Shown here piece after piece: positions 1 through 64,000 of a DNA stretch of 64,000 nucleotides (positions are counted from its first letter, which is position 1; each line of letters starts with the position of its first letter). The position numbers and the translations under genes are program-made. Under the pieces are notes generated by a model that saw only the letters and a list, made by a program, of their open reading frames with translations, was not told the DNA's origin and did not search any database. Source of the DNA: Advenella incenata. Lineage in GTDB: Bacteria > Pseudomonadota > Gammaproteobacteria > Burkholderiales > Burkholderiaceae_B. The stretch is from assembly GCF_004217095.1 (NCBI RefSeq), contig NZ_SHKO01000002.1, positions 930,001 through 994,000 of the forward strand. The letters are read 5' to 3'.

Positions 1-213
1 CGCTTCGTCATAAGAGGGCGGCGACGCACGAAAGCGCACGATAATATCCGGATTCTCCTTGGTGAAGGCCTGCGCAACTTTCTCATAGAAAGGATTGTGA
101 CCCGGCCATGCGTGCATGGCGTCCAGCGTAATGGTCTCGGCCTGGGCCGCTACTGCGAACGCGCACAGGCTGCTGGCTGACAGCCCTATCAATATCCGAC
201 AAACAGTTTTCAT
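1..213 (-). CDS. ABC transporter sugar-binding protein, N-terminal part (cut by window edge)
   Basis: The first 71 codons of a periplasmic solute-binding protein are present; the rest lies outside the window. The start ATG at 213 follows a GGAG about nine bases upstream. Residues 1 to about 26 form a signal peptide (MKTVCR, then a hydrophobic stretch ending AQA-ET). The mature start (ITLDAMHAWPGHNPFYEKVA) and the following FTKENPD are typical of family 1 carbohydrate-binding proteins of the UgpB/MalE type. It is the last gene of the minus-strand ATPase-permease-permease-binding protein set, so it should capture the substrate for that importer. The substrate cannot be told from this fragment; a sugar, polyol or glycerol phosphate is likely. 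Confidence 0.85.
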   Translation of the reverse strand, partial: MKTVCRILIGLSASSLCAFAVAAQAETITLDAMHAWPGHNPFYEKVAQAFTKENPDIIVRFRASPPSYDEA

Positions 214-267
214 ATCACTCGCACTCCAGAAAAAAACTTCCGACCCGCTGGTCCGAAGCCGGCATCC

Positions 268-1128
268 TTACTTGACGCCTGTATTGGTCACGCCCTGAAT
301 AAAATGGCGTTGAATAAAAAGGTAGAGAATCATCAGCGGCAACGTCACGATCGTTGCAGAGGCCATCAGCGCGCCGAAGTTGGCGCCAATCTCGGGATCG
401 GCAAAGGATGCCAACCCGAGCGGCGGCGTCATCAGTTCTGCGTTGGTGATGACAATCAGCGGCCAGTAAAGATCGTTCCAGTGACTGGTTACGGAAAAGA
501 CCGAGAAGGCGGCAATGGCCGGCTTGCTGGCAGGTACGACGATCTGCCACAGAATGGCCATTTCCGACAGGCCGTCCAGTCGCGCAGCCTGCACGATATC
601 TTCCGGAAATATCTTGAATGATTGTCTGAACAGGAAGATGGCAAACACCGACAGAAAAAAGGGCACCATTAAGGCAAAATAGGTGTTGAGCAGGTCGGTG
701 GCGGCCAGCCCTAGAAAGAGCGGGATCGCCGGCACCTGGATGGGAATGCACAGGCCAAGCAGGACGGCGCCAAACAGGAGCCGATCGCCCCGGAAGCGGT
801 AGCGCGCCAATGCCCAGCCACAAGGTATGGCGGTGGCAAGCTGCACCAGGAGGACACCAGCGCAGACGATCGCGCCATTGAGCATGTAGCGCAGCAAAGG
901 GGCATCGGCCAGGGCCGTGCGGAAATTATCCCAGCCGACAAACTGCTGGGGCAGCCAGCTGAACGAGCCCGAGAACACTTCCTGGGCGGGCCGGAAGGCC
1001 GTTACGATCATCCAGTAAAAGGGGAACAGCATGATCAGCGCCAGCACGAGCAATGTGCCGTGGCGCAGGCAGGACGACAATGTCAGTTGTGATAAGAGGC
1101 GGGCGCCATACCCTGTTTGCGGTGTCAT
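268..1128 (-). CDS. Carbohydrate ABC transporter permease, UgpE/MalG type
   Basis: A 286-residue inner-membrane permease of the binding-protein-dependent (MalG/UgpE) family with about six membrane spans. The cytoplasmic EAA loop that docks on the ATPase is visible near residues 180-207 (EDIVQAARLDGLSE, then a Gly-poor helix ending in VVPASKP). It begins inside the end of the upstream permease gene (stop/start overlap at 1125-1128), so the two permeases are translationally coupled and form a heterodimer. The binding-protein gene starts about 55 bases downstream. The pair fits sugar or glycerol-phosphate uptake; substrate not resolved. Confidence 0.92.
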   Translation of the reverse strand: MTPQTGYGARLLSQLTLSSCLRHGTLLVLALIMLFPFYWMIVTAFRPAQEVFSGSFSWLPQQFVGWDNFRTALADAPLLRYMLNGAIVCAGVLLVQLATAIPCGWALARYRFRGDRLLFGAVLLGLCIPIQVPAIPLFLGLAATDLLNTYFALMVPFFLSVFAIFLFRQSFKIFPEDIVQAARLDGLSEMAILWQIVVPASKPAIAAFSVFSVTSHWNDLYWPLIVITNAELMTPPLGLASFADPEIGANFGALMASATIVTLPLMILYLFIQRHFIQGVTNTGVK

Positions 1129-2054
1129 AGGTAATGAACCTTTTTCTCGGTTAACCGGGTTTGCAGCCAGGACAGAACCAGAATGCAGGCCAGAAACAGC
1201 ACCGTCATGGCCGCCGCACTGCCTGTGCGCAAATACTGGAACCCTTCCAGGTAAATCTGGTACAGGATGACTTCACTGGCTGCTTGCGGGCCGCCCCGGG
1301 TCAGCACGGCAACGGTATCGAAAACCTTGAATGCGGTGATACTGGAGGTCACGATCACAAACAGCATGGTGGGACCCAGCAATGGCAGGGTGACAGTAAA
1401 AAAACGGTCCCACGGGCGATCGGCGCCGTCTACCCGGGCCGCGTCATACAGGTCTTCGGGGATGGCTACCAAACCGGCAATAAACAGCACCATGTTGAAA
1501 CCAGCCAGCTGCCAGATGCCGATAATGGCAAGTGAAATTAATACCAGCCCGGGATCGCCAAAGAATTCCATTTGCGGCAGGCCCAGCGCGTGCAGCAGCT
1601 GGTTGATCGGTCCGATCTGGCCGTGCAGCAGATACTTCCAGACGGTGGCCATGGCAACCAGCGTTGCCGTTACCGGCAGGAAAAACAGGCACTGGTATAT
1701 GCGGCGACCTTTGCCAACGCTTTGCACCAGAACGGCCAGGAACAGGCCACCGATCACTGAACCGGGAACAACCAGCAGGGTATAGACCACGGTATTGCGC
1801 AGCACATGCCAGAATTTGGCATCGCCCAGAACCGACACATAGTTATCGATACCGACAAAGCCCGTGTCCGGCATGCCAAGCTCATAGTTGGTAAAACTGA
1901 GCAGCATCACAATGATGACAGGCAGCAGCATGGTGCTGAGCATGAGAAAGGTGGCGGGCATGGCAAACCACCAGGCCATGCTGTCAGGCCAGCGGCGTTT
2001 TTTTTCGGTGACCCGGTCTGCTTGTTGCGCGGGCAGGGCGTGGCAGTTGGTCAT
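1125..2054 (-). CDS. Carbohydrate ABC transporter permease, UgpA/MalF type
   Basis: Permease of the UgpA/MalF family, 309 residues from the ATG at 2054, which lies three bases after the upstream ATPase stop. A longer reading frame begins at 2093 inside the ATPase gene, but the extra residues have no family counterpart. The first membrane span (MPATFLMLSTMLLPVIIVML) is followed by the conserved SFTNYE. The EAA-type loop is seen as IPEDLYDAARVDGA with a downstream LPLLGP. It should pair with the 268-1128 permease to form the translocation pore. Confidence 0.9.
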   Translation of the reverse strand: MTNCHALPAQQADRVTEKKRRWPDSMAWWFAMPATFLMLSTMLLPVIIVMLLSFTNYELGMPDTGFVGIDNYVSVLGDAKFWHVLRNTVVYTLLVVPGSVIGGLFLAVLVQSVGKGRRIYQCLFFLPVTATLVAMATVWKYLLHGQIGPINQLLHALGLPQMEFFGDPGLVLISLAIIGIWQLAGFNMVLFIAGLVAIPEDLYDAARVDGADRPWDRFFTVTLPLLGPTMLFVIVTSSITAFKVFDTVAVLTRGGPQAASEVILYQIYLEGFQYLRTGSAAAMTVLFLACILVLSWLQTRLTEKKVHYL

Positions 2055-2056
2055 AT

Positions 2057-3256
2057 TCAAGACACACGCTTGTGAATGGGCAGCACCTCGCAACTGGCGT
2101 ACGCGGGTGCGATTCTGCTGCCTTGCGCATCGAACCAGAACGTCTGGGCCAGATTGACTTGCAGGGTCAGCTTGTCTGACCAGTTGCCACGGGTGCGCAG
2201 CCGGTCTATGTCAGCAACCGGCGCTCTTGCCACCAGCGGCTCGCCCGAATGCAGATGCCGGCAAAAAAGCAGGGCATCATGCCCGAGCACTTCCATGCGC
2301 TCGAATGTCGCGGAAAACCGGATTGCATTTGACATATGGCGGCTGGACAGATCGGCAATACTCACGCTCTCGGATCGAAAGCCCATATGGACCACGGCAT
2401 CGGTGACCGCCAATGGCAGGTCAATGGGTTCGCCTGCCAGGCTTGCACCGTGCTGCGCGTCGGCAGTGATTGCCAGCAGGTTCATTTCCGGGCTGCCGAT
2501 AAAACGGGCGACACGAATGTCCTGCGGGTCTTCGTACAGATCCCTGGGCGAGCCGATCTGCACGATAGCGCCGTCCATAACGACAGCGACCCGGCTTGAC
2601 AATGTCATGGCCTCCACCTGGTCATGCGTGACGTAAATGAACGTGGCACCGGTGCGCTGGTGCAGGGCCGCGATTTCAGAACGCATATGTACGCGCAACC
2701 GCGCATCCAGGTTCGATAGCGGCTCATCCATGAGAAAGACGTCGGGTTGTTTTACCATTGCCCTGGCCACAGCCACACGCTGGCGCTGTCCGCCCGATAG
2801 TTGCGACGGCCTCGAATCAAGCAGATTCTCCAGTTGAACCTGGGCGGCCACTGCCGTCACTTCATGGTCAATCTGCTGGCGCAGCTTGCGACTGCCCGGC
2901 CAGAAGCGACCAAGCAGCGGCCATCTGGCCGGCGCCGGCAAACGCTTCATTCTCAAGGGCGTGGCAATGTTCTGCGCAACTGTCATGTGCGGATACAGTG
3001 CGTAACTCTGAAAGACCATCGAAACCGGACGGTCGCGCGCCGGGAACTGGGTAACATCCTGGTCACCAATATAGACGCGTCCCTTCTCGTGGGAGGTCAG
3101 GCCCGCCACAATGCGCAGCAAGGTGGATTTTCCGCAGCCGGAGGGACCGACCAGCGTAAGAAACTCGCCGGCGGCAATATCGAGCGATACCTCGGCAAGC
3201 GTGCGTTTCGTACCGTAGTATTTTTCGACTTTTTCAAGTCTGACTGAAGCGGCCAT
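2057..3256 (-). CDS. Sugar ABC transporter ATP-binding protein, UgpC/MalK type
   Basis: ATPase of 399 residues that powers the neighbouring importer. Walker A is GPSGCGKST (residues 37-45), the ABC signature LSGGQRQR starts at residue 153 and Walker B ends in MDEP (176-179). The C-terminal 150 residues match the regulatory TOBE/MalK-like domain. A short basic, Pro- and Trp-containing insertion sits at about residues 107-124, before the helical subdomain; it is somewhat unusual for the family. First gene of the operon after the RpiR-type regulator, 70 bases away on the same strand, so the regulator probably controls it. Confidence 0.93.
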   Translation of the reverse strand: MAASVRLEKVEKYYGTKRTLAEVSLDIAAGEFLTLVGPSGCGKSTLLRIVAGLTSHEKGRVYIGDQDVTQFPARDRPVSMVFQSYALYPHMTVAQNIATPLRMKRLPAPARWPLLGRFWPGSRKLRQQIDHEVTAVAAQVQLENLLDSRPSQLSGGQRQRVAVARAMVKQPDVFLMDEPLSNLDARLRVHMRSEIAALHQRTGATFIYVTHDQVEAMTLSSRVAVVMDGAIVQIGSPRDLYEDPQDIRVARFIGSPEMNLLAITADAQHGASLAGEPIDLPLAVTDAVVHMGFRSESVSIADLSSRHMSNAIRFSATFERMEVLGHDALLFCRHLHSGEPLVARAPVADIDRLRTRGNWSDKLTLQVNLAQTFWFDAQGSRIAPAYASCEVLPIHKRVS

Positions 3257-3324
3257 GATGACGATACCTGTTGTTCCAAACAGGCGTCATTCTATTGGTT
3301 ATTTATTTCATTATTATTTATTCA

Positions 3325-4155
3325 TTATGGAGTTTTACTCCGTTTGTTGCTTTGGCGCCCTGCATGAGACAGATCCGCAATCGCCATGGCAAGCAATTCC
3401 ACCAGATAAATCTTGCTGATTGCAGGTGAAATATCTCCGCCGATGGTAAGCGGTTCAATCGGCACCGCCAGCAGTACCAGATCTGCGGCCTGGGCAACCG
3501 GGCTGTTGACGCGCCCGGTGATGGCGATGGTTTTTGCGCCGGCCGAGCGGGCGCGCTTGAGAAACTCCACGGTGTCAAGAGTGACGCCGCTTTCGGAAAT
3601 GCCCAGTGCTACACAATGCTTATCCACATCGGTCATCACTTCATGGGCCAGGACTGGATCCTGGAACGCCTGGGCGGGCAAGCCCAGCCGCATGAGCCGG
3701 TAGGACACCAGTTGGCTGACAAGCCCGGAGATCCCGGAACCGAACACGGATATGCGGCGTGCCTTGACCATATGCACGGCAATGGCCAATAACTGCTCGG
3801 CATTCAGGGCGTAGGCGGTTTTCTGCATACTGAGTGTCAGCCGTCTGAGCAGGGCGCTGTAGCGGTCTGCCTCGTTGTCGCTGTCCGTCGCGGCACTGTG
3901 TTCATTGGCTGTGAGCTCGGCCATGAGCGCCAGTTTGAAGTCGCTAAAGCCTTTGAATCCCAGCTGGCGGCACAGGCGCAACACGCTGGCCTGCCCGCTG
4001 TGGGTGTATTCGGCCAGCTCTGCCACCGTTTGGTGAACCACTTTTTCCGGGTTGGCCAGGACGTATTGGCCAACACGTGAAGAAACTTCACTCATCGTGC
4101 CAATGGCGTTGGCCAAATGGACCAGCGGGGCTTTTTGTTCGTTAAGCATGCTCAT
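3325..4155 (-). CDS. MurR/RpiR family transcriptional regulator
   Basis: A 276-residue regulator with an N-terminal RpiR-type helix-turn-helix (residues about 15-85, with the family pattern VAELAEYTHSGQASVLRLCR) and a C-terminal SIS phosphosugar-binding domain (about 120-260; VFGSGISGLV and GISESGVT contact the ligand in this family). The frame is open to 4296, but the family normally begins close to the ATG at 4155 (or 4149). RpiR proteins sense phosphosugars and usually repress or activate adjacent sugar genes; here it directly precedes the ABC importer operon. The ligand is unknown. Confidence 0.9.
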   Translation of the reverse strand: MSMLNEQKAPLVHLANAIGTMSEVSSRVGQYVLANPEKVVHQTVAELAEYTHSGQASVLRLCRQLGFKGFSDFKLALMAELTANEHSAATDSDNEADRYSALLRRLTLSMQKTAYALNAEQLLAIAVHMVKARRISVFGSGISGLVSQLVSYRLMRLGLPAQAFQDPVLAHEVMTDVDKHCVALGISESGVTLDTVEFLKRARSAGAKTIAITGRVNSPVAQAADLVLLAVPIEPLTIGGDISPAISKIYLVELLAMAIADLSHAGRQSNKRSKTP

Positions 4156-4442
4156 AAAACGGGTAACCTGGCTGGAAGAATTCGTCGTGATAGTGAACGG
4201 GATCGTGGCCTGCCCAATCGTGCCGGGCCGGATGTGGCCAATGCGCCGACGCCAATGATCCAGATCATACATGGCCAATGTGATGGGAATGTGCAAGTAT
4301 AGCGCAAGCGGTTCATGAGGCAGATCGTGGTGCGCGCCAGGTCATTTCGTGTGCGCGGCCTGGCCCGCGCGGCTTGCTCCGTAATGAATTCAAACAGGAA
4401 TCTGCGGATTTCCTGTGCCTTGCGCAGGTAATCGGCGTTAAT

Positions 4443-6911
4443 ATGGCGTTTTTAACAGCCATCTTCCTCTTCATGATCTTTCAGTCGCGTTTGCGCGCCA
4501 CAGGTGCCGCCTGGCAGCAGTTCAATTGGGTGCTGGCTTTGCTGGCGCTGGTGCTGGCGTGTTGCTGCGCCAGCCCGGTATGGGCCCAGGATAAGGAAGC
4601 GCCGCCCGATGTGGCGCAAGTGCTCAAGCAGGCGCAGGAGCAGATCGAGCCCATCAAAAAGCAGTTGGAGAAAATTGCCGACGCGCCGTTAAATGACGCC
4701 GCGCTCTCGGGCATGCGGGAGCAAGCCCTCAAGACGCAGTCTGCCGTAGGTGATGTGGCGGCCGCGCTGGCGCCCAAGTTGAAAGATGTACAGGAGCGCC
4801 TGGCCGAATTGGGTCCCACGGACGGAGCCGCGCCCGAAGCGGCCAATATCAGCGAACAACGCGCCGAGCTGGGCAAGGAACGCGGCAAGCTGGATTCGCA
4901 GATCAAACTGGCGCGCCTGATCGGGGTGGAGGCTGAGCAGGCTGCAGAGCAGTTGAGCAAAGAGCGGCGGGTGCGCTTTCAGGCGCAACTGGGCGAGCGC
5001 ACGGCCTCTATCTTATCGGGCACATTCTGGGCTGATCTGACCCGTGAGTGGTCGCGCGATTCGATCCGCACCCAGCCTTTGGCCAATGAGCTGGCCGGGC
5101 TGCTGGAGGCCGTAACGCCTGTCTTATGGCTTGGCGTTGCCGTTATTATTGCGTTGATTATTGCCGTGCGTCTGGCCGCCGAAGAGTTGCTGCTCAAGGC
5201 CATGACCCGTTTTGTCGCACCGGGCCGCCTGCGCCGGTCTTTGTATGCGCTGGTCGTGGTGCTGATGTCTGCTGTGGCCTATGGACTGGTGGCCGAAACG
5301 ATCAGAACCGGCTTGAGCTGGAACCAGAGCCCCACGAGCACGATGACCGAAATCCTGTCGCATATGGTTGTCGTCTCCTGGTTCGGCGGCTTTGTGGCAG
5401 GATTGGGCAAGGCCTTGCTCGCGGCGCATCACGCTTCATGGCGGCTGATTCCCATGCGCGACGACGTGGCGCTGACCTTGCGCTGGTTTCCGATGGTGCT
5501 GGCGACCATCATCAGCCTGGGCTGGTTCATCCAGGGCGTATTTGCGACGGTATACGCCAGCCTTGCGCTGACGGTGGCCTTCAACTGCATTATCTCATTG
5601 ACCACCAGTATTGCCATGGGCGTGACGATGGTGCGCTCGCGCAAACGCTATGCCACAGAAACAGAGGCAGTGCAGCGCAGCAACCAGATGACCATTCCCG
5701 GCTGGCTCAATGCGATCATCAGCCTGGCCGGTCTTGCGCTGATTATCAGCCAGGCCGCGCTGCTGCTGGGGTTTGTCGCCCTGGGTACCGTTATAGTGCA
5801 GCAACTGGTCTGGATTTTACTGGTGCTGCTCTCGGCCTATCTGCTGGCGGTGCTGATCGATGACGCGTGCACCGTGATGCTGATCGCCATCAAGCGGCAG
5901 AACGGGCAGGAAGACGAGGGCGCCTATCCCGCCATTCGCAGCCAGTTGCTGGTGCTGGCTTCGGGCATCGGTCGGCTGCTGGTCGTCTTGCTGGCGCTGG
6001 CGCTTTTAATGGCGCCTTTCGGTGGTGGCCCGACAGAATGGTTGCGCAATTTCTCATTCCTGTATTCCGGCATTTCGCTGGGCGAAGTACAGATTCGTCC
6101 CACGGCCATCCTGATTTCGCTGCTGGTGCTGGTGCTGGGGTTTGCGCTGGTCAAGATCCTGCAGAACTGGCTGACAGACCAGTACTTGCCCACTACGCGA
6201 ATGGATGCCGGCATGCGGGCATCGGCCGGCGCCTTGTTCGGCTATGCGGGCTACGTATTGGCCGGCGCCATGACGCTGTCGGCGCTGGGTATCGGGCTGG
6301 AGCGGGTGGCATGGATTGCCAGTGCGCTGTCGGTCGGTATCGGTTTTGGCTTGCAGGCGATTGTGCAGAACTTCGTTTCGGGCCTGATCTTGCTGGCCGA
6401 GCGGCCGGTCAAGGTGGGCGACTGGGTGTCGCTCAATGGCGCCGAGGGCGATATCCGGCGCATTAATGTGCGGGCAACGGAAATTCAGTTGTGGGATCGC
6501 TCGACAATGATTGTTCCTAATTCAGAATTGATTACCAAAGTGGTGCGCAATGTCACCCACGCCAGCCCCATCGGTCGTGTGCTGATCAAGCTGACACTGC
6601 CGCTGGGCACCGAGCCGGCGCAAGTGCGTGAAATCATTCTGGCAGCGTATCAGGCCAATGAAGACATACTGGATGAACCGAGGCCGGATATTTTGCTCGA
6701 TAGCATAGACGCGGCAGGGCTGGTATTTATTGCCACCGGCTACGTTAACTCGCCGCGCATGGTGGCGCGCGTACGCAGTGCATTGCTGTTTGACATACTG
6801 CAGCACCTGCATGAGGCCGATATTGCCCTGGCGGCGCCGGCCACCATGATGCTCAAGGAAGTGGCGGCGCAGCCACAAAGCAAAACGCATTTTGAGGGCG
6901 GGCCGGATTAG
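4443..6911 (+). CDS. MscS-family mechanosensitive channel with periplasmic DUF3772-like domain
   Basis: A large multi-pass membrane protein of 822 residues from ATG 4443; ATG 4473 would give a neater signal peptide (hydrophobic core ending PVWA-QDKE), and the frame is open to a TTG at 4374. After the signal peptide comes a Gln/Glu/Lys-rich helical periplasmic region (about residues 50-190, DUF3772-like), then about ten membrane spans. The MscS hallmark pore helix and beta domain are at about 616-700 (SVGIGFGLQAIVQNFVSG, then ERPVKVGDWVSL). Such long MscK/YbiO-like channels release solutes on osmotic downshock. It is monocistronic: divergent from the RpiR gene and followed by a hairpin terminator. 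Confidence 0.9.
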   Translation: MAFLTAIFLFMIFQSRLRATGAAWQQFNWVLALLALVLACCCASPVWAQDKEAPPDVAQVLKQAQEQIEPIKKQLEKIADAPLNDAALSGMREQALKTQSAVGDVAAALAPKLKDVQERLAELGPTDGAAPEAANISEQRAELGKERGKLDSQIKLARLIGVEAEQAAEQLSKERRVRFQAQLGERTASILSGTFWADLTREWSRDSIRTQPLANELAGLLEAVTPVLWLGVAVIIALIIAVRLAAEELLLKAMTRFVAPGRLRRSLYALVVVLMSAVAYGLVAETIRTGLSWNQSPTSTMTEILSHMVVVSWFGGFVAGLGKALLAAHHASWRLIPMRDDVALTLRWFPMVLATIISLGWFIQGVFATVYASLALTVAFNCIISLTTSIAMGVTMVRSRKRYATETEAVQRSNQMTIPGWLNAIISLAGLALIISQAALLLGFVALGTVIVQQLVWILLVLLSAYLLAVLIDDACTVMLIAIKRQNGQEDEGAYPAIRSQLLVLASGIGRLLVVLLALALLMAPFGGGPTEWLRNFSFLYSGISLGEVQIRPTAILISLLVLVLGFALVKILQNWLTDQYLPTTRMDAGMRASAGALFGYAGYVLAGAMTLSALGIGLERVAWIASALSVGIGFGLQAIVQNFVSGLILLAERPVKVGDWVSLNGAEGDIRRINVRATEIQLWDRSTMIVPNSELITKVVRNVTHASPIGRVLIKLTLPLGTEPAQVREIILAAYQANEDILDEPRPDILLDSIDAAGLVFIATGYVNSPRMVARVRSALLFDILQHLHEADIALAAPATMMLKEVAAQPQSKTHFEGGPD

Positions 6912-6921
6912 GCGTTCGACT

Positions 6922-6955
6922 ACCGGCAGCCCAGGTCTCGCGGGCTGACCGGTTT
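6922..6955 (+). terminator. Hairpin terminator after the MscS-family gene
   Basis: An inverted repeat pairs ACCGG-CAGCCC (6922-6932) with GGGCTG-(A)-CCGGT (6942-6953), with one bulged A and a short TTT after it. It lies 11 bases after the channel stop and before the convergent MarR gene. The T run is short, so termination may be partial. Confidence 0.55.
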
Positions 6956-6980
6956 GCGTCACTTGCCCAGGAGTAATCCA

Positions 6981-7421
6981 TCAGGCAGGTTCCGACCCGT
7001 TGATCAGCTTGCGCAGTATGGTGATTAATTGCTTGCGCTCTGTCTTGCTCAGATTTTCCATAATTCCCGCCTCGTGTTCTTTGGCTACGCGGCACAAATC
7101 GGCTGCCAGGGCCGTCCCCTTGCGCGTGTTGCGTACCATCGTCTGGCGCCGATCATCCGGCTCCTGTCTTCGTTCGATTAAACCATCCTGTTCCATACGT
7201 ACCAGCGCCTTGCTTAGCGTGGGCTGTTTCATGACGGCGTGGTAAGCCAGATCGGTAACCGATTCTTCGTGATTATTGTGCAGGCACGCGAGCACGCGCC
7301 ACTCTGTAACAGAGAGATCAGTCGTGTACAGGTACGTATAAAAGTCGGTGGAAACGGTATCGCTTGCGCGCCGCAACAAATATGCCAGATAGGTATCAAT
7401 AAAGCGATTGGATTGGCTCAC
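6981..7421 (-). CDS. MarR family regulator of the adjacent aromatic catabolism locus
   Basis: A 146-residue winged-helix protein of the MarR family. The DNA-binding region spans about residues 35-100, with the recognition helix in KQPTLSKALVRMEQDGLI and the wing RRQEPDDRRQ typical of the family. The C-terminal helix forms the dimer. It is divergent from the catabolic operon that starts at 7714, sharing an AT-rich 292-bp intergenic region, the usual arrangement for a MarR repressor released by the pathway substrate. A MarR protein in this position recalls the regulator of the Variovorax iad auxin locus; the ligand here (indole-3-acetate) is inference. Confidence 0.9.
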   Translation of the reverse strand: MSQSNRFIDTYLAYLLRRASDTVSTDFYTYLYTTDLSVTEWRVLACLHNNHEESVTDLAYHAVMKQPTLSKALVRMEQDGLIERRQEPDDRRQTMVRNTRKGTALAADLCRVAKEHEAGIMENLSKTERKQLITILRKLINGSEPA

Positions 7422-7583
7422 GTCTGTTCTGCTCCGGAAGTAGATACTGCATGCACAAAATTAAGCATGTTTTGCTACGGTGCGCCATTTTAGTGCTTTG
7501 CACGAAAAATATATTTTCTTCCTCAAATACTAGTAGTACTGAGTGACTTGCCCTACTGCGTCCCTTTATTATGATCTCAATAC

Positions 7584-7595
7584 ATGAATTTTCAT
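7584..7595. promoter_or_regulatory. Candidate MarR operator (ATGAA-TT-TTCAT)
   Basis: A perfect 5-bp inverted repeat with a 2-bp spacer lies ten bases upstream of the candidate -35 box of the catabolic operon, in the region shared with the divergent marR gene. A related repeat, ATGACA-GA-TGTCAT, lies upstream of the Rieske alpha gene. Size and position suit a MarR dimer; the assignment rests on symmetry alone. Confidence 0.35.
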
Positions 7596-7604
7596 ATAAA
7601 TTTA

Positions 7605-7633
7605 TTGACGCACTTTTATTTTAAACTTAAACT
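7605..7633 (+). promoter_or_regulatory. Candidate sigma-70 promoter of the catabolic operon
   Basis: TTGACG (7605-7610), a 17-base spacer and TAAACT (7628-7633) approximate the -35 and -10 consensus. They sit about 80 bases before the first gene start (7714), in an AT-rich stretch that contrasts with the surrounding coding DNA. The start at 7714 has the ribosome site AAAGGAG. Confidence 0.45.
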
Positions 7634-7713
7634 AAATTAAACCCTATGCAATCGCTATTGTGATTGTTGGGATCCACGGTCACCTGTCCCCGCCCAGGGA
7701 AAGGAGCAAATGA

Positions 7714-9885
7714 ATGGCAGAACGGTCCTTCAAAAAGGAAGTGCAGACGCTAAAGATTGGCGCTGGTGAAGAGTTTCGCGGCGAAGGCATACTGGCCATC
7801 ACCAAGGCACTTTTGCAGTCGGGCGTGGGCTATGTCGCCGGCTATCAGGGAGCACCGATTTCGCATTTGATGGACGTGCTGGCGGACGCGGATGACATTC
7901 TGAGAGACCTGGGTATTCATTTTGAGTCCAGTGCATCGGAGGCGACCGCTGCAGCCACGCTATCGGCATCTGTGATGTATCCGATCCGCGGCGCTGTAAC
8001 GTGGAAGTCAACAGTGGGAACCAATGTAGCTTCGGACGCGTTGGCTAATCTGGCTTCGGGCGGCGTCACTGGCGGTGCCCTGGTCATCGTCGGTGAGGAT
8101 TATGGCGAGGGGTCGTCCATCATGCAGGAGCGAACCCATGCCTTTGCCATGAAATCACAAATGTGGATGCTGGATCCGCGGCCGAATCTTACCTGCATGG
8201 TGAATATGGTGGAAACGGGATTTCGTCTGTCTGAAGCCAGCAGTACACCCGTGTTTTATCAGGTTCGTATTCGAGGTTGCCACGTGCATGGCCGCTTTAT
8301 CGCCAGGGACAACGTCAAACCGCCGTTTACGCTTGCGCAGGCGCTGGAAACCCCACGGCGTGATGCTGGTCGTATCGTATTGCCACCTGCCGCCTACGAA
8401 CATGAACAGGAAAAAGTGCGCGACCGCTGGCCTGCCGCCGTCAAATTCCTTAAGGACAATCAGGTCAACGAGTTCTTTGACGGCAGCCGCAAGGACATCG
8501 GCATCATAGTACAGGGTGGTTTGTACAACAACACCATTCGCGCATTGGGCCTGCTGGGCAAGGCTGATCATTTTGGCAAAAGCGAGCTGCCGATATATGT
8601 ATTGAATGCGGTCTATCCGCTGATCAACGAAGAAGTGCAGGATTTTTGCCGGGATAAAAAAGCTGTGCTGCTGATAGAGGAAGGTCAGCCTGACTATATT
8701 GAACAGAATATTCACAGCATATTGCGCAAAGCAGGGATCGGGACGCCCTTGTCGGGTAAGGATGTACTGCCCATGGCGGGTGAGTATACGGTGCAAACGA
8801 TCCGCGATGGCCTGCGGAACTTTCTGGATAATCTTCCGTCACCACCGGATTCGATGCCAGACTCTGAACCAGCAGCAAAAATTGTGGTTGAAAAGCCGCT
8901 TGTTTTTACGCAGGTGCGTCGTCAGCAGCTGGCCGACATTATTCCGCCACGCCCGGCGGGACTGTGTACAGGTTGTCCGGAGCGTCCAGTGTTTTCTGCG
9001 CTAACACTGGCACAGGAAAAGTTGGGAGAACACCATATTTCCTGTGATATCGGCTGTCATCTTTTTTCCATTTTGCCCCCCTTCAATCTGGGTGCAACCA
9101 CCATGGGATATGGGCTGGGGGCGTCCAGCGCGTCTGCGTTCAACGTGAAGGCAAGCAAGCGTTCCATTTCGATCATGGGCGATGGTGGCTTCTGGCATAA
9201 CGGGCTGACTTCCGGCGTCGGCAACGCCGTCTATAACAAGCATGATGGTGTGATTATCATTGTGGACAATTACTATTCGTCAGCAACCGGCGGGCAGGAT
9301 ATCCTGTCGTCCCGGGCCAACAATGACAACCGATCTACTAATCATCCAATAGAACAGGCGGTCAGGGGTGTGGGCGTCAAGTGGGTGCGAGTCATTGATC
9401 ACACCTACGACGTATCAAAAATGCGTGCGCTGATTGAAGATGCGCTTACCTGTGCAGATACGGGCCCCAAGGTGATTATTGCCCAGTCCGAATGCATGCT
9501 GAACCTGCAGCGACGCGAAAAGCCGGTGTTCAAGAAGGATGTCGCGCAAGGCGTACGCCGTGTCAGGCAACAGTTTGGAGTGGACAAGGATATCTGTTCC
9601 GGTGACCATGCCTGTATCCGGCTTTCGGGCTGTCCCTCGCTGACTCTGAAAGACAATGATAATCCCCTGAAGGATGATCCAGTCGCCCATGTCGAGAGCA
9701 GTTGTGTCGGCTGTGGTCATTGTGGCGAGATCGCCCATGAGGCTGTGCTGTGTCCTTCTTTTTATCGCGCCGATATTATTCATAATCCAGGTAAGAAAGA
9801 TCACTTTTTTGGGCGAATGCGCAGCAAACTGATAGGTCGACTCCAGCAGCGGCATCGTGAGCGCATCGAGCGAGTCACGATATGA
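7714..9885 (+). CDS. Indolepyruvate ferredoxin oxidoreductase-type alpha subunit (TPP, Fe-S)
   Basis: A 723-residue 2-ketoacid:acceptor oxidoreductase alpha subunit, like IorA. The N-terminal pyrimidine-binding half (YVAGYQGAPIS at about 39-49) is followed by a central CTGCPERP (about 416) and the TPP motif GDGGFWHN (about 489) with its closing Asn in VDNYY. The C-terminal 100 residues carry clustered Cys (SCVGCGHCGE and others) for iron-sulfur clusters. These enzymes decarboxylate aryl 2-keto acids, forming acyl-CoA and passing electrons to ferredoxin. In this locus the natural substrate would be isatinate (2-aminophenylglyoxylate), giving anthraniloyl-CoA or anthranilate; that is inference. 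It overlaps the beta gene by ATGA. Confidence 0.9.
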   Translation: MAERSFKKEVQTLKIGAGEEFRGEGILAITKALLQSGVGYVAGYQGAPISHLMDVLADADDILRDLGIHFESSASEATAAATLSASVMYPIRGAVTWKSTVGTNVASDALANLASGGVTGGALVIVGEDYGEGSSIMQERTHAFAMKSQMWMLDPRPNLTCMVNMVETGFRLSEASSTPVFYQVRIRGCHVHGRFIARDNVKPPFTLAQALETPRRDAGRIVLPPAAYEHEQEKVRDRWPAAVKFLKDNQVNEFFDGSRKDIGIIVQGGLYNNTIRALGLLGKADHFGKSELPIYVLNAVYPLINEEVQDFCRDKKAVLLIEEGQPDYIEQNIHSILRKAGIGTPLSGKDVLPMAGEYTVQTIRDGLRNFLDNLPSPPDSMPDSEPAAKIVVEKPLVFTQVRRQQLADIIPPRPAGLCTGCPERPVFSALTLAQEKLGEHHISCDIGCHLFSILPPFNLGATTMGYGLGASSASAFNVKASKRSISIMGDGGFWHNGLTSGVGNAVYNKHDGVIIIVDNYYSSATGGQDILSSRANNDNRSTNHPIEQAVRGVGVKWVRVIDHTYDVSKMRALIEDALTCADTGPKVIIAQSECMLNLQRREKPVFKKDVAQGVRRVRQQFGVDKDICSGDHACIRLSGCPSLTLKDNDNPLKDDPVAHVESSCVGCGHCGEIAHEAVLCPSFYRADIIHNPGKKDHFFGRMRSKLIGRLQQRHRERIERVTI

Positions 9886-11420
9886 CCGGGTTGACGCACA
9901 CGACGGACGCCGAACCCCTGAAAATAGCCATTCTTGCCATGGGAGGACAGGGCGGTGGCGTGCTGGCAGACTGGCTGGTGGACCTGGCAGAGCGCGCCGA
10001 CTGGTATGCACAAAGCACGTCTGTTCCCGGCGTCGCACAGCGAACCGGGGCTACGATCTATTACGTGGAGCTTTTTCCTCCACCCTGGTCCATGGAACAA
10101 CCGCCAGTGCTTGCACAGATGCCGACGCCAGGCGATGTGGATGTGGTGATCAGCGCCGAGCTGATGGAAGCGGGGCGCGCTATTTTGCGCGGCATTGTGA
10201 CGCCGGACCGGACAACGCTGCTCACTTCGATACACCGCAGTTATGCTATTAGTGAAAAAAGTCATCCGTCTAACGGCATTGTGGATGCGGCGCAGGTCAT
10301 TGCAGCAGGCAACGATACAGCCAAACATTTCTATGCCGCAGATTTGCAGCGTATAGCCGAAAGCTGTGGCAGTGTGATCAGTGCCAGCCTGTTCGGCGCC
10401 CTGGCAGGTACTGGCGTATTGCCTTTTTCACGGGAGCAATTCGAACAGACCATTCGACTTGGCAAAGTAGGGGTCGACTCGAGCCTGTCGGCATTTGACG
10501 CAGGCTGGAATGAGATTCGCTCGGCGCAGATGCAGCATGATACCCAGACTGCCAATACGCGCTTCCCGGCGTTGCCGGATAAAGCAGATACGGCTGGTGG
10601 GCAGATGCTGTTGGACAATCTGCGATCACGATTTCCCGTCGTACTGCAGCCGGTGGTCCTGGCAGGCTTGAGGCATCTGCTGGATTTTCAGGACGCTGAT
10701 TATGCCCATGCATACCTGAACCGCATTGAACATATATTCAATCTTGACAGTGCCGCAGACGGCCAGTCACGGGGTTGGACGCTGACCTGGCAGTTTGCCC
10801 GCTACCTGGCCACCGCTATGGCCTACGACGATGTCATCAAGGTCGCTGACTTGAAGATCCGGGAAGCGCGGCTGCAGCATATATCGAAGGAAGTGAGACT
10901 GGAGCAGGGGCAGATGCTGGATGTGGCAGATTATATGCATCCGAGGTTTGAAGAGGTCTGTGGCACCATGCCCGAGCGTCTCGGGCGCTGGATGGAGCAA
11001 TCCTTTCTGCGCAACTGGACGACTCCCTTTTTCAGAAAAGGACGTCATATCAGAACCAGTCATTTGAGCGGATATCTGCTGTTATATGTACTGGCCTCGC
11101 GCAGGTCCACACGGACTGCGACGCTCCGACATGCGCAGGAAATGAAATCAATTGATCAATGGACAAAAAAAATTGAAGCCGCACTTGAAACGGACTATGA
11201 GTTTGCCGTTACCGTGGTCAAGTCACGCCGGCTGGTCAAGGGGTATAGCGATACCCACGCACGCAGCAGTGGCAGGTTCAGCCAATTGATGAAAGCGGCC
11301 GAGGGGCTAAGTAGGAGGCCGGATGCAGCCGCGCAGTTTCAGGTGCTATACGAAGCCGCATTAAACGATGTCAAGGGCGAGCGGTTGCAGGCGGCGCTGT
11401 CAGCCATGCCAGCGATATGA
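9882..11420 (+). CDS. Indolepyruvate ferredoxin oxidoreductase-type beta subunit, long form
   Basis: A 512-residue partner of the preceding alpha subunit. Residues about 12-200 form the gamma-type 2-oxoacid oxidoreductase domain (ILAMGGQGGGVLADWL at about 18-33, SVPGVAQRTGATIYY at about 47-61). The remaining 300 residues are the helical extension found in long aerobic IorB proteins, rich in Arg and Leu and lacking clear motifs. The start overlaps the alpha stop (ATGA at 9882), implying a fixed subunit ratio. The reductase downstream starts within its stop codon, so all three are coupled and the reductase could exchange electrons with this complex or serve the Rieske oxygenase. Confidence 0.88.
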   Translation: MTGLTHTTDAEPLKIAILAMGGQGGGVLADWLVDLAERADWYAQSTSVPGVAQRTGATIYYVELFPPPWSMEQPPVLAQMPTPGDVDVVISAELMEAGRAILRGIVTPDRTTLLTSIHRSYAISEKSHPSNGIVDAAQVIAAGNDTAKHFYAADLQRIAESCGSVISASLFGALAGTGVLPFSREQFEQTIRLGKVGVDSSLSAFDAGWNEIRSAQMQHDTQTANTRFPALPDKADTAGGQMLLDNLRSRFPVVLQPVVLAGLRHLLDFQDADYAHAYLNRIEHIFNLDSAADGQSRGWTLTWQFARYLATAMAYDDVIKVADLKIREARLQHISKEVRLEQGQMLDVADYMHPRFEEVCGTMPERLGRWMEQSFLRNWTTPFFRKGRHIRTSHLSGYLLLYVLASRRSTRTATLRHAQEMKSIDQWTKKIEAALETDYEFAVTVVKSRRLVKGYSDTHARSSGRFSQLMKAAEGLSRRPDAAAQFQVLYEAALNDVKGERLQAALSAMPAI

Positions 11421-12415
11421 CGGTAATGACTAGGGGAAAAAATACAGTGGAAACGCTCCAGTTGCGCGTAAAGGAAACAGAAAACCTGACCGAGCAGATT
11501 CGCAAGATCGTGCTGGAACATGTCGACGGTCTGCCGTTGCCGGCAGCAAAGCCCGGGGCGCATGTTCGCGTACATATCGGTGGGGCTGCCGACGACACCC
11601 GGGCCTACTCGCTGCTGATGCTAAACGGAAATAACGATGACCAAACACATTTGCAATACGAGATCGCGGTAAAGCGTGAAGACACAGGAAGTGGGGGCTC
11701 CCGCTACATGCATGTCTTGAAAGTTGGGGACATCGTGGCGTGTGACCCGCCGCGCAATGATTTCATGCTGGACCCGGCAGATCAGGCCGCTCCGGTCCTG
11801 CTGGCCGGTGGTATCGGTATCACCCCTATATTTGCCATGGCTGGATCGCTCTGGCGCGATGGGCGGCCATTTCATCTGCATTATGCCGGACGTGATAAAT
11901 CCCAGATGGCGCTGTTAAAGGAACTGCACACCATCGCTGGCGATGGTCTATGGATTCACCTGGATCAGCAGGATTCGCAACTGGATATCAAGGCTATCGT
12001 GCAGTCTATGAATGCCGATCAGCATTTGTATGTATGCGGCCCGACAGGCTTGTTGGATGCGGCACTTGCAATAGCAAAGGAAGAAGGATTGCCGGCAGCC
12101 CGGGTGCATTTCGAGCTGTTCAGCAATTCGGCAGCCAAAGCGGATGCGGGCAGTTTCCAGGTACGGCTGGCGCAGTCGGGAAAAATATATGTGGTTCCAC
12201 CGGGCAAAAGTATTCTGGAGGTATTGCAGGAGCAGGGAGAAGACCCGCTGTGTGACTGTTGCCGTGGCGAATGCGGGGTATGTCAGGTCGGCGTGCTGGA
12301 AGGAGAGCCCGATCATCGCGATTATGTTCTGTCCGATGCCGAGAAGGCTGCAGGCAAGCTGATGCAGATCTGCGTATCGCGGTCGAAATCGGAGGTTTTA
12401 GTGCTGGATTTGTAA
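11417..12415 (+). CDS. Flavin reductase with C-terminal [2Fe-2S] ferredoxin domain (oxygenase reductase)
   Basis: A 332-residue phthalate dioxygenase reductase/VanB-type protein: an N-terminal flavin domain (RAYSL at about residue 59), an NAD(P)H domain (GGIGITPIFAMA at about 131) and a C-terminal plant-type ferredoxin domain whose cluster Cys lie in LCDCCRGECGVC with a later QICVS. It moves electrons from NAD(P)H to the Rieske centre of the oxygenase encoded just downstream. The initial ATG overlaps the previous stop; a later in-frame ATG four codons on is possible. Seen as IadC-like in arrangement, from memory of the Variovorax locus. Confidence 0.9.
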   Translation: MTVMTRGKNTVETLQLRVKETENLTEQIRKIVLEHVDGLPLPAAKPGAHVRVHIGGAADDTRAYSLLMLNGNNDDQTHLQYEIAVKREDTGSGGSRYMHVLKVGDIVACDPPRNDFMLDPADQAAPVLLAGGIGITPIFAMAGSLWRDGRPFHLHYAGRDKSQMALLKELHTIAGDGLWIHLDQQDSQLDIKAIVQSMNADQHLYVCGPTGLLDAALAIAKEEGLPAARVHFELFSNSAAKADAGSFQVRLAQSGKIYVVPPGKSILEVLQEQGEDPLCDCCRGECGVCQVGVLEGEPDHRDYVLSDAEKAAGKLMQICVSRSKSEVLVLDL

Positions 12416-12446
12416 TGCCCGGTGCTGCGAATTTTTTCTGTTCGCA

Positions 12447-12460
12447 ATGACAGATGTCAT
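12447..12460. promoter_or_regulatory. Inverted repeat ATGACA-GA-TGTCAT before the Rieske alpha gene
   Basis: A perfect 6-bp inverted repeat with a 2-bp spacer in the 87-bp gap between the reductase and oxygenase genes, 42 bases before the oxygenase start. It shares the outer ATGA/TCAT with the repeat at 7584-7595, so it may be a second operator for the same MarR protein. A small TGCGAA/TTCGCA hairpin (12426-12446) directly precedes it. Confidence 0.3.
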
Positions 12461-12502
12461 GCAGCAGAGGAAGAACAACGTATCTGATGGAGTGAAACGA
12501 TC

Positions 12503-13852
12503 ATGTCAGCCAGAAAGTCCGCGAACGACTACAAAATGAATCCTGATGCCGTGCAGGCGCTGGTTCGCGAGCGTGAGGTGCATCGGGATCTTTACATTGA
12601 CGAGGATATCTTTGATCTGGAGATGTCGCATCTTTTTGCGTCGACCTGGATATTTGTGGGTCATGAAAGTCAGATCCCGAACGTGGGCGATTACTATACG
12701 ACCACGGTAGGAAATGAGCCGGTTGTAATGGTGCGTCACACCGATAAAACCGTTAAGGTGCTCTATAACCGCTGCCCCCATCGTGGCGTGAAGGTGGCGG
12801 GTGACTTGTGTGGCAATACCGGAAAGTTTTTTCGCTGCCCCTATCACGCCTGGACCTTCCGGACGGATGGAAAACTGCTCGCAATCCCGCTCAAAAGCGG
12901 CTATGAGAATGCCAGGCTTGATACATGCGATGCCGCCAAAGGGATGGTCGCAATTGACAATGTGCACGATTACCGTGGATTCATTTTTTGCCGGCTGAGC
13001 AACGACGGGGTGTCTTTTGAGGCTTTCTTCGGGGAATCTTTGTCCACTATCGACAATATGATTGACCGTTCGCCGGAAGGCCGGCTGCAGGTTGAGGGTG
13101 GCATATTCCGTTATGTTCATAATTGCAATTGGAAAATGCTTGTGGACAATCAGACAGACACCTGCCACCCCATGGTGGCACATGAATCGTCGGCAGGTAC
13201 GGCAGTTCAGGTCTGGGAGGAGGCGCCTGAAGGTACGCCCAGGCCGATGTCGGTGGAGCTGTTCGCTCCATTTATGTCGTCGTACGAGTTTTTTGACAAG
13301 ATGGGTATTCGGGTCTGGGAAAACGGCCACGGTCATACGGGGGTGAGCGATTCGATTCACGCTGCCTATTCGGATATTCCGGGTTACTGGGATGCCATGA
13401 CTGCTGCCTATGGTGAAGCGCGCGCCGCGCAGATTCTGGGCGATGTCCGCCACAACACCGTGTATTTTCCCAATATCCTGGTCAAAGGACCCATACAAAC
13501 CCTGCGGCTGTTCAAGCCGGTTTCCGCGGGAGCCACAATGGTCGAATCCTGGACGTTCCGGCTGGTGGGTGCACCCGATCTGCTGTTTGAGCGCAGCCTG
13601 ATGTATAACCGGCTGATCAATGCGCCGACGTCTGTCGTCGGCCATGATGATCTGGAAATGTATGAGCGGTCGCAGGAGGTGCTGCATGCGCGCAGCCACG
13701 AGTGGGTAAATTTTGCACGGCTGTATGATCCGGCAGAGGCAGGGCAGCGCAATGTCATCACTCACGGCACCAGCGAATGGCAGATGCGCAATCAATATCG
13801 GGCATGGCTGCGTTTTATCAAACCTGCGCAGAACCAAGGGGCCGGTATATGA
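12503..13852 (+). CDS. Rieske aromatic-ring-hydroxylating oxygenase, alpha subunit
   Basis: A 449-residue catalytic subunit. The Rieske [2Fe-2S] ligands are visible as C91-x-H93 and C112-x2-H115 (RCPHRG and RCPYHAW). The mononuclear iron site follows in NWKMLVDNQTDTCHPMVAH, giving H222 and H227 with the bridging D219. With the beta subunit and the upstream reductase it should insert O2 into an aromatic ring; in this context the likely target is the C2-C3 bond of an indole acetic acid. The 87-bp gap ahead of it is the widest early in the operon and carries an inverted repeat, so it may have its own promoter. Corresponds in position to the IadD role. Confidence 0.93.
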   Translation: MSARKSANDYKMNPDAVQALVREREVHRDLYIDEDIFDLEMSHLFASTWIFVGHESQIPNVGDYYTTTVGNEPVVMVRHTDKTVKVLYNRCPHRGVKVAGDLCGNTGKFFRCPYHAWTFRTDGKLLAIPLKSGYENARLDTCDAAKGMVAIDNVHDYRGFIFCRLSNDGVSFEAFFGESLSTIDNMIDRSPEGRLQVEGGIFRYVHNCNWKMLVDNQTDTCHPMVAHESSAGTAVQVWEEAPEGTPRPMSVELFAPFMSSYEFFDKMGIRVWENGHGHTGVSDSIHAAYSDIPGYWDAMTAAYGEARAAQILGDVRHNTVYFPNILVKGPIQTLRLFKPVSAGATMVESWTFRLVGAPDLLFERSLMYNRLINAPTSVVGHDDLEMYERSQEVLHARSHEWVNFARLYDPAEAGQRNVITHGTSEWQMRNQYRAWLRFIKPAQNQGAGI

Positions 13853-14334
13853 CTGAACAGGATTTGATCGATTTCGTTTACTACGAGGCCCAGTTGATCG
13901 ATGAGTTGCGCCTGGACCAATGGGTAGAACTCTTTACGGATGACGGTTATTACTGGATGCCCCTGCACCGCGGCCAGACGGATACGCGATTGCAGGCCTC
14001 GCTGATGTACGAGGACAAGCTGCTGCTGAAGGTCAGGGCCGAGCGCTTGACCGGGAAACGCACGTTTTCGCAGCAACCAGTGAGCTATTGCCATCATCTG
14101 TTACAGAGACCGCAGATCAGACACAATGATCAGGGGCACGACCCGCAGAAAGGCGTCTATGTGGTGCGAACGGCATTTCATTATATCGAGACCCGACAGG
14201 ACGATCAGCGTCTGTATGCCGGGTGGTCGACGCATACACTGGTGGACGAAGCCGATGGCTTGCGCATTCGCTTGAAGAAAGTCGAACTGGTCAATCCCGA
14301 TGCAGCCTTTGGCAGCATTCAGTTGTTTATGTGA
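13849..14334 (+). CDS. Rieske aromatic-ring-hydroxylating oxygenase, beta subunit
   Basis: A 161-residue small subunit of the SnoaL/NTF2-like fold used by ring-hydroxylating dioxygenases. The start is the ATG at 13849 that overlaps the alpha stop (ATGA); an upstream in-frame ATG at 13777 would lie deep inside the alpha gene. Family features include the early QDLIDFVYYEAQLID helix, the WVELFTDDGYYWMPL strand region and the closing RLKKVELVN. It is structural, stabilising the alpha3-beta3 oxygenase. Corresponds in position to the IadE role. Confidence 0.92.
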   Translation: MTEQDLIDFVYYEAQLIDELRLDQWVELFTDDGYYWMPLHRGQTDTRLQASLMYEDKLLLKVRAERLTGKRTFSQQPVSYCHHLLQRPQIRHNDQGHDPQKGVYVVRTAFHYIETRQDDQRLYAGWSTHTLVDEADGLRIRLKKVELVNPDAAFGSIQLFM

Positions 14335-14341
14335 GCGCGCA

Positions 14342-15982
14342 GTGATTCCTCAGACCGCCCAAACTGTTTATGACGCTTTTGCACTGACTGCACAGGCCAG
14401 CCCCGACAAGCCCTTTCTGATGGTATTGCCAGAGACGGCCCACAAATACGGAACCAGCGCTGGCCAGTTCAGCTACGGCGAGGTGCTGACGCAGGTGCAT
14501 CAATGGCGTGATGCCTATTGTTCGGCGGGCTATGCGGTGGGAGACCGGGTGGCATTGCTGCTTGAGAACCGGCTGTCTTTCTTTCTGCACTGGTTCGCCC
14601 TGAATGCACTGGGTGTCTCGGTCGTGCCTGTGAATGCCGATCTGCGTCTGGCAGAGTTGCAGTATCTGATCAGCCATTCCGAAGTCAGTCTTGTCATTGC
14701 CATTGAAAGCCATCACGATCTAATGCGTGAAGCCAGCACCACTGCCGGAATGTCCGTGCCGGTGATATCTCCACAAGAGCTGCCGCCTGCGCGACGCGAT
14801 GACAAACGTGATAACCGCAAGCCGGGGCCGGATACGGAATGCGCCTTGCTGTATACCTCGGGAACGACAGGGCAGCCCAAGGGTTGTGTATTGTCGAACC
14901 AATATTTTTTGCATGCTGGCCAGTGGTATGCAAGTACCGGCGGCCTGGCCGGCATTCGCATGGGTGAAGAGCGAATGCTGACGCCCTTGCCTCTGGTGCA
15001 CATGAATGCGATGGCCTATTCTGTCATGGCGATGGTCCTGAGCGCGGGTTGCCTGATTCTGCTGGACCGGTTTCACCCGCGCTCCTGGTGGTCATCGGTC
15101 AGAGACAGCGGGGCGACTATCGTGCATTACCTGGGTGTGATGCCCGCCATACTGGACAAGTTGCCTGCCGACCCGCAAGACCGGGAACATTGCGTCCGTT
15201 TCGGTTTTGGCGCCGGGGTGGACAAAAAGCTTCATGCAGATTTTGAACAACGCTTCGGATTCCCACTATTGGAAGCCTGGGCGATGACAGAAACCGGCGC
15301 CGGAGCAGTGATTATGGCAAACCGTGAACCTCGCTTTGTGGGTACCAGCTGTATTGGAATAGAGAGGGAAGACGTCAGGGTCAGCATTGTCGATGAGCAC
15401 GGACGCGAGGTTTGTGCAGGTGAGCAGGGCGAACTTTGGGTGTGTCACGCAGGCGCCAATCCGCGCTTCGGTTTTTTTTCGCACTATCTCAAGGATACGG
15501 CTGCCACAGAGGCTGCCTGGCAGGATGATTGGTTTAAAACCGGGGATATTGTTCGCAGAAATAAGGATGGCTATCTGGTTTTCGTTGATCGCAAGAAAAA
15601 CGTGATCCGGCGCAGTGGCGAAAATATTGCTGCGGTCGAGGTGGAGGGCGCATTGGCACGTCATCCGATGGTGCAGGCAGTCTCTGTTGCCGCTGTGCCT
15701 GATGATGTCAGGGGAGACGAAGTGCTGGCGTGCATCGTGCTGTCGCCTGCGGTGTCCGATCGAGCTGATCCGGTGGCGCTGGCCGGCGAACTGGTGACTT
15801 GGTCTTTGTCGCAACTGGCCTATTACAAGGTGCCTGGATATGTAAGTTTTGTCAACGAGCTCCCCCTGACTTCCACCAATAAAATCCAGCGTGGTGCCTT
15901 GCGCATGCTGGCATTTGAGTTGATATCCGGCGGCCAGGCCATCAATACCTGCCATCTGAAAAAGCCGGGGGGACGCACATGA
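14342..15982 (+). CDS. AMP-dependent acyl/aryl-CoA ligase
   Basis: An adenylate-forming ligase of 546 residues from GTG 14342, eight bases after the previous stop; an ATG at 14300 would overlap the oxygenase gene by 35 bases. The phosphate loop YTSGTTGQPKG is at about residue 170, the A5 motif EAWAMTETGAG at about 310, A7 DWFKTGDIVR at about 396 and the hinge DRKKNVIRRSGENI at about 415; the final catalytic Lys is expected in TSTNKIQRG. It would activate the carboxylate of a ring-oxidised acid to its CoA thioester, the form needed by the thiolase-like protein that starts within its stop codon. Exact substrate is inference. Confidence 0.9.
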   Translation: MIPQTAQTVYDAFALTAQASPDKPFLMVLPETAHKYGTSAGQFSYGEVLTQVHQWRDAYCSAGYAVGDRVALLLENRLSFFLHWFALNALGVSVVPVNADLRLAELQYLISHSEVSLVIAIESHHDLMREASTTAGMSVPVISPQELPPARRDDKRDNRKPGPDTECALLYTSGTTGQPKGCVLSNQYFLHAGQWYASTGGLAGIRMGEERMLTPLPLVHMNAMAYSVMAMVLSAGCLILLDRFHPRSWWSSVRDSGATIVHYLGVMPAILDKLPADPQDREHCVRFGFGAGVDKKLHADFEQRFGFPLLEAWAMTETGAGAVIMANREPRFVGTSCIGIEREDVRVSIVDEHGREVCAGEQGELWVCHAGANPRFGFFSHYLKDTAATEAAWQDDWFKTGDIVRRNKDGYLVFVDRKKNVIRRSGENIAAVEVEGALARHPMVQAVSVAAVPDDVRGDEVLACIVLSPAVSDRADPVALAGELVTWSLSQLAYYKVPGYVSFVNELPLTSTNKIQRGALRMLAFELISGGQAINTCHLKKPGGRT

Positions 15983-17154
15983 ACCTGCCAGCTTCCTACG
16001 AGGGCGTCGTTCTGACCATGCCGGTCACGGTGCCGTACGTCAGGTATTCGATCGAGAGCGCCCATTTTTGGCTCGGACGATCATTAAAAGGCCTGCTTGA
16101 TGGCACTGGCTTGCCGTTGTCAAAAATTGACGGACTGTGCGTGTCCAGCTTCAGTCTAGGCCCGGATTCCGCTGTGGGCCTGACCCAGCATTTCGGTGTT
16201 TCACCGCGCTGGCTGGATCATATTCCAATGGGTGGCGCCAGTGCCATTGTTGCCTTGCGCCGCGCCGCCAGGGCAGTGCAGGCCGGTGATGCCAGTGTTG
16301 TTGCGGTTATTACCGGAGATACCAATCATGTGGATTCTTTTCGCAGGACGCTCGGACAGTTTTCGCGCTTTGCACAGGATGCTACCTACCCGTATGGCGC
16401 AGGCGGACCCAATGCCAGTTTTGCGCTGCTGACCCGCCACTATATGAACACCACCGGCGCCACACGGGAGGATTTCGGCAAGCTGTGTGTAGCCCAGCGT
16501 GACAACGCACTGCGCTATCCGCCTGCGCTGATGAAAAAACCGCTGACGCTGGACGATTATTTGCAGGCCCGTCCGATAACCGAGCCGATTCATCTGTTCG
16601 ATTGCGTCATGCCTTGCGCCGGCGCGGAGTCGTTTCTGGTGATGAGCGAGGCTCAGGCGCGCAGCCTTGGCCTTGCTTTTGTACGTGTTCTGGGCACCAT
16701 AGAACGGCATAACGGCTGGCCTGACGATGTTATCCAGTCGCGCGGAGGCTGGACACAGGACTGCAAATCGCTGTATGACCAGGCAGGGGTTGGCGTAGAG
16801 GAGATGGATTTTCTGCAGGCTTATGACGATTATCCGGTTATCAACATGATGCAGTTGGAAAATCTGGGGTTTTGCGAAGCGGGCGCCGGTCCCGAATTTG
16901 TTCGCACCCATTCGTTTACCGTGGATGGTTCCTGCCCTCTCAATACGTGTGGCGGACAGTTGTCTGCCGGGCAGGCGGGCGCGGCCGGAGGCACGCTGGG
17001 CATGAACGAGGCCATCCGGCAACTGACGGGACGGGCAGACAGGACGCAAGTTGCCGCAGCGCGCATCGGCATGGTCAGCGGGTTCGGAATGATTAACTAT
17101 GATCGTGGGTTATGCACAGCAGCCGCGATTCTGCAAAGTGGAGCGTCGGCATGA
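15979..17154 (+). CDS. SCP2-type thiolase-like protein lacking the nucleophilic Cys (candidate retro-aldolase)
   Basis: A 391-residue thiolase-superfamily protein of the lipid-transfer (Ltp2) branch. At the place of the thiolase nucleophile it reads HIPMGGASAI (residues 81-90) with no Cys. The loop that normally reads GH in catalytic thiolases is SAGQAG within CPLNTCGGQL (about 317-332). Ltp2-type proteins with the same loss form complexes with DUF35 proteins and act as acyl-CoA retro-aldolases in steroid side-chain removal. A DUF35 protein is encoded next door with an ATGA overlap, so the same chemistry is likely here: cleaving a 3-hydroxyacyl-CoA to a ketone and acetyl-CoA. Function is inference; family membership is clear. 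Confidence 0.82.
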   Translation: MNLPASYEGVVLTMPVTVPYVRYSIESAHFWLGRSLKGLLDGTGLPLSKIDGLCVSSFSLGPDSAVGLTQHFGVSPRWLDHIPMGGASAIVALRRAARAVQAGDASVVAVITGDTNHVDSFRRTLGQFSRFAQDATYPYGAGGPNASFALLTRHYMNTTGATREDFGKLCVAQRDNALRYPPALMKKPLTLDDYLQARPITEPIHLFDCVMPCAGAESFLVMSEAQARSLGLAFVRVLGTIERHNGWPDDVIQSRGGWTQDCKSLYDQAGVGVEEMDFLQAYDDYPVINMMQLENLGFCEAGAGPEFVRTHSFTVDGSCPLNTCGGQLSAGQAGAAGGTLGMNEAIRQLTGRADRTQVAAARIGMVSGFGMINYDRGLCTAAAILQSGASA

Positions 17155-18398
17155 CGGACCCTTTACGCAAGCCTTCAAGAAAAAATCCGGTTGAGCGCAC
17201 CCGCAAGCCAACCTTGCCTGCAGCTACGCGCAGTCGCACTTTCCATGGTATGACGCGCGCGGCGGCAGAAGGCAGATTTGAATTACAAGTGTGTCACGAG
17301 TGCCGGCAGGTTCAGTATCCGCCGCGCGACGTCTGCGGATATTGCCTGTCGCATCGTCTGCAGTGGTCCGAAGTGGACCGTAGCGCTCGACTGGTGGCCA
17401 CCACGGTGTTGCATCACAGTAATGATGTGTATTTCAGGGAACGTCTTCCCTGGCGGATCGGCACCGTGCAAATGACAGTGGGGCCGGTTGTGATAGCCCA
17501 TGTGCATCCGGCCTGTCAAGAGGGTATGCCGGTGCAGTTGGAGATGAAACTGGACAGGAGCGGTAACGCCGCCCTGTTTGCCGTGCCCCAGGAGTTACCT
17601 CCTCACTATCAGGATGATCCGATGATGCGTGAAATGACCAATAATGTGAAGTTCAGGCGTGTGCTGGTGACTGACGGCAAGTCGGGATTGGGAATGGCCA
17701 TGATACGGACCTTGCTGCAGACTGATGCATCGATTGTTTTTTTGGGTGATCCACAACCATGGCGACCTTCACCCGCATTCAATACGCTGCTGACTGACAG
17801 CAGGGTACAGGTGCATTCCATGGATGTCACTGACAGTGATTCTCTGGAACGGGTTGCCGCTGAAATCGGCGGCAAGGTAGACGTACTGATCAACACGGCA
17901 GATTTGCTGCGTGACGGTGGCATGCTGGGTACAAACACTATCAGTACCGCAAGCGACATGTTCGATGTTAGTTGCCTGGGGTTGCTCCGTCTGGCCCAGA
18001 CATTTGGCGGGGCGATGGCGGGCCGGGCCGCCGATGGGGTCAACAGCGCATCGGCCTGGGTGAACATATTTTCAGTCCATGCCATGGCCAGTCTGCCCAG
18101 TCGGGGAGTATGGTCTGCAGCCCAGGCAGGCGGCCTGTCGCTGTCCCATTGCCTGCGTGCAGAGATGCAGATGGCCGGCATCAGGGTCATGAATGTATTT
18201 ACCGGTCCGGTGGATTACGAATGGGAGCAGACAACCCCGCCGCCACGGGTCGCACCGTCCCAGATTGCCCGGCAGATTGTCCAGGCGCTGGCAAACGGGC
18301 TGGAAGATGTTTATGTCGGAGATGTGGCAAATGACATCAGGGAACGGCTGCGCAGTAATGCCAAGGCGCTGGAGCGCGAACTGGCCGGCGGCAATTGA
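17151..18398 (+). CDS. DUF35 Zn-ribbon/OB-fold protein fused to a degenerate short-chain dehydrogenase
   Basis: A 415-residue fusion; the ATG at 17151 overlaps the thiolase-like stop. Residues 40-150 are a DUF35 protein: a rubredoxin-like zinc ribbon with C48-x2-C51 and C62-x2-C65, then an OB fold. Residues about 168-390 resemble an SDR Rossmann domain, but each hallmark is altered: the nucleotide loop is TDGKSGLG rather than TGxxxGIG, the NAG motif reads NTA (248-250), and the YxxxK pair is W321...Q325. The SDR half is therefore probably not an active dehydrogenase and may be a scaffold. DUF35 partners are needed by Ltp2-type aldolases, which fits its neighbour. Confidence 0.85.
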   Translation: MTDPLRKPSRKNPVERTRKPTLPAATRSRTFHGMTRAAAEGRFELQVCHECRQVQYPPRDVCGYCLSHRLQWSEVDRSARLVATTVLHHSNDVYFRERLPWRIGTVQMTVGPVVIAHVHPACQEGMPVQLEMKLDRSGNAALFAVPQELPPHYQDDPMMREMTNNVKFRRVLVTDGKSGLGMAMIRTLLQTDASIVFLGDPQPWRPSPAFNTLLTDSRVQVHSMDVTDSDSLERVAAEIGGKVDVLINTADLLRDGGMLGTNTISTASDMFDVSCLGLLRLAQTFGGAMAGRAADGVNSASAWVNIFSVHAMASLPSRGVWSAAQAGGLSLSHCLRAEMQMAGIRVMNVFTGPVDYEWEQTTPPPRVAPSQIARQIVQALANGLEDVYVGDVANDIRERLRSNAKALERELAGGN

Positions 18399-18418
18399 GA
18401 CTGACAAGGGAGAGCACG

Positions 18419-19195
18419 ATGACTGTATTGGTAGAACTGATGGGAGCACTGGCCTCGGGGAAAGTGAAAATTATTGATTTGACGGAAACGCTGACTCCAG
18501 AGTTTCCGACGATTGTGCTTCCACCGGAGATGGGGCAGGCGTGGCCGTTTCGCATCGAGGAAATTTCGCGTTATGACGAACGTGGTCCGGGCTGGTACTG
18601 GAACAATTTTTCGTGCTCCGAGCACACAGGGACCCATTTTGATGCGCCTGCGCACTGGGTCAGCGGCAAGGATCAGCCGGACAATACTGTGGACACCATT
18701 GATCCGCAGGCGTTCATTGCCCATGCCTGCGTAATCGACTGCTCGGCGGAATCGGCTGAGTCTGCCGACTACCTGCTGACCATCGACAAGGTACTGGAAT
18801 GGGAAAAAGAGCATGGCAAGATTGCTGCTCGCTCCTGGGTGTTCATGCGTACCGATTGGTCCAGGCGGGAAAAACCGGCAGCGTATCTGAATATGCAGGA
18901 GGACGGGGCGCATTCGCCCGGGCCGGATGCACAGGTGGTGCCTTGGTTGATTCAGGAGCGCGATGTGCACGGTTTTGGTACGGAATCGGTAGGAACGGAT
19001 GCGGGGCAGGCGCAGCATCTGGACCCGCCATTTCCCTGTCACTACTTCATGCATGGCAATAACCGTTATGGCTTGCAGTGCATGACTAATCTGGATCAGT
19101 TGCCCGCCACCGGGGCGATGATATTTTCTGCTCCCCTGAAAATACGTCGTGGATCGGGTAGCCCCTTGCGGGTGCTTGCGTTGGTCGAACAGTAG
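18419..19195 (+). CDS. Cyclase/kynurenine formamidase-family metal hydrolase (isatin hydrolase-like)
   Basis: A 258-residue enzyme; the ATG at 18419 has an AGGGAGAG ribosome site (an upstream in-frame codon at 18395 overlaps the preceding gene). The metal-binding signature HxGTHxDxPxH appears as HTGTHFDAPAH, residues 69-79. This family includes kynurenine formamidase, putative cyclases and Mn-dependent isatin hydrolase, which opens the lactam ring of isatin to isatinate. Length and motif match isatin hydrolases. In this locus, opening an oxidised indole ring is the obvious role. An alternative is hydrolysis of an N-formyl anthranilic derivative. Confidence 0.85.
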   Translation: MTVLVELMGALASGKVKIIDLTETLTPEFPTIVLPPEMGQAWPFRIEEISRYDERGPGWYWNNFSCSEHTGTHFDAPAHWVSGKDQPDNTVDTIDPQAFIAHACVIDCSAESAESADYLLTIDKVLEWEKEHGKIAARSWVFMRTDWSRREKPAAYLNMQEDGAHSPGPDAQVVPWLIQERDVHGFGTESVGTDAGQAQHLDPPFPCHYFMHGNNRYGLQCMTNLDQLPATGAMIFSAPLKIRRGSGSPLRVLALVEQ

Positions 19196-19264
19196 CTTGA
19201 TTTGAACACCCAGGAAGCACAGAAGAAAAATAATGGCAAACGAAATACACAGGAGTAAACAGGG

Positions 19265-19990
19265 ATGGAACGCGAAGTCGCAGTCGTAACGGGAGGTAGC
19301 GTGGGTATCGGCGCTGCCATATGCAACTCCCTGCTTGAGCGGGGCATGGAGGTTATTTCGCTGGCGCGGCGTTCGCCCGGATTCAGCCATCCCCGGTTGC
19401 AGACCAGAAGTGTGGATCTGCTCGATCGCGGAGCGGTCAGGGAGGTCGCGCGTGACGTAGCCGACACTTACCCGGTCAGTCATTTTGTGCATAACGCCGG
19501 GGTTATCCGCCCTAATCTGATTGAGCAGGTGAGCGACGAAGACATGGATGCGCTTGCGCAGTTGCATTTGACCAGTGCCCTGACATTGACCCAGGCTTTT
19601 ATCCCGTCCATGAAAAAAAACAAATACGGACGGATTGTATTGATTTCGTCTCGGGGTGCGCTTGGCCTGCAGACACGCACCGCTTACGCAGCCACTAAGG
19701 CTGGGATGATTGGGATGGGACGAACCTGGGCGCTGGAGCTGGCAGGATTTGGCATAACGGTTAATGTCGTGGCGCCCGGACCGATAGCGTCAGACATGTT
19801 TTACGACGTGATCGAACCGGGCAGCGAGCGCGAAAAATCCCTGGCGGCGGCTATTCCGGTGGGTCGTATCGGCATGCCAGAGGATGTGGCCCAGACAGTG
19901 GCATTTTTTTGCAGCGCTGCATCCGGTTTCGTGACCGGGCAGGTGCTGTATGTGTGTGGTGGCAGCAGCATCGGTTCCATCACTATTTAA
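19265..19990 (+). CDS. Short-chain dehydrogenase/reductase (active type)
   Basis: A 241-residue classical SDR with intact motifs: TGGSVGIG (9-16) for NAD(P), N77-A-G, catalytic S128/S129, Y141 and K145 (YAATK), and PG near residue 172. Ribosome site AGGAG is well placed before ATG 19265. In a Rieske dioxygenase pathway an SDR usually oxidises the cis-diol; here it could convert a 2,3-dihydroxyindoline to the 2-oxo (dioxindole) form, or act on a FabG-like hydroxyacyl substrate. It contrasts with the inactive-looking SDR half of the 17151 gene. A 69-bp gap separates it from the hydrolase gene. Confidence 0.88.
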   Translation: MEREVAVVTGGSVGIGAAICNSLLERGMEVISLARRSPGFSHPRLQTRSVDLLDRGAVREVARDVADTYPVSHFVHNAGVIRPNLIEQVSDEDMDALAQLHLTSALTLTQAFIPSMKKNKYGRIVLISSRGALGLQTRTAYAATKAGMIGMGRTWALELAGFGITVNVVAPGPIASDMFYDVIEPGSEREKSLAAAIPVGRIGMPEDVAQTVAFFCSAASGFVTGQVLYVCGGSSIGSITI

Positions 19991-19999
19991 GGCCCCGCC

Positions 20000-20025
20000 G
20001 ATTTCAGGTGTGTTTATCTGAAATC
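20000..20025 (+). other. Hairpin between the enzyme genes and the transporter genes
   Basis: GATTTCAG (20000-20007) pairs perfectly with CTGAAATC (20018-20025). A T-rich stretch ending TTTGTTTTTTG follows about 10-20 bases later. It lies in the 91-bp gap ahead of the first binding protein. It could be a weak attenuator or an mRNA processing/stability element separating enzyme and transporter segments. Confidence 0.4.
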
Positions 20026-20081
20026 GTGGATTCATTTGTTTTTTGATCGTCGGTTTGCGTGACGGTCAAACAGGAGGAACT

Positions 20082-21233
20082 ATGAAGCTGCTGTCAACCA
20101 TTGTGTTCGCTGTGGGTATGTGTGCATCGGTGGATGCATTTGCAAAAACTGTCACGGTGGGATTTATTTCGTCATTGTCGGGGCCGATTTCATCCCTTGG
20201 TATTCCATACGCCAATGGCGCGATTGCCGGGCACAAGGCGATAGGAAAATCAGCGGATGCCGATATCAAACTGATACGCCTGGATGATGCTTCTGATCCC
20301 GCTACGGCGGCGCGTAACGCCCGCAAGCTGATCAATGAAGACCAGGTTGATGTGCTGATGGGAACGTCAGGCGTACCCGGTACGATGGCCATCGCTGCTG
20401 TCGCGAACGAAAGCAAGGTGCCGTTCATTGCCATATCACCGGTAGCCAATGTGTCGCCGGCCACTGCTCAATGGATGGTGAGCGTCGCCCAGCCAACCGA
20501 GCTGATGATCAATGCGGTGGTGGATCATATGAAAGCTCATGGTGTGAAAACCGTGTCCTACATCGGGTTTTCGGACGCCTGGGGAGATTTGGCCTACGAC
20601 GCATTGAAAAAGCATGCGGCACAGGTCGGCATAGAACTGCTTAATGACGAACGCTATTCACGTACTGATGCGTCGGTGACCGGTCAGATATTGAAGATCC
20701 GTGCGAAAAAGCCCGATGCCATTCTGGCGGGAACTTCGGGTACGCCTGCAGCACTGCCTTATCTGGAGCTGAAAAAACTCGGCTACAAGGGCAAAGTATA
20801 TGGCACGCATGGTTTGATCAATAGTGATTTCATTCGTGTTGTGGGCAAGGCCGGCGACGATATCCTGGCCCCGACCGGGCCGGTGACGGTTGCCGAGCAG
20901 TTGCCCGATACCAATCCGGTAAAGAAAGTGGCACTGGCTTACCGCGAGGCATTTCAGGCGGCCTTTCCCAAGGGGTCACCGGACGTATTTTCAGCCTGGT
21001 CCTACGACGCCTGGCTTTTGCTGGTTTCGGCAACAGCCGAGGCACAGAAACACGCGGAACCCGGAACACCAACCTATCGACAGGCAGTGATGGATGCCAT
21101 TTTCAATACACACGAACTGGCGGGAACGCATGGAGTATATAACTACAAACGCGGCAGCCCTTTCGGAACAGATGAACGGGCGCGGGTCGTAGTCAGGTTG
21201 CTAGGCGGTAAATGGAAGCTGGAAAACGAGTAA
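20082..21233 (+). CDS. Branched-chain amino acid/aromatic-type ABC binding protein 1
   Basis: A 383-residue periplasmic binding protein of the LivJ-like (type 1 Leu/Ile/Val-binding) family. The ATG at 20082 follows AGGAGG at ideal spacing. The signal peptide is MKLLSTIVFAVG to about residue 21 (VDAFA). The mature protein opens with VTVGFISSLSGPISSLGIPY, the ligand-binding start of this family. Its paralogue follows directly; they share motifs such as YIGFSDAWGDL. Family members near aromatic catabolism genes bind aromatic acids, so uptake of the pathway substrate is the likely role. The gene is flanked by hairpins on both sides. Confidence 0.9.
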   Translation: MKLLSTIVFAVGMCASVDAFAKTVTVGFISSLSGPISSLGIPYANGAIAGHKAIGKSADADIKLIRLDDASDPATAARNARKLINEDQVDVLMGTSGVPGTMAIAAVANESKVPFIAISPVANVSPATAQWMVSVAQPTELMINAVVDHMKAHGVKTVSYIGFSDAWGDLAYDALKKHAAQVGIELLNDERYSRTDASVTGQILKIRAKKPDAILAGTSGTPAALPYLELKKLGYKGKVYGTHGLINSDFIRVVGKAGDDILAPTGPVTVAEQLPDTNPVKKVALAYREAFQAAFPKGSPDVFSAWSYDAWLLLVSATAEAQKHAEPGTPTYRQAVMDAIFNTHELAGTHGVYNYKRGSPFGTDERARVVVRLLGGKWKLENE

Positions 21234-21241
21234 ACAGGTTC

Positions 21242-21270
21242 TCGGTCCTGCGTGAGTACGGCAGGACCGA
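21242..21270 (+). other. Intercistronic hairpin (perfect 10-bp stem) between two binding-protein genes
   Basis: TCGGTCCTGC (21242-21251) pairs exactly with GCAGGACCGA (21261-21270) around a 9-base loop. It begins eight bases after the first binding-protein stop and is not followed by a T run, so it is not a normal terminator. Such hairpins after binding-protein genes commonly protect the upstream mRNA from 3' exonucleases and raise its expression over the membrane components. Confidence 0.65.
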
Positions 21271-21296
21271 TCCATACAGAAAATCAGGAGAATAAA

Positions 21297-22466
21297 ATGC
21301 AACATTGGCTTAAAACGGCGGTGCTGATCGGCATTCTGAGCGGCGTGGGATCGCCAGGTTTTGTGCATGCCGATACCATCAAGATTGGACTGATCACCGC
21401 GCTAACCGGACCGGGTTCGTCAATCGGCATTCCTTATGAATTAGGCGCCAAAGCAGGGCAGGCGATGATTCCCGACATTGAGGGAAATAAGCTGGAGCTG
21501 ATTGTACTGGACGATGCCACGGATCCGTCGAGCGCAGCGCGCAATGCCAGGAAACTGACACAGGACAACAAGGTTGATATCCTGATCGGTTCCTCGAATG
21601 TGCCGGCAACGTTTGCTGCCTTACCGGTGGCTCGGGAGGCAGCAACGGCGCTGATCGGCATCAGTCCGGCCAGCACAACAGGAGAAAATGCAGCCTGGTA
21701 TGTGACAACTGCCCAGTCCGCGAAGTTGATGATCAGTGCCGTAGTTGGGCAGATGAAGCGCGATGGCGTCAGAACGGTTGGATATATTGGGTTTTCTGAT
21801 GCCTGGGGCGATCTGGTGTACGACAATCTTGTCAAGGAAGCTGACAGTGCCGGCATCAAGGTTGTGAGCAATGAACGCTATGCACGATCTGATTCATCTG
21901 TGAACGGGCAGATTCTGAAGATTATCGCCAAGCGACCTGATGCCGTGATGACCGGCGGCGCGGGAACACCGGGTGCATTGCCATACCTGGCTTTGAAAGA
22001 CAGGAATTTCAAGGGCAAACTGTATGGCGCGCATTCACTGATCAACCCTGATTTCATTCGTGTTGCAGGTTCCTCTGCTGAAGGGCTGGTAGCACCGACC
22101 GGGCCGGTGATTGTGGCAGAACAGTTGCCGCCCGATCATCCCGTCAAGCAGATGTCTGGCAAGTTTCACGACATTTTCCAGAAAACCAATGGCAAGCCGT
22201 CGACCGATGCCTATTCTGCCTATGCCTTTGACGCATGGCTGATTGCGGCAGCGGCAGCGAAAAAAGTCATTGCCGACGGCAAAGCCAAGCCAGGTACGCC
22301 GGCGTTTCGCGAAGCCCTGCGCGACGCCATCATGTCTGGTACCCAAGTGGCCGGCACGCACGGCGTCTATACGTTCAAACAGGGCGATTCGTTCGGCAGC
22401 GATGAGCGTGGTCGTGTGCTGGTTCGTCTGGAAAAAGGCAAATGGAAATATATCCCCGAAAAATGA
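21297..22466 (+). CDS. Branched-chain amino acid/aromatic-type ABC binding protein 2
   Basis: A 389-residue paralogue of the preceding gene. The ATG at 21297 follows CAGGAG; an earlier in-frame ATG at 21252 lies inside the hairpin. The signal peptide ends near FVHA-DTIKIG. The mature N-terminus (IKIGLITALTGPGSSIGIPY) and the segment YIGFSDAWGDLVYD align closely with protein 1, showing an old tandem duplication. Two binding proteins feeding one permease set suggest different ligands or affinities, for example free auxin and a conjugate or another indole acid. Confidence 0.9.
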   Translation: MQHWLKTAVLIGILSGVGSPGFVHADTIKIGLITALTGPGSSIGIPYELGAKAGQAMIPDIEGNKLELIVLDDATDPSSAARNARKLTQDNKVDILIGSSNVPATFAALPVAREAATALIGISPASTTGENAAWYVTTAQSAKLMISAVVGQMKRDGVRTVGYIGFSDAWGDLVYDNLVKEADSAGIKVVSNERYARSDSSVNGQILKIIAKRPDAVMTGGAGTPGALPYLALKDRNFKGKLYGAHSLINPDFIRVAGSSAEGLVAPTGPVIVAEQLPPDHPVKQMSGKFHDIFQKTNGKPSTDAYSAYAFDAWLIAAAAAKKVIADGKAKPGTPAFREALRDAIMSGTQVAGTHGVYTFKQGDSFGSDERGRVLVRLEKGKWKYIPEK

Positions 22467-22529
22467 TGGGACGGACAACGAGGCCAAGCGCGTCGCACGA
22501 TTAACGAGTAACGTCGGACGGGATACACA

Positions 22530-23585
22530 ATGGATTGGGAAGTTGCTTATATGCTGACGGTAGACGGTTTGTCGAATGGCGCTGTCTATTTGCTGGCGGG
22601 TATCGGACTGGTAATGGTGTTTTCCGTTACCCGGGTCATTTTTGTGCCTTTTGGCGATGTGGCTGCATTTGCTGCCTTGAGCCTTGCCTCTTTGCAGGCC
22701 GGTGTCGCGCCCCCCACTATTGGTCTGGTGATTGTGCTGGCCGTTGTTGCGCTTGCCGTGGAAGTGGTTAGTCTTGCCCGCAGGCACGCGTGGCGTCACG
22801 TTCCCAGGGCGATTGTCTGCTGGGGTGTGGCACCGCTGGTGCCGTGTCTGCTGGCCTGGTCGATTGTCGGACGTACTGATTCGATGCTGATCCAGATAGC
22901 CGCCGCAGTACTTCTAGTGACGCCCATTATTCCGCTGATTGCACGCATTGCATTGCAACCGATTGCCGATGCCTCATCCCTGATCCTGCTTATTGTCTCG
23001 CTGTCCATTCACTTTCTGTTTGTCGGCCTGGGGCTGCTTTTCTTTGGGCCCGAAGGCTTTCGCACTGAGTCGTTTACAGACCTGGATATCGCTCTGTTCG
23101 GCAATTTTACACTGAGCGGCCAGGTTGCGTTGACCATTGCAGTCGCCATAGTGTTGAGCATTATGTTCTATCTGTTTTTCGAATTTACTTTAACAGGTAA
23201 GGCGCTGCGTGCAACGTCGGTCAATCGGGTGGGCGCGCGCATTGTCGGCATCCGGCCGGTGAAGACGGCCACGCTGGTCTACCTTTTCGCGTCAGTGCTC
23301 GCCGGCATGATTGGTGTACTGATTTCACCTGTCAATACCATTTATTACGATTCCGGTTTTATGCTGGGTCTCAAGGCGTTCGTAGGCGCCATTATCGGCG
23401 GCATGGTGAGCTATCCGCTGACCATGATCGGATCGCTTGCCGTAGGCATTGTGGAGAGTTTTTCGTCTTTCTGGAATGGAGCGCTCAAAGAAGTCATTGT
23501 GTTCGGATTACTGATTCCCGTATTGATGGTTCGTTCGCTGTTGACGGCACATGATGAAGATAACAACGAGGAGATCGACGAATGA
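22530..23585 (+). CDS. ABC transporter permease, LivH type
   Basis: A 351-residue inner-membrane permease with about eight spans. The family start is seen in DGLSNGAVYLLAGIGLVMVFSVTRVI, followed by the LivH loop FVPFGDVAAFAALSL. The conserved loop KALRATSVNRVGARIVGI at about residue 225 is the docking site for the ATPase. It overlaps the following fusion gene by ATGA. It should form the channel with the LivM half of that fusion. Confidence 0.9.
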   Translation: MDWEVAYMLTVDGLSNGAVYLLAGIGLVMVFSVTRVIFVPFGDVAAFAALSLASLQAGVAPPTIGLVIVLAVVALAVEVVSLARRHAWRHVPRAIVCWGVAPLVPCLLAWSIVGRTDSMLIQIAAAVLLVTPIIPLIARIALQPIADASSLILLIVSLSIHFLFVGLGLLFFGPEGFRTESFTDLDIALFGNFTLSGQVALTIAVAIVLSIMFYLFFEFTLTGKALRATSVNRVGARIVGIRPVKTATLVYLFASVLAGMIGVLISPVNTIYYDSGFMLGLKAFVGAIIGGMVSYPLTMIGSLAVGIVESFSSFWNGALKEVIVFGLLIPVLMVRSLLTAHDEDNNEEIDE

Positions 23586-25378
23586 AAACGTCCCTGCGCA
23601 GTATCGTCGTATTTATGTTGGGAACGCTGTTCATTCTGGGATTGCCCTGGTTTCTGGGCAAGTTTGGTATTTCGCTGATGAACGATATCGGCATCGGCGC
23701 CCTGGTCGCTCTCGGCCTGGTGCTGCTTACCGGTGTAGGCGGAGCAACGTCTTTTGGGCAGGCGGCTTTCGTGGGTGTTGCTGCCTATACCACCGCCTAT
23801 CTGACCACTCACTATGGCCTGTCTGCGTGGACCGGTTTGATCGCAGCCGTCTTGATTACCGCATTGTGCGCGCTGGTCATTGGCTGCATCACACTGCGGT
23901 TGGGCGGTCATTTTTTGCCCCTGAGCACAATCGCCTGGGGGCTGTCGATTTCACTGTTGTTCGGCAATATGGACATGCTTGGCCGCAATACCGGTATTAC
24001 CAATATCCCACCGGTCTCGCTAGGCAGCGTTGAGCTTCTCAATCCATTGCAGATGTATTACCTCATATGGCTGCTGGTTGGGCTTGCGCTGCTGTTTTCG
24101 TATTATTTGTTGCGATCCAGGGCGGGGCGGGTCATCCGCAGCTTGCGTGGCGGTTCCATACTGCTGGCCAGTGTGGGCGAAGATGCGTTTGTGATTCGAC
24201 TCAAATTATTTATCTCCGCTGCCGTATTTGCTGCGCTGGCCGGATGGCTTTATGCACATATGAACCGCTTTGTGAGTCCGTCTCCGTTCGATTTGCATGC
24301 CAGTATCAATTACCTGCTGATGGCCATTCTGGGTGGTGTCGGTTTTCTGTCGGGGGCGCTGGTGGGCGCCGCTGGCGTGCTGATCTCGAAAAATTACATC
24401 CAGGATATTCTTCCTTTGGTCTCTTCCCGGGGCGGTCAGCTTGAGGCGATTGTGTTCAGTGCGCTCTTTATCCTGCTTTTGCATTTTGCACGCGGAGGCA
24501 TTATGTCGTTCGTCGCAAGGCGCAAGAGTATGGGGCAGAAAGTTGCGCAGATCGATAAAAAACGCTATGAACTCTCGGGCGAAAAGCCTCTGACCGAAAG
24601 GGCCCCGATCGAGGCGGGGACACAAGTGCTGAGCGTGGATGGCGTTGTCCGCCGTTTTGGCGGACTGGTTGCTGTCAATAATGTGAGCTTTACTGTGTCG
24701 GCAGGTGAGATCGTAGGATTGATCGGTCCCAATGGGGCAGGTAAGTCCACCATGTTCAATCTTATTACTGGTGTGTTAGGGAAAACGGAAGGACGAATAC
24801 GCTTTCTGGGCGAAGATGTCACGCACAAATCACAAAGGCAGATTGCACGCCTGGGTGTAGCCAGAACGTTCCAGCATGTCAAGTTGCGGCCTGCCATGAG
24901 CGTACTGGACAGTGTGGCGCTTGGTGCCAATATGAGAGGCTCGGCCGGATTTCTGCGTTCGGGTCTGGGCCTGAACCGCGCCGAGGAAAATCGTATTCTG
25001 GATCAAGCATATAAACAGCTGGTGCGTATTGGCCTGGATGGCAAAGAGTATACGCCGGCTGGCAAGCTGCCGCTCGGGCTGCAGAGGATACTTGAGATTG
25101 CCCGGGCGCTGGCATCTGATCCGGTATTGCTTATCCTGGACGAACCCGCGGCCGGCCTGCGCAAGCACGAAAAGGATGTGTTGGCAACTCTATTGCGCCA
25201 ATTGAAGGCCGAGGGGCTGACCATATTGATTGTTGAGCACGATATGGATTTCGTGATGAAACTGGTGGATCGCCTGGTTGTGATGAATTTCGGCGCCAAG
25301 CTGATCGAAGGGTCGCCGCAGCAAGTGCGTGCCGATAAGAAAGTGCAGGATGCCTACCTGGGAGGGGCCGACCAATGA
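23582..25378 (+). CDS. LivM-LivG fusion: ABC permease joined to ATP-binding domain
   Basis: A 598-residue protein in which a LivM-type permease (residues 1 to about 310, about eight spans) is joined through a Lys/Glu-rich linker (about 310-340) to a complete LivG-type ATPase (about 341-598). The ATPase half has Walker [10 protein letters not shown] (about 382-390), a divergent signature LPLGLQR in place of LSGGQ or LPYGQQ, and Walker [12 protein letters not shown]. Fusion of these two subunits is known in some aromatic-acid importers but is not the usual layout. Start and end both overlap neighbours by ATGA, so translation is coupled throughout. Confidence 0.92.
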
Positions 25379-26097
25379 CTAGCCTGCTGAATGTATCGGG
25401 ATTGAGTGTTTCCTATGGGCATGTGACGGCGGTGCGGAATGTCTCACTGCAGGTGCCGGTTGGCAGCATTGTATCGGTAATCGGGCCAAACGGCGCAGGC
25501 AAGACAACGCTGCTGTCGGCCCTGATGGGCCTGCGTCCGTCGCAAGGCGCCGTGACCTATGAAGGTATTGATCTGCAACACATCGATGTTGAGAGCCGTG
25601 TTGAACAAGGCATTTGTCTGGTGCCGGAACAGCGCGAACTGTTCGGGCAAATGAGCGTCTACGAGAATTTGTTGCTGGGCGCCTATGCGAAACGCGCCGA
25701 CAAGACGGGCGTGCGCGTGCGTCTGGATGATGTCTATGCCCGCTTTCCGCGACTGCATGAGAGAAAACAACAGAAGGCATACACGCTCTCGGGCGGTGAG
25801 CGGCAAATGCTGGCACTGGGCAGGGCGCTCATGTCTTCCCCCAAATTACTGATGCTGGATGAACCCAGCCTGGGTCTGGCGCCACTGATCGTTCAGGACA
25901 TTTTGCGAATGGTGGCCAGCCTGCGTGACGATGGTGTGTCGGTGCTGCTGATTGAACAGAATGCGCGCGCTGCCTTGCAAATCTCCGATTTCGGCTATGT
26001 GCTGGAAACCGGCGAGATTGCGCTCCAGGGCGCGGCAGCGCAACTGCTGGACGATCCTCGAATCATCCAGCTATATCTGGGCGGCGGGCAGCAATAG
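25375..26097 (+). CDS. ABC transporter ATP-binding protein, LivF type
   Basis: A 240-residue ATPase: Walker [10 protein letters not shown] (about 37-45), signature [15 protein letters not shown] (about 138), Walker [14 protein letters not shown] (about 158). The ending (IIQLYLGG) is typical of LivF. It is the last gene of the catabolic and transport operon. With the ATPase half of the fusion it forms the heterodimeric motor. The downstream gene folA is convergent, five bases away, so the operon ends here. Confidence 0.93.
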
Positions 26098-26102
26098 CGT
26101 CC

Positions 26103-26627
26103 TCAAGGAATACTGACCTTGTTCTGTTGCAGGTCTTTGGGAATACGTTCATAAACAACGTAATCGTAGTTCATGCCGTTTTCTTCGGGCTGGGCATCGC
26201 GTGATGTTTCACGCCACAATTTTTCATCCAGATCTGGGAAAAAGGCATCGCCATCGACAAACTGGTGTATTTCAGTTGCCATTACCTGCTGGGACTTTTC
26301 AATGGCCTGGGCGTAAATCTGCTCGCCGCCAATAACGAAAGCCGTATCGCTTTGCTCGAACGCCAGGCCGATGGCTGCGTCCAGCGAGTTCACGACATCG
26401 GCGCCCGCGGCGCTCAGATCCTGCTGGCGGGTAATAATGATATTGCGCCTGCCGGGCAGGGGGCGTCCGATAGACTCCCAGGTTTTGCGTCCCATAATAA
26501 TGGGTTTGCCCATGGTCAGGGTTTTGAAGCGTTTCAGGTCGCCCGGCAGATGCCAGGGCAGGGTGTTGTCCACGCCAATGGCTCGGTTTTCGATGGCATA
26601 GGCAACAAGAATAATCAGTGTAGGCAT
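26103..26627 (-). CDS. folA: Dihydrofolate reductase
   Basis: A 174-residue enzyme reducing dihydrofolate to tetrahydrofolate with NADPH. The ATG at 26627 has AGGAA six bases upstream; the frame runs further to 26660 without family support. Family motifs are present: AIENRAIGVDNTLPWHLPGDLKRF (start of the active site, including W and the Asp/Glu region), MGKPIIMGRKTWESIG and the GG of VIGGEQIY. It lies downstream of thyA on the same strand, the standard pairing because thymidylate synthase consumes methylene-tetrahydrofolate and yields dihydrofolate. Slightly longer than the E. coli enzyme. Confidence 0.96.
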   Translation of the reverse strand: MPTLIILVAYAIENRAIGVDNTLPWHLPGDLKRFKTLTMGKPIIMGRKTWESIGRPLPGRRNIIITRQQDLSAAGADVVNSLDAAIGLAFEQSDTAFVIGGEQIYAQAIEKSQQVMATEIHQFVDGDAFFPDLDEKLWRETSRDAQPEENGMNYDYVVYERIPKDLQQNKVSIP

Positions 26628-26690
26628 GTCGGTTCCTGTATATGGTGCGCGGGCGGGCAAGTCACGCAGGCTACGTTTGAACGGGCAGGT

Positions 26691-27488
26691 TCAGACTGCT
26701 ACCGGTGCCTTGATATGCGGATGAAACTGGTAATCGGCAATCTCGAAATCTTCATATTCATAGTCGAAAATGGAATCGGGTTTGCGATGAATAATCAGCC
26801 GTGGAAAGGGGTATGGCGTCCGTGATAATTGCAGTTGTGCCTGCTCGATATGATTGCTGTACAAATGGCAGTCGCCGCCGGTCCAGATGAAGTCGCCTGG
26901 TTCCAGGTTGCATTGCTGTGCGACCATATGTGTAAGCAGGGCATAGCTGGCGATATTGAAGGGCACGCCCAGGAAAATATCGGCGCTGCGCTGGTATAGC
27001 TGGCAGGACAGTTTGCCATCGGCCACGTAGAACTGGAAGAACGCATGGCAAGGCGGCAGTTTCATTTGCCCGATGTCGGCCACGTTCCAGGCCGAGACGA
27101 TCAGCCGGCGAGAATCCGGATTTGATTTGATTTGCTCAATGACCTGGGTGATCTGGTCGATATGGCCGCCATCCGGCTTGGGCCAGGAGCGCCATTGCAC
27201 ACCGTAAACCGGCCCCAGATTGCCCTGGGCATCGGCCCATTCATTCCAGATGGTGACGCCGCGTTCCTGCAGCCAGCGCACGTTCGAGTCGCCGCGCAAA
27301 AACCACAGCAGCTCAATGAAAATGCTTTTGGTATGCAGTTTCTTGGTGGTGATCAGCGGAAAGCCTTCGGCCAGATTAAAGCGCATCTGATGACCGAACA
27401 CCGAGCGGGTGCCGGTTCCGGTGCGATCTGTCTTGGCTACGCCATGCTCCATCACATGGCGCATGAAATCTTCATACTGCTGGTTCAT
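26691..27488 (-). CDS. thyA: Thymidylate synthase
   Basis: A 265-residue enzyme that methylates dUMP to dTMP, the same size as E. coli ThyA (264). The N-terminal [17 protein letters not shown], the WNEWAD and LGPVYG motifs, the catalytic Cys in [12 protein letters not shown] and the dUMP-binding [19 protein letters not shown] are all present. The ATG at 27488 sits three bases past the stop of the OsmC-family gene, with GAGG upstream, so osmC-like, thyA and folA look like one minus-strand operon. Confidence 0.98.
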
Positions 27489-27490
27489 CT

Positions 27491-27913
27491 TTATGCCTCG
27501 GCGATCACATAAGCGTGGGTAATGGTTGCTGACTTTTCCAGCATGGCAACGGCAGAACAGTATTTTTCGTGAGACAGGCTGACGGCCCGTTCCACCGCTT
27601 TTTCAGGCAGGTTCTTGCCAGTGACAGTGAACACGAAATGGATTTTGGTAAAAATCTTGGGATCGGTCTCGGCGCGTTCGCCCTGTACCGTGACCTGGCA
27701 GCGGGTGACCTGGTGCCGGCCGCGTTTTAGAATGAGCACGATGTCGTAGGCCGAGCAGCCACCGGCGCTCACCAGCATCATCTCCATGGGACGGGGCGCC
27801 AGATTGTTGCCGCCGCCTTCAGGCGCGCCATCCATGGCAACGGTGTGTCCGCTGCCGGTTGTGGCAACGAACAGCATGCCTTCGGGGCCATTCCATTCGA
27901 TATTGCATTCCAT
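27491..27913 (-). CDS. OsmC family protein
   Basis: A 140-residue protein of the OsmC/YhfA branch. The ATG at 27913 has AGGAA seven bases before it; another in-frame start at 27928 is less well placed. The redox-active Cys pair of the family is visible as AGGCSAYD (about residue 54) and HEKYCSAV (about 119). Members reduce organic peroxides or act as small thiol proteins; the YhfA type is often found beside housekeeping genes and its role is not settled. It is first in the operon with thyA and folA and divergent from coq7. Confidence 0.88.
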
Positions 27914-28055
27914 GATCGTTTCCTGCATTAAATCAAAATCAAATCATAACCCATTGCTACAATAGACAATCGGACAGACTCCACCGGGGTAACAAATCGA
28001 CCGCCAGCGGCGCCTGCACCGTTCTTTTCCTGTCCTTTCCAACACAGGTTGACTT

Positions 28056-28733
28056 ATGACCGAAAAAGCTATTGTTGTACATGAATTTGACCGTCGTTAC
28101 TCGCTTGCCGACCGGGTGCTGGCAGAAATCGGGACTGCGCTCGAAGTGCTCTCGGGCGCCTCGCGTGCATCGCGTCCCAATCCTGCTGGTCCGTACATGG
28201 CGGCCAGCGCACCCGAGCTGAGCCAGGCCGAAGCCAGGCATGCGGCCGGCCTGATGCGTGTCAATCATGTGGGAGAAGTATGCGCTCAGGCCCTGTATCG
28301 CGGGCAGGCGCTTATGTGCAAGGAAACGTCGGTGCGCAAGGTGTTCGAGACGGCTGCGCAGGAAGAGGTGGATCACCTGTCCTGGTGCCGCGATCGCATT
28401 CGTGAGCTCAATAGCCACACCAGCCTCCTTAATCCGCTATGGTATGCGGGCTCTTTCGGGCTGGGCGTGCTGGCCAGTGCCGCCGGTCGCGAACGTAACC
28501 TGGGTTTCATGGCCGAGACCGAACGCCAGGTCGAAGCGCATCTGGAGCGTCACCTGACCGATCTGCCGGCGCAGGACAGCCGCTCGCGCGCCGTTGTCCA
28601 GCAGATGAAGGAAGATGAGGTCCACCATCGTGAAACGGCAGAGCAGCACGGCGGCACGCCATTGCCAATGCCGGTGCGCGGCATCATGACGGCCATGTCC
28701 AAAGTCATGACAACGCTGGCCTATCGCGTCTGA
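28056..28733 (+). CDS. coq7: Ubiquinone biosynthesis hydroxylase Coq7 (di-iron)
   Basis: A 225-residue di-iron hydroxylase of the ferritin-like fold that hydroxylates 2-polyprenyl-3-methyl-6-methoxy-1,4-benzoquinol in ubiquinone synthesis, in place of the flavoprotein UbiF of enterics. Iron ligands are visible in the paired repeats: RVNHVGEVCAQ (about 68-78), EEVDHL (about 108), ETERQVEAH (about 151) and KEDEVHH (about 189). Typical of betaproteobacteria. It is monocistronic, divergent from the OsmC-family gene with a 142-bp spacer. Confidence 0.96.
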   Translation: MTEKAIVVHEFDRRYSLADRVLAEIGTALEVLSGASRASRPNPAGPYMAASAPELSQAEARHAAGLMRVNHVGEVCAQALYRGQALMCKETSVRKVFETAAQEEVDHLSWCRDRIRELNSHTSLLNPLWYAGSFGLGVLASAAGRERNLGFMAETERQVEAHLERHLTDLPAQDSRSRAVVQQMKEDEVHHRETAEQHGGTPLPMPVRGIMTAMSKVMTTLAYRV

Positions 28734-29154
28734 CTATCGCGTTCGCATGTCGCATCGGAACTGCCTGCGCTAAAGCCTTGCCTCTCGCAGTGCAACGCGC
28801 GCAGGGGCGATCCTGCCAAGATATGCGAACTGCCAGGCGCGGAATCCCGGATCGTTCTTGATGGCCGTTACCTTCGCGCTGGCAGGGTGGTGGTGGTCCT
28901 GTATTTGTACCTTGTGGATATTGATTTTATGCCCCATTGTTGTGAATACACCACGGCATGTCGGCCCGTCGTGTCTGTTTTCGCCAGCCAGGGCGTAAAA
29001 TATCCAGACATACCCGCACACCAGCGTAATTACCTATGGACATGCGCGTAGGGTGTGTCTGTTTTGAAACAGATTGAAGTAAATTGGGTGCAAATTCAAA
29101 CGCTTGACTGATAATTTTCTTGCATCGCACAAAAAAAAGCAGTACTATTTGTCT

Positions 29155-29403
29155 AACGGATGACGAAATGGTCTTTCGGAAATTCGCAGTAAGCAGTGAC
29201 AGCAGTTCTGCAGTTCGCCACATTCAAGAATAAGCGTTGGCGCCACAGTAACCGCTAGCATTGCCCGCAATAAGAAAAGGTTGTTTGCTTCTTAATTGCC
29301 TGCTGCTTGAGTTTCTTGCCCATTTGTCTTGCCAAGGTTGTCTCCTCCACCCTCCTCCTTTGGTGGATTTAGCCCAAGATCGCAAGGTCTTGGGCTTTTT
29401 TTT
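29155..29403 (+). ncRNA. Candidate small RNA with anti-Shine-Dalgarno loop
   Basis: The 3' part is well supported: stem TCCACC (29346-29351) / GGTGGA (29362-29367) exposes the loop CTCCTCCTTT, followed four bases later by a terminator hairpin and T7 run. A second CTCCTCC lies just 5' of the loop, partly in the stem. The 5' end is uncertain; a weak TTGCAT-N17-TACTAT (29120-29148) would start transcription near 29155. No gene ends nearby on this strand (coq7 stops 640 bases earlier), so the terminator needs its own transcript. C/U-rich loops of this type bind ribosome sites of target mRNAs in known bacterial sRNAs; function here is inference. Confidence 0.45.
29371..29403 (+). terminator. Strong intrinsic terminator of the candidate small RNA
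   Basis: AGCCCAAGA (29371-29379) pairs perfectly with TCTTGGGCT (29388-29396) and is followed by seven T. It is one of the clearest terminators in the window, yet no protein gene on the plus strand ends near it. Confidence 0.9.
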
Positions 29404-29590
29404 GTCTGCGAGCCCTGTATCCGGACGGCAAAGCGCAGGCAGTAGGCTGCCCGGAAGCGAGCTAAATTTGTCATAATATGACCGACGGCATTTTTAATGC
29501 AGATTAATTATTAAAATTGCCGAATATGAAATGTTATGCCGTTTGTTTCAAACCGGATAGCGCCCGGTCGCTCCGCGTTACTATTGTCGC

Positions 29591-30739
29591 TTGTTAAGTA
29601 TTTTGCATTCTGGATCGACTTTGACATTTCCCTGGCAATATCTCTATATCAGCGTTGTCGCCTTTATGGTCGGCGGGCTTATTGTTTTTTCTGAAAGATG
29701 GCATGGCCGCTACACCGGCGACTATGATCTGAACAAACCGCAGGCATCCCACAAAAAATCCACCCCCCGTATTGGCGGGCTGGCAGTGTTTGCCGGTACG
29801 CTGGCCGGGCTGCTGGTGCTGGGCCGGCCCGATAACATGACGCTCAACTGGCTGTGGCCGGCTTTGTTTGTGGCCTCGATGCCGGTTTTTGTGGCCGGCA
29901 TACTTGAAGACATTACCAAGGACATTGGCGCGGGCAAGCGCCTGCTGGCTGCGTTCCTGTCTGCCGCCATTGCCTGGTGGTTTTTTGGCGGGGTCAGCCG
30001 CGTCAGTATTGACGTTTTCAATTACATTCTGGGCTTTTGGCCGATTTCACTGATCTTTACCGTGATCGCCGTTGGCGGCTGCACCCACGCGCTCAATATT
30101 GTGGACGGCATGAATGGTCTGGCCGGTATGGTGGCCATGCTGATGGCCACTTCGATTGCCCTGGTGGCGTATCAGGTAGATGATCTGGCCATTTTTGCCA
30201 TTGCTCTTGCCATGGCCTCGTCCATCATCGGCTTTTTCGTCTGGAATTTTCCATACGGGCGGGTGTTCCTGGGTGACGGTGGCGCTTACTTTATCGGCTT
30301 TATGCTTGCCGAACTGGCTGTGCTGCTGGTGGTGCGCAACCCGTCGGTCTCTCCCTTCTATGCGCTGGCCGTGCTGTTTTATCCTGTTTTCGAAACGCTG
30401 TTTTCCATCTGGCGCCGCCGCTTCAAGCGTGGCGTGCCGGTGGACCAGCCCGATGCGCTGCATTTGCACCAGCTCATTTTTCGCCGCCTGGTTCGTGTCA
30501 CCTTCAACCGCAAGGGGCAGGGCATGGTGCCGGTCATGTGCAACGCGCTCACCTCGCCGTACTTGTGGGTCCTGACATTGATCGGCCTGATCCCGGCGAC
30601 CTATTACTGGGATAACCCGATCGCATTGTGTATCAGTATGCTGGTATTTGCATCTGTGTATATCTGGCTCTATTCACGGCTGGTGGCCTGGCGCTGCCCG
30701 CGCTGGCTACTGCTGCCGTCGGTGTCGCGTCGCCGCTGA
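29591..30739 (+). CDS. Polyprenyl-phosphate glycosyl-1-phosphate transferase (WecA/MraY family)
   Basis: A 382-residue membrane enzyme with about ten spans that loads the first sugar-1-phosphate onto undecaprenyl phosphate. Family motifs in order: KPQASHKKSTPRIGG (about 50-64), VDGMNGLAG (about 170), FLGDGGAYFIGF (about 226) and the HLHQLIFRRL loop (about 295). The start is uncertain: the frame opens with TTG at 29591 and the next ATG (29666) would cut the first membrane span. It opens the polysaccharide cluster and so probably determines the initiating sugar (GlcNAc or GalNAc type). Confidence 0.88.
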   Translation: MLSILHSGSTLTFPWQYLYISVVAFMVGGLIVFSERWHGRYTGDYDLNKPQASHKKSTPRIGGLAVFAGTLAGLLVLGRPDNMTLNWLWPALFVASMPVFVAGILEDITKDIGAGKRLLAAFLSAAIAWWFFGGVSRVSIDVFNYILGFWPISLIFTVIAVGGCTHALNIVDGMNGLAGMVAMLMATSIALVAYQVDDLAIFAIALAMASSIIGFFVWNFPYGRVFLGDGGAYFIGFMLAELAVLLVVRNPSVSPFYALAVLFYPVFETLFSIWRRRFKRGVPVDQPDALHLHQLIFRRLVRVTFNRKGQGMVPVMCNALTSPYLWVLTLIGLIPATYYWDNPIALCISMLVFASVYIWLYSRLVAWRCPRWLLLPSVSRRR

Positions 30740-30879
30740 CCGCATCCGGCCGTCTGCTTTGTTTCATTCCGGTAATACATGCGTGTCGTATCTTCGTCCG
30801 TGGTTATCCGGAACTTGTTAAAATTGACACTTGAAATACGTTCCATCACATCTATTTGAATAGCCTTCTGGAGAACTAC

Positions 30880-32154
30880 GTGCAACTTGGCGATATAAAA
30901 TTAGCGATTGTCGGACTTGGATATGTCGGGCTGCCTCTGGCGGTGGAATTCGGCAAAAAGCGCAGTGTGCTGGGTTTTGATATCAATCAGAAGCGCATCA
31001 AAGATTTGCAGGGCGGTGTGGACCACACGCTGGAAGTCTCTTCCGAAGAACTTGCCGAAGCTGACAAACTGGCTTACAGCGCCGATCCGGCTGACCTTGC
31101 CAAATGCAATGTGTATATCGTGACCGTGCCAACGCCGATCGACGATTACAAGCAGCCGGACCTGACGCCGCTGATCAAGGCGTCCGAAACCATTGGCAAG
31201 GTGCTCAAAAAAGGCGATATCGTCATTTATGAATCGACGGTATACCCCGGAGCAACCGAAGAAGATTGTGTTCCCGTCCTGGAAAAATTCTCCGGCTTAA
31301 AGTTTAACGAAGACTTCTTTGCCGGCTACAGCCCCGAGCGCATCAACCCGGGCGACAAGAGCCATCGCGTTTCAACGATCAAGAAAGTCACTTCGGGCTC
31401 TACGCCGGAAATTGCCGACCTGGTCAATGACCTGTACAGCGAAATCATTACTGCAGGCACGCACAAGGCATCCAGCATTCGCGTGGCCGAGGCCGCCAAG
31501 GTCATTGAAAACACCCAGCGCGATGTGAATATCGCCCTGATCAATGAACTGGCCCTTATTTTCAATAAGATGGGCATTGACACCGAAGCCGTGCTGGAAG
31601 CGGCCGGCACCAAATGGAATTTCCTGCCGTTTCGTCCAGGTCTGGTCGGCGGTCACTGCATCGGCGTAGATCCTTACTATCTGACGCACAAGGCGCAGGC
31701 CATTGGCTATCACCCGGAAATCATCCTGGCCGGCCGTCGCCTGAACGACTCCATGGGCTCGTATGTGGTATCGCAGCTGGTCAAAGCCATGACCAAGCGT
31801 CAGATCCAGGTACAGGGCGCCAAGGTACTGGTCATGGGCCTGACCTTCAAGGAAAACTGCCCCGATCTGCGCAACACGCGTATCGTGGACATCTTGAAGG
31901 AGCTGGGCGAGTACAGTATGGATGTAGACGTTTATGATCCGTGGGTTGACCCGGCCGAAGCCGATCACGAATATGGTATTACACCTGTGAAAATGCCGGA
32001 AAAGGGCGCCTACGATGCCATTATCCTGGCCGTGTCGCATCATCAGTTTGTGAGCATGGGTGCTGAAGGCATCCGGGCGCTGGGTAAGGCCCAGCATGTA
32101 CTTTATGACCTTAAATACGTATTGAAGGCCGATCAGGCCGATATTCGACTGTAA
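30880..32154 (+). CDS. UDP-N-acetyl-hexosamine 6-dehydrogenase (WbpO/TviB type)
   Basis: A 424-residue nucleotide-sugar dehydrogenase from GTG 30880, which has TGGAGA upstream; a TTG at 30856 is less likely. NAD loop [11 protein letters not shown] (about 10-20), catalytic region [13 protein letters not shown], the conserved [11 protein letters not shown], and the active-site Cys in [14 protein letters not shown] (about residue 258). This is the TviB/WbpO branch, which oxidises UDP-GalNAc or UDP-GlcNAc at C6 to the uronic acid. The adjacent epimerase supplies UDP-GalNAc, so the product is probably UDP-GalNAcA. Confidence 0.93.
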
Positions 32155-32246
32155 TCAGAAAGGCAGGTAAGTACGAACAGGCGCTGTCGATGTACATTCG
32201 ATGGCGGCTGTGTTTTGGCAGCTTCAACCAATAGCAGGTGAAATTT

Positions 32247-33272
32247 ATGACTCAGGCATTCGACAATCTCAAAAACGCCATTCAGGCCGAACCACGCACC
32301 TGGCTGGTTACCGGTTGCGCCGGCTTTATCGGTTCCAATCTGCTGGAGACCCTGCTTTTGCTGGATCAGAAAGTAGTGGGCCTGGATAACTTTTCCACGG
32401 GTTTTCAGCACAATCTGGACGAAGTGCAGCAAGCGGTCAGCGCACAGCAGTGGACCAACTTCAACTTCATCGAAGGCGATATCCGTGATCTGGATGCCTG
32501 CAAGAAAGCCGTTGCCGGCGTAGACTATGTGCTGCATCAGGCAGCGCTGGGTTCCGTGCCACGCAGCCTGGATGATCCCATTACAACGAACGCAGTCAAT
32601 ATCAGCGGTTTTCTGAATATGCTGGTTGCCGCCCGCGAGGCCGGTATCAAGTCGTTTGTTTATGCGGCCTCCAGCTCCACTTACGGCGATCATCCCGATC
32701 TGCCGAAAGTAGAAGACAAGATCGGCAATCCCTTGTCTCCGTACGCAGTGACCAAATACGTGAACGAACTGTACGCCAACGTGTTTGCCCGTGCCTATGG
32801 TTTCAGCTCCGTGGGCCTGCGTTATTTCAATGTGTTCGGTAAACGCCAGAATCCCGATGGTGCCTATGCCGCCGTGATCCCTAAATGGACCGCGTCCATG
32901 ATCAAGGGTGAAGACGTGTTCATTAATGGCGACGGCGAAACCAGCCGCGATTTCTGCTTTGTGGAAAACGCTGTGCAGGCCAATCTGCTGGCCGCAGCCA
33001 ATATGCCGCAAGAGGGCAGCCAGGTGTTTAACGTGGCGGTCAATGCCCGTACCAGCCTGAATGAGCTGTTCTCCCATCTGGCCAGCACGCTGGACAAGAA
33101 TGGTGTGAAGTACGATAAAAAACCGGTATACCGCGATTTTCGCAGCGGCGACGTTCGTCATTCGCAGGCAGATATCACCAAGGCGCATGACCAGTTGGGG
33201 TACAAGCCCACGCACGATATCCTGGAAGGGATCGAAGTGGCGATGCCGTGGTACACCCAGTTCCTGCGTTGA
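32247..33272 (+). CDS. UDP-N-acetylglucosamine C4-epimerase (WbpP/TviC type)
   Basis: A 341-residue extended SDR, the same length as Pseudomonas WbpP. ATG 32247 follows AGGTGA. NAD loop [10 protein letters not shown] (about 26-35), SSSTYGDHP with the catalytic Ser-Thr, YAVTK (catalytic Tyr/Lys, about 166-170) and the WbpP-like [23 protein letters not shown]. It interconverts UDP-GlcNAc and UDP-GalNAc, feeding the dehydrogenase encoded 92 bases upstream. Confidence 0.93.
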
Positions 33273-33275
33273 TCC

Positions 33276-34643
33276 TTGAAGCGGGCTATCGGGCGGTTTA
33301 AAGGGCTGCATCCTGACCATATGCGTATCGCGCGCGGCGCGATGCGCGTGGCGTTTTTCCTGCTGATCGGCAAGATGGCCGGCGCACTCAAGGAAATGGC
33401 GGTAGCGCATCGTTATGGTGTGAGCGAGGTGGTTGACGCCTATCAATTCACCATGACCATGGCGAACTGGCTGCCCATTACCATTGTCGGGGCGTTTTCC
33501 ATTGTCCTGATCCCCGTGCTGGTCAAGACGCGCTATGCGCCTGGCAGCGAGCGGGTGCAATTTATCCGGGAACTGCAGGGCTGGGTACTGGCCATTGGGG
33601 TTGTGACCGGTGTGCTGACCTGGCTGCTGTGGCCCTATATTCTTGATTATTCTGCAGGCAACCTGAGCCAGATGACCAGGCAGCACAGTAGTGAGCTGAT
33701 CTGGGCCTTTGCGCCGGCAGCCTTGCTCACGCTGTTGATCGGCGTGGGAACATCGCGCCTGCGTGCACACGAGCGGCATGTCAATACCTTGCTGGAAAGC
33801 ATCCCGGCGCTGATGATACTGGTCTGGATTCTGCTCACGCCGGGCGATGTCAGCGTCATGCCGCTGCTGCTGGGCACGCTGGTCGGCTACGTCATACAGG
33901 CAGTCTGGCTGATGGTGCTGGCGCGCAAGGCCGACAATGGCATCTGGGGTGTACCCAGTTTTACGTTCAAGTCGCATCAGTGGCCGTTGTTGCTGAACGC
34001 GGCCGGCGTGATGCTGATCGGACAGATCGCCATGAGCTTTGTGGGGCCGCTGGATCAGATTGCCGCAGCCAGCCTTGGAGATAACGCCAACGCGACGCTG
34101 GGTTACGCCACACGGTTGCTGTCATTGATTATCGGCCTTGGCGCCGCTTCGGTGGGACGTGCCGCATTGCCGGTGCTGGCCGATGTGCAAAGCCAGGGCG
34201 ATGCGCTGCGCGCCCGCAATATGGCGCTGAAATGGTCGGTGCTGATGCTGGCGGGCGGCGTGGTTGCGGTGGCGGCATGCTGGGTGCTGGCGCCCTGGAT
34301 TGTGAAAATCCTGTTCGAAAACGGCGCATTTACGGCCGATGATACGATCGCCGTGGCCAGCGTGCTGCGCTGGGGAATATTGCAGTTGCCATTCTATTTC
34401 GGCGTGCTGATCCTGGTGCAACTGATGGCCAGCCAAAACCGCTACAAGCTGATGGCCGCCATCGCCGTAGCCAACTTTGCGCTCAAGGCGGTGCTCAACC
34501 AGATTCTGGCCCCCCTGATGGGCGCCGAAGGTATTATGCTGGCAACCAGCTGCATGTATCTGCTGTCTTATATTTGCTATGTCTTTGTGACGCTGACACA
34601 TGATGTGTCCAAACAATCTACTTCTGAAAAAACAACCGATTGA
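33276..34643 (+). CDS. MurJ/MviN-family polyprenyl-linked oligosaccharide flippase
   Basis: A 455-residue protein with 12-14 membrane spans, of the MVF/MATE-like flippase superfamily and closest in motif to MurJ (early GKMAGALKEMAVAHRYG and VDAYQFTMTMANWLP). Start uncertain: TTG 33276 directly after the epimerase stop, or ATG 33321. In a polysaccharide cluster it most likely flips the lipid-linked repeat unit, taking the part of Wzx. It is unlikely to be the essential peptidoglycan MurJ, which is usually encoded elsewhere in betaproteobacteria. Confidence 0.8.
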   Translation: MKRAIGRFKGLHPDHMRIARGAMRVAFFLLIGKMAGALKEMAVAHRYGVSEVVDAYQFTMTMANWLPITIVGAFSIVLIPVLVKTRYAPGSERVQFIRELQGWVLAIGVVTGVLTWLLWPYILDYSAGNLSQMTRQHSSELIWAFAPAALLTLLIGVGTSRLRAHERHVNTLLESIPALMILVWILLTPGDVSVMPLLLGTLVGYVIQAVWLMVLARKADNGIWGVPSFTFKSHQWPLLLNAAGVMLIGQIAMSFVGPLDQIAAASLGDNANATLGYATRLLSLIIGLGAASVGRAALPVLADVQSQGDALRARNMALKWSVLMLAGGVVAVAACWVLAPWIVKILFENGAFTADDTIAVASVLRWGILQLPFYFGVLILVQLMASQNRYKLMAAIAVANFALKAVLNQILAPLMGAEGIMLATSCMYLLSYICYVFVTLTHDVSKQSTSEKTTD

Positions 34644-34644
34644 T

Positions 34645-35790
34645 ATGCCTTTGACTTCGACGACCGCAGCGCCAGTCCCCCTGCGAATCATGATTTTCAT
34701 CCACTCGTTGCATGCCGGCGGAGCGGAGCGGGTGGCCGTCGACTTGGCCAACCAGTGGCATATTCATGGGCACGACGTGATGGTGGTGACCCAGACCGAT
34801 GCTCGTGGCGACGTTTATGAACTGAACCGGCATGTGGAGCGCGTGGCGCTCAATACAGCGGGTTTGCGTGGCGTGATGGCCAATTTGCGGCGTCTGTACG
34901 CCTTGCGCAAAACCATGCAGCGCTACCGGCCCGATATCGTGCTGGGCATGATGACCACCGCGTCGATTCTGTCGATACTGGCATCCGCCGGTCTGCGGTG
35001 CCGGGTTATCGCCACCGAGCATACCCATCCGCCATCGCAGAATTTGTCGTCGTTCTGGCTCAAGCTGCGGCGGCGCACGTATCCGCATGCCGCCCAGGTG
35101 GTGGCGCTGACCCGCGATACGGCCAGCTGGATCGTCAATCACGTGCCCGGATCGAATATGGCGGTAATACCGAATGCCGTTCACTGGCCGCTGGCCAATG
35201 GCGAGCCGCAGGTGCCGCCGCCCCAGCGTAACGGACGCTGCCGCCTACTGGCCGTGGGACGTCTGCATACCGACAAGGGTTTCGATATACTAATTGACTC
35301 ATTCAGGGATCTGGCTGCCGTGTTTTCCGATTGGGATCTGGTCATCCTGGGTGAGGGGCCCGAGCGCGATCGCCTGCAGGGACAGATTGATGTGGCCGGG
35401 CTGGCCGGGCGCATCAGTATGCCTGGCAGGGTAGGCAATATGCAGCAGTGGTACCAGGCTTGTGATATCTATGTCCTGAGCTCGCGGGTAGAAGGCCTGT
35501 CCAACAGCCTGCTGGAGGCGATGGCCTGTGGCATGCCCAGTGTGGCATTCGATTGTGAAACCGGGCCGCGCGAGATTATCCGGCCTGATATTGATGGGCT
35601 GCTGGTCACGCCGGTAGAAGATCCGCAGGCGCTGGCTGCCGCGCTGTCGGGGCTGATGCAGGACAAGCAGGCTCGTAAAACGCTGGCCAGTCGCGCCGTG
35701 GATGTACGTGACCGCTTTTCGATGCGACGCGTGCTGTCTTTGTGGCAAGAGGTATTCAACGATATACAGCATCAGGATAAAAAGGGATAG
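34645..35790 (+). CDS. GT4 family glycosyltransferase (first of four)
   Basis: A 381-residue GT-B enzyme; ATG 34645 lies two bases after the flippase stop (a frame opening at 34600 overlaps it). N-terminal domain start FIHSLHAGGAERVAVDLANQW; C-terminal donor domain starts LLAVGRLHTDKGFDILIDSF (about 206) with the E-x7-E region EGLSNSLLEAMACGMPSVAFD (about 285). Cytoplasmic or membrane-associated; adds one sugar of the repeat unit. Sugar specificity is not predictable. Confidence 0.87.
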   Translation: MPLTSTTAAPVPLRIMIFIHSLHAGGAERVAVDLANQWHIHGHDVMVVTQTDARGDVYELNRHVERVALNTAGLRGVMANLRRLYALRKTMQRYRPDIVLGMMTTASILSILASAGLRCRVIATEHTHPPSQNLSSFWLKLRRRTYPHAAQVVALTRDTASWIVNHVPGSNMAVIPNAVHWPLANGEPQVPPPQRNGRCRLLAVGRLHTDKGFDILIDSFRDLAAVFSDWDLVILGEGPERDRLQGQIDVAGLAGRISMPGRVGNMQQWYQACDIYVLSSRVEGLSNSLLEAMACGMPSVAFDCETGPREIIRPDIDGLLVTPVEDPQALAAALSGLMQDKQARKTLASRAVDVRDRFSMRRVLSLWQEVFNDIQHQDKKG

Positions 35791-35799
35791 GCAACGCTT

Positions 35800-37695
35800 A
35801 TGTGCGGGATTGTCGGGCTTGTAGGCCGGTTCGAACACAAGGAAACATTACTTGCGCAAAGCTGTGGCCGTATTGCCCACCGCGGGCCGGACAGTCATGG
35901 TTTCTGGGAAGATGCCGACAGTGGCGTGGCCTTTGGCCATGTTCGGCTGGCCATTCAGGATCTGTCCGAGCAGGGGCACCAACCCATGGCCAGCGCCGAT
36001 CAGCGCTTCATGCTGGTGTTCAATGGCGAAATTTATAACCATCCGCAATTGCGCCAGGCGCTGGAGCAGGATGGCTATGCCCATGCCTGGCGCGGGCACT
36101 CCGATACGGAAACCATTCTGGCCGGACTGATGGTCTGGGGTGTGCAGGAAACCTTAAAGCGGATGGTCGGCATGTTTGCCATCGCCGTATGGGATCGGCA
36201 GACGCGCAATCTGGTACTGGCCCGTGACCGCTTCGGGGAAAAGCCGCTGTATTACGGTTATGCGCCAGATGGCCTGATGTTTGCCTCTGAACTTAAGGCG
36301 CTGATGCCTTTGCCGGGTTTTGATGCGCATTTGAATCGTGATGCGATTGCGCTGTTTCTGCGGCATAACTACATTCCTGCGCCCTATAGCGTTTTTACGC
36401 AAGTGCGCAAGCTGTTGCCAGGAACCTGGGTCAGCTTGTCGCCGGACCAGATAGACGCAGGTGCGTGGCCCGAACCGCAGCCGTACTGGTCTGCGCTGGA
36501 AGTGGCCCGTTCGCAGCCGCGTGCGCAATTTGCGCGGGATGATGATGCGGTCGATGGCCTGGATCGCGTGCTGCGTCAGGCGATTCGCGGGCAGTTGCTC
36601 TCGGATGTGCCGCTGGGCGCGTTTTTATCCGGCGGCATTGATTCTTCCCTGATTGCCAGTTTGACCCGGGAAGAGGCCTCGGGCACGCTCAAGACATTTT
36701 CCATCGGCTTTACCGAACCGGAATACAACGAAGCCGAATATGCAGCCGAGGTGGCCCGCCATCTGGGCACAGACCATACTGAGCTGTATGTCAGCGCCCA
36801 GGATAGCCTGGATCTGATTCCCGCGCTGCCGCAGATGTATGACGAACCGTTTGCCGACTCCTCGCAGATTCCGACCGCGCTGGTAATGCGCATGGCCAAG
36901 CAGCAGGTGACGGTGGCGCTCTCGGGCGATGCCGGTGACGAACTCTTTGGCGGCTATTCCCGTTACAAACGGGTGCAGCAGTGGTGGGGCAAGCGCGAGC
37001 GTGTGCCAGCGGGCCTGCAGGCCCCCCTGCGTGCTGGCGCGCGGGTTGCTGCCAGTCTGCTATCGGGGCCGCGTGCAGAAAAATTCGGCAAGCTTGAACA
37101 GGTGCTGGGGGCGGACAATATGGTCGCGTTCTACCGGCAGTTTGTTTCGTACTGGCAGGATCCGGCCAGCATGGTCAAGGGCGCGACCGAACCGGTCAGC
37201 GCCTTTTCACAGGCCCCTTTGGATAGTCTGCTGGATACGATGATGGCCATCGATACCGTGTCGTATCTGCCGGATGATATTCTGGTCAAGGTGGACCGGG
37301 CGGCCATGGCCGTTTCCCTGGAAACCCGTGTGCCGCTGCTGGATCACCGGGTATATGAATTTGCCTGGAGTCTGGACGAAAAATACAAGCTGCGCGGCAA
37401 CGACAGCAAGTGGATTCTCAAGCAATTGCTCTACCGTCACGTGCCCGCGCAGATGCTGGACCGGCCCAAGAAAGGGTTTTCCGTGCCCATGGGGCAGTGG
37501 CTCAGGGGGCCGCTGCGCCAATGGGGCGAACAGTTGCTGGCATTGCCGCGTCTTGAGGCACAGAACCTGCTGGATGCGCAACGCGTGCGCGAGGCTTGGA
37601 CGCAGCATCTAAGCGGGCAGGTGGACAACAGTGCGCGCTTGTGGGGTATCCTGATGCTGCAGGCCTGGCTGGATGAATACGGAATCAAACCATGA
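35800..37695 (+). CDS. Glutamine-hydrolysing asparagine synthase-like amidotransferase
   Basis: A 631-residue class II amidotransferase. The mature nucleophile is Cys2 (MCGIVGLVG), the glutaminase domain runs to about 210 with HRGPD and FNGEIYNH, and the synthetase domain has the ATP loop SGGIDSS (about residue 279). Located inside a glycan cluster beside a GalNAcA pathway, it probably amidates a uronic acid (as proposed for WbpS in Pseudomonas O-antigen) rather than making free asparagine. That role is inference; the fold and active-site residues are seen. Confidence 0.9.
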   Translation: MCGIVGLVGRFEHKETLLAQSCGRIAHRGPDSHGFWEDADSGVAFGHVRLAIQDLSEQGHQPMASADQRFMLVFNGEIYNHPQLRQALEQDGYAHAWRGHSDTETILAGLMVWGVQETLKRMVGMFAIAVWDRQTRNLVLARDRFGEKPLYYGYAPDGLMFASELKALMPLPGFDAHLNRDAIALFLRHNYIPAPYSVFTQVRKLLPGTWVSLSPDQIDAGAWPEPQPYWSALEVARSQPRAQFARDDDAVDGLDRVLRQAIRGQLLSDVPLGAFLSGGIDSSLIASLTREEASGTLKTFSIGFTEPEYNEAEYAAEVARHLGTDHTELYVSAQDSLDLIPALPQMYDEPFADSSQIPTALVMRMAKQQVTVALSGDAGDELFGGYSRYKRVQQWWGKRERVPAGLQAPLRAGARVAASLLSGPRAEKFGKLEQVLGADNMVAFYRQFVSYWQDPASMVKGATEPVSAFSQAPLDSLLDTMMAIDTVSYLPDDILVKVDRAAMAVSLETRVPLLDHRVYEFAWSLDEKYKLRGNDSKWILKQLLYRHVPAQMLDRPKKGFSVPMGQWLRGPLRQWGEQLLALPRLEAQNLLDAQRVREAWTQHLSGQVDNSARLWGILMLQAWLDEYGIKP

Positions 37696-37727
37696 AAATC
37701 ATTAACTGCAGCGGTAAGGAGTAGCCC

Positions 37728-38963
37728 ATGCGAATCCTGTTACTTGTCAGTTCCATGAATGCCGGTGGCGCAGAGCGGGTAGCCGCATCGCTGGTCAACG
37801 CCTGGGTCAAGGAAGGCCATGAGGTGTGTCTGATGCCCACTTTTTCACGGGGTACGGGCCAATCGTTCTATCCGCTGGATCCCGGCGTGCGTCAGGTCTG
37901 GGTGGCCCGGCATCTGAGCGGCCCGGGCATGTTTCGTACACTGGCCAAGCCGCTGATCCTGCGGCGCCTGATTCAGGACGAAGCGCCCGATGTGATCGTA
38001 TCGTTCTTAACGAATGTGAATGTGATGGTGCTGGCTGCCACCAAGGGCCTGGGCATTCCGGTCATTGTGTGCGAAAGAACCAATCCGGCTGCCAGCAAGA
38101 ATATCAGCAACGTGCTGGCACGCGCGCGGCGCCTGCTGTATCCGCAGGCCGATGCCGTTATGCTGCAGACCCAGCAGGCCGCCGAGGTTTTTGCCCGAGT
38201 CGTGCCCGGCTTGCAGCATGTGGCAGTCATTCCCAATCCGCTGCCGCCGGCACTGGAGTCGGCCGCCCGGGCGGTGGACGATACCGGCAGGGTCTCGTAT
38301 GTGTCCGAGTCCGCCGGCATGGCGTCCGATGAGGACACCGCCAGCGCAGCAACGTCGTCTGTTCGGCAAGCACAAGCAAGTGCGCGCAAGCAATTGTGCG
38401 CCATGGGCCGCTTTGTTGCCACCAAGCGCTTTGAAATGTTGATTGATGTCTTTGCCCGGCTGGCGCCGCAGGTGCCCGACTGGGACCTGACGATCTGGGG
38501 CGAAGGACCGCTGCTGAGTCTGCTGCAGGAAAAAGTGCGCAAGCTGGGTTTGCAGGATCGCATCCATCTGCCGGGTAAAACCGATCAGCCCTGGGAGGCA
38601 ATCAGTCGCGCCGATGCGTTTGTGATGACCTCTGAAGTGGAAGGGTTTCCCAATGTATTGCTCGAATCCATGGCGCTGGGCCTGCCTTGCGTGACCATGG
38701 ATTGCCCCAGCGGGCCTGCCGAACTGTCCAGAGACGGGCGTGACGCCATTCTGGTCGGGCTCTCCGATGTGGACGCCCTGCAGGAAGCGCTGCATCAGGT
38801 TATGACAGATGAAATACTACGGCGCGAGCTGGGTCATCGCGCCACGATCTCGGTACGTGATCGGTACAGTCTGGCTGCGGTACTGGAGCAATGGCAGTTC
38901 CTGTTTGATGCGGTGCTGGGCAAGTCGCGGGTAAAGCCGGCAACGCCGACGGAGTCGCAATAA
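37728..38963 (+). CDS. GT4 family glycosyltransferase with a low-complexity interdomain insertion
   Basis: A 411-residue GT-B enzyme (start LLLVSSMNAGGAERVAASLVNAW; donor domain MGRFVATKRFEMLIDVF at about 225, EGFPNVLLESMALGLPCVTMD at about 305). Between the domains, at about residues 180-220, there is an Ala/Ser/Glu-rich stretch (ESAGMASDEDTASAATSS) that looks like a disordered linker and is absent from its three GT4 neighbours. It overlaps the next gene by one base (TAATG). Confidence 0.86.
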   Translation: MRILLLVSSMNAGGAERVAASLVNAWVKEGHEVCLMPTFSRGTGQSFYPLDPGVRQVWVARHLSGPGMFRTLAKPLILRRLIQDEAPDVIVSFLTNVNVMVLAATKGLGIPVIVCERTNPAASKNISNVLARARRLLYPQADAVMLQTQQAAEVFARVVPGLQHVAVIPNPLPPALESAARAVDDTGRVSYVSESAGMASDEDTASAATSSVRQAQASARKQLCAMGRFVATKRFEMLIDVFARLAPQVPDWDLTIWGEGPLLSLLQEKVRKLGLQDRIHLPGKTDQPWEAISRADAFVMTSEVEGFPNVLLESMALGLPCVTMDCPSGPAELSRDGRDAILVGLSDVDALQEALHQVMTDEILRRELGHRATISVRDRYSLAAVLEQWQFLFDAVLGKSRVKPATPTESQ

Positions 38964-40246
38964 TGACTGCATCGTCGCAGCCCGCAGGCGCGGCTGGCGC
39001 CATGAGCCAATCTGCCGGGCCGGATTCGTCTGTATCGGCGCCGGTCGTCGCAGCGCCGACAGATGATGCCAACGCAACTGCAGCAACAACAGCAGCGCCT
39101 GCGCGCAAATTGCATGTGGTACACGTGATCAGTGGCCTGGGCCAGGGTGGTGCTGAAGCAGTGCTCAACCGCTTGCTGATGGCGCCCTCAAACACAATTG
39201 AGCATACGCTGGTCAGCTTTACCGATGACGGATTGTACGGCGCCGGCCTGCGCGATGCGGGCATCAACGTTATTACACTTGACATGAAACCCGGCAAGAT
39301 CACGCCGCGCGACTTTGTGGCGCTGCGCCGTGAACTGATCAGGCTGCGGCCCGACGTGGTGCAGACCTGGATGTATCACGCCGATGCGATTGCCGGACTG
39401 GCAGCACGAACCGCCGGGATCCGGCATATTGCCTGGGGCATACGCAATTCCGGCGAAAACCTCAAGAGCAGCAGCAAGTCTGCCTGGCTGCTGGCGCGCT
39501 TTTGCGGGTTGGTTTCTGGCTGGCTGCCGCAAACCATTGTTTGCTGCGCGCAAGGCGCCCGGGCGCGGCATGAGCAATGGGGTTACGATGCAGACAAAAT
39601 GGTAGTGATACAGAACGGCTATGACCTGACGCGCTGGCAGCCGGATGCGCAGGCCCGCGAGCGCCTGCGGCAGCAGTGGCAACTGGCGCCCGATGCGCGG
39701 GTGATCGGTTTTGTGGCGCGCTTTAATCCGCTCAAGGACCATCGCAGCCTGATTGCCGCGCTGGCCCAGTGCAAGAAAAACGGGCTGGCCCTGCATTGTG
39801 TGCTGGTCGGCAAAGGGCTGGATACAGACAACGCTCAATTGATGCAATGGTTGCGCGAGGCCGATGTGGTCGATCAGGTCATTCTGCTGGGCATGCGCGA
39901 TGATGTGCCCGCGGTCATGAATGCACTTGATGTACATGTGCTCTCCAGCCTGGCAGAGGGCTTTCCGAATGTGGTGGCCGAGGCAATGGCTTGCGGCGTC
40001 CCTGGCGTGGTGACCGATGTTGGCGATGCCGCCGTGATTGTCGGTGAGACCGGCTGGGTGGTGCCGCCGCAGAACCCGACAGCGCTGGCCGACGCGATCG
40101 GCCAGGCGTTTGCCGCCATCGATGCGCAGGGCCGTGACGTGATCGCCGCAAGGGTGCGCGCCCGGGTGCTGCAGGAGTTCAGCCTGCCCAAGATGATTGA
40201 ACGATATGAACAGACCTGGCGGGCGATGGTTGCCGATGCGCGCTGA
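38963..40246 (+). CDS. GT4 family glycosyltransferase with Ala/Thr-rich N-terminal extension
   Basis: A 427-residue GT-B enzyme. The first about 50 residues are an Ala/Thr/Ser/Pro-rich tail (for example AATTAAPARK) before the true domain start LHVVHVISGLGQGGAEAVLNRLL. The donor domain has FVARFNPLKDHRSLIAAL (about 250) and EGFPNVVAEAMACGVPGVVTD (about 332). The start overlaps the previous stop, supporting the extended form, although an internal ATG at 39002 would remove part of the tail. Role in glycan assembly by context. Confidence 0.86.
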   Translation: MTASSQPAGAAGAMSQSAGPDSSVSAPVVAAPTDDANATAATTAAPARKLHVVHVISGLGQGGAEAVLNRLLMAPSNTIEHTLVSFTDDGLYGAGLRDAGINVITLDMKPGKITPRDFVALRRELIRLRPDVVQTWMYHADAIAGLAARTAGIRHIAWGIRNSGENLKSSSKSAWLLARFCGLVSGWLPQTIVCCAQGARARHEQWGYDADKMVVIQNGYDLTRWQPDAQARERLRQQWQLAPDARVIGFVARFNPLKDHRSLIAALAQCKKNGLALHCVLVGKGLDTDNAQLMQWLREADVVDQVILLGMRDDVPAVMNALDVHVLSSLAEGFPNVVAEAMACGVPGVVTDVGDAAVIVGETGWVVPPQNPTALADAIGQAFAAIDAQGRDVIAARVRARVLQEFSLPKMIERYEQTWRAMVADAR

Positions 40247-40270
40247 TTCAACGAATAGGGACCCAGTACT

Positions 40271-41404
40271 ATGACACAGCAGAACTCGCCCCGCTCCCTG
40301 ATGTTTGTGGTGAATAATCCTGCCTTTTTTCTGTCGCATCGTTTGCCCATCGCACTGGCGGCAAAGGAACAGGGCTATGAGGTCAGGGTGGCGACCATGG
40401 ACGGCGCCGCCGTGCAGGCCATCAAATCCCATGGACTGACGCACCATGTGTTGCCGATGTCGCGCAGCGGCATGAACCCGCTGGCCGAACTCAAAACGCT
40501 TTACGCCATCTATCAGTTATTCCGGCGGGTGCGGCCCGATATTGTGCATCTGGTCACGATCAAACCCGTGTTGTACGGCGGCATTGCCGCAAGGCTTGCG
40601 GGTGTGAAGGGCGTGGTCTCTGCGATCTCGGGCCTGGGGTTTATTTTTACGCGCGAGCACAAGGGCATCGACTGGGTCAGGTTGATTACCCAGCAGCTCT
40701 ATCGCTTTGCGCTGGGGCATCGCAACAGCCGTGTTATTTTCCAGAACCGCAATGATCGCGATATCCTGAGCCGTATTGGCGCAGTCAGAGATGAACAGGT
40801 GGTGATGATTCGAGGCTCGGGTGTGGATCTTGAACAGTATGCCGCGGCGCCTGAGCCACCGCTGCCGGTCCGGATTATTTTTGTGGCGCGGCTGCTGCGC
40901 GATAAAGGCGTGCTGGAATATGTGGAAGCGGCCGACATGTCGCGACGCGATGGCAAGCCCTATCGCTGGCTTGTGGTGGGCAATCCCGATCCGGGCAACC
41001 CGGCATCGGTCACGCAGCAAGAGGCCAATGCCTGGGGCGAGCGCGTGCAATGGCTGGGCGAGCGCAGCGATATTGCTGCGCTGTATGCCGATTCTCATAT
41101 TGTGGTGCTGCCGTCATACCGGGAGGGGTTGCCCAAGTCACTGGTTGAGGCCGCTGCCTGTGGACGTGCCGTGATTACGACCGACGTGCCGGGATGCCGG
41201 GATGCGATTGAGGCCGGTCAGACCGGCGTGCTGGTGCCGGTCCGGGATGCAGGCGCCATTTATGAGGCGGTCTGCGATTTGGCAGAGAATACGCAAAAGC
41301 GTCAGGCCATGGGCCAGGCAGGGCGGGCGCTGGCGCAGGAGGCCTTCGATATCCGCAAGGTGGTGCAGGCGCATCTGGATATTTACCAGGCGCTAAGCCG
41401 CTAG
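40271..41404 (+). CDS. GT4 family glycosyltransferase (last gene of the cluster)
   Basis: A 377-residue GT-B enzyme resembling WbnK/WbpH-like transferases. The N-terminal domain starts FVVNNPAFFLSHRLPIALAA and holds HLVTIKPVLYGGIAARLAGV at about 96; the donor domain has FVARLLRDKGVLEYVEAA (about 203) and YREGLPKSLVEAAACGRAVITTD (about 283). Ribosome site is weak. The cluster ends here; the next gene is convergent. No polymerase gene follows. Confidence 0.87.
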   Translation: MTQQNSPRSLMFVVNNPAFFLSHRLPIALAAKEQGYEVRVATMDGAAVQAIKSHGLTHHVLPMSRSGMNPLAELKTLYAIYQLFRRVRPDIVHLVTIKPVLYGGIAARLAGVKGVVSAISGLGFIFTREHKGIDWVRLITQQLYRFALGHRNSRVIFQNRNDRDILSRIGAVRDEQVVMIRGSGVDLEQYAAAPEPPLPVRIIFVARLLRDKGVLEYVEAADMSRRDGKPYRWLVVGNPDPGNPASVTQQEANAWGERVQWLGERSDIAALYADSHIVVLPSYREGLPKSLVEAAACGRAVITTDVPGCRDAIEAGQTGVLVPVRDAGAIYEAVCDLAENTQKRQAMGQAGRALAQEAFDIRKVVQAHLDIYQALSR

Positions 41405-41499
41405 GCTGCTGATACCAACCAAGGGCCCGGGATTGCCGGCGCCTGCTTTTGCCAAAGCTTGCTTAAAGCCGCTGGCCCAGGCCCGGCATCATAAAACAA

Positions 41500-42888
41500 T
41501 CAGAATGGCAGCGCCGCGCCGGGCGCAAACTGGGCGAACACCGCCTTGAACTCTGCACGGATGCGATCAATCGCCTGCTGCGTCTCACCTTCAAACCGCA
41601 ACACAATCACAGGTGTGGTATTGGATGCACGCGCCAGGCCAAAGCCGTCTTCATATTCGGCGCGCACGCCATCAATGGTGTTAACGCTGGTGGCGCCGGG
41701 AAAATGCGCCTTTTCCTGCAGGGTCTTGATCAGCGAATATTGCTGGCCTTCTTCCATTTCCAGCTTGAGTTCCGGCGTGGAAATGCCTTCGGGCAGAGCA
41801 TCAAGTACGGCCGTGGGGTTGGCATCGCGCGAGAGGATTTCCAGTAGGCGCGCGCCGGTATACAGGCCGTCATCAAAGCCGAACCAGCGCTCCTTGAAGA
41901 ACACATGCCCGCTCATTTCACCTGCAATAGGGGCACCGGTTTCCGCCAGCTTTGCCTTGATCAGCGAATGACCGGTGCGCCACATGAGCGGCACGCCGCC
42001 GGCAGCCTTGACAGAGGCCGTGACATGACGGCTGCATTTGACGTCATAGATAATGGTGGCGCCTGGTTGGCGCGCAAGAATATCGCGGGCAAATAGAATC
42101 AGCTGACGGTCTGGCCAGATGATGCTGCCGCTGCGGGTGACAACGCCCAGGCGATCGCCGTCGCCATCGAAGGCCAGGCCGATTTCGCAGTCGGTTTCCT
42201 GCAGGGTGCGTTGCAGGTCTTCCAGGTTATGGGGATCGGCCGGGTCCGGGTGGTGATTGGGAAAGGTGCCATCCACATCGCAAAACAGCTCGGTGACGTC
42301 GCAACCGAGCGCACGAAACAGTTTGGTTGCCGCCACGCCACCCACGCCGTTGCCACAATCGATGGCAATTTTCATCGGGCGGGCCAGCTTGACGTCCGAC
42401 ACAATCCGTTCGATATACGTCTGGACGATATCCTTGCTATGCGCAACGCCTCTGGCGGCAGCGACCGGTTCCGATTGCAGCGCCTGCATTTGCTCGCGCA
42501 GGGCCAGCACGTCGTCGCCGTACAGGGCCTTGCCGCCGATCATCATTTTGAAGCCGTTGTATTTTGGCGGGTTATGGCTGCCGGTAATGGCAACGGCGGC
42601 GCCGATATTTTCGGAGTAGGATTCGAAGTACACCAGTGGCGTGGGCACCATGCCGATATCTACCGTATCAATGCCTTCATCCAGGATGCCCTTTTGCAGG
42701 GAGGCAGACAAGTCGGGGCTGGACAGGCGACCATCATAGCCCACCACGATCCGATCCGTGCCGCAGGCGCGTGCACGCCGGGCCAGCGCGCGCCCCAGCA
42801 GGTAGGCAAACGAGGCATTGAGCTGTTCAGGCACAATACCACGAATGTCATAAGCCTTGAATACGGATTGGGGAAGCGCTGGGGTCAT
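41500..42888 (-). CDS. Phosphomannomutase/phosphoglucomutase (AlgC type)
   Basis: A 462-residue phosphohexomutase. The phosphorylated Ser is S104 in ITGSHNPPKYNGFK, metal loop DGDGDRLG at about 240, sugar-binding GEMSGHVFF at about 325 and the C-terminal phosphate loop RASNTTPVIVLRFEG at about 421. It interconverts mannose or glucose 6- and 1-phosphates for nucleotide-sugar supply. It is convergent with the polysaccharide cluster, an obvious functional link. ATG 42888 follows AGGACA. Confidence 0.93.
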   Translation of the reverse strand: MTPALPQSVFKAYDIRGIVPEQLNASFAYLLGRALARRARACGTDRIVVGYDGRLSSPDLSASLQKGILDEGIDTVDIGMVPTPLVYFESYSENIGAAVAITGSHNPPKYNGFKMMIGGKALYGDDVLALREQMQALQSEPVAAARGVAHSKDIVQTYIERIVSDVKLARPMKIAIDCGNGVGGVAATKLFRALGCDVTELFCDVDGTFPNHHPDPADPHNLEDLQRTLQETDCEIGLAFDGDGDRLGVVTRSGSIIWPDRQLILFARDILARQPGATIIYDVKCSRHVTASVKAAGGVPLMWRTGHSLIKAKLAETGAPIAGEMSGHVFFKERWFGFDDGLYTGARLLEILSRDANPTAVLDALPEGISTPELKLEMEEGQQYSLIKTLQEKAHFPGATSVNTIDGVRAEYEDGFGLARASNTTPVIVLRFEGETQQAIDRIRAEFKAVFAQFAPGAALPF

Positions 42889-43060
42889 GGGTTGTCCTGG
42901 TGAAGGCGGTTGCAGCCGTTGCGTTAGGCAAGCGGCGGGTACTAGCCACTATTTTCGGTAGAATGTGAACTGTATTATACGTCTGTTGCCAAAGCGGGCT
43001 GGTGGGAATCTGTCCGCCTGCCCATTGCGACAGCGGTCAAATTGAAACGGGCAGAAAAAA

Positions 43061-44485
43061 ATGAATCTATTGGCAACATTGCAGGACATCGTCGGCGCAG
43101 ATCATGTATTGACCGGGGCTGCGGCACAGCCGTATCTGACCGACTGGCGCGGCCGCTACACAGGTCAGGCGCTGGCCGTGGTGCGACCCGCCTCTGTCGA
43201 ACAGGTAGCGCAAGTGGTGCGCACCTGCGTGGAGCATCAGGCGCCCATGGTGCCGCAGGGTGGCAACACCGGTCTTTGCGGTGGCGCCACGCCCGATGGA
43301 CAGGGCAATAGTGTTGTGATCGCTCTTGCGCGCCTTAACCGCGTCCTGCAGGTGGATACGGCCGACGATACGATTACCGTGCAGGCCGGCTGCACCCTGC
43401 GCGAGGTGCAGCAGGCTGCCATTGAGGCAGACCGTTTGTTTCCGCTGAGTCTGGCTGCCGAAGGCAGTTGCACGATTGGCGGCAATCTGGCGACCAACGC
43501 GGGAGGCACGCAGGTGCTGCGCTATGGCAATACCCGTGACCTCACGCTAGGTCTGGAAGTGGTCACGGCAGACGGCGAGATCTGGCACGGCTTGCGCGGC
43601 CTGCGCAAGGACAATACGGGTTACGATTTGCGCGATCTGTATATCGGCAGCGAAGGCACGCTGGGTATCATTACCGCGGCAACGCTCAAACTGTACCCGC
43701 AGCCAGTGGCCAAGTGCACAGCCATGCTTGCCTTTAACGACATGCCGGCGGCCGTGCGGATGCTGGCGCGAGCCCGCAAGGGGTTCGGCGCGGCCCTGAC
43801 CGGTTTCGAACTCATTTCCCACTATTGCCTGGATTCGGTCACGCTGCAGTTTGACCAGCAGAAATGGCCGTTTGACGTTTCCGGCAGGCAGTGTCCCTGG
43901 TATGCGCTGCTGGAAATTTCTGACAGCGAAAGTGCCGATCATGCGCGCGAACGCTTTGAAGCGGTGGTGGGCCAGGCCATTGAAGATGGGGATGTGGTGG
44001 ACGCCGTGATCGCGGCCTCTATTGCGCAGAGCAACGAATTGTGGCATTTGCGTGAAAGCATTCCGCTGGCGGAAAAGCAGATGGGCAAAAACATCAAGCA
44101 CGATGTGTCGATTCCAGTCTCGCGCATGGCCGATTTTGTCGAGCAGACCAATGCGCAGTTGCAGGCGGCTTTTGCCGGCGTGCGCCATATTGTTTTTGGT
44201 CACCTGGGCGACGGCAACCTGCATTACAACGTGGCGGCGCCGGCAGGCTCGGACGAGACTGCTTTCCTGCAATTGCAGCCGCAAGTGTATCGGCTGGTAC
44301 ATGACAGTGTGCATGCCTTTGGCGGCTCGATCAGCGCCGAGCATGGAGTAGGGCAGTTGAAAAAAGACCTGCTGCCGCTATACAAATCCGAAGTGGAGCT
44401 GGCGCTGATGCGCAAGATCAAGCGTGCGCTGGATCCTCACATTCTGATGAACCCGGGCAAGGTCATCAATAGCGCTGACATTTAG
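43061..44485 (+). CDS. FAD-binding oxidoreductase, D-2-hydroxyacid (glycolate/lactate/hydroxyglutarate) type
   Basis: A 474-residue flavoprotein of the VAO/GlcD family. The FAD PCMH domain is seen in VPQGGNTGLCGGATP (about 65-79), NLATNAGGTQVLRYGNTRDL (about 142) and GSEGTLGIIT (about 196). The substrate domain ends with the family pattern FGHLGDGNLHYNV (about 381) and SAEHGVGQLKKD (about 426). The closest general match is a D-2-hydroxyglutarate or D-lactate dehydrogenase. The exact acid cannot be told. Its 3' end overlaps the convergent mutM by 20 bases. Confidence 0.88.
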   Translation: MNLLATLQDIVGADHVLTGAAAQPYLTDWRGRYTGQALAVVRPASVEQVAQVVRTCVEHQAPMVPQGGNTGLCGGATPDGQGNSVVIALARLNRVLQVDTADDTITVQAGCTLREVQQAAIEADRLFPLSLAAEGSCTIGGNLATNAGGTQVLRYGNTRDLTLGLEVVTADGEIWHGLRGLRKDNTGYDLRDLYIGSEGTLGIITAATLKLYPQPVAKCTAMLAFNDMPAAVRMLARARKGFGAALTGFELISHYCLDSVTLQFDQQKWPFDVSGRQCPWYALLEISDSESADHARERFEAVVGQAIEDGDVVDAVIAASIAQSNELWHLRESIPLAEKQMGKNIKHDVSIPVSRMADFVEQTNAQLQAAFAGVRHIVFGHLGDGNLHYNVAAPAGSDETAFLQLQPQVYRLVHDSVHAFGGSISAEHGVGQLKKDLLPLYKSEVELALMRKIKRALDPHILMNPGKVINSADI

Positions 44486-45293
44486 GACAGAAAAAAGTGG
44501 CGCGCTGGCCCTGCACGATTTTGCGTATCGGCGTGCCGCAGCTGCGGCAGGGCTGGTTCTCGCGGTCATAAACGGCCGCGTGAATCTCAAAATAGGCGCC
44601 TGGCTCGCCCTGCGTACCGGTGTAGTTGCGCAAGGTGCTGCCGCCCGAATCCAGCGCTTTTTCCAGCGTACTTAAAATAGCCGCATGCAGGCGCTGTGCT
44701 CTTGCCGGCGAAATGCGGTTTGCCGGCGTACGCGGATGAATGCGGGCGGCGAACAGGCTTTCCGATGCGTAAATATTGCCTACGCCCACCACAATCTGGC
44801 CGGCCAGCAGCGCCTGCTTGATGGCCACGCTGCGCCCCTGTAGCCCGGCATGGAGCATTTGCGGCGTGAAGGCCACATCAAAGGGTTCTATGCCCAGCCC
44901 GGCCAGCAAGGGGTGGGCTGCGACGGGCCCGGTGGCATGGTCGTGCCACAGGACTGCGCCAAAACGCCGCGGATCGTTCAGGCGGACTGTGACGCCATCG
45001 AAACACCACTCCACATGATCGTGCTTGCGCAAAAACTCACCCGCCTGGACATGGCGCAGCGATCCGGACATGCCCAGATGCACAAGCAGGGTACCGTGTT
45101 CGAAACGCAACAGCAGGTATTTACCCCGTCGCTCGCAGGCCAGCAATTGTTTGCCCTGCAAAATGAGATTGAGCTCGGGCGTAACCGGCCAGCGCATCCG
45201 CGCTTCGTGCACGTGGACCGCAAGCAGCCGCTTGCCGGTAATGATCATGTCCAGGCCACGGCGGGTGGTTTCAACTTCAGGTAGTTCAGGCAT
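44466..45293 (-). CDS. mutM: Formamidopyrimidine-DNA glycosylase
   Basis: A 275-residue base-excision repair enzyme that removes 8-oxoguanine and cuts the abasic site. The start at 45293 gives the invariant MPELPEVETTRRG, in which Pro2 is the nucleophile and Glu3 catalytic; the frame itself runs to a GTG at 45314. The helix-two-turn-helix region (GVGNIYASESLFAARIHP, about 166) and the C-terminal Cys4 zinc finger (CRSCGT...FFCPKC) are intact. Divergent from the TPR gene with a 149-bp spacer. Confidence 0.96.
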   Translation of the reverse strand: MPELPEVETTRRGLDMIITGKRLLAVHVHEARMRWPVTPELNLILQGKQLLACERRGKYLLLRFEHGTLLVHLGMSGSLRHVQAGEFLRKHDHVEWCFDGVTVRLNDPRRFGAVLWHDHATGPVAAHPLLAGLGIEPFDVAFTPQMLHAGLQGRSVAIKQALLAGQIVVGVGNIYASESLFAARIHPRTPANRISPARAQRLHAAILSTLEKALDSGGSTLRNYTGTQGEPGAYFEIHAAVYDRENQPCRSCGTPIRKIVQGQRATFFCPKCQRY

Positions 45294-45442
45294 AGGAAAA
45301 ATGGGGGCGCCCACGGCGCGCGCAAAGGCACGCCGACGCAGATAAAATGCTTATGTTTTAAGGATTTATTAATAATAACTAAGCAGGGATGATAACATTT
45401 GTTTTTTGTTATCAGCCACTGCCTCGCTTGCCTGTGATCCCG

Positions 45443-47224
45443 ATGAAAAGCGTTATTCGCGCCGCAGCCCTTGTTGCTCCGCTCATGTGGGCTGCGCTCG
45501 CACATGCCCAGTTTGACCAGCCGGTAGACCGGCGTGCCATGCTGGACTTTTTGTCGAACGAGCAGGCCAAGCCCGTGACACTGGTCAACCATACCGAAGC
45601 TGACGATATTTATCGTTTGCTCATCATGGAAATTGCCGCCCAGGAAGGCAAAACCGATCTGGCGGCAGAAACGGCGATGGCGCTGGCGCGCGAGCGGAAA
45701 ATGCCGCGCATGGCCAAACGCGCCATGCATTTGTATATGGCCACCTCCCAACCCCGACAGGCAGCCGTGGCGGCGCGCCTGTGGAGCCAGCTGGCGCCCG
45801 GAGATGAAGAAGCCGTGGCAGCCACGCTGGCGCTTTCGGCCAGCAACGGCGATACGGCTGGCATTGTCAAGGCGCTGCGCGAGCGCATCGCCAAGGCCGG
45901 CAACAAGGATCGGGCCCTGTACCAGGCCGCCGCCGTGGTGGCGCGCATGAAGGACAAGCAGGAAGCGCTCGAGGTCTTTACAGAGGTTATTCACAAGAAC
46001 GGTGACAATTTTTCGGTCGCGCACCTGTTGCTGGCAGACTTGGCGGCCCAGGCGGGCAATCCGGTGCTGGCCTGGGAAGCGGCGCGCAAATCGCTCACGC
46101 TCGATTCCGACTCCGATGCCGCTGCCGAGCGCGTATTGCAATACGGCGTCAAAATCAATCACGACCTGGCCATGTCGCTGGGGCGCAAGTTCATCACCGC
46201 CCATCCCAATATCCGCCGGGTTCGCCTGCTGTATATCAGCCAACTGGTCGAAGACAAGAAGTTTGAGCCTGCCCTGGCCGATCTGACGCGTATGCGCAAG
46301 GCCTTTCCCGAGGACTTTGACCTGCTGTACCTGGAGGCCCAGGTCAATTACCAGGCCAAACATTATAAAACGGCACGTGCGCGCCTGACCGAGTTCCTGC
46401 AGGTGCAGGGGCAGCGGCGCGAGGCATTGTCAGATGCTGAAACCAACGCTCAGGGGCAGTCGACCGATGCGCGCGTGTTGTTTGCCCAGATTGACGAAGA
46501 TGAAGGCAAGTATCGCGATGCGATTGCCCAACTGGACAAAATCGATGAATTGGCAGCCCTGCCGCAAGTTCGCATGAAACAGGCGGCGCTCTACGGCAAG
46601 CTTGGAGAACTGAGCAAAGCCATGGCGCTGATCGCCGACATTCGCACCGAGACCCGCGACGACAAAATCATTGTTGAACTGGCGGGCGCGCAGGTGCTTG
46701 CCGCTGCCGGACGCACCGACAGGGCAGTCGCCCGCCTGGTTCAGGCCGACAAGGCGCTGCCTGACAGCCCGGCCATCAAATATGACCTGGCCATGCTGTA
46801 CGAGCGTCAGGGCAAAATCGTTGAAATGGAAACCCTGCTGCGGCAGGTGATCGCGCTCAAGCCCGACTCGCCGGATGCCTATAACGCATTGGGTTATGTC
46901 TTTGCCGACCAGAATATTAATCTGGACCAGGCGCAAACGCTGCTGGACAAGGCGGTGCAACTGGCGCCGGGTAATCCCTTCATTCTTGACAGCATGGGCT
47001 GGCTGCAATTTCGGCTGGGCAATGACGCGCTGGCCAGCCAGTATCTGGAAAATGCCTTCGAGTTGTCGCCGCAAGCCGATATTGCAGCCCATCTAGCCGA
47101 AATCTACTGGGCCAATGGCGACAAAAAACGGGCCCGGGCGCTGCTCAAACAGGGCTGGCAACTGGACAAAGAAAACCCGACGCTCAAAGAAACCCTCAAA
47201 CGACTGGGAGTCCGCCTCAAATGA
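45443..47224 (+). CDS. Tetratricopeptide-repeat protein, exported
   Basis: A 593-residue protein with a signal peptide (MKSVIRAAALVAPLMWAALAHA) from ATG 45443; the frame is open to 45389. About a dozen TPR units cover residues 60-585; clear ones are near 480-560 (AYNALGYVFADQNINLDQAQTLLDKA and GWLQFRLGNDALASQYLENA patterns). It is a helical adaptor rather than an enzyme. This gene just before lolB is a standing feature of betaproteobacterial genomes, suggesting a link with outer-membrane or envelope assembly. It overlaps lolB by ATGA. Confidence 0.87.
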   Translation: MKSVIRAAALVAPLMWAALAHAQFDQPVDRRAMLDFLSNEQAKPVTLVNHTEADDIYRLLIMEIAAQEGKTDLAAETAMALARERKMPRMAKRAMHLYMATSQPRQAAVAARLWSQLAPGDEEAVAATLALSASNGDTAGIVKALRERIAKAGNKDRALYQAAAVVARMKDKQEALEVFTEVIHKNGDNFSVAHLLLADLAAQAGNPVLAWEAARKSLTLDSDSDAAAERVLQYGVKINHDLAMSLGRKFITAHPNIRRVRLLYISQLVEDKKFEPALADLTRMRKAFPEDFDLLYLEAQVNYQAKHYKTARARLTEFLQVQGQRREALSDAETNAQGQSTDARVLFAQIDEDEGKYRDAIAQLDKIDELAALPQVRMKQAALYGKLGELSKAMALIADIRTETRDDKIIVELAGAQVLAAAGRTDRAVARLVQADKALPDSPAIKYDLAMLYERQGKIVEMETLLRQVIALKPDSPDAYNALGYVFADQNINLDQAQTLLDKAVQLAPGNPFILDSMGWLQFRLGNDALASQYLENAFELSPQADIAAHLAEIYWANGDKKRARALLKQGWQLDKENPTLKETLKRLGVRLK

Positions 47225-47832
47225 ATGTACGCGCTTTACATCGCTATACCCGATTGACCGCTATCTGCCTGGTGGCTGCAACACTGGCTGCATGTTCGAC
47301 CGTGCCCACCCAGCCCCCGGCTTCACAGGCCGCCCGTGCCGACGGCACGTTCGAGCGTTCGGGGCGCTTTGCCCTGACCGTTTATGATCGCAGCGCAGAG
47401 CGCAATCGCGACTCGGTGCAGGGCGGTTTTACCTGGCTGGATACGGGGGCGGTGCTGACGCTGGACCTGACCAATCCGCTGGGTTCTACCCTGGCCCGGG
47501 TGGTGGTGGCCGATAACCAGGCGGTGCTGACGCGTTCTAACGGTCAGCGCACGGTCGCCAGCGATCCCGATGCGTTGGTGGCTGAGGTGTTGGGCAGCCC
47601 GATCCCGGTCAGCGGCATGCGCAGCTGGCTCAAGGGTCAGCGCAATAGCCTGGGGCATGGCCAGCGTACGGCAGGGCAGGCCGGTGCAGCCCAGGGCGCC
47701 CAGACGTTTGACGAAGCAGGCTGGCGGGTGAATATGTCCGATTTCGATAGCAACGGCCCCACACGCCTGAACTTTGAGCGCACTATGGCGGGCGACCGCA
47801 TTACCGTTCGCGTGGTAACCGAGAGCGAATGA
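47221..47832 (+). CDS. lolB: Outer-membrane lipoprotein receptor LolB
   Basis: A 203-residue lipoprotein with lipobox LAAC (Cys at residue 25) after a short signal peptide. It receives lipoproteins from LolA and inserts them in the outer membrane. Family features include the strand RFALTVYDR...GGFTWLDTG and the following loop with LTNPLGSTLARV, and length about 200. Start and stop overlap the TPR gene and ispE by ATGA, the usual lolB-ispE coupling. Confidence 0.93.
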   Translation: MNVRALHRYTRLTAICLVAATLAACSTVPTQPPASQAARADGTFERSGRFALTVYDRSAERNRDSVQGGFTWLDTGAVLTLDLTNPLGSTLARVVVADNQAVLTRSNGQRTVASDPDALVAEVLGSPIPVSGMRSWLKGQRNSLGHGQRTAGQAGAAQGAQTFDEAGWRVNMSDFDSNGPTRLNFERTMAGDRITVRVVTESE

Positions 47833-48725
47833 AGTCTTTGCATGACGTTGCTGCGCCGGCCAAGCTGAACCTGTTTCTGCATGTCACCGGCAGGCGTGCC
47901 GATGGCTACCATCTGCTGCAAACGGTTTTTACCTTTGTTGACCTGGCCGACCGGCTGCATTTCACCTTGCGTGACGATGGGCGTATTGTGCGCAGCACCG
48001 ATATTCCTGGTGTGCCTCATGATCAGGATTTGATCGTACGGGCGGCACGTCTGCTTCAGCAGCATGCCGCGCCTCAGAGTGGCGCAGCCGCTGGCGTGAC
48101 CATTGCCGTAGATAAACAGATTCCAGCCGGCGGCGGCCTGGGTGGGGGCTCCAGCGATGCGGCCAGCACCCTGATTGCGCTCAATCGCCTGTGGGGTTGC
48201 GGTTTTTCCCGCGAAACCCTGCAGGCCCTGGGCCTGACGCTGGGCGCGGATGTACCGGTTTTTGTCTTCGGTGAATCGGCTTTTGCCCAGGGCGTGGGCG
48301 AGGCGCTGGCCGCCTGTCCGGTGCCGCAAGCGTCATATGTCGTGTTTGTGCCAGCAATCAGTGTCGCAACTGCAACAGTTTTTGCTTATCCTGATTTGAC
48401 ACGGGACACAAAATCCTTCATAATGCACGACTTTGCTGGACATGATATTCATCAGTTTGGCAGAAATGATCTACAGGCAGCAGCATGTGCCCTTTTCAAA
48501 CCGCTTTCGCTTATTGTCGGCTGGCTTGAATCCCTGGGTATACAGGCCAGAATGACAGGATCGGGTGCGTGTTTTTTTGCGTCGTTCGATACTGCTGATC
48601 AGGCTCAGGCATGCAGGCAGCGTGTAGAATCTGCGCTTGCTTCTCATCCAGAGGCAAGCCAGTGGATAAAACAGGTCGTTGTCTGTCAAGGCATCAACCG
48701 GCATCCGCTGTATAATTGGATATAG
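47829..48725 (+). CDS. ispE: 4-diphosphocytidyl-2-C-methyl-D-erythritol kinase
   Basis: A 298-residue GHMP kinase of the MEP isoprenoid pathway. Substrate start APAKLNLFLHVTGRRADGYHLLQTVF (about 9-34), ATP loop PAGGGLGGGSSDAAS (about 98-112) and the C-terminal MTGSGACFFASF (about 240) are intact. It is followed within five bases by the tRNA-Gln gene, so the tRNA is likely processed from the lolB-ispE transcript. Confidence 0.97.
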   Translation: MKSLHDVAAPAKLNLFLHVTGRRADGYHLLQTVFTFVDLADRLHFTLRDDGRIVRSTDIPGVPHDQDLIVRAARLLQQHAAPQSGAAAGVTIAVDKQIPAGGGLGGGSSDAASTLIALNRLWGCGFSRETLQALGLTLGADVPVFVFGESAFAQGVGEALAACPVPQASYVVFVPAISVATATVFAYPDLTRDTKSFIMHDFAGHDIHQFGRNDLQAAACALFKPLSLIVGWLESLGIQARMTGSGACFFASFDTADQAQACRQRVESALASHPEASQWIKQVVVCQGINRHPLYNWI

Positions 48726-48729
48726 AATT

Positions 48730-48806
48730 TGGGGCGTCGCCAAGCTGGTTAAGGCACTGGATTTTGATTCCAGCATGCGAAGGTTCGAATCCTTCCGCCC
48801 CAGCCA
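48730..48806 (+). tRNA. tRNA-Gln (anticodon TTG)
   Basis: A 77-base tRNA with encoded CCA. Acceptor TGGGGCG pairs with CGCCCCA; discriminator G; anticodon stem CTGGA/TCCAG (48757-48761 / 48769-48773) around loop TTTTGAT with anticodon TTG at 48764-48766; T arm contains GGTTCGAATCC. It lies five bases after ispE and before a terminator. Confidence 0.97.
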
Positions 48807-48827
48807 AATTCGTACTGCATGTGCGGA

Positions 48828-48877
48828 AACCGTGAATAAGCCGCTATAAACCGGTATGTGCTTATCACGGTTTTTTT
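48828..48877 (+). terminator. Intrinsic terminator after tRNA-Gln
   Basis: AACCGTG(A)ATAAG (48828-48840) pairs with CTTATCACGGTT (48861-48872) with one bulged A, followed by a seven-T run. It closes the TPR-lolB-ispE-tRNA unit and isolates prs, which starts 26 bases later. Confidence 0.8.
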
Positions 48878-48902
48878 ATTCACTTCACCGATTCCAGTCA
48901 TC

Positions 48903-49853
48903 ATGACCAACACTAATTTCATGATTTTTACCGGCACAGCCAATCCTAGGCTTGCCGTAGACGTCGTTAATCATTTGGACATGTCGCTGGGCAAAATGAC
49001 CGTCGGTCGTTTTTCTGACGGTGAAGTCATGGTGGAAATCCTGGAAAACGTACGGGGCCGCGATGTATTCGTGCTGCAGCCCACCTGCGCGCCTACCAAC
49101 GACAATCTCATGGAAATCATGACGATGGTCGATGCACTGCGCCGCGCTTCGGCCGGCCGTATTACCGCTGCCATCCCGTACTTCGGCTATGCCCGGCAGG
49201 ATCGCCGGCCGCGTTCGGCTCGCGTAGCCATCACGGCAAAAGTGGTTGCCAACATGCTGCAAAGCGTGGGCGTCGATCGCCTGCTGACCATGGACCTGCA
49301 CGCAGACCAGATCCAGGGCTTTTTTGATATTCCGGTAGATAACATCTACGCCGCTCCCGTGCTGCTGGCCGATATCGGTCAGCGCGGTTTCAAGGACCTG
49401 GTGGTTGTGTCTCCCGACATTGGTGGTGTGGTCCGTGCCCGTGCGCTGGCCAAACAGCTGGAAGCAGACCTGGCGATTATTGACAAGCGTCGTCCGCGCG
49501 CCAATGTATCCGAGGTCATGAATATTATCGGTGAGGTCGATGGCCGCACCTGTATCATTATGGACGACATGGTCGACACCGCCGGCACGTTGTGCAAGGC
49601 GGCTTCTGCGCTTAAAGAGCGCGGCGCCGGTGCCGTCTACGCTTATTGTACGCATGCCGTGCTCTCTGGTGGGGCGGTTGGCCGCATCGCCGAATCCGAG
49701 CTGGACGAACTGGTAGTGACAGACACCATTCCGCTGTCCCAGGAAGCGGCCGATTGCACGCGCATCCGCCAGCTTTCCAGCGCATCATTGCTGGGCGAGA
49801 CCATTCTGCGTATTTCCCATGCAGAATCAGTCAGTTCACTGTTTGTAGAATAA
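48903..49853 (+). CDS. prs: Ribose-phosphate pyrophosphokinase
   Basis: A 316-residue enzyme forming PRPP from ribose 5-phosphate and ATP. ATG 48903 is used; the frame opens earlier within the terminator. Typical start [17 protein letters not shown], flexible loop [22 protein letters not shown] (about 98), metal site [11 protein letters not shown] (about 130), and PRPP-binding motif [15 protein letters not shown] (about 220). No strong ribosome site is visible, and the promoter is not obvious because a terminator ends 25 bases upstream. Confidence 0.97.
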
Positions 49854-49957
49854 GAATTTGATCCGTTGCTGGTCGCGGCAGCGGGTCGGGTGGCTGAGCC
49901 AACCGGTTCAGCCTTTTTGAAAATACCGTAAACGGTATTGTTTATTTGGAGTTCTCC

Positions 49958-50608
49958 ATGAAATTTGAAGCCACCACGCGTAGCGTTCAGGGATCGAGTG
50001 CGAGCCGCCGCCTGCGTCGCGCCGGCCGTGTACCGGCCATTGTTTATGGTGGAAAAGGCGAAGCGCAAAGCATCGAACTTGACCACAATGAAATTTTCCA
50101 CGCACTGCGTAAAGAGCCATTTCATACGTCCGTACTGGACATGATGCTCGACGGCAAAAAGCAAACCGTTCTGCTGCGCGCCGTGCAATGGCACTCGTAC
50201 AAACAGCTCGTGCTGCATGTGGATTTTCAGCGTGTCAACGCCAACGAAGCGCTTACAACACGTATTCCTTTCCACTTTATCAACGGTGATGAATCTCCTG
50301 CCGTCAAACAGCAAGGTGCAACCATTTCGCACGTTCTGAACGACATCGAGATCACCTGCCTGCCTAAAGACCTGCCTCAGTTCATCGAAGTAGACCTGGG
50401 CAACCTGCAAGCCAATGAAGTTGTGCATCTGTCAGACGTTAAAGTCCCGGCCGGTGTTGAGTTTCTGGGTATTGGCGAAGAAAGCCCCGTACTGGCCACT
50501 GCAACTGTGATTGCAGAAAGTCCTGACGAGGATCCGCCATCTGCTGCTGATGTTAGCGCGGCCGAAGCAGAAAAATCTGACAAGCCAGCCGAAGACGACG
50601 CCAAGTAA
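49958..50608 (+). CDS. rplY: 50S ribosomal protein L25, long Ctc form
   Basis: A 216-residue ribosomal protein binding 5S rRNA. ATG 49958 follows TTGGAG. Residues 1-95 are the L25 fold (RRAGRVPAIVYGG, HNEIFHAL, VQWHSYKQLVLHVDFQRV) and the rest is the Ctc/TL5 beta domain with a Glu/Ala-rich tail (AEAEKSDKPAEDDAK). Standard neighbour of prs and pth. Confidence 0.96.
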   Translation: MKFEATTRSVQGSSASRRLRRAGRVPAIVYGGKGEAQSIELDHNEIFHALRKEPFHTSVLDMMLDGKKQTVLLRAVQWHSYKQLVLHVDFQRVNANEALTTRIPFHFINGDESPAVKQQGATISHVLNDIEITCLPKDLPQFIEVDLGNLQANEVVHLSDVKVPAGVEFLGIGEESPVLATATVIAESPDEDPPSAADVSAAEAEKSDKPAEDDAK

Positions 50609-50683
50609 GTCTCGAATGTGTTACTTTGCCTGAAGGCAGGGTAACGCGGGCCGGCCTTGTCGGTCAGGCCATTATGTTGGTAC

Positions 50684-50719
50684 ACCCCCGCAGTGCGTTC
50701 GCATTTCGGGGGTTTGTTT
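50684..50719 (+). terminator. Hairpin terminator between rplY and pth
   Basis: ACCCCCG (50684-50690) pairs with CGGGGGT (50707-50713), followed by TTGTTT. A second hairpin without T run (GTTAC...GTAAC at about 50619-50645) precedes it. It could end the prs-rplY transcript or reduce readthrough into pth, which starts 25 bases later. Confidence 0.65.
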
Positions 50720-50743
50720 CGTAAACTGCAGGGAATTTTGTAC

Positions 50744-51349
50744 ATGGCTTCGTTGCCTATCCGTCTGATTGTCGGGCTGGGAAATCCCGGTCAGCAGTAT
50801 GAATCCACGCGCCACAATGCGGGGTTCTGGCTTGCCGACCACTACGCTGACGACCTGAAGACCCAGTTCACCCTGGAAACCGGCTTTTTCGGACAACTGG
50901 CGCGTGCGCGTCACGACGGCGAGGCCGTTTATCTGCTCAAGCCCGTCACGTACATGAACCGCTCTGGTCAATCTGTGGGCGCGGTGGCGCGGTTCTTCAA
51001 GATTGAACCCGAACAGGTACTGGTGCTGCATGACGAACTGGATCTGGCGCCGGGCGAGGTCAAGTTGAAAAAAGGTGGCGGTCACGCCGGCCATAACGGG
51101 CTGCGCGATATTCAGGCAGCACTGGGCACCAGCGACTATTGGCGCATGCGGCTGGGCATTGGTCATCCGCGCAGTCGTGGTCTGGCCCAGGGCGTGGCCG
51201 ATTACGTGCTGTCCATGCCGGCCAAGGAAGATATGCCGCTGATCGACAATGAAATCGACTGTGCCAGACTGGTGCTCGGGCCCCTGCTCGATGGTGATTT
51301 TGCCGCGGCTTCGCGCCGTCTTGCCGCCGCGCGCGAGGCGCGGTCATGA
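50744..51349 (+). CDS. pth: Peptidyl-tRNA hydrolase
   Basis: A 201-residue enzyme that releases tRNA from peptidyl-tRNA. ATG 50744 gives the family start [21 protein letters not shown], including the catalytic His; [14 protein letters not shown] (about 63), DELDLAPG (about 97) and [13 protein letters not shown] (about 108) follow. The frame is open upstream but has no family match there. Overlaps the next gene by ATGA. Confidence 0.97.
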
Positions 51350-52086
51350 ACACCGCGACTTTCGGCGCCGATCTTAAAGTGTTCCTGCGCTTTGTGCGCA
51401 GGCCGCGCTTTACCCCACGCATTGCCCAGAGAGGCGGTGGTTCGGGTTGGTGGCGCGACTGGTATCCGAATCTGCGTTTTGCCCGCATGCTGTCCTGGGT
51501 AGCCCTGTTATGGTTTGTAAATCTGTTCGTTCTGGCGCCGTTGGCCCTGAGCGCAGCAGAAAGTGGTGGCGCCCAGCACCGGCTGGACCCGGACAATATT
51601 CCCTGGCTGATGGCCGTGCTGTGGGCGCCGCTGGTCGAGGAAATGCTGTTTCGCTACAGCCTGCGTTATCCCCGTGCGATTCTGTGGGTATTGCCGGTGA
51701 TGATGATGGTGGTCTTTTCGGGGCCATCGTGGCTGAGCGCCGGCGCATTTATCCTGGTGCTGGCGCTGCTTGCTGCTCTCAAGTTCCGGGGTTTTACCGG
51801 TCATGACGAAGCACTGCCATGGCGCATACGCAAACTGTATGTACAATGGTTTCCCTGGATCTTTCACCTGTCAGTGCTGGTTTTCGCCTTTGTGCATCTG
51901 AATAATTTCAAGCTGAACGAGACGCCCTGGTGGATGTATCCGGTCATGGTCATGCCGCAATGGATGACCGGACTGGTCCTGGCCTGGATGCGCGTGCGTT
52001 CCGGGATCGGCACATCGATCCTGATGCATATGATGTTCAATGGCGGGCCGCTGCTGCTGATCTGGCTGATGTTGCAGGGTCGGTAG
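51346..52086 (+). CDS. CPBP-family intramembrane protease-like membrane protein
   Basis: A 246-residue protein with about six membrane spans. The three metal-site motifs of the CPBP (Rce1/Abi) family are present: EEMLFR (about residue 98), FAFVH (about 184) and HMMFN (about 228). These proteins are putative prenyl-protein-type or regulated intramembrane proteases; bacterial roles are mostly unknown. It is coupled to pth by an ATGA overlap, which may only be genomic economy. Confidence 0.8.
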
Positions 52087-52205
52087 GACGATGTGAGACG
52101 TCGGGTTGCGGTACTTTTGGCATTTGTTGTATCCGGCCATTTACACGTGGCCGCTGGCAATCGCTGTATATTCAATCAATCGCGATTCATAGATAGGAGC
52201 AGCAT

Positions 52206-52604
52206 ATGCGAATTTATGTAACGAGCGTGTTTGTTGATGATCAGGCCAGGGCATTGGATTTTTACACCAATATTCTGGGTTTCCAAATAAAGCATGACGT
52301 TCCCGCAGGCGACTATCGCTGGCTGACGGTTGTATCCAGGGAGCAGCCCGAGGGCGTGGAGCTGTTGCTCGAACCTGGCGCGCACCCGGCAGTGGCGCCA
52401 TACAAAGCGGCTCTGGTCAGGGACGGCATACCTGCCACATCCTTTGAAGTGGACGATCTGGACGCCGAGGTTGACCGGTTGACGCAGCGTGGCGTGCGCT
52501 TTACGGTGCAGCCCATGGATGCAGGGCCGGTGCGGATGGCAGTGTTTGACGATACCTGCGGTAATTTGATTCAAATCATTCAGATGGTTGACGCGCCGCA
52601 GTGA
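52206..52604 (+). CDS. VOC (glyoxalase/bleomycin-resistance fold) family protein
   Basis: A 132-residue protein with the paired beta-alpha-beta-beta-beta modules of the vicinal oxygen chelate fold: start VTSVFVDDQARALDFYTNILGFQIKHD, then EGVELLLEP and the end FDDTCGNLIQIIQM. Ribosome site AGGAG is good. Members include glyoxalases, dioxygenases and antibiotic-binding proteins; the substrate cannot be told. Stands alone between two gaps. Confidence 0.85.
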   Translation: MRIYVTSVFVDDQARALDFYTNILGFQIKHDVPAGDYRWLTVVSREQPEGVELLLEPGAHPAVAPYKAALVRDGIPATSFEVDDLDAEVDRLTQRGVRFTVQPMDAGPVRMAVFDDTCGNLIQIIQMVDAPQ

Positions 52605-52941
52605 CATCCGTTGCAGGGATACGGTCCGGTGCAAGGTCGCCCGGTCTGGACGGCGCAATCGACGATGTGATCATTGCGCTGGCGGCATCAGACATTGCAC
52701 TATTGGTCCTATTATGTAACGCCACCAGTATTCTTCTTGCAGATCATGCAAGCGCATGAAGTAGAGCGTCAGAGAGGGTTACAATCAACGTTTTGCGCAA
52801 AACCCGTAGCGCTTCGCGTCGCGTGAGCCGATTGACCGGTTTTGTCTGCAACAGCAATTACTGATTACACATCGCGTTCGTGGATCCGGACAGACCGGGT
52901 TCCCCGTGAGGACGCATGTGCCCGAAATTCAAGGAAATTCA
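52605..52941. other. Intergenic region before ychF
   Basis: A 337-bp stretch without a gene. I see no terminator with a T run and no clear promoter (a TTGACC at 52832 lacks a good -10 partner). It presumably holds the ychF promoter; a ribosome site AGGAAA lies directly before ATG 52942. Confidence 0.5.
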
Positions 52942-54033
52942 ATGGCTCTTCAATGTGGGATTGTCGGACTGCCCAACGTGGGCAAATCCACGCTCTTTAA
53001 CGCCCTGACTAAAGCGGGCATCGCGGCGGAAAACTATCCGTTCTGCACCATCGAACCCAATGTCGGGATCGTGGAAGTACCCGATGAGCGCCTGAATAAA
53101 CTGGCCGAAGTGGTCAAGCCTGAGCGCATTCTGCCGGCCACGGTCGAGTTTGTAGACATTGCCGGGCTGGTGGCGGGCGCCTCCAAGGGCGAGGGCCTGG
53201 GCAATCAGTTTCTGGCCAACATCCGCGAGACCGACGCGATTGTTCACGTCGTGCGCTGCTTTGAAGACGAAAACGTAATTCACGTAGCCGGTCAGGTCAA
53301 CCCGATTTCCGATATCGAAGTGATCAATACCGAACTGGCGCTGGCCGATATGAGCACCGCTGAAAAAGCGATGCTGCGTGCCCAGAAGACCGGTCGCGCG
53401 GGCGACAAGGAAGCGCAGCGCCTGGCTGGCCTGCTGGAAAAGATCATTGCTGTTCTCAACGAGGCTCGCTCCATCCGCTCCATGAATCTGGATAAAGATG
53501 ACCTGGATCTGATCAAGCCGTACTGTTTCATTACGGCCAAGCCTGCCATGTACGTGGCCAATGTCAAGGAAGACGGTTTTACCGACAACCCGCATCTGGC
53601 TGCAGTACAGGAATTTGCCGCCAAAGAAAATGCGCCGGTCGTGGCTGTATGCGCGGCAATCGAAGCCGAGATTGCTGACCTGGACGACGAGGACAAAAAC
53701 GTATTCCTGGCCGATATGGGCATGAATGAGCCGGGTTTGAATCGCGTGATCCGCGCCGCCTTCCGCCTGCTAGGCCTGCAAACCTACTTTACCGCGGGCG
53801 TCAAGGAAGTGCGCGCCTGGACAATTCATGTAGGCGACACCGCCCCGCGCGCCGCCGCTGCGATCCATACAGACTTCGAACGCGGCTTTATTCGCGCCCA
53901 GACCATTGCCTATGAGGACTTTATTACGCATAAAGGCGAGCAGGGTGCCAAGGAAGCCGGCAAAATGCGGGCCGAGGGTAAGGAGTATGTCGTCAAGGAC
54001 GGCGATGTGCTGAACTTTCTGTTCAACGTCTAA
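52942..54033 (+). CDS. ychF: Redox-regulated ATPase/GTPase YchF
   Basis: A 363-residue Obg-family P-loop protein of the universal YchF/OLA1 group. From ATG 52942: G1 GLPNVGKST (about 8-16), switch [17 protein letters not shown] (about 68), a coiled-coil insertion (about 125-195) and the C-terminal TGS-like domain ([23 protein letters not shown]). YchF prefers ATP, binds ribosomes and is implicated in stress responses. Upstream in-frame ATG 52906 is less likely, because AGGAAA precedes 52942. Confidence 0.97.
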
Positions 54034-54077
54034 AGCCAGTATTGACCCGGGAAAGCGTGCCGTGCTTTCCCAAACCA

Positions 54078-54107
54078 AGCAAAGCCGCGCCTGTTCGCGG
54101 CTTTGCT
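54078..54107 (+). terminator. Perfect 12-bp hairpin after ychF
   Basis: AGCAAAGCCGCG (54078-54089) pairs exactly with CGCGGCTTTGCT (54096-54107) around a 6-base loop, 44 bases after the ychF stop. Only short T groups follow, so it is either a weak terminator or an mRNA 3'-end stabiliser. Confidence 0.6.
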
Positions 54108-54283
54108 GTTCCTGGCTGGTCGGCCTGCGGACTGTCTTTTTGGCGGGCTGAGCCGGCCAACCGCCTTGCAACAGCAATAATTTCATCTGTATCAAATGTT
54201 TATCAGATAAATAACATTCATGATGCGTCTCTATTCCGGTGTTATAGTCAAAATTCCTCTTCTTACTCAATCAAGGAAAGATC

Positions 54284-54841
54284 ATGGGAATTCTGGATGC
54301 AATCAATGCTGTACTGGGCGGCAAAAAGCCTGAAGAACAGCCACAAAGTGAACAAAGACAGGAAGGCCAGGTAGCATCCGGGCAGGCCCCGGCAGATCAG
54401 GCGCCTGCTGCGCAGCAAGAAGACATGGGCGGCCTCGGCGGCCTGGGTGGTTTGGGTGGCCTGGGCAATGGCATCAATCTGGGCGCCCTGAGCGCGCTGT
54501 TGCCTGTGGTTTTGTCCGTGATCAATAATCAGCAGGGCGGCCTGGGTGGTCTGGCCGAAAAATTCCAGCGCGGTGGCCTGGGCGATATTTTCAATTCCTG
54601 GGTCAATCAGGGCGAAAACCGTGAGATTTCCCCGCAACAGGTCGATACCGCACTGGGGGCCGATACGGTCGATTCCATTGCTGCTCAGTCAGGCCAGTCT
54701 CGTGACGATATTCTGGGAAGCTTGTCGGGTATTTTGCCGCAAGTGGTCGACAAGTCCACACCAGAGGGCCAGATTCCGGCCGATGGGCAGGCGCGTGGCG
54801 AGAATGAAGTACTCAATTCGCTTTCCTCACTGTTCAAATAG
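54284..54841 (+). CDS. YidB-like DUF937 protein with Gly-Leu repeats
   Basis: A 185-residue protein; ATG 54284 follows AAGGAAAG. The N-terminal MGILDAINAVLGG is typical of YidB. A Gln/Glu/Pro-rich segment (about 16-45) and a GGLGGLGGLGGLGNG repeat (about 49-63) precede the conserved DUF937 body (GGLGDIFNSWVNQGENREISPQQVDTALG and later DILGSLSGILPQVVDKSTPEGQIP). Members are small soluble proteins of unknown function in proteobacteria. It has its own AT-rich upstream region. Confidence 0.88.
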   Translation: MGILDAINAVLGGKKPEEQPQSEQRQEGQVASGQAPADQAPAAQQEDMGGLGGLGGLGGLGNGINLGALSALLPVVLSVINNQQGGLGGLAEKFQRGGLGDIFNSWVNQGENREISPQQVDTALGADTVDSIAAQSGQSRDDILGSLSGILPQVVDKSTPEGQIPADGQARGENEVLNSLSSLFK

Positions 54842-55291
54842 TCCTGTTCTGCCTGCATTCGAGTGCCATATCTGTTAGCATAATCAAAATAACAGCCCGA
54901 TAAATCCAGACAGGCAGATCCGGCAGGCACGGCACGATCGTGAGCTCAACCGGCAGGTGGTGCATGCTTTTCTTTATGTGAAAAGAAGCGCCGCCTGCGA
55001 TATGCATTGCATCAAGTGCATGAGCAACATGTCGCTGCTGGCATGTCACCGGCGCTGTGCGTCTCGATGGTCGATCCACAGTGTGGCCATAATGGTGGGA
55101 TCCCGCGCATGTGTGTGCGGGATCTACTTGAATGGGTAATGTGGTTTGGCAACGCTCTGCGCGCATGTTCACCGCTCATGCCCACGTTACACACGTGGCA
55201 GCGTTGCTCCTGTCGGCTGCGTTTATCGGGATGACAGACGGTCCTTGAGCGGGCTGTTCCCACTTATTACGAATGAGAGATCAAGCCGCCC
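54842..55291. other. Intergenic region between the YidB and AsmA genes
   Basis: A 450-bp stretch without a convincing gene. A minus-strand frame (54834-55172) has no recognisable motif, and a short plus-strand frame (55007-55234) looks random. The one clear structure is an 8-bp hairpin at 55099-55124. The promoter of the AsmA-family gene must lie here but is not obvious. Confidence 0.55.
55099..55124. repeat. Inverted repeat GATCCCGC...GCGGGATC
   Basis: A perfect 8-bp inverted repeat with a 10-base GT-rich loop in the middle of the 450-bp gap. No T run follows on either side, so it is not a standard terminator; it could be a structured leader of the downstream AsmA mRNA. Confidence 0.35.
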
Positions 55292-58015
55292 ATGAAAGCC
55301 TGGCTTAAAAGAATTTTGATCGGCCTTGTGGTGCTGATGCTGTTTGCCTTTGTAGGCGCAGCCGTCTTTTTATTGACGTTCGATCCGAACGCCTATAAAC
55401 ACAAGATCGAAAGCATTGTGCAGGAACGCTATAACCGCACCATGGTCATCGAGGGCGACCTGGAACTGTCCCTGTTCCCGCGTATCGGCCTGTCGGTTCG
55501 AAAAATTTCGCTGTCCGAGCCCAATTCCACCACCACGTTTGCCTCTATCGACAGCGCCCGTTTTGCCGTGGCCATCTGGCCGCTCATATCGAACCGTCTG
55601 GTGGTCGATCATGTTGCCGTGTCTGGTCTAAAGGGCTGGATCGTGCGCGATGAAAAGGGCAATTTCAACTTCGAAGACCTGCTGACTCAGAGCCCGCCAT
55701 CCATAGAGACGGTCGATCCGCGCTTCAAAAGCGATGAAATCCGCCCGGCCCCCGCCGCGGCTGCCGAGAGCAACAGTGTTTTGCCACAGCCCAAAAAGAC
55801 CGATTTCAAAATCGATATTGCCGGGCTTGAAGTGCTAAACGGTGCCATCTTCTACAAGGACAGGCTGAACAACCTGGATATGCGCCTGAACCGGATGACG
55901 GTCAATACCGGTCGGGTCACGTTTGATCAGCCGTTCGATGTATCTGTGACGGGCAATCTGGAAGGTGCAAGACCGGTTGCCAATGCCAGCGTGAATATCC
56001 AGGGCCTGGTCAAGCTGGACCCGGTCACCAAGCTGTATACGGCGCGCAATCTGGAAGCCAATATCAAAGGCGTTGTGGGTGATGTGGATGTGCAAACCGG
56101 CACGCTGACCGGCGATTTTGAAGTCGATAGTTTTGCACACGCGCTCACCGGGTCGGGCATTGATCTGACCATTTCGGGCAAGGGCGCCAAGGGCACCGGA
56201 TTGCGTAATCTGGATATGAGCCTGGCTGCGCCCAAGCTGAATTTTGACTCCACTGCGCCGCTATTGCAGATGACCAATTTCGCCGTCAAAGGCACCGCCT
56301 CTGATGAAGACGACGAGAGCTACGAATGGGTGCTCAATTCGCCGGCGCTGGATATCTCGCCTACCGGTGCGGGCGGCAAGCCGCTGACCGGGTCTGTCCG
56401 GATAAAGGGCAAGGAACAGTTCGGCGTCAATTTCCGCATGGAGGGCATCAGCGGCACGTCCGAGGCGCTCAATGTAGCCCAGATCAAGCTGGATGGCGCG
56501 TACGCCCGGGGCAATAAACGCGCGGTCAATTTCAATATTTCGTCGCCGGCTAAAATGGACCTGGCGCGCCGTCTGGTTGCGCTGTCGGCCATGAGCGGCA
56601 ATGTGGTGCTCAAGGATGTGGAAACGCGCGAGCAGAACATTCCCGTTATCGGCACCTTCAGCGCCGATTTCCTCAAAAGTGTCGCCAGCTTCAAGGCCGA
56701 TGCCGTCATCAATTCCGGCAAATTCAGTTTTGACGGCAATATTTCCAGGTTTGATGAGCCTTACGTGCGTTTTGCTGTGGGTGCCGATTCGGTCAATCTG
56801 GATGAGCTGATCGACAATGTGTCGGACGCTGCTGCACCCGCGCCCGCCGCTGCACCCGGCGACACCAAGGCACCCGCTGCGGCCCAGCCGGCCGAAGCCA
56901 AGCCAGCCACCACGGCGGTGCGCAACCTGGTCAGCGACCTGATGGGCTCGCTGATCGGATCCGGCACTGCCAGTCTCAAGCAAATTACCTATCATGGCGT
57001 GGTGTATAACGATGTGACGGCGGCCCTGAACTTCACCAAAGACCAGTTGGGTATCACTGATATCAAGTCCAGTATTTTTGACGGACAGGTACAGGGCGAC
57101 GCGTTGATCAATATGAAGGACAACGAGGTTACGACCAAACTCAATTTCCAGGACGTATCCATTGAGCCGCTGCTCAAGGGACTGGGTATGAATCCGGTCA
57201 TGACAGGCACGGGCACCTTCGCGCTGGTCTTTGCCTCCAGAAACGCGCCTGAAGGCGCCAACTGGCTGACCAATGCCACTGGCTCACTCGAAGGCCAGGC
57301 CAGCGACGGCGCGATCAGTGGCTTTGATCTGGCGCCGATGCTTGCCGATCCTGCCGCCTACGCCAACAACATTGAGCAGGCCGGCACCTGGAAGTTCGAT
57401 CCAGCGGCCAAAACGCCGTATAAAACGCTGAAAACCAAGCTGGTGCTCGATAAAGGCGAATTGCATTTTACGCACTTCAGCCTGCTGACCGATCCCTTGT
57501 TGATTCAGGCTGACGACAATCTGGCGGTGTACAACCTGATCAATAACCAGTTTTCATTTCCTGGCAAATTTGTCACGCGTCAACCGGTCACGCTCAATCA
57601 GGATGGGCTGCGGGTGAGCATCAAACAGGTGACTTTGCCGTTCGAGTTGACCGGATCGCCCCAGGGCGCGCAGTTAAAGGTCAAATGGCAGCGGTTGAAT
57701 AATTCGCCGCTGGGCCAGTTCGTCAAGCAGCGCAAGGACAAAGAAGCAGAGGCCCAAAAGCAGGCGGCCGAGCAGGCAGCTGCACAGAAAGCCGCTGCGC
57801 CCGAGCCTCAGGTGCAGCCTGGCGCTACGACAGAGGAGGGCCAGCCTGCGCCTGCACCGGCACCGACCAAGCCTGAAGCAGACGGTAGTAACCCGCCGCC
57901 CGCGCAGCCTGCGCCCGCAGGCCAGACCGCACCCGAGACGCCAGCGGCAGGCGATAAACCGGCAGCAACTGCGCCGGCAGCACCCGCCGAGCCCACACCT
58001 GCTCCTGCTAAATAG
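55292..58015 (+). CDS. AsmA family inner-membrane-anchored protein
   Basis: A 907-residue protein with a single N-terminal membrane anchor (ILIGLVVLMLFAFVGAAVFLL, about 7-27) followed by the AsmA start FDPNAYKHKIESIVQERYNRTMVI. The body is a long series of beta strands as in the AsmA/TamB/YhdP group, which bridge the periplasm and are linked to phospholipid transport and outer-membrane assembly. The last about 95 residues are an Ala/Pro/Glu/Gln-rich tail (EAQKQAAEQAAAQKAAAPEP and onward) that looks disordered; a similar Ala-rich stretch interrupts the body at about 512-545. Confidence 0.88.
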   Translation: MKAWLKRILIGLVVLMLFAFVGAAVFLLTFDPNAYKHKIESIVQERYNRTMVIEGDLELSLFPRIGLSVRKISLSEPNSTTTFASIDSARFAVAIWPLISNRLVVDHVAVSGLKGWIVRDEKGNFNFEDLLTQSPPSIETVDPRFKSDEIRPAPAAAAESNSVLPQPKKTDFKIDIAGLEVLNGAIFYKDRLNNLDMRLNRMTVNTGRVTFDQPFDVSVTGNLEGARPVANASVNIQGLVKLDPVTKLYTARNLEANIKGVVGDVDVQTGTLTGDFEVDSFAHALTGSGIDLTISGKGAKGTGLRNLDMSLAAPKLNFDSTAPLLQMTNFAVKGTASDEDDESYEWVLNSPALDISPTGAGGKPLTGSVRIKGKEQFGVNFRMEGISGTSEALNVAQIKLDGAYARGNKRAVNFNISSPAKMDLARRLVALSAMSGNVVLKDVETREQNIPVIGTFSADFLKSVASFKADAVINSGKFSFDGNISRFDEPYVRFAVGADSVNLDELIDNVSDAAAPAPAAAPGDTKAPAAAQPAEAKPATTAVRNLVSDLMGSLIGSGTASLKQITYHGVVYNDVTAALNFTKDQLGITDIKSSIFDGQVQGDALINMKDNEVTTKLNFQDVSIEPLLKGLGMNPVMTGTGTFALVFASRNAPEGANWLTNATGSLEGQASDGAISGFDLAPMLADPAAYANNIEQAGTWKFDPAAKTPYKTLKTKLVLDKGELHFTHFSLLTDPLLIQADDNLAVYNLINNQFSFPGKFVTRQPVTLNQDGLRVSIKQVTLPFELTGSPQGAQLKVKWQRLNNSPLGQFVKQRKDKEAEAQKQAAEQAAAQKAAAPEPQVQPGATTEEGQPAPAPAPTKPEADGSNPPPAQPAPAGQTAPETPAAGDKPAATAPAAPAEPTPAPAK

Positions 58016-58074
58016 GCGGGTTTTTCCAATATTCCCCTATTTAAGCGAGCCTTTCCCTTTTTCGATTCTGCATT

Positions 58075-58449
58075 ATGACAACATCCGATTTTCAGCCTAT
58101 TTATCAATGCCCGCCCATTGCGGGGCCGGTCAAGCCCGCAGCGCAACTGCGCTGGTTGCTCGTTGATGAGCAGTCGCAGGCGCTTGGTCGGGACGACCCG
58201 GCATTGAAACAAATTGAACTTTCCATCCGCTTCGATTACCTGGTTATCCGCGCGCCAGGCATGCTACGACTGGATATCCCGGTCGATGTGCTGGAAGATG
58301 ATGAGGATGCTTTTGAACAGGCGCAGCTTGACGGGCGTGCCTTGCGCGTAGTCAGCGAGGGGCAATTGGCCGATGCGTGGTTTAGTAAGTTTCTGGAGCG
58401 GCCGATTCGGCTGGTCAAGCTGCACCCTGATGAAGAGCTGACCGCTTGA
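58075..58449 (+). CDS. Small protein resembling a stand-alone MOSC N-terminal beta-barrel domain
   Basis: A 124-residue protein. The sequence follows the MOSC N-terminal barrel pattern: an early YQCPPIAGPVKPAAQLRWLLVDEQ (place of the usual YPIKS...DRRWMLVD), a central LVIRAPGMLRLDIPV and the end DAWFSKFLERPIRLVKL, close to the family W-S-x-FLG-x-PVRLV. The catalytic MOSC domain, which in sulfurases and YcbX follows directly, is missing; the gene stops and is followed by the convergent ferredoxin. Function unknown. Confidence 0.6.
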   Translation: MTTSDFQPIYQCPPIAGPVKPAAQLRWLLVDEQSQALGRDDPALKQIELSIRFDYLVIRAPGMLRLDIPVDVLEDDEDAFEQAQLDGRALRVVSEGQLADAWFSKFLERPIRLVKLHPDEELTA

Positions 58450-58542
58450 CGTCTTGTCGTCGGTCGTGATCATGCTAGTGCTGTTGGTTGCGGCGGCGGG
58501 GCAAAAAATCAGGGGTGATGTATTTGACGGTGATGGGGTAGT

Positions 58543-58569
58543 CGGCCCGTCCGCATAAGGTGCGGGCCG
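58543..58569. repeat. Inverted repeat between convergent genes
   Basis: CGGCCCG (58543-58549) pairs with CGGGCCG (58563-58569), in the gap between the MOSC-like gene and the convergent ferredoxin. No T run on either side; it may act as a weak bidirectional transcription stop. Confidence 0.3.
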
Positions 58570-58585
58570 TTGCAAGGCAGACTTG

Positions 58586-58837
58586 TCAGGCTACCGCTGT
58601 CAGCTTGTAGAATTTGGCCATGAGCATATCCTGGGATTCTTTCCATTCCGGATTGATCTCAATACACTCGACAGGACAGACGACCTGACATTGCGGCTCG
58701 CCATGGTGCCCGACGCATTCGGTGCACTTGGCAGGGTCGATTTCATAGAAATCCACACCCATATAGATGGCTTCATTGGGACACTGCGGTTCGCAGACGT
58801 CGCAGTTGATGCATTCATCGGTAATCAGCAGGGCCAT
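58586..58837 (-). CDS. YfhL-type 2[4Fe-4S] ferredoxin
   Basis: An 83-residue ferredoxin of the Allochromatium type. Cluster Cys occur as CINCDVCEPQCP (cluster 1) and CTECVGHHGEPQCQVVCP (cluster 2, with the typical insertion between the second and third Cys). A C-terminal extension follows. Such ferredoxins are low-potential electron carriers. Gene position next to coaD is standard in beta- and gammaproteobacteria. It could in principle accept electrons from the IorAB-like enzyme, but there is no direct evidence. Confidence 0.94.
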   Translation of the reverse strand: MALLITDECINCDVCEPQCPNEAIYMGVDFYEIDPAKCTECVGHHGEPQCQVVCPVECIEINPEWKESQDMLMAKFYKLTAVA

Positions 58838-58992
58838 AATCTTTCCGGCGCTTTAGTTTATACACAATGACAGTGTACGCCAATGAGTGGACAAATACCT
58901 GAAAACAGGCAAGCGTGTCAGGGTTAATGGGCGGCGGCGCGCCAGCGAGCCATTCGGGTGCAGTTGCCGAGGGTCGCCCTGGCGAGGTTTGC

Positions 58993-59511
58993 CTATTCGC
59001 TCTCGGGCGCTTGCTCGTTTCTGGCAGCCAGGCGGACCTTGGATTTTTCCTGCAACCAGCGCTCGACCGACGGGAATACAAATTTACCCACTTCGCCACC
59101 GAGCAGGGCAATTTCACGGACAAACGTGCCGGAAATAAACTGGTACTGGTCGGACGGGGTCATGAACAGCGTTTCCACGTCGGGCAGCAGGTGGCGATTC
59201 ATGCCGGCCATCTGGAACTCATATTCGAAGTCGGACACGGCGCGCAGGCCACGCACGATGATGCGAGCGTCTTCCTTGCGTACAAAATCCTTGAGCAGTC
59301 CGCCAAAGCTTTTGACAGAGACATTAGGATAGTGGCCCAGAACCTCTTCGGCAATCTGCAAGCGCTCTTCGATAGTAAACAGCGGATTCTTGCCCGCACT
59401 GACGGCGACGCCTACCACAACATGATCAAACAGCCCGGCTGCGCGTCGGACCAGATCCTCGTGTCCGCGGGTGAGAGGATCAAATGTCCCTGGGTATACA
59501 GCAGTGATCAT
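58993..59511 (-). CDS. coaD: Pantetheine-phosphate adenylyltransferase
   Basis: A 172-residue enzyme of coenzyme A synthesis. The nucleotidyltransferase motif [12 protein letters not shown] is at about 6-17; [25 protein letters not shown] (about 85) and [14 protein letters not shown] (about 127) complete the active site. Two tandem ATGs at 59514 and 59511 are possible; the second is better spaced from GGAG. About 86 bases downstream of rsmD on the same strand, the usual rsmD-coaD pair. Confidence 0.96.
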
Positions 59512-59597
59512 CATGAGCTCCGTTTGCTCCCGATCGATGCCGGGAAAGAGGCCGAAAACCGGCCCGAGCGTTTAAAGGAACGTCGATTATAAGGTAT

Positions 59598-60209
59598 TTA
59601 CTCGCTTTTGTGCGGTGCAATAAGGCGTTCGTGTAACTGATAATACACCTGTCCGGCCTTGCCTTGTCGGATGGCCGGAAAGTCGGGGCCCGGGTCTTCG
59701 GGCTGGTCCGATTCGATGTAGACCAGGCCGCCCGGTTTGACAATGGCGGGCAGGAAGGGAAAGATGCGATCAAACAGCTTGCTGGCAAAGGGCGGATCAA
59801 GCATCACCAGGTCGAACTTGGAGGCATCCATGCGTTTTAACATCAGAAATGCATCGGCGCTATTGATGCGCACCTGGCTGGCCTGCAATTTGTCGCGCGT
59901 GGCGCGCAATGTGGCCAGTGCCGCCGGACTGGTTTCGGCCATCTGAACATGCGCGGCGCCACGTGAGGCGGCCTCAAAGCCCAGTGCGCCCGTGCCGGCG
60001 AACAGGTCCAGCACCGATTTATCGTCGAACCTGCCATCCCACAGATAATTGAGCCAGTTAAATAGCGTTTCCCGGATGCGGTCCGAGGTCGGCCGCAAGC
60101 CGTCGGCATCAACCACCGGGATCTGCGAGCGACGATATTGACCGCCGATAATTCGGATGGTCTGGCGTTTGCCGGAAGTGCCTGCGGGGCGGTTTGCTGG
60201 TTTCATCAT
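59598..60209 (-). CDS. rsmD: 16S rRNA (guanine966-N2)-methyltransferase
   Basis: A 203-residue SAM-dependent methyltransferase from the tandem ATG at 60209/60206; the longer frame to 60296 overlaps the divergent ftsY start and is unlikely. Start IRIIGGQYRRSQIPV, target-recognition LRPTSDRIRETLFNWL, SAM loop VLDLFAGTGALGFEAASRGA (about 79) and the catalytic LDPPFASKL (about 148) are all present. Divergent from ftsY, the common arrangement. Confidence 0.95.
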   Translation of the reverse strand: MMKPANRPAGTSGKRQTIRIIGGQYRRSQIPVVDADGLRPTSDRIRETLFNWLNYLWDGRFDDKSVLDLFAGTGALGFEAASRGAAHVQMAETSPAALATLRATRDKLQASQVRINSADAFLMLKRMDASKFDLVMLDPPFASKLFDRIFPFLPAIVKPGGLVYIESDQPEDPGPDFPAIRQGKAGQVYYQLHERLIAPHKSE

Positions 60210-60231
60210 TGTTGCGACGTACACTGTTAAA

Positions 60232-60245
60232 ATAGGAAATCCTAT
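60232..60245. promoter_or_regulatory. Inverted repeat ATAGGA-AA-TCCTAT between rsmD and ftsY
   Basis: A perfect 6-bp inverted repeat with a 2-bp spacer lies in the 70-bp divergent region between the rsmD and ftsY start codons. It may be an operator or overlap one of the promoters; there is no other support. Confidence 0.25.
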
Positions 60246-60279
60246 CGTTATTGTAGTATTCACTTTCCTGCGACAACCT

Positions 60280-61857
60280 ATGTTCAGTTTTTTCAAACGT
60301 AAAAAGAAAACCAGCGAGCCTGTTGAAAAGCCCGTTGAACCGGTGCTTGAGACCCGTCAGCCCGAGACGCTTGAAGAAGGTGCTGCCCTCATGCCGGTGC
60401 CCGAGCATACCATTGCCCCGGAGCCAGTAGAGACTGAGCAAGCGGATCAGGACATACCACCCGCGCAGGAGCCGCCGTCCAAAGAACCCCCCGTTCAGGA
60501 ACCGCCGGCGCATGAGACGGCCGCGCCTGCATCGACCGAACTACCGCCAGTGCCGGCTGCTGTTTCAGCGGCTCCAGCGGCTGCGGCCACGCCTTCGACA
60601 TCAACTTTGCCGCCGCAAGCGCAGCGCACAGTGCAGTCTGCGCCTTCGAGCCCGCCGGTTCATGTGGATCTGACCGAAAAAGCGGCAACCTTGAAAAAGC
60701 CCATGGATGCCGTTTTATCGCCGTCTGCGGGCCAGGCTTCCGGCGCAGCGGCCAAAACTGCTGTACACGGCGAGCAAAGGAACGTGCCGGCCGCAGCACC
60801 AACGCCCGACGTCTCCGCAGTGCCGGCACAGGCCGAGGCCCGCCCGGCACCAGCAGCACCGGTCATATCTGCCACACCCGACGCTACTGCGACGGTTGAG
60901 CAGGCGCCGGCAGCGTCCAGCACGGCACAGCGCCCCAAATCCGATCGCAAATCCTGGCTGGCGCGGCTGAAGGATGGGCTGTCCAGAACCGGTTCGAATA
61001 TCAGTTCACTGTTTGTCGGCGTTAAAGTTGACGAGAATCTGTTCGAAGAACTGGAAACTGCGCTGATTATGGCCGATGCGGGGATGGAAGCGACCGAATC
61101 GCTGTTGGGCAAACTGCGCAACAAGGTGAAAAAGGAGCGCATTGAAGACGCGCAAACCGTCAAGCACGCATTGCGAGATCTATTGGCCGAGCATTTGGCT
61201 CCGCTGCAAAAGCCGTTTGATGCAGGCACCGGGCAGACACGCGTGGTGATGATTGCGGGCGTGAACGGCGCAGGCAAAACAACCTCCATTGGCAAACTTG
61301 CCCACCATTTCCAGGCACAAGGGCACAGCGTGTTACTGGCCGCTGGTGACACTTTCCGTGCCGCGGCACGCGAACAGCTGATTGAATGGGGCGCGCGCAA
61401 CAATGTGGCCGTGATCGCCCAGGATGGCGGCGACCCGGCTGCGGTCGCATTCGATGCGGTCAATGCCGGACGGGCCCGCAAGGCGTCAATTGTCATGATC
61501 GATACCGCCGGCCGTTTGCCCACGCAGTTGCATTTGATGGAAGAGCTCAAGAAAATCAAGCGCGTGATCGGCAAGGCCGATGGCGATGCCCCTCATGAGA
61601 TTTTGCTGGTGGTGGACGGCAATACCGGCCAAAACGCCATTTCTCAGATCAAGGCTTTTGATGCGGCCTTGACGCTGACCGGGCTGGTCGTGACCAAGCT
61701 GGATGGTACGGCCAAAGGCGGTACGCTGGCAGCTGTGGCTGCGGGCAGTCAGGGCGTGCGGCCCGTGCCTGTGTACTGGATTGGGGTGGGCGAGTCATTG
61801 CAGGATCTGCAACCCTTTGTGGCATCCGAGTTTGCCGGTGCGTTGCTGGGCGATTAG
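60280..61857 (+). CDS. ftsY: Signal recognition particle receptor FtsY
   Basis: A 525-residue SRP receptor GTPase that targets membrane proteins. ATG 60280 gives MFSFFKRKKK; the frame is open upstream without homology. Residues about 12-220 are the acidic, Pro/Ala/Glu-rich A region, long but of the usual composition. The NG domain starts at about 222 (SWLARLKDGLSRTGSNIS), with G1 GVNGAGKTTSIGKLA (about 327), DTAGRLPTQ (about 408) and TKLDGTAKGG (about 471). Confidence 0.96.
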   Translation: MFSFFKRKKKTSEPVEKPVEPVLETRQPETLEEGAALMPVPEHTIAPEPVETEQADQDIPPAQEPPSKEPPVQEPPAHETAAPASTELPPVPAAVSAAPAAAATPSTSTLPPQAQRTVQSAPSSPPVHVDLTEKAATLKKPMDAVLSPSAGQASGAAAKTAVHGEQRNVPAAAPTPDVSAVPAQAEARPAPAAPVISATPDATATVEQAPAASSTAQRPKSDRKSWLARLKDGLSRTGSNISSLFVGVKVDENLFEELETALIMADAGMEATESLLGKLRNKVKKERIEDAQTVKHALRDLLAEHLAPLQKPFDAGTGQTRVVMIAGVNGAGKTTSIGKLAHHFQAQGHSVLLAAGDTFRAAAREQLIEWGARNNVAVIAQDGGDPAAVAFDAVNAGRARKASIVMIDTAGRLPTQLHLMEELKKIKRVIGKADGDAPHEILLVVDGNTGQNAISQIKAFDAALTLTGLVVTKLDGTAKGGTLAAVAAGSQGVRPVPVYWIGVGESLQDLQPFVASEFAGALLGD

Positions 61858-62200
61858 TCGGCCAAAGGGCTGCACATCCAGGCAGCTTGTTTCGCTTCAT
61901 ATAAATAAAGCGGTCTGCGGCCTATAGCACCCAACACCCTGGTGCACCCTGTATACGCTGCCCGCCCTGTCGCAGCACGAGCGTTTCTTGTTTGGGCGCA
62001 GGCTTGTTTCTTTGGGCAACGGGATACTTCACCAAGAGCGGTAATGCGATTGAGGCGATGGCTGCCCGGCATCCTCTGAACAACCCTTAAATAAACCCTT
62101 TACAACAAAAAAGACACCCTGCAAACCCGGATAAATCATCCGCGCTGGCAGGGTGCTTTTTTCGTATACGTGCTGACCATGAGCACGATCGGGTGGTGCG
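61858..62200. other. Intergenic region between convergent ftsY and the CYTH-CHAD gene
   Basis: A 343-bp stretch. Its right part holds a bidirectional terminator (62107-62162). The left 240 bp contain no recognisable gene, repeat or promoter. Confidence 0.6.
62107..62162. terminator. Bidirectional intrinsic terminator
   Basis: CACCCTGC (62115-62122) pairs with GCAGGGTG (62148-62155). On the plus strand CTTTTTT follows; on the minus strand the other side reads TCTTTTTTG. It serves both convergent units, ftsY and the CYTH-CHAD gene. Confidence 0.85.
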
Positions 62201-63913
62201 TCAGTCGTAGCGGATCTTTGCGGGGATATGTGTCAGCGCTTCATCGGCCTGGTGTTTCAGCGTTTCAAGCGTGGCGGTAAGCCAGCCCACGGCGAACCAG
62301 GCACCGGGATGGGTCTGTGTATGAGCGCTAAAGAATGTGAGAGCAGTAGACATATCGTTCAGATGACCGAATACTTCCTGCGCTGCTGCCAGCTTTTTCA
62401 CATACCCGCTCAGATTGCAATTGGGGCGCAAGCCTTCGTACACATTCAGGGCGTAACGCATGCGCTTGATGCGCTTGCGCAGGTCGTGATAGGCCTCGAT
62501 ATCCGATTTATCTTCAGTTTTCCAGTGACGAACGATTTGCCTGTTCCATTTGTTCAGACGCTGCTCCAGCAATCTGCGCAGAATAGGGCGACCGTGGGGC
62601 AGTGGCGTCAGAGGGATAATGATCGGTTCAATCTGGGTTGCTGCGCCGGCTGTTGTGGACCCTGCTGCGGCCTGTGTGCTCTGTTCAGCCGCTGCCGGTT
62701 CATCTGGCGCTTGCTCGGCCGATTGTGCGTCTTCAACCCCGTCCACTTGAAGCGGTTCGGTGTCATCGGCGATGGCAGCCACCGGATCAGTTGTCGGCGT
62801 CAGTACCGACCACTCCAGCAACCGCAGCAGCCATTGTTGAAATAGCGGGTCTATGGCGATGTCGTGCGGTGTGGCGCCGTCTTCATGCGAGCTGAACTGC
62901 ATGGCTGGCATGCCTGCTTCATTCAGGACCGGCACCACGGTCGCGAGCATCACGTCCAGATCACGCGTGGCGCCAAATCGACCCAGGTGCACGCGAAGTT
63001 CATCGCGCACTTGCTGTTCCGGCAGCCAGGCCAGGCCGGTGAACAACTTCCAGTTGCTGGTCAGGCGCCGCATGCCGATACGCAATTGATGCACGTGTTC
63101 GGGGCGGCCTACCTGAACAACGCCCAGCGTATCTATTTCTGCCAGGGCGCCGGCGTTGGCGCAGATTTGTTCCAGGCACTCAGTGGTGACCGAGACCAGC
63201 GCCTGCGTGGCACTGTCTTGTTTGTCGATTTCGTAGGCACGCGCCTTGCGAGGCGCCCAGAAACGCAGCACTTCACTGTCGCGTGTCGCATTCTTTACGC
63301 TAGCATTGTCTGCAAGCCGGATATTGGCTGCAGATTGCGCCAGGGCGTCGCCGCGCTGTGACTTGCTGCGCAGGTCCAGAATCAGTTTGTACTGAGACAG
63401 CCATTTTTTTCCGATCTCAAAAATGGCTTCAGGCGAGCCCGAAACCAGTTCGAACTCCACTTCGGATACCGGCAATTCCAGCTCCGCTGCACGGATGACA
63501 CCGGTATCGAAGGCGATTTCTATGGTGCCCTTGCGCGTACGCTGGCGCCGATACAGCCGGGTGATATCGGTTTCGTAACGTAGTTCCAGCGGCTTGGCCA
63601 GTTTGAGCAGGGCGGCTTCGGCCGGCGTGCCTGCGTACAAGCTCAAATCCAGCACCGGGCTGGGGCGGCTGTGATTCAGTTCCAGCTTGGTCAGCGCATT
63701 GCTGCCGGGCATTTTCAGCGTTTGTACCCAATTGTCGCCTTCCAGGCGTAGCCTGATGGCGATTTTTGATTTGGCCAGTTCGCGATCTGCCGTATCAAAA
63801 TACATGGCGCGCAGCGAGATGGTTTCGCATTTTGCTTTTTTCAGCGCCTTTTCTACTTGCGCAGCCGCGGCGGCAGGCACATGTAGCTTCAGTTCCTGTT
63901 CAGACATAGTCAT
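62201..63913 (-). CDS. CYTH and CHAD domain protein
   Basis: A 570-residue protein. The N-terminal CYTH domain (about 1-200) has the hallmark ExExK as EQELK (residues 5-9) and strands with alternating charged residues (AIRLRLEG, TKLELNH). The CHAD domain (about 235-565) is helical with His/Arg-rich repeats (HVHQLRIGMRRL, YHDLRKRIKRMRYALNVYE). An Ala/Glu/Gln-rich low-complexity insertion lies between them at about 369-425 (AEQAPDEPAAAEQSTQAAAG). CYTH proteins act on triphosphates and CHAD domains bind polyphosphate; the fused form is associated with polyphosphate granules. Tandem ATGs at 63913 and 63907. Confidence 0.9.
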   Translation of the reverse strand: MTMSEQELKLHVPAAAAAQVEKALKKAKCETISLRAMYFDTADRELAKSKIAIRLRLEGDNWVQTLKMPGSNALTKLELNHSRPSPVLDLSLYAGTPAEAALLKLAKPLELRYETDITRLYRRQRTRKGTIEIAFDTGVIRAAELELPVSEVEFELVSGSPEAIFEIGKKWLSQYKLILDLRSKSQRGDALAQSAANIRLADNASVKNATRDSEVLRFWAPRKARAYEIDKQDSATQALVSVTTECLEQICANAGALAEIDTLGVVQVGRPEHVHQLRIGMRRLTSNWKLFTGLAWLPEQQVRDELRVHLGRFGATRDLDVMLATVVPVLNEAGMPAMQFSSHEDGATPHDIAIDPLFQQWLLRLLEWSVLTPTTDPVAAIADDTEPLQVDGVEDAQSAEQAPDEPAAAEQSTQAAAGSTTAGAATQIEPIIIPLTPLPHGRPILRRLLEQRLNKWNRQIVRHWKTEDKSDIEAYHDLRKRIKRMRYALNVYEGLRPNCNLSGYVKKLAAAQEVFGHLNDMSTALTFFSAHTQTHPGAWFAVGWLTATLETLKHQADEALTHIPAKIRYD

Positions 63914-64000
63914 TATTGATGTAGTTACACTGCAAAGAGGGTGGGATTTGTAGTAAGGATCATACCACTGCGGCCATGCATATTTGATGACATGTCATAA

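Follow-up and report, generated by a model that had tools for sequence, protein, structure and literature searches.

The window, a stretch of 64,000 nucleotides from Advenella incenata, carries an operon with the gene order C-D-E-F-G-H-I-J-K, which is that of the iad locus of Variovorax paradoxus as described in the accessible portions of PMC12633357, PMC10374108 and PMC9613470 (Table 1). The window's IadD matches 9o71, the V. paradoxus IadDE entry, with an E value of 2.6e-183. By gene order and sequence matches, the operon is assigned to the iad locus for degradation of the auxin indole-3-acetic acid and the reading frame under study to iadH. The identity of the operon had been missed in the preliminary description of this DNA. 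The second of the two solute-binding proteins (21252-22466) is Peripla_BP_6 by scan, and the first is named by position and appearance. The active SDR previously described two genes after iadH is IadJ, in which the motifs TGGSVGIG, HNAG and YAATK are all intact.

Table 1. Features of the iad locus in the window, with positions counted from its first letter
Feature	Positions	Strand	Basis
MarR-family regulator, divergent from operon	6981-7421	-	
iadC, reductase	11417-12415	+	Pfam, sequence matches
iadD, Rieske oxygenase alpha subunit; top PDB hits 9o71 and 7yls	12503-13852	+	
iadE, Rieske oxygenase beta subunit	13777-14334	+	
iadF, AMP-forming acyl-CoA ligase	14300-15982	+	
iadG, thiolase-fold aldolase-like partner; YDDY, residues 282-285 (16822-16833); Gly86	15979-17154	+	
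iadH, DUF35 - pseudo-SDR fusion, 415 aa	17151-18398	+	ORF reading, Pfam, orthologue alignment, AlphaFold2 model
zf-ChsH2 zinc ribbon of IadH, residues 37-70, Cys48/51/62/65	17259-17360	+	Pfam, orthologue alignment
OB_ChsH2_C domain of IadH, residues 72-132	17364-17546	+	Pfam
SDR-fold half of IadH, residues 165-415	17643-18395	+	Pfam, AlphaFold2 model, structure comparison
Altered TGxxxGxG loop of IadH, TDGKSGLG, residues 174-181	17670-17693	+	orthologue alignment
NTAD replacing usual NNAG in IadH, residues 248-251	17892-17903	+	orthologue alignment
S274 of IadH, catalytic Asn position	17970-17972	+	orthologue alignment
S308 of IadH, catalytic Ser position, retained	18072-18074	+	orthologue alignment
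W321 to Q325 of IadH, catalytic Tyr and Lys positions	18111-18125	+	orthologue alignment
iadI, of cyclase family PF04199 and similar to isatin hydrolase; scan run in frame from 18425	18419-19195	+	
iadJ, SDR with intact motifs	19265-19990	+	
Two ABC solute-binding proteins (iadK-like)	20043-22466	+	

The ATG of iadH at 17151 overlaps the stop codon of the upstream gene (ATGA). A longer frame starting at 17112 is less likely, because the Met at 17151 opens most orthologues in the alignment, from which locus L011 was left out. Among 94 loci, one for each of 94 distinct iadH sequences, iadG lies no more than 300 bp upstream of iadH in 93, the remaining locus starting at a contig end, and iadI no more than 300 bp downstream in 91. 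Counting as present any tblastn match of at least 40% identity anywhere in the locus, iadG occurs in all 75 loci flanked by 5 kb on each side and iadJ in 58; no iadJ was found at this threshold within the other 17. Neighbour counts for iorA are lower bounds, this gene being near the edge of some loci. One IadG-like locus, from an incomplete genome, encodes a short DUF35 protein alone, with no SDR.

Domain structure and conservation of IadH

Pfam models above their cut-offs cover both halves of IadH: zf-ChsH2 (E 2.2e-8) and OB_ChsH2_C (E 5.1e-8) in the N-terminal half, and adh_short (E 1.3e-19) in the C-terminal half. Among PDB sequences the DUF35 part matches 6ok1_B (E 1.1e-5). By the two Pfam models and four cysteines kept in 112 of 112 orthologues (C48, C51, C62, C65), the N-terminal half is a DUF35, or ChsH2-type, zinc ribbon with OB-fold. 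In the AlphaFold2 model (mean pLDDT 80.7, pTM 0.80) residues 164-414 superpose on 5u4s with Z 31.2 and an rmsd of 1.6 A over 236 residues, and Pfam and this comparison place a predicted SDR Rossmann fold in the C-terminal half. Foldseek and VIA lists for the model are filled by SDRs and barely probe the DUF35 half. In the window protein the loop TDGKSGLG lacks only the first of the three TGxxxGxG glycines, and the tetrad positions hold S274, S308, W321 and Q325, with the catalytic Asn, Tyr and Lys gone. Frame, residues, Pfam and model thus bear out the preliminary description of a DUF35 OB-fold protein fused to an SDR that has lost its catalytic residues, and the W321, Q325, NTA, TDGKSGLG and cysteine residues that it gave were read correctly.

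The fusion is not peculiar to this assembly: scans of the order (399 genomes), the family (268) and a phylum sample (398) gave matches over nearly the full length of IadH in 12, 82 and 8 genomes respectively, the window's own genome included each time. A genome scan retained the best 80 of 445 candidates. The 112 distinct orthologues comprise 108 distinct sequences from 129 loci and four from plasmids, the latter read among 46 plasmid records with a match; all were gathered by similarity to full-length IadH, a search that SDR-less relatives would escape. Position 175, the first glycine of the loop, is D in 102 and N in 10 and never Gly, and residues 174-177 read T/S-D/N-x-K/R in every orthologue. 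Because this glycine is absent throughout, all 112 appear to have lost normal cofactor binding. The catalytic positions vary: position 321 is W in 77, Y in 20, F in 11, H in 2, A in 1 and T in 1, and position 325 is K in 58, Q in 33, M in 8, E in 6 and another residue in 7. A Ruegeria orthologue has G-P-T-A at the four tetrad positions, and the Variovorax-type orthologue (L013/L141, so called for an IadD close to 7yls and 9o71) has Phe at the Tyr position. On a quick tree of 62 orthologues chosen at below 90% identity, with motif columns left out and weak support for 18 of its 59 inner branches, the Tyr position has changed at least 10 times, the Lys position at least 13 times and the Asn position at least 10 times. 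The predicted SDR defect is therefore family-wide, the first glycine lost and the tetrad drifting; a loss peculiar to the window's organism was considered and rejected, the glycine being missing from every orthologue.

W321 and Q325 had been put forward for a conservation check. Both are right for the window protein, but with W in 77 and Q in 33 of 112 they are rejected as a conserved signature. Orthologues with a restored YxxxK, which had been named as a finding that would overturn the reading, do occur: four of 112 carry it together with the Asn and Ser of the tetrad, yet these, like all the other orthologues, lack the first glycine. Judged from the alignments, the conserved marks of the SDR half are instead the altered loop 174-177 and a set of newly fixed residues. 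The closest SDR relatives found for this half are standalone classical SDRs of the PRK08264 type (NF006118; PDB 5U4S), for which 14 loci were found and 11 yielded sequence; they are 24-30% identical to the IadH C-terminal half in the 11 loci and have a similar C-terminal tail. Unlike IadH they lack a DUF35 fusion; all 11 keep the first glycine and, by hand count, nine keep the Tyr. IadH has other residues at the loop positions that are fixed in 10 or all 11 of them, and in IadH W204, R254, R292, D295, G296, W358 and Q360 are newly fixed, with R254, D295, G296, W358 and Q360 invariant across the 112. In 15 named Achromobacter loci dN/dS is 0.083 for the SDR half and 0.085 for the DUF35 half, compared with 0.103 for IadG, 0.072 for IadI and 0.066 for IadJ. 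Purifying selection is as strong on the SDR half as on the DUF35 half.

IadG, IadI and related systems

From 142 loci matching IadG, seven of them too short, 108 distinct sequences were kept. All have the YDDY motif and all have Gly at position 86, where 7yvy has in the alignment a Cys that we take to be the thiolase nucleophile. The closest PDB match both by sequence (E 8.1e-47) and by fold (Z 42.1, canonical thiolases being at about 30) is the Sal aldolase 9MYR, although 4u4e, titled a putative thiolase, is nearly as close (Z 40.6); in the IadG model 61 of 391 residues have pLDDT below 50, some of them close to the presumed active site. A thiolase assignment is disfavoured by the Gly at the nucleophile position and by Sal as nearest structure, with 4u4e close behind. 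These data suggest that IadG is an aldolase-like thiolase-fold protein closest to the Sal steroid retro-aldolase, in keeping with the aldolase partner proposed in the preliminary description. At the positions of the known proton donors, Cys304 of Sal and Tyr344 of Ltp2, IadG has Asp284 and Gln332 (each in 108 of 108), and it is therefore likened to these enzymes rather than placed among them. IadI is matched by sequence to isatin hydrolase: the IadI beside a Labrenzia iadH aligns with isatin hydrolase A (PDB 5nnb; E 5.5e-176), with about 8 of 257 residues differing by hand count of the alignment.

Sal-Shy and Ltp2-ChsH2 are described in the accessible portions of PMC12329534 and PMC11321319 (PDB 9MYR, 6OK1) as steroid side-chain retro-aldolases. 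Like the proposed IadG-IadH enzyme, they join a thiolase-fold aldolase to a DUF35 partner fused to a further enzyme domain, have a conserved YDxY/F motif and act on a CoA ester with a beta-hydroxyl, on ring C17 in the case of Ltp2. They differ from IadG-IadH in the fused domain, a MaoC hydratase rather than a dead SDR; in the donor residues, the YDDY of IadG standing without Cys304 or Tyr344; and in substrate, a steroid as against a proposed oxindole. ChsH2 resembles IadH further in that a non-catalytic enzyme domain, MaoC, is fused to an aldolase-docking DUF35. It pairs with the living ChsH1, whereas for IadH no constant live SDR was seen in the neighbourhood, iadJ lying in 58 of the 75 loci with 5 kb flanks.

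BbsC is the dead subunit of BbsCD, and BbsA is DUF35-like. For these systems of anaerobic toluene degradation, titles cited in PMC10818641 speak of inactive pseudoenzyme subunits for the SDR BbsCD, a parallel to IadH, and of a thiolase with a zinc-finger subunit for BbsAB (7PXP), a parallel to IadG-IadH; these are separate proteins, unlike IadH, and BbsAB is a thiolase. A further close comparison is the V. paradoxus IadH, at the same position in the same locus, with the Variovorax-type orthologue 49% identical to the window protein. In the accessible portions of PMC12633357, PMC10374108 and PMC9613470 it is described only as an annotated alcohol dehydrogenase, and neither a DUF35 half nor a dead SDR half nor retro-aldol chemistry is mentioned.

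A proposed redox-free route from dioxindole-3-acetate and its alternatives

In the published iad pathway, as far as its accessible description goes, the steps from dioxindole-3-acetate to anthranilate are assigned from annotation. The identity of the operon suggests a concrete reaction for IadG-IadH. IadF would make the CoA ester of dioxindole-3-acetate, whose beta-carbon cannot become a ketone because it bears a tertiary alcohol. IadG-IadH would then cleave dioxindole-3-acetyl-CoA by a retro-aldol C-C scission into isatin and acetyl-CoA, without a redox cofactor, and IadI would hydrolyse isatin to isatinate. Tyr282 of the YDDY motif is the candidate base; Asp284 as proton donor is only a guess, because both donors known in the group are absent. 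It is probable that IadH is the DUF35 subunit of such a retro-aldolase with IadG as catalytic partner, its SDR half serving as a conserved non-redox module, structural or gating, of the complex. From sequence we infer the retro-aldol reaction, the physical IadG-IadH complex and the role of the SDR half, and together they suggest a removal of the auxin side chain that involves no redox step. The earlier view that the SDR half probably does not act as an oxidoreductase agrees with the missing first glycine, and a non-redox role fits.

Deletion of iadH in V. paradoxus, like that of iadG, is reported in the accessible literature to accumulate C10H9NO4, as would follow if cleavage required both; the phenotype is not specific, since C10H9NO4 also accumulates without iadF or without iadI. 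A preprint, in its accessible part, reports C8H7NO2, which exceeds isatin by two hydrogens, in the absence of iadI, and reads it as reductive removal by IadF-G-H. This accumulation speaks against a purely redox-free step, and the redox-free reading must assume some other reduction of isatin because of the two extra hydrogens. Further points against a retro-aldolase are the four orthologues with a full tetrad, the closeness of 4u4e to IadG, the want of a known proton donor and the IadG-like locus whose short DUF35 protein has no SDR.

The same C8H7NO2, which in the accessible account builds up in strains with iadF-G-H and without iadI, could reflect IadH working as the annotated dehydrogenase, either on isatin to give dioxindole or on a CoA intermediate. 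The four full tetrads, the SDR fold kept in the model and the nearest solved relative, 5u4s, solved with NADP though a Leu aligns at its Tyr position, would suit this reading. It is nonetheless improbable: the first glycine is gone from all 112 orthologues, Tyr from 92 and Lys from 54, the Variovorax-type and Ruegeria proteins carry the Phe and G-P-T-A noted above, and the loop residues of the standalone relatives have disappeared. Pairing of the pseudo-SDR with the active IadJ in a mixed oligomer, on the pattern of BbsCD or of the ChsH2 MaoC domain with ChsH1, is unlikely. Dead-plus-live pairs are known in similar settings, and iadJ lies two genes downstream, but at 40% identity or more it is missed within 17 of the 75 flanked loci in which iadG is constant, and the published pathway, as accessible, puts IadJ before the CoA ligase. 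That the SDR half is a decaying remnant is very improbable. The active-site drift on the tree would fit decay; the reading is rejected because dN/dS of this half is low, and against it stand also the five invariant residues and the presence of the half throughout the orthologue set, albeit one gathered with full-length queries.

One version of the retro-aldolase reading, tentative but possible, has the dead cleft remodelled into a ligand site, for the substrate, the CoA part or isatin, that gates or channels this ligand between IadG and the isatin hydrolase. D175, W204, R254, W358 and Q360, fixed in IadH and absent from the standalone relatives, presumably fall on loops round the SDR cofactor/substrate cleft, and iadI nearly always adjoins iadH. 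R292, D295 and G296 are also fixed, yet should sit on the opposite side, and a plug or a protein interface would give the same sequence picture. It is rather doubtful that these cleft residues (Asp175, Trp204, Arg254, Trp358, Gln360) form a non-redox gate that would hold the CoA ester or isatin and hand it to the isatin hydrolase while acetyl-CoA leaves redox-free.

By titles and the starts of abstracts, no description of DUF35-SDR fusions, of such pseudoenzymes or of a retro-aldol step in auxin degradation was recognised in the literature searched. None of six terms looked for occurs in PMC11630574. PMC12633357 has no word beginning with 'aldol' in its main text and no 'isatin hydrolase' in its full text. 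According to the accessible portion of PMC12633357, root bacteria can clear auxin by the iad pathway, and other soil strains have been equipped with it. Should IadG-IadH prove to be a retro-aldolase, the so-called ketothiolase and the so-called alcohol dehydrogenase of this pathway would together make up a single redox-free enzyme, as one subunit each, and IadI would be an isatin hydrolase. The pseudo-SDR of IadH likewise offers a natural setting in which to ask what conserved dead enzyme domains do.

Gene order and neighbourhood of iadH

The order reductase, Rieske alpha, Rieske beta, acyl-CoA ligase, thiolase-fold protein, iadH, cyclase-family hydrolase, SDR, solute-binding proteins and ABC transporter genes is that of iadC to iadK, the auxin-degradation genes of Variovorax, as given in excerpts of PMC12633357, PMC10374108 and PMC9613470. 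Matches of the Rieske alpha subunit are 9o71, which is the IadDE entry from V. paradoxus (E 2.6e-183), and 7yls (E 3.4e-182). IadI matches isatin hydrolases, among them 5nmp (E 1.9e-109), and the iadI product beside the Labrenzia iadH (L140) matches isatin hydrolase A, 5nnb (E 5.5e-176), from which it differs at about 8 of 257 residues. PMC6117287, on the isatin hydrolases of Labrenzia aggregata and Ralstonia solanacearum, is taken to describe 5nnb.

In 93 of 94 loci iadG lies within 300 bp upstream of iadH; the remaining locus begins at a contig end. Downstream, iadI follows within 300 bp in 91 of the 94, and in the others it is 330 bp away (L064), 3 kb away (L114) or absent (L115). With a neighbour counted as present at a tblastn match of at least 40% identity anywhere in the locus, the 75 loci flanked by 5 kb or more on each side carry iadG in 75, adjacent iadI in 72, iadF in 66, iadD in 60 and iadJ in 58. 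Clear orthologues of IadG (>560 bits) occupy 14 loci in 13 genomes of the order sample, and IadH is found at 13 of these loci; the remaining one, in an incomplete genome (G368), has a short frame matching IadH residues 43-115 without an SDR. A distant IadG-like protein (G387, 400 bits) adjoins a separate frame that looks DUF35-like by eye, in a different gene context.

In Bradyrhizobium sp. BTAi1, G-H-I stand beside a CoA ligase and a molybdenum hydroxylase-like gene; the 21 kb searched gave no iadC-D-E matches and an iadJ match of only 29%. An Asp/Glu racemase family gene also occurs near iadG-H-I in this locus and in an Agrobacterium locus (L139), which likewise gave no iadC-D-E matches.

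Of these 75 well-flanked loci, at least 55 contain iorA. Isatinate is an aryl-glyoxylate, so the IorA/IorB-like pair is a candidate for a step from isatinate towards anthranilate. Against this, iadC-K2 alone restored anthranilate in Variovorax, according to excerpts of PMC12633357.

Coordinates of features in the window and in homologous loci
Sequence	Feature	Position	Strand	Remark
Window	MarR regulator	6981-7421		divergent from operon
Window	IorA/IorB-like thiamine-pyrophosphate oxidoreductase pair	7714-11420	+	upstream of iadC
Window	iadH	17151-18398	+	DUF35 + SDR fusion
L121 (Bradyrhizobium)	Asp/Glu racemase family gene	7557-8387		near iadG-H-I
L139 (Agrobacterium pusense plasmid pR76)	iadH orthologue	9001-10245		annotated start 9367, 366 bases inside match
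L139	Asp/Glu racemase family gene	11057-11875		near iadG-H-I
L198 (G368)	short DUF35-like frame	2570-2788		after IadG-like gene

Sequence and conservation of IadH

The reading frame and residues reported in the preliminary description, a DUF35 protein fused to an SDR domain lacking catalytic residues, were borne out on re-reading. All three Pfam models exceed cut-off: in the N-terminal half a zinc ribbon of the ChsH2 type, which has four cysteines, and an OB-fold, and in the C-terminal half an SDR. The cofactor loop reads TDGKSGLG against TGxxxGxG, with the first glycine gone and the other two kept in this protein; NTAD stands where NNAG is usual, W321 and Q325 occupy the Tyr and Lys positions, S274 the catalytic Asn position, and S308 is the sole remaining tetrad member. 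An AlphaFold2 model from 32 sequences is two-part (mean pLDDT 80.7), and its C-terminal half superposes on 5u4s with Z 31.2.

Counting its own genome each time, the protein has near-full-length matches in 12 of 399 genomes from the order, in 82 of 268 from the family and in 8 of 398 from a sample of the phylum. Plasmid records matching IadH number 46, of which 34 cover at least 80% of the query, and the nearest named relative among the best 80 of 445 candidates is Advenella (86%). In three loci (L137, L138, L140) the orthologue is annotated only as an SDR family NAD(P)-dependent oxidoreductase, leaving the DUF35 half unnamed; in L139 the annotated start lies so far inside the match that the zinc ribbon is missing from the annotation.

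All four zinc cysteines are present in 112 of 112 distinct orthologues. The first loop glycine (position 175) is Asp in 102, Asn in 10 and Gly in none; the second (179) is Gly in two, this IadH among them, and the third (181) in 108. Conservation of W321 and Q325 did not hold: at the Tyr position Trp occurs in 77, Tyr in 20, Phe in 11, His in 2 and Ala and Thr in one each, and at the Lys position Lys in 58, Gln in 33, Met in 8, Glu in 6, His and Ala in 2 each, and Ile, Cys and Asn in one each. Asn is kept in 86 and Ser in 108. On a 62-tip tree the minimum changes are 10 (Tyr), 13 (Lys) and 10 (Asn), with only 2 at position 175. From these residue and change counts, the tetrad is seen to drift while the altered cofactor loop is held. 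The Phe variant includes a locus (L013/L141) from a strain different from the studied one; its assignment to Variovorax rests on the score of its IadD against 7yls, 978 bits.

The closest SDR kin found are standalone proteins of the PRK08264 type. Set against 11 of them, IadH has lost G175, N177, R178, G179 and A-R at 200-201, each fixed in at least 10 of the 11. Newly fixed are D175, W204, R254, R292, D295, G296, W358 and Q360 (each in at least 58 of 62 rows); R254, D295, G296, W358 and Q360 are invariant in the 112, R292 is kept in 111 and W204 in 110. Positions 204, 292, 295 and 296 fall in stretches absent from standalone SDRs. From general knowledge of the fold, the lost loop residues are presumably NADP-binding, and positions 175, 204, 254, 358 and 360 presumably surround the former cleft, with 292-296 on the opposite side. 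In 15 loci from Achromobacter the two halves of IadH have dN/dS values of 0.083 (SDR) and 0.085 (DUF35), next to 0.103 for IadG, 0.072 for IadI and 0.066 for IadJ; on its value, decay of the SDR half is rejected.

IadG and the proposed cleavage

Among solved structures, the best relatives of IadG at the sequence level are 9MYR (Sal, E 8.1e-47), 4u4e and 6OK1 (Ltp2); by fold they are 9MYR (Z 42.1), 4u4e (40.6), 6OK1 (39.5) and BbsB (37.9), with canonical thiolases near 30. Position 86 is Gly in 108 of 108 orthologues where 7yvy has Cys, two sequences having a Cys two residues later, and YDDY at 282-285 is present in all 108. In the portions consulted of PMC12329534 catalysis is assigned to Tyr302 and Cys304 of YDCY in Sal, and to Tyr294 of YDHF plus Tyr344 in Ltp2; each docks a DUF35 domain that forms one protein with the hydratase acting one step earlier (also PMC11321319, in part). 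IadG shares the Tyr and the two Gln of GGQLSxGQ with Sal. Since Asp replaces the Cys of Sal, IadG is considered aldolase-like, probably working as Sal and Ltp2 do, and membership among them is not claimed.

By the present reasoning, thiolysis would need a ketone, which oxidation of a tertiary beta-hydroxyl cannot provide. Retro-aldol cleavage of dioxindole-3-acetyl-CoA would lead straight to isatin, on which isatin hydrolase acts. It is rated probable that IadG-IadH is a retro-aldolase in which the SDR half of IadH is non-redox. The same excerpts of PMC12633357 that call IadI a possible broad-specificity amidase give the product of IadF-G-H as C8H7NO2. This is isatin plus two hydrogens, which counts against retro-aldol cleavage and is one point in favour of IadH as a working dehydrogenase; it may come from isatin reduced by other enzymes, or be the sign of a true reductive step. 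A complete tetrad, YxxxK included, does occur in four orthologues (L015, L017, L020, L117), but all four carry Asp175, and dehydrogenase activity is judged quite unlikely.

For the SDR half, a conserved non-redox module has the best support, which bears out in part the earlier proposal of a scaffold or gate rather than an oxidoreductase. The module may serve as a scaffold or pair with IadJ, or its cleft may have been rebuilt into a gate. Precedents for inactive partners, from partial texts, are the dead MaoC domain of ChsH2 (PMC11321319) and, by cited title, the inactive subunits of BbsCD (PMC10818641); pairing of the dead half with live IadJ is weakened because iadJ was not found near 17 of the 75 loci with at least 5 kb flanks.

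Under retro-aldol cleavage by IadG-IadH, the build-up of C10H9NO4 when iadF, G, H or I is absent (PMC12633357, in part) fits a requirement for IadH, yet is unspecific. For the steroid enzymes, the part of PMC11321319 consulted reports that the DUF35 domain is unimportant for aldolase or hydratase activity, so a cleavage-essential IadH would depart from that system. The protein is now placed in a known pathway, and what is new is a testable reaction assignment.
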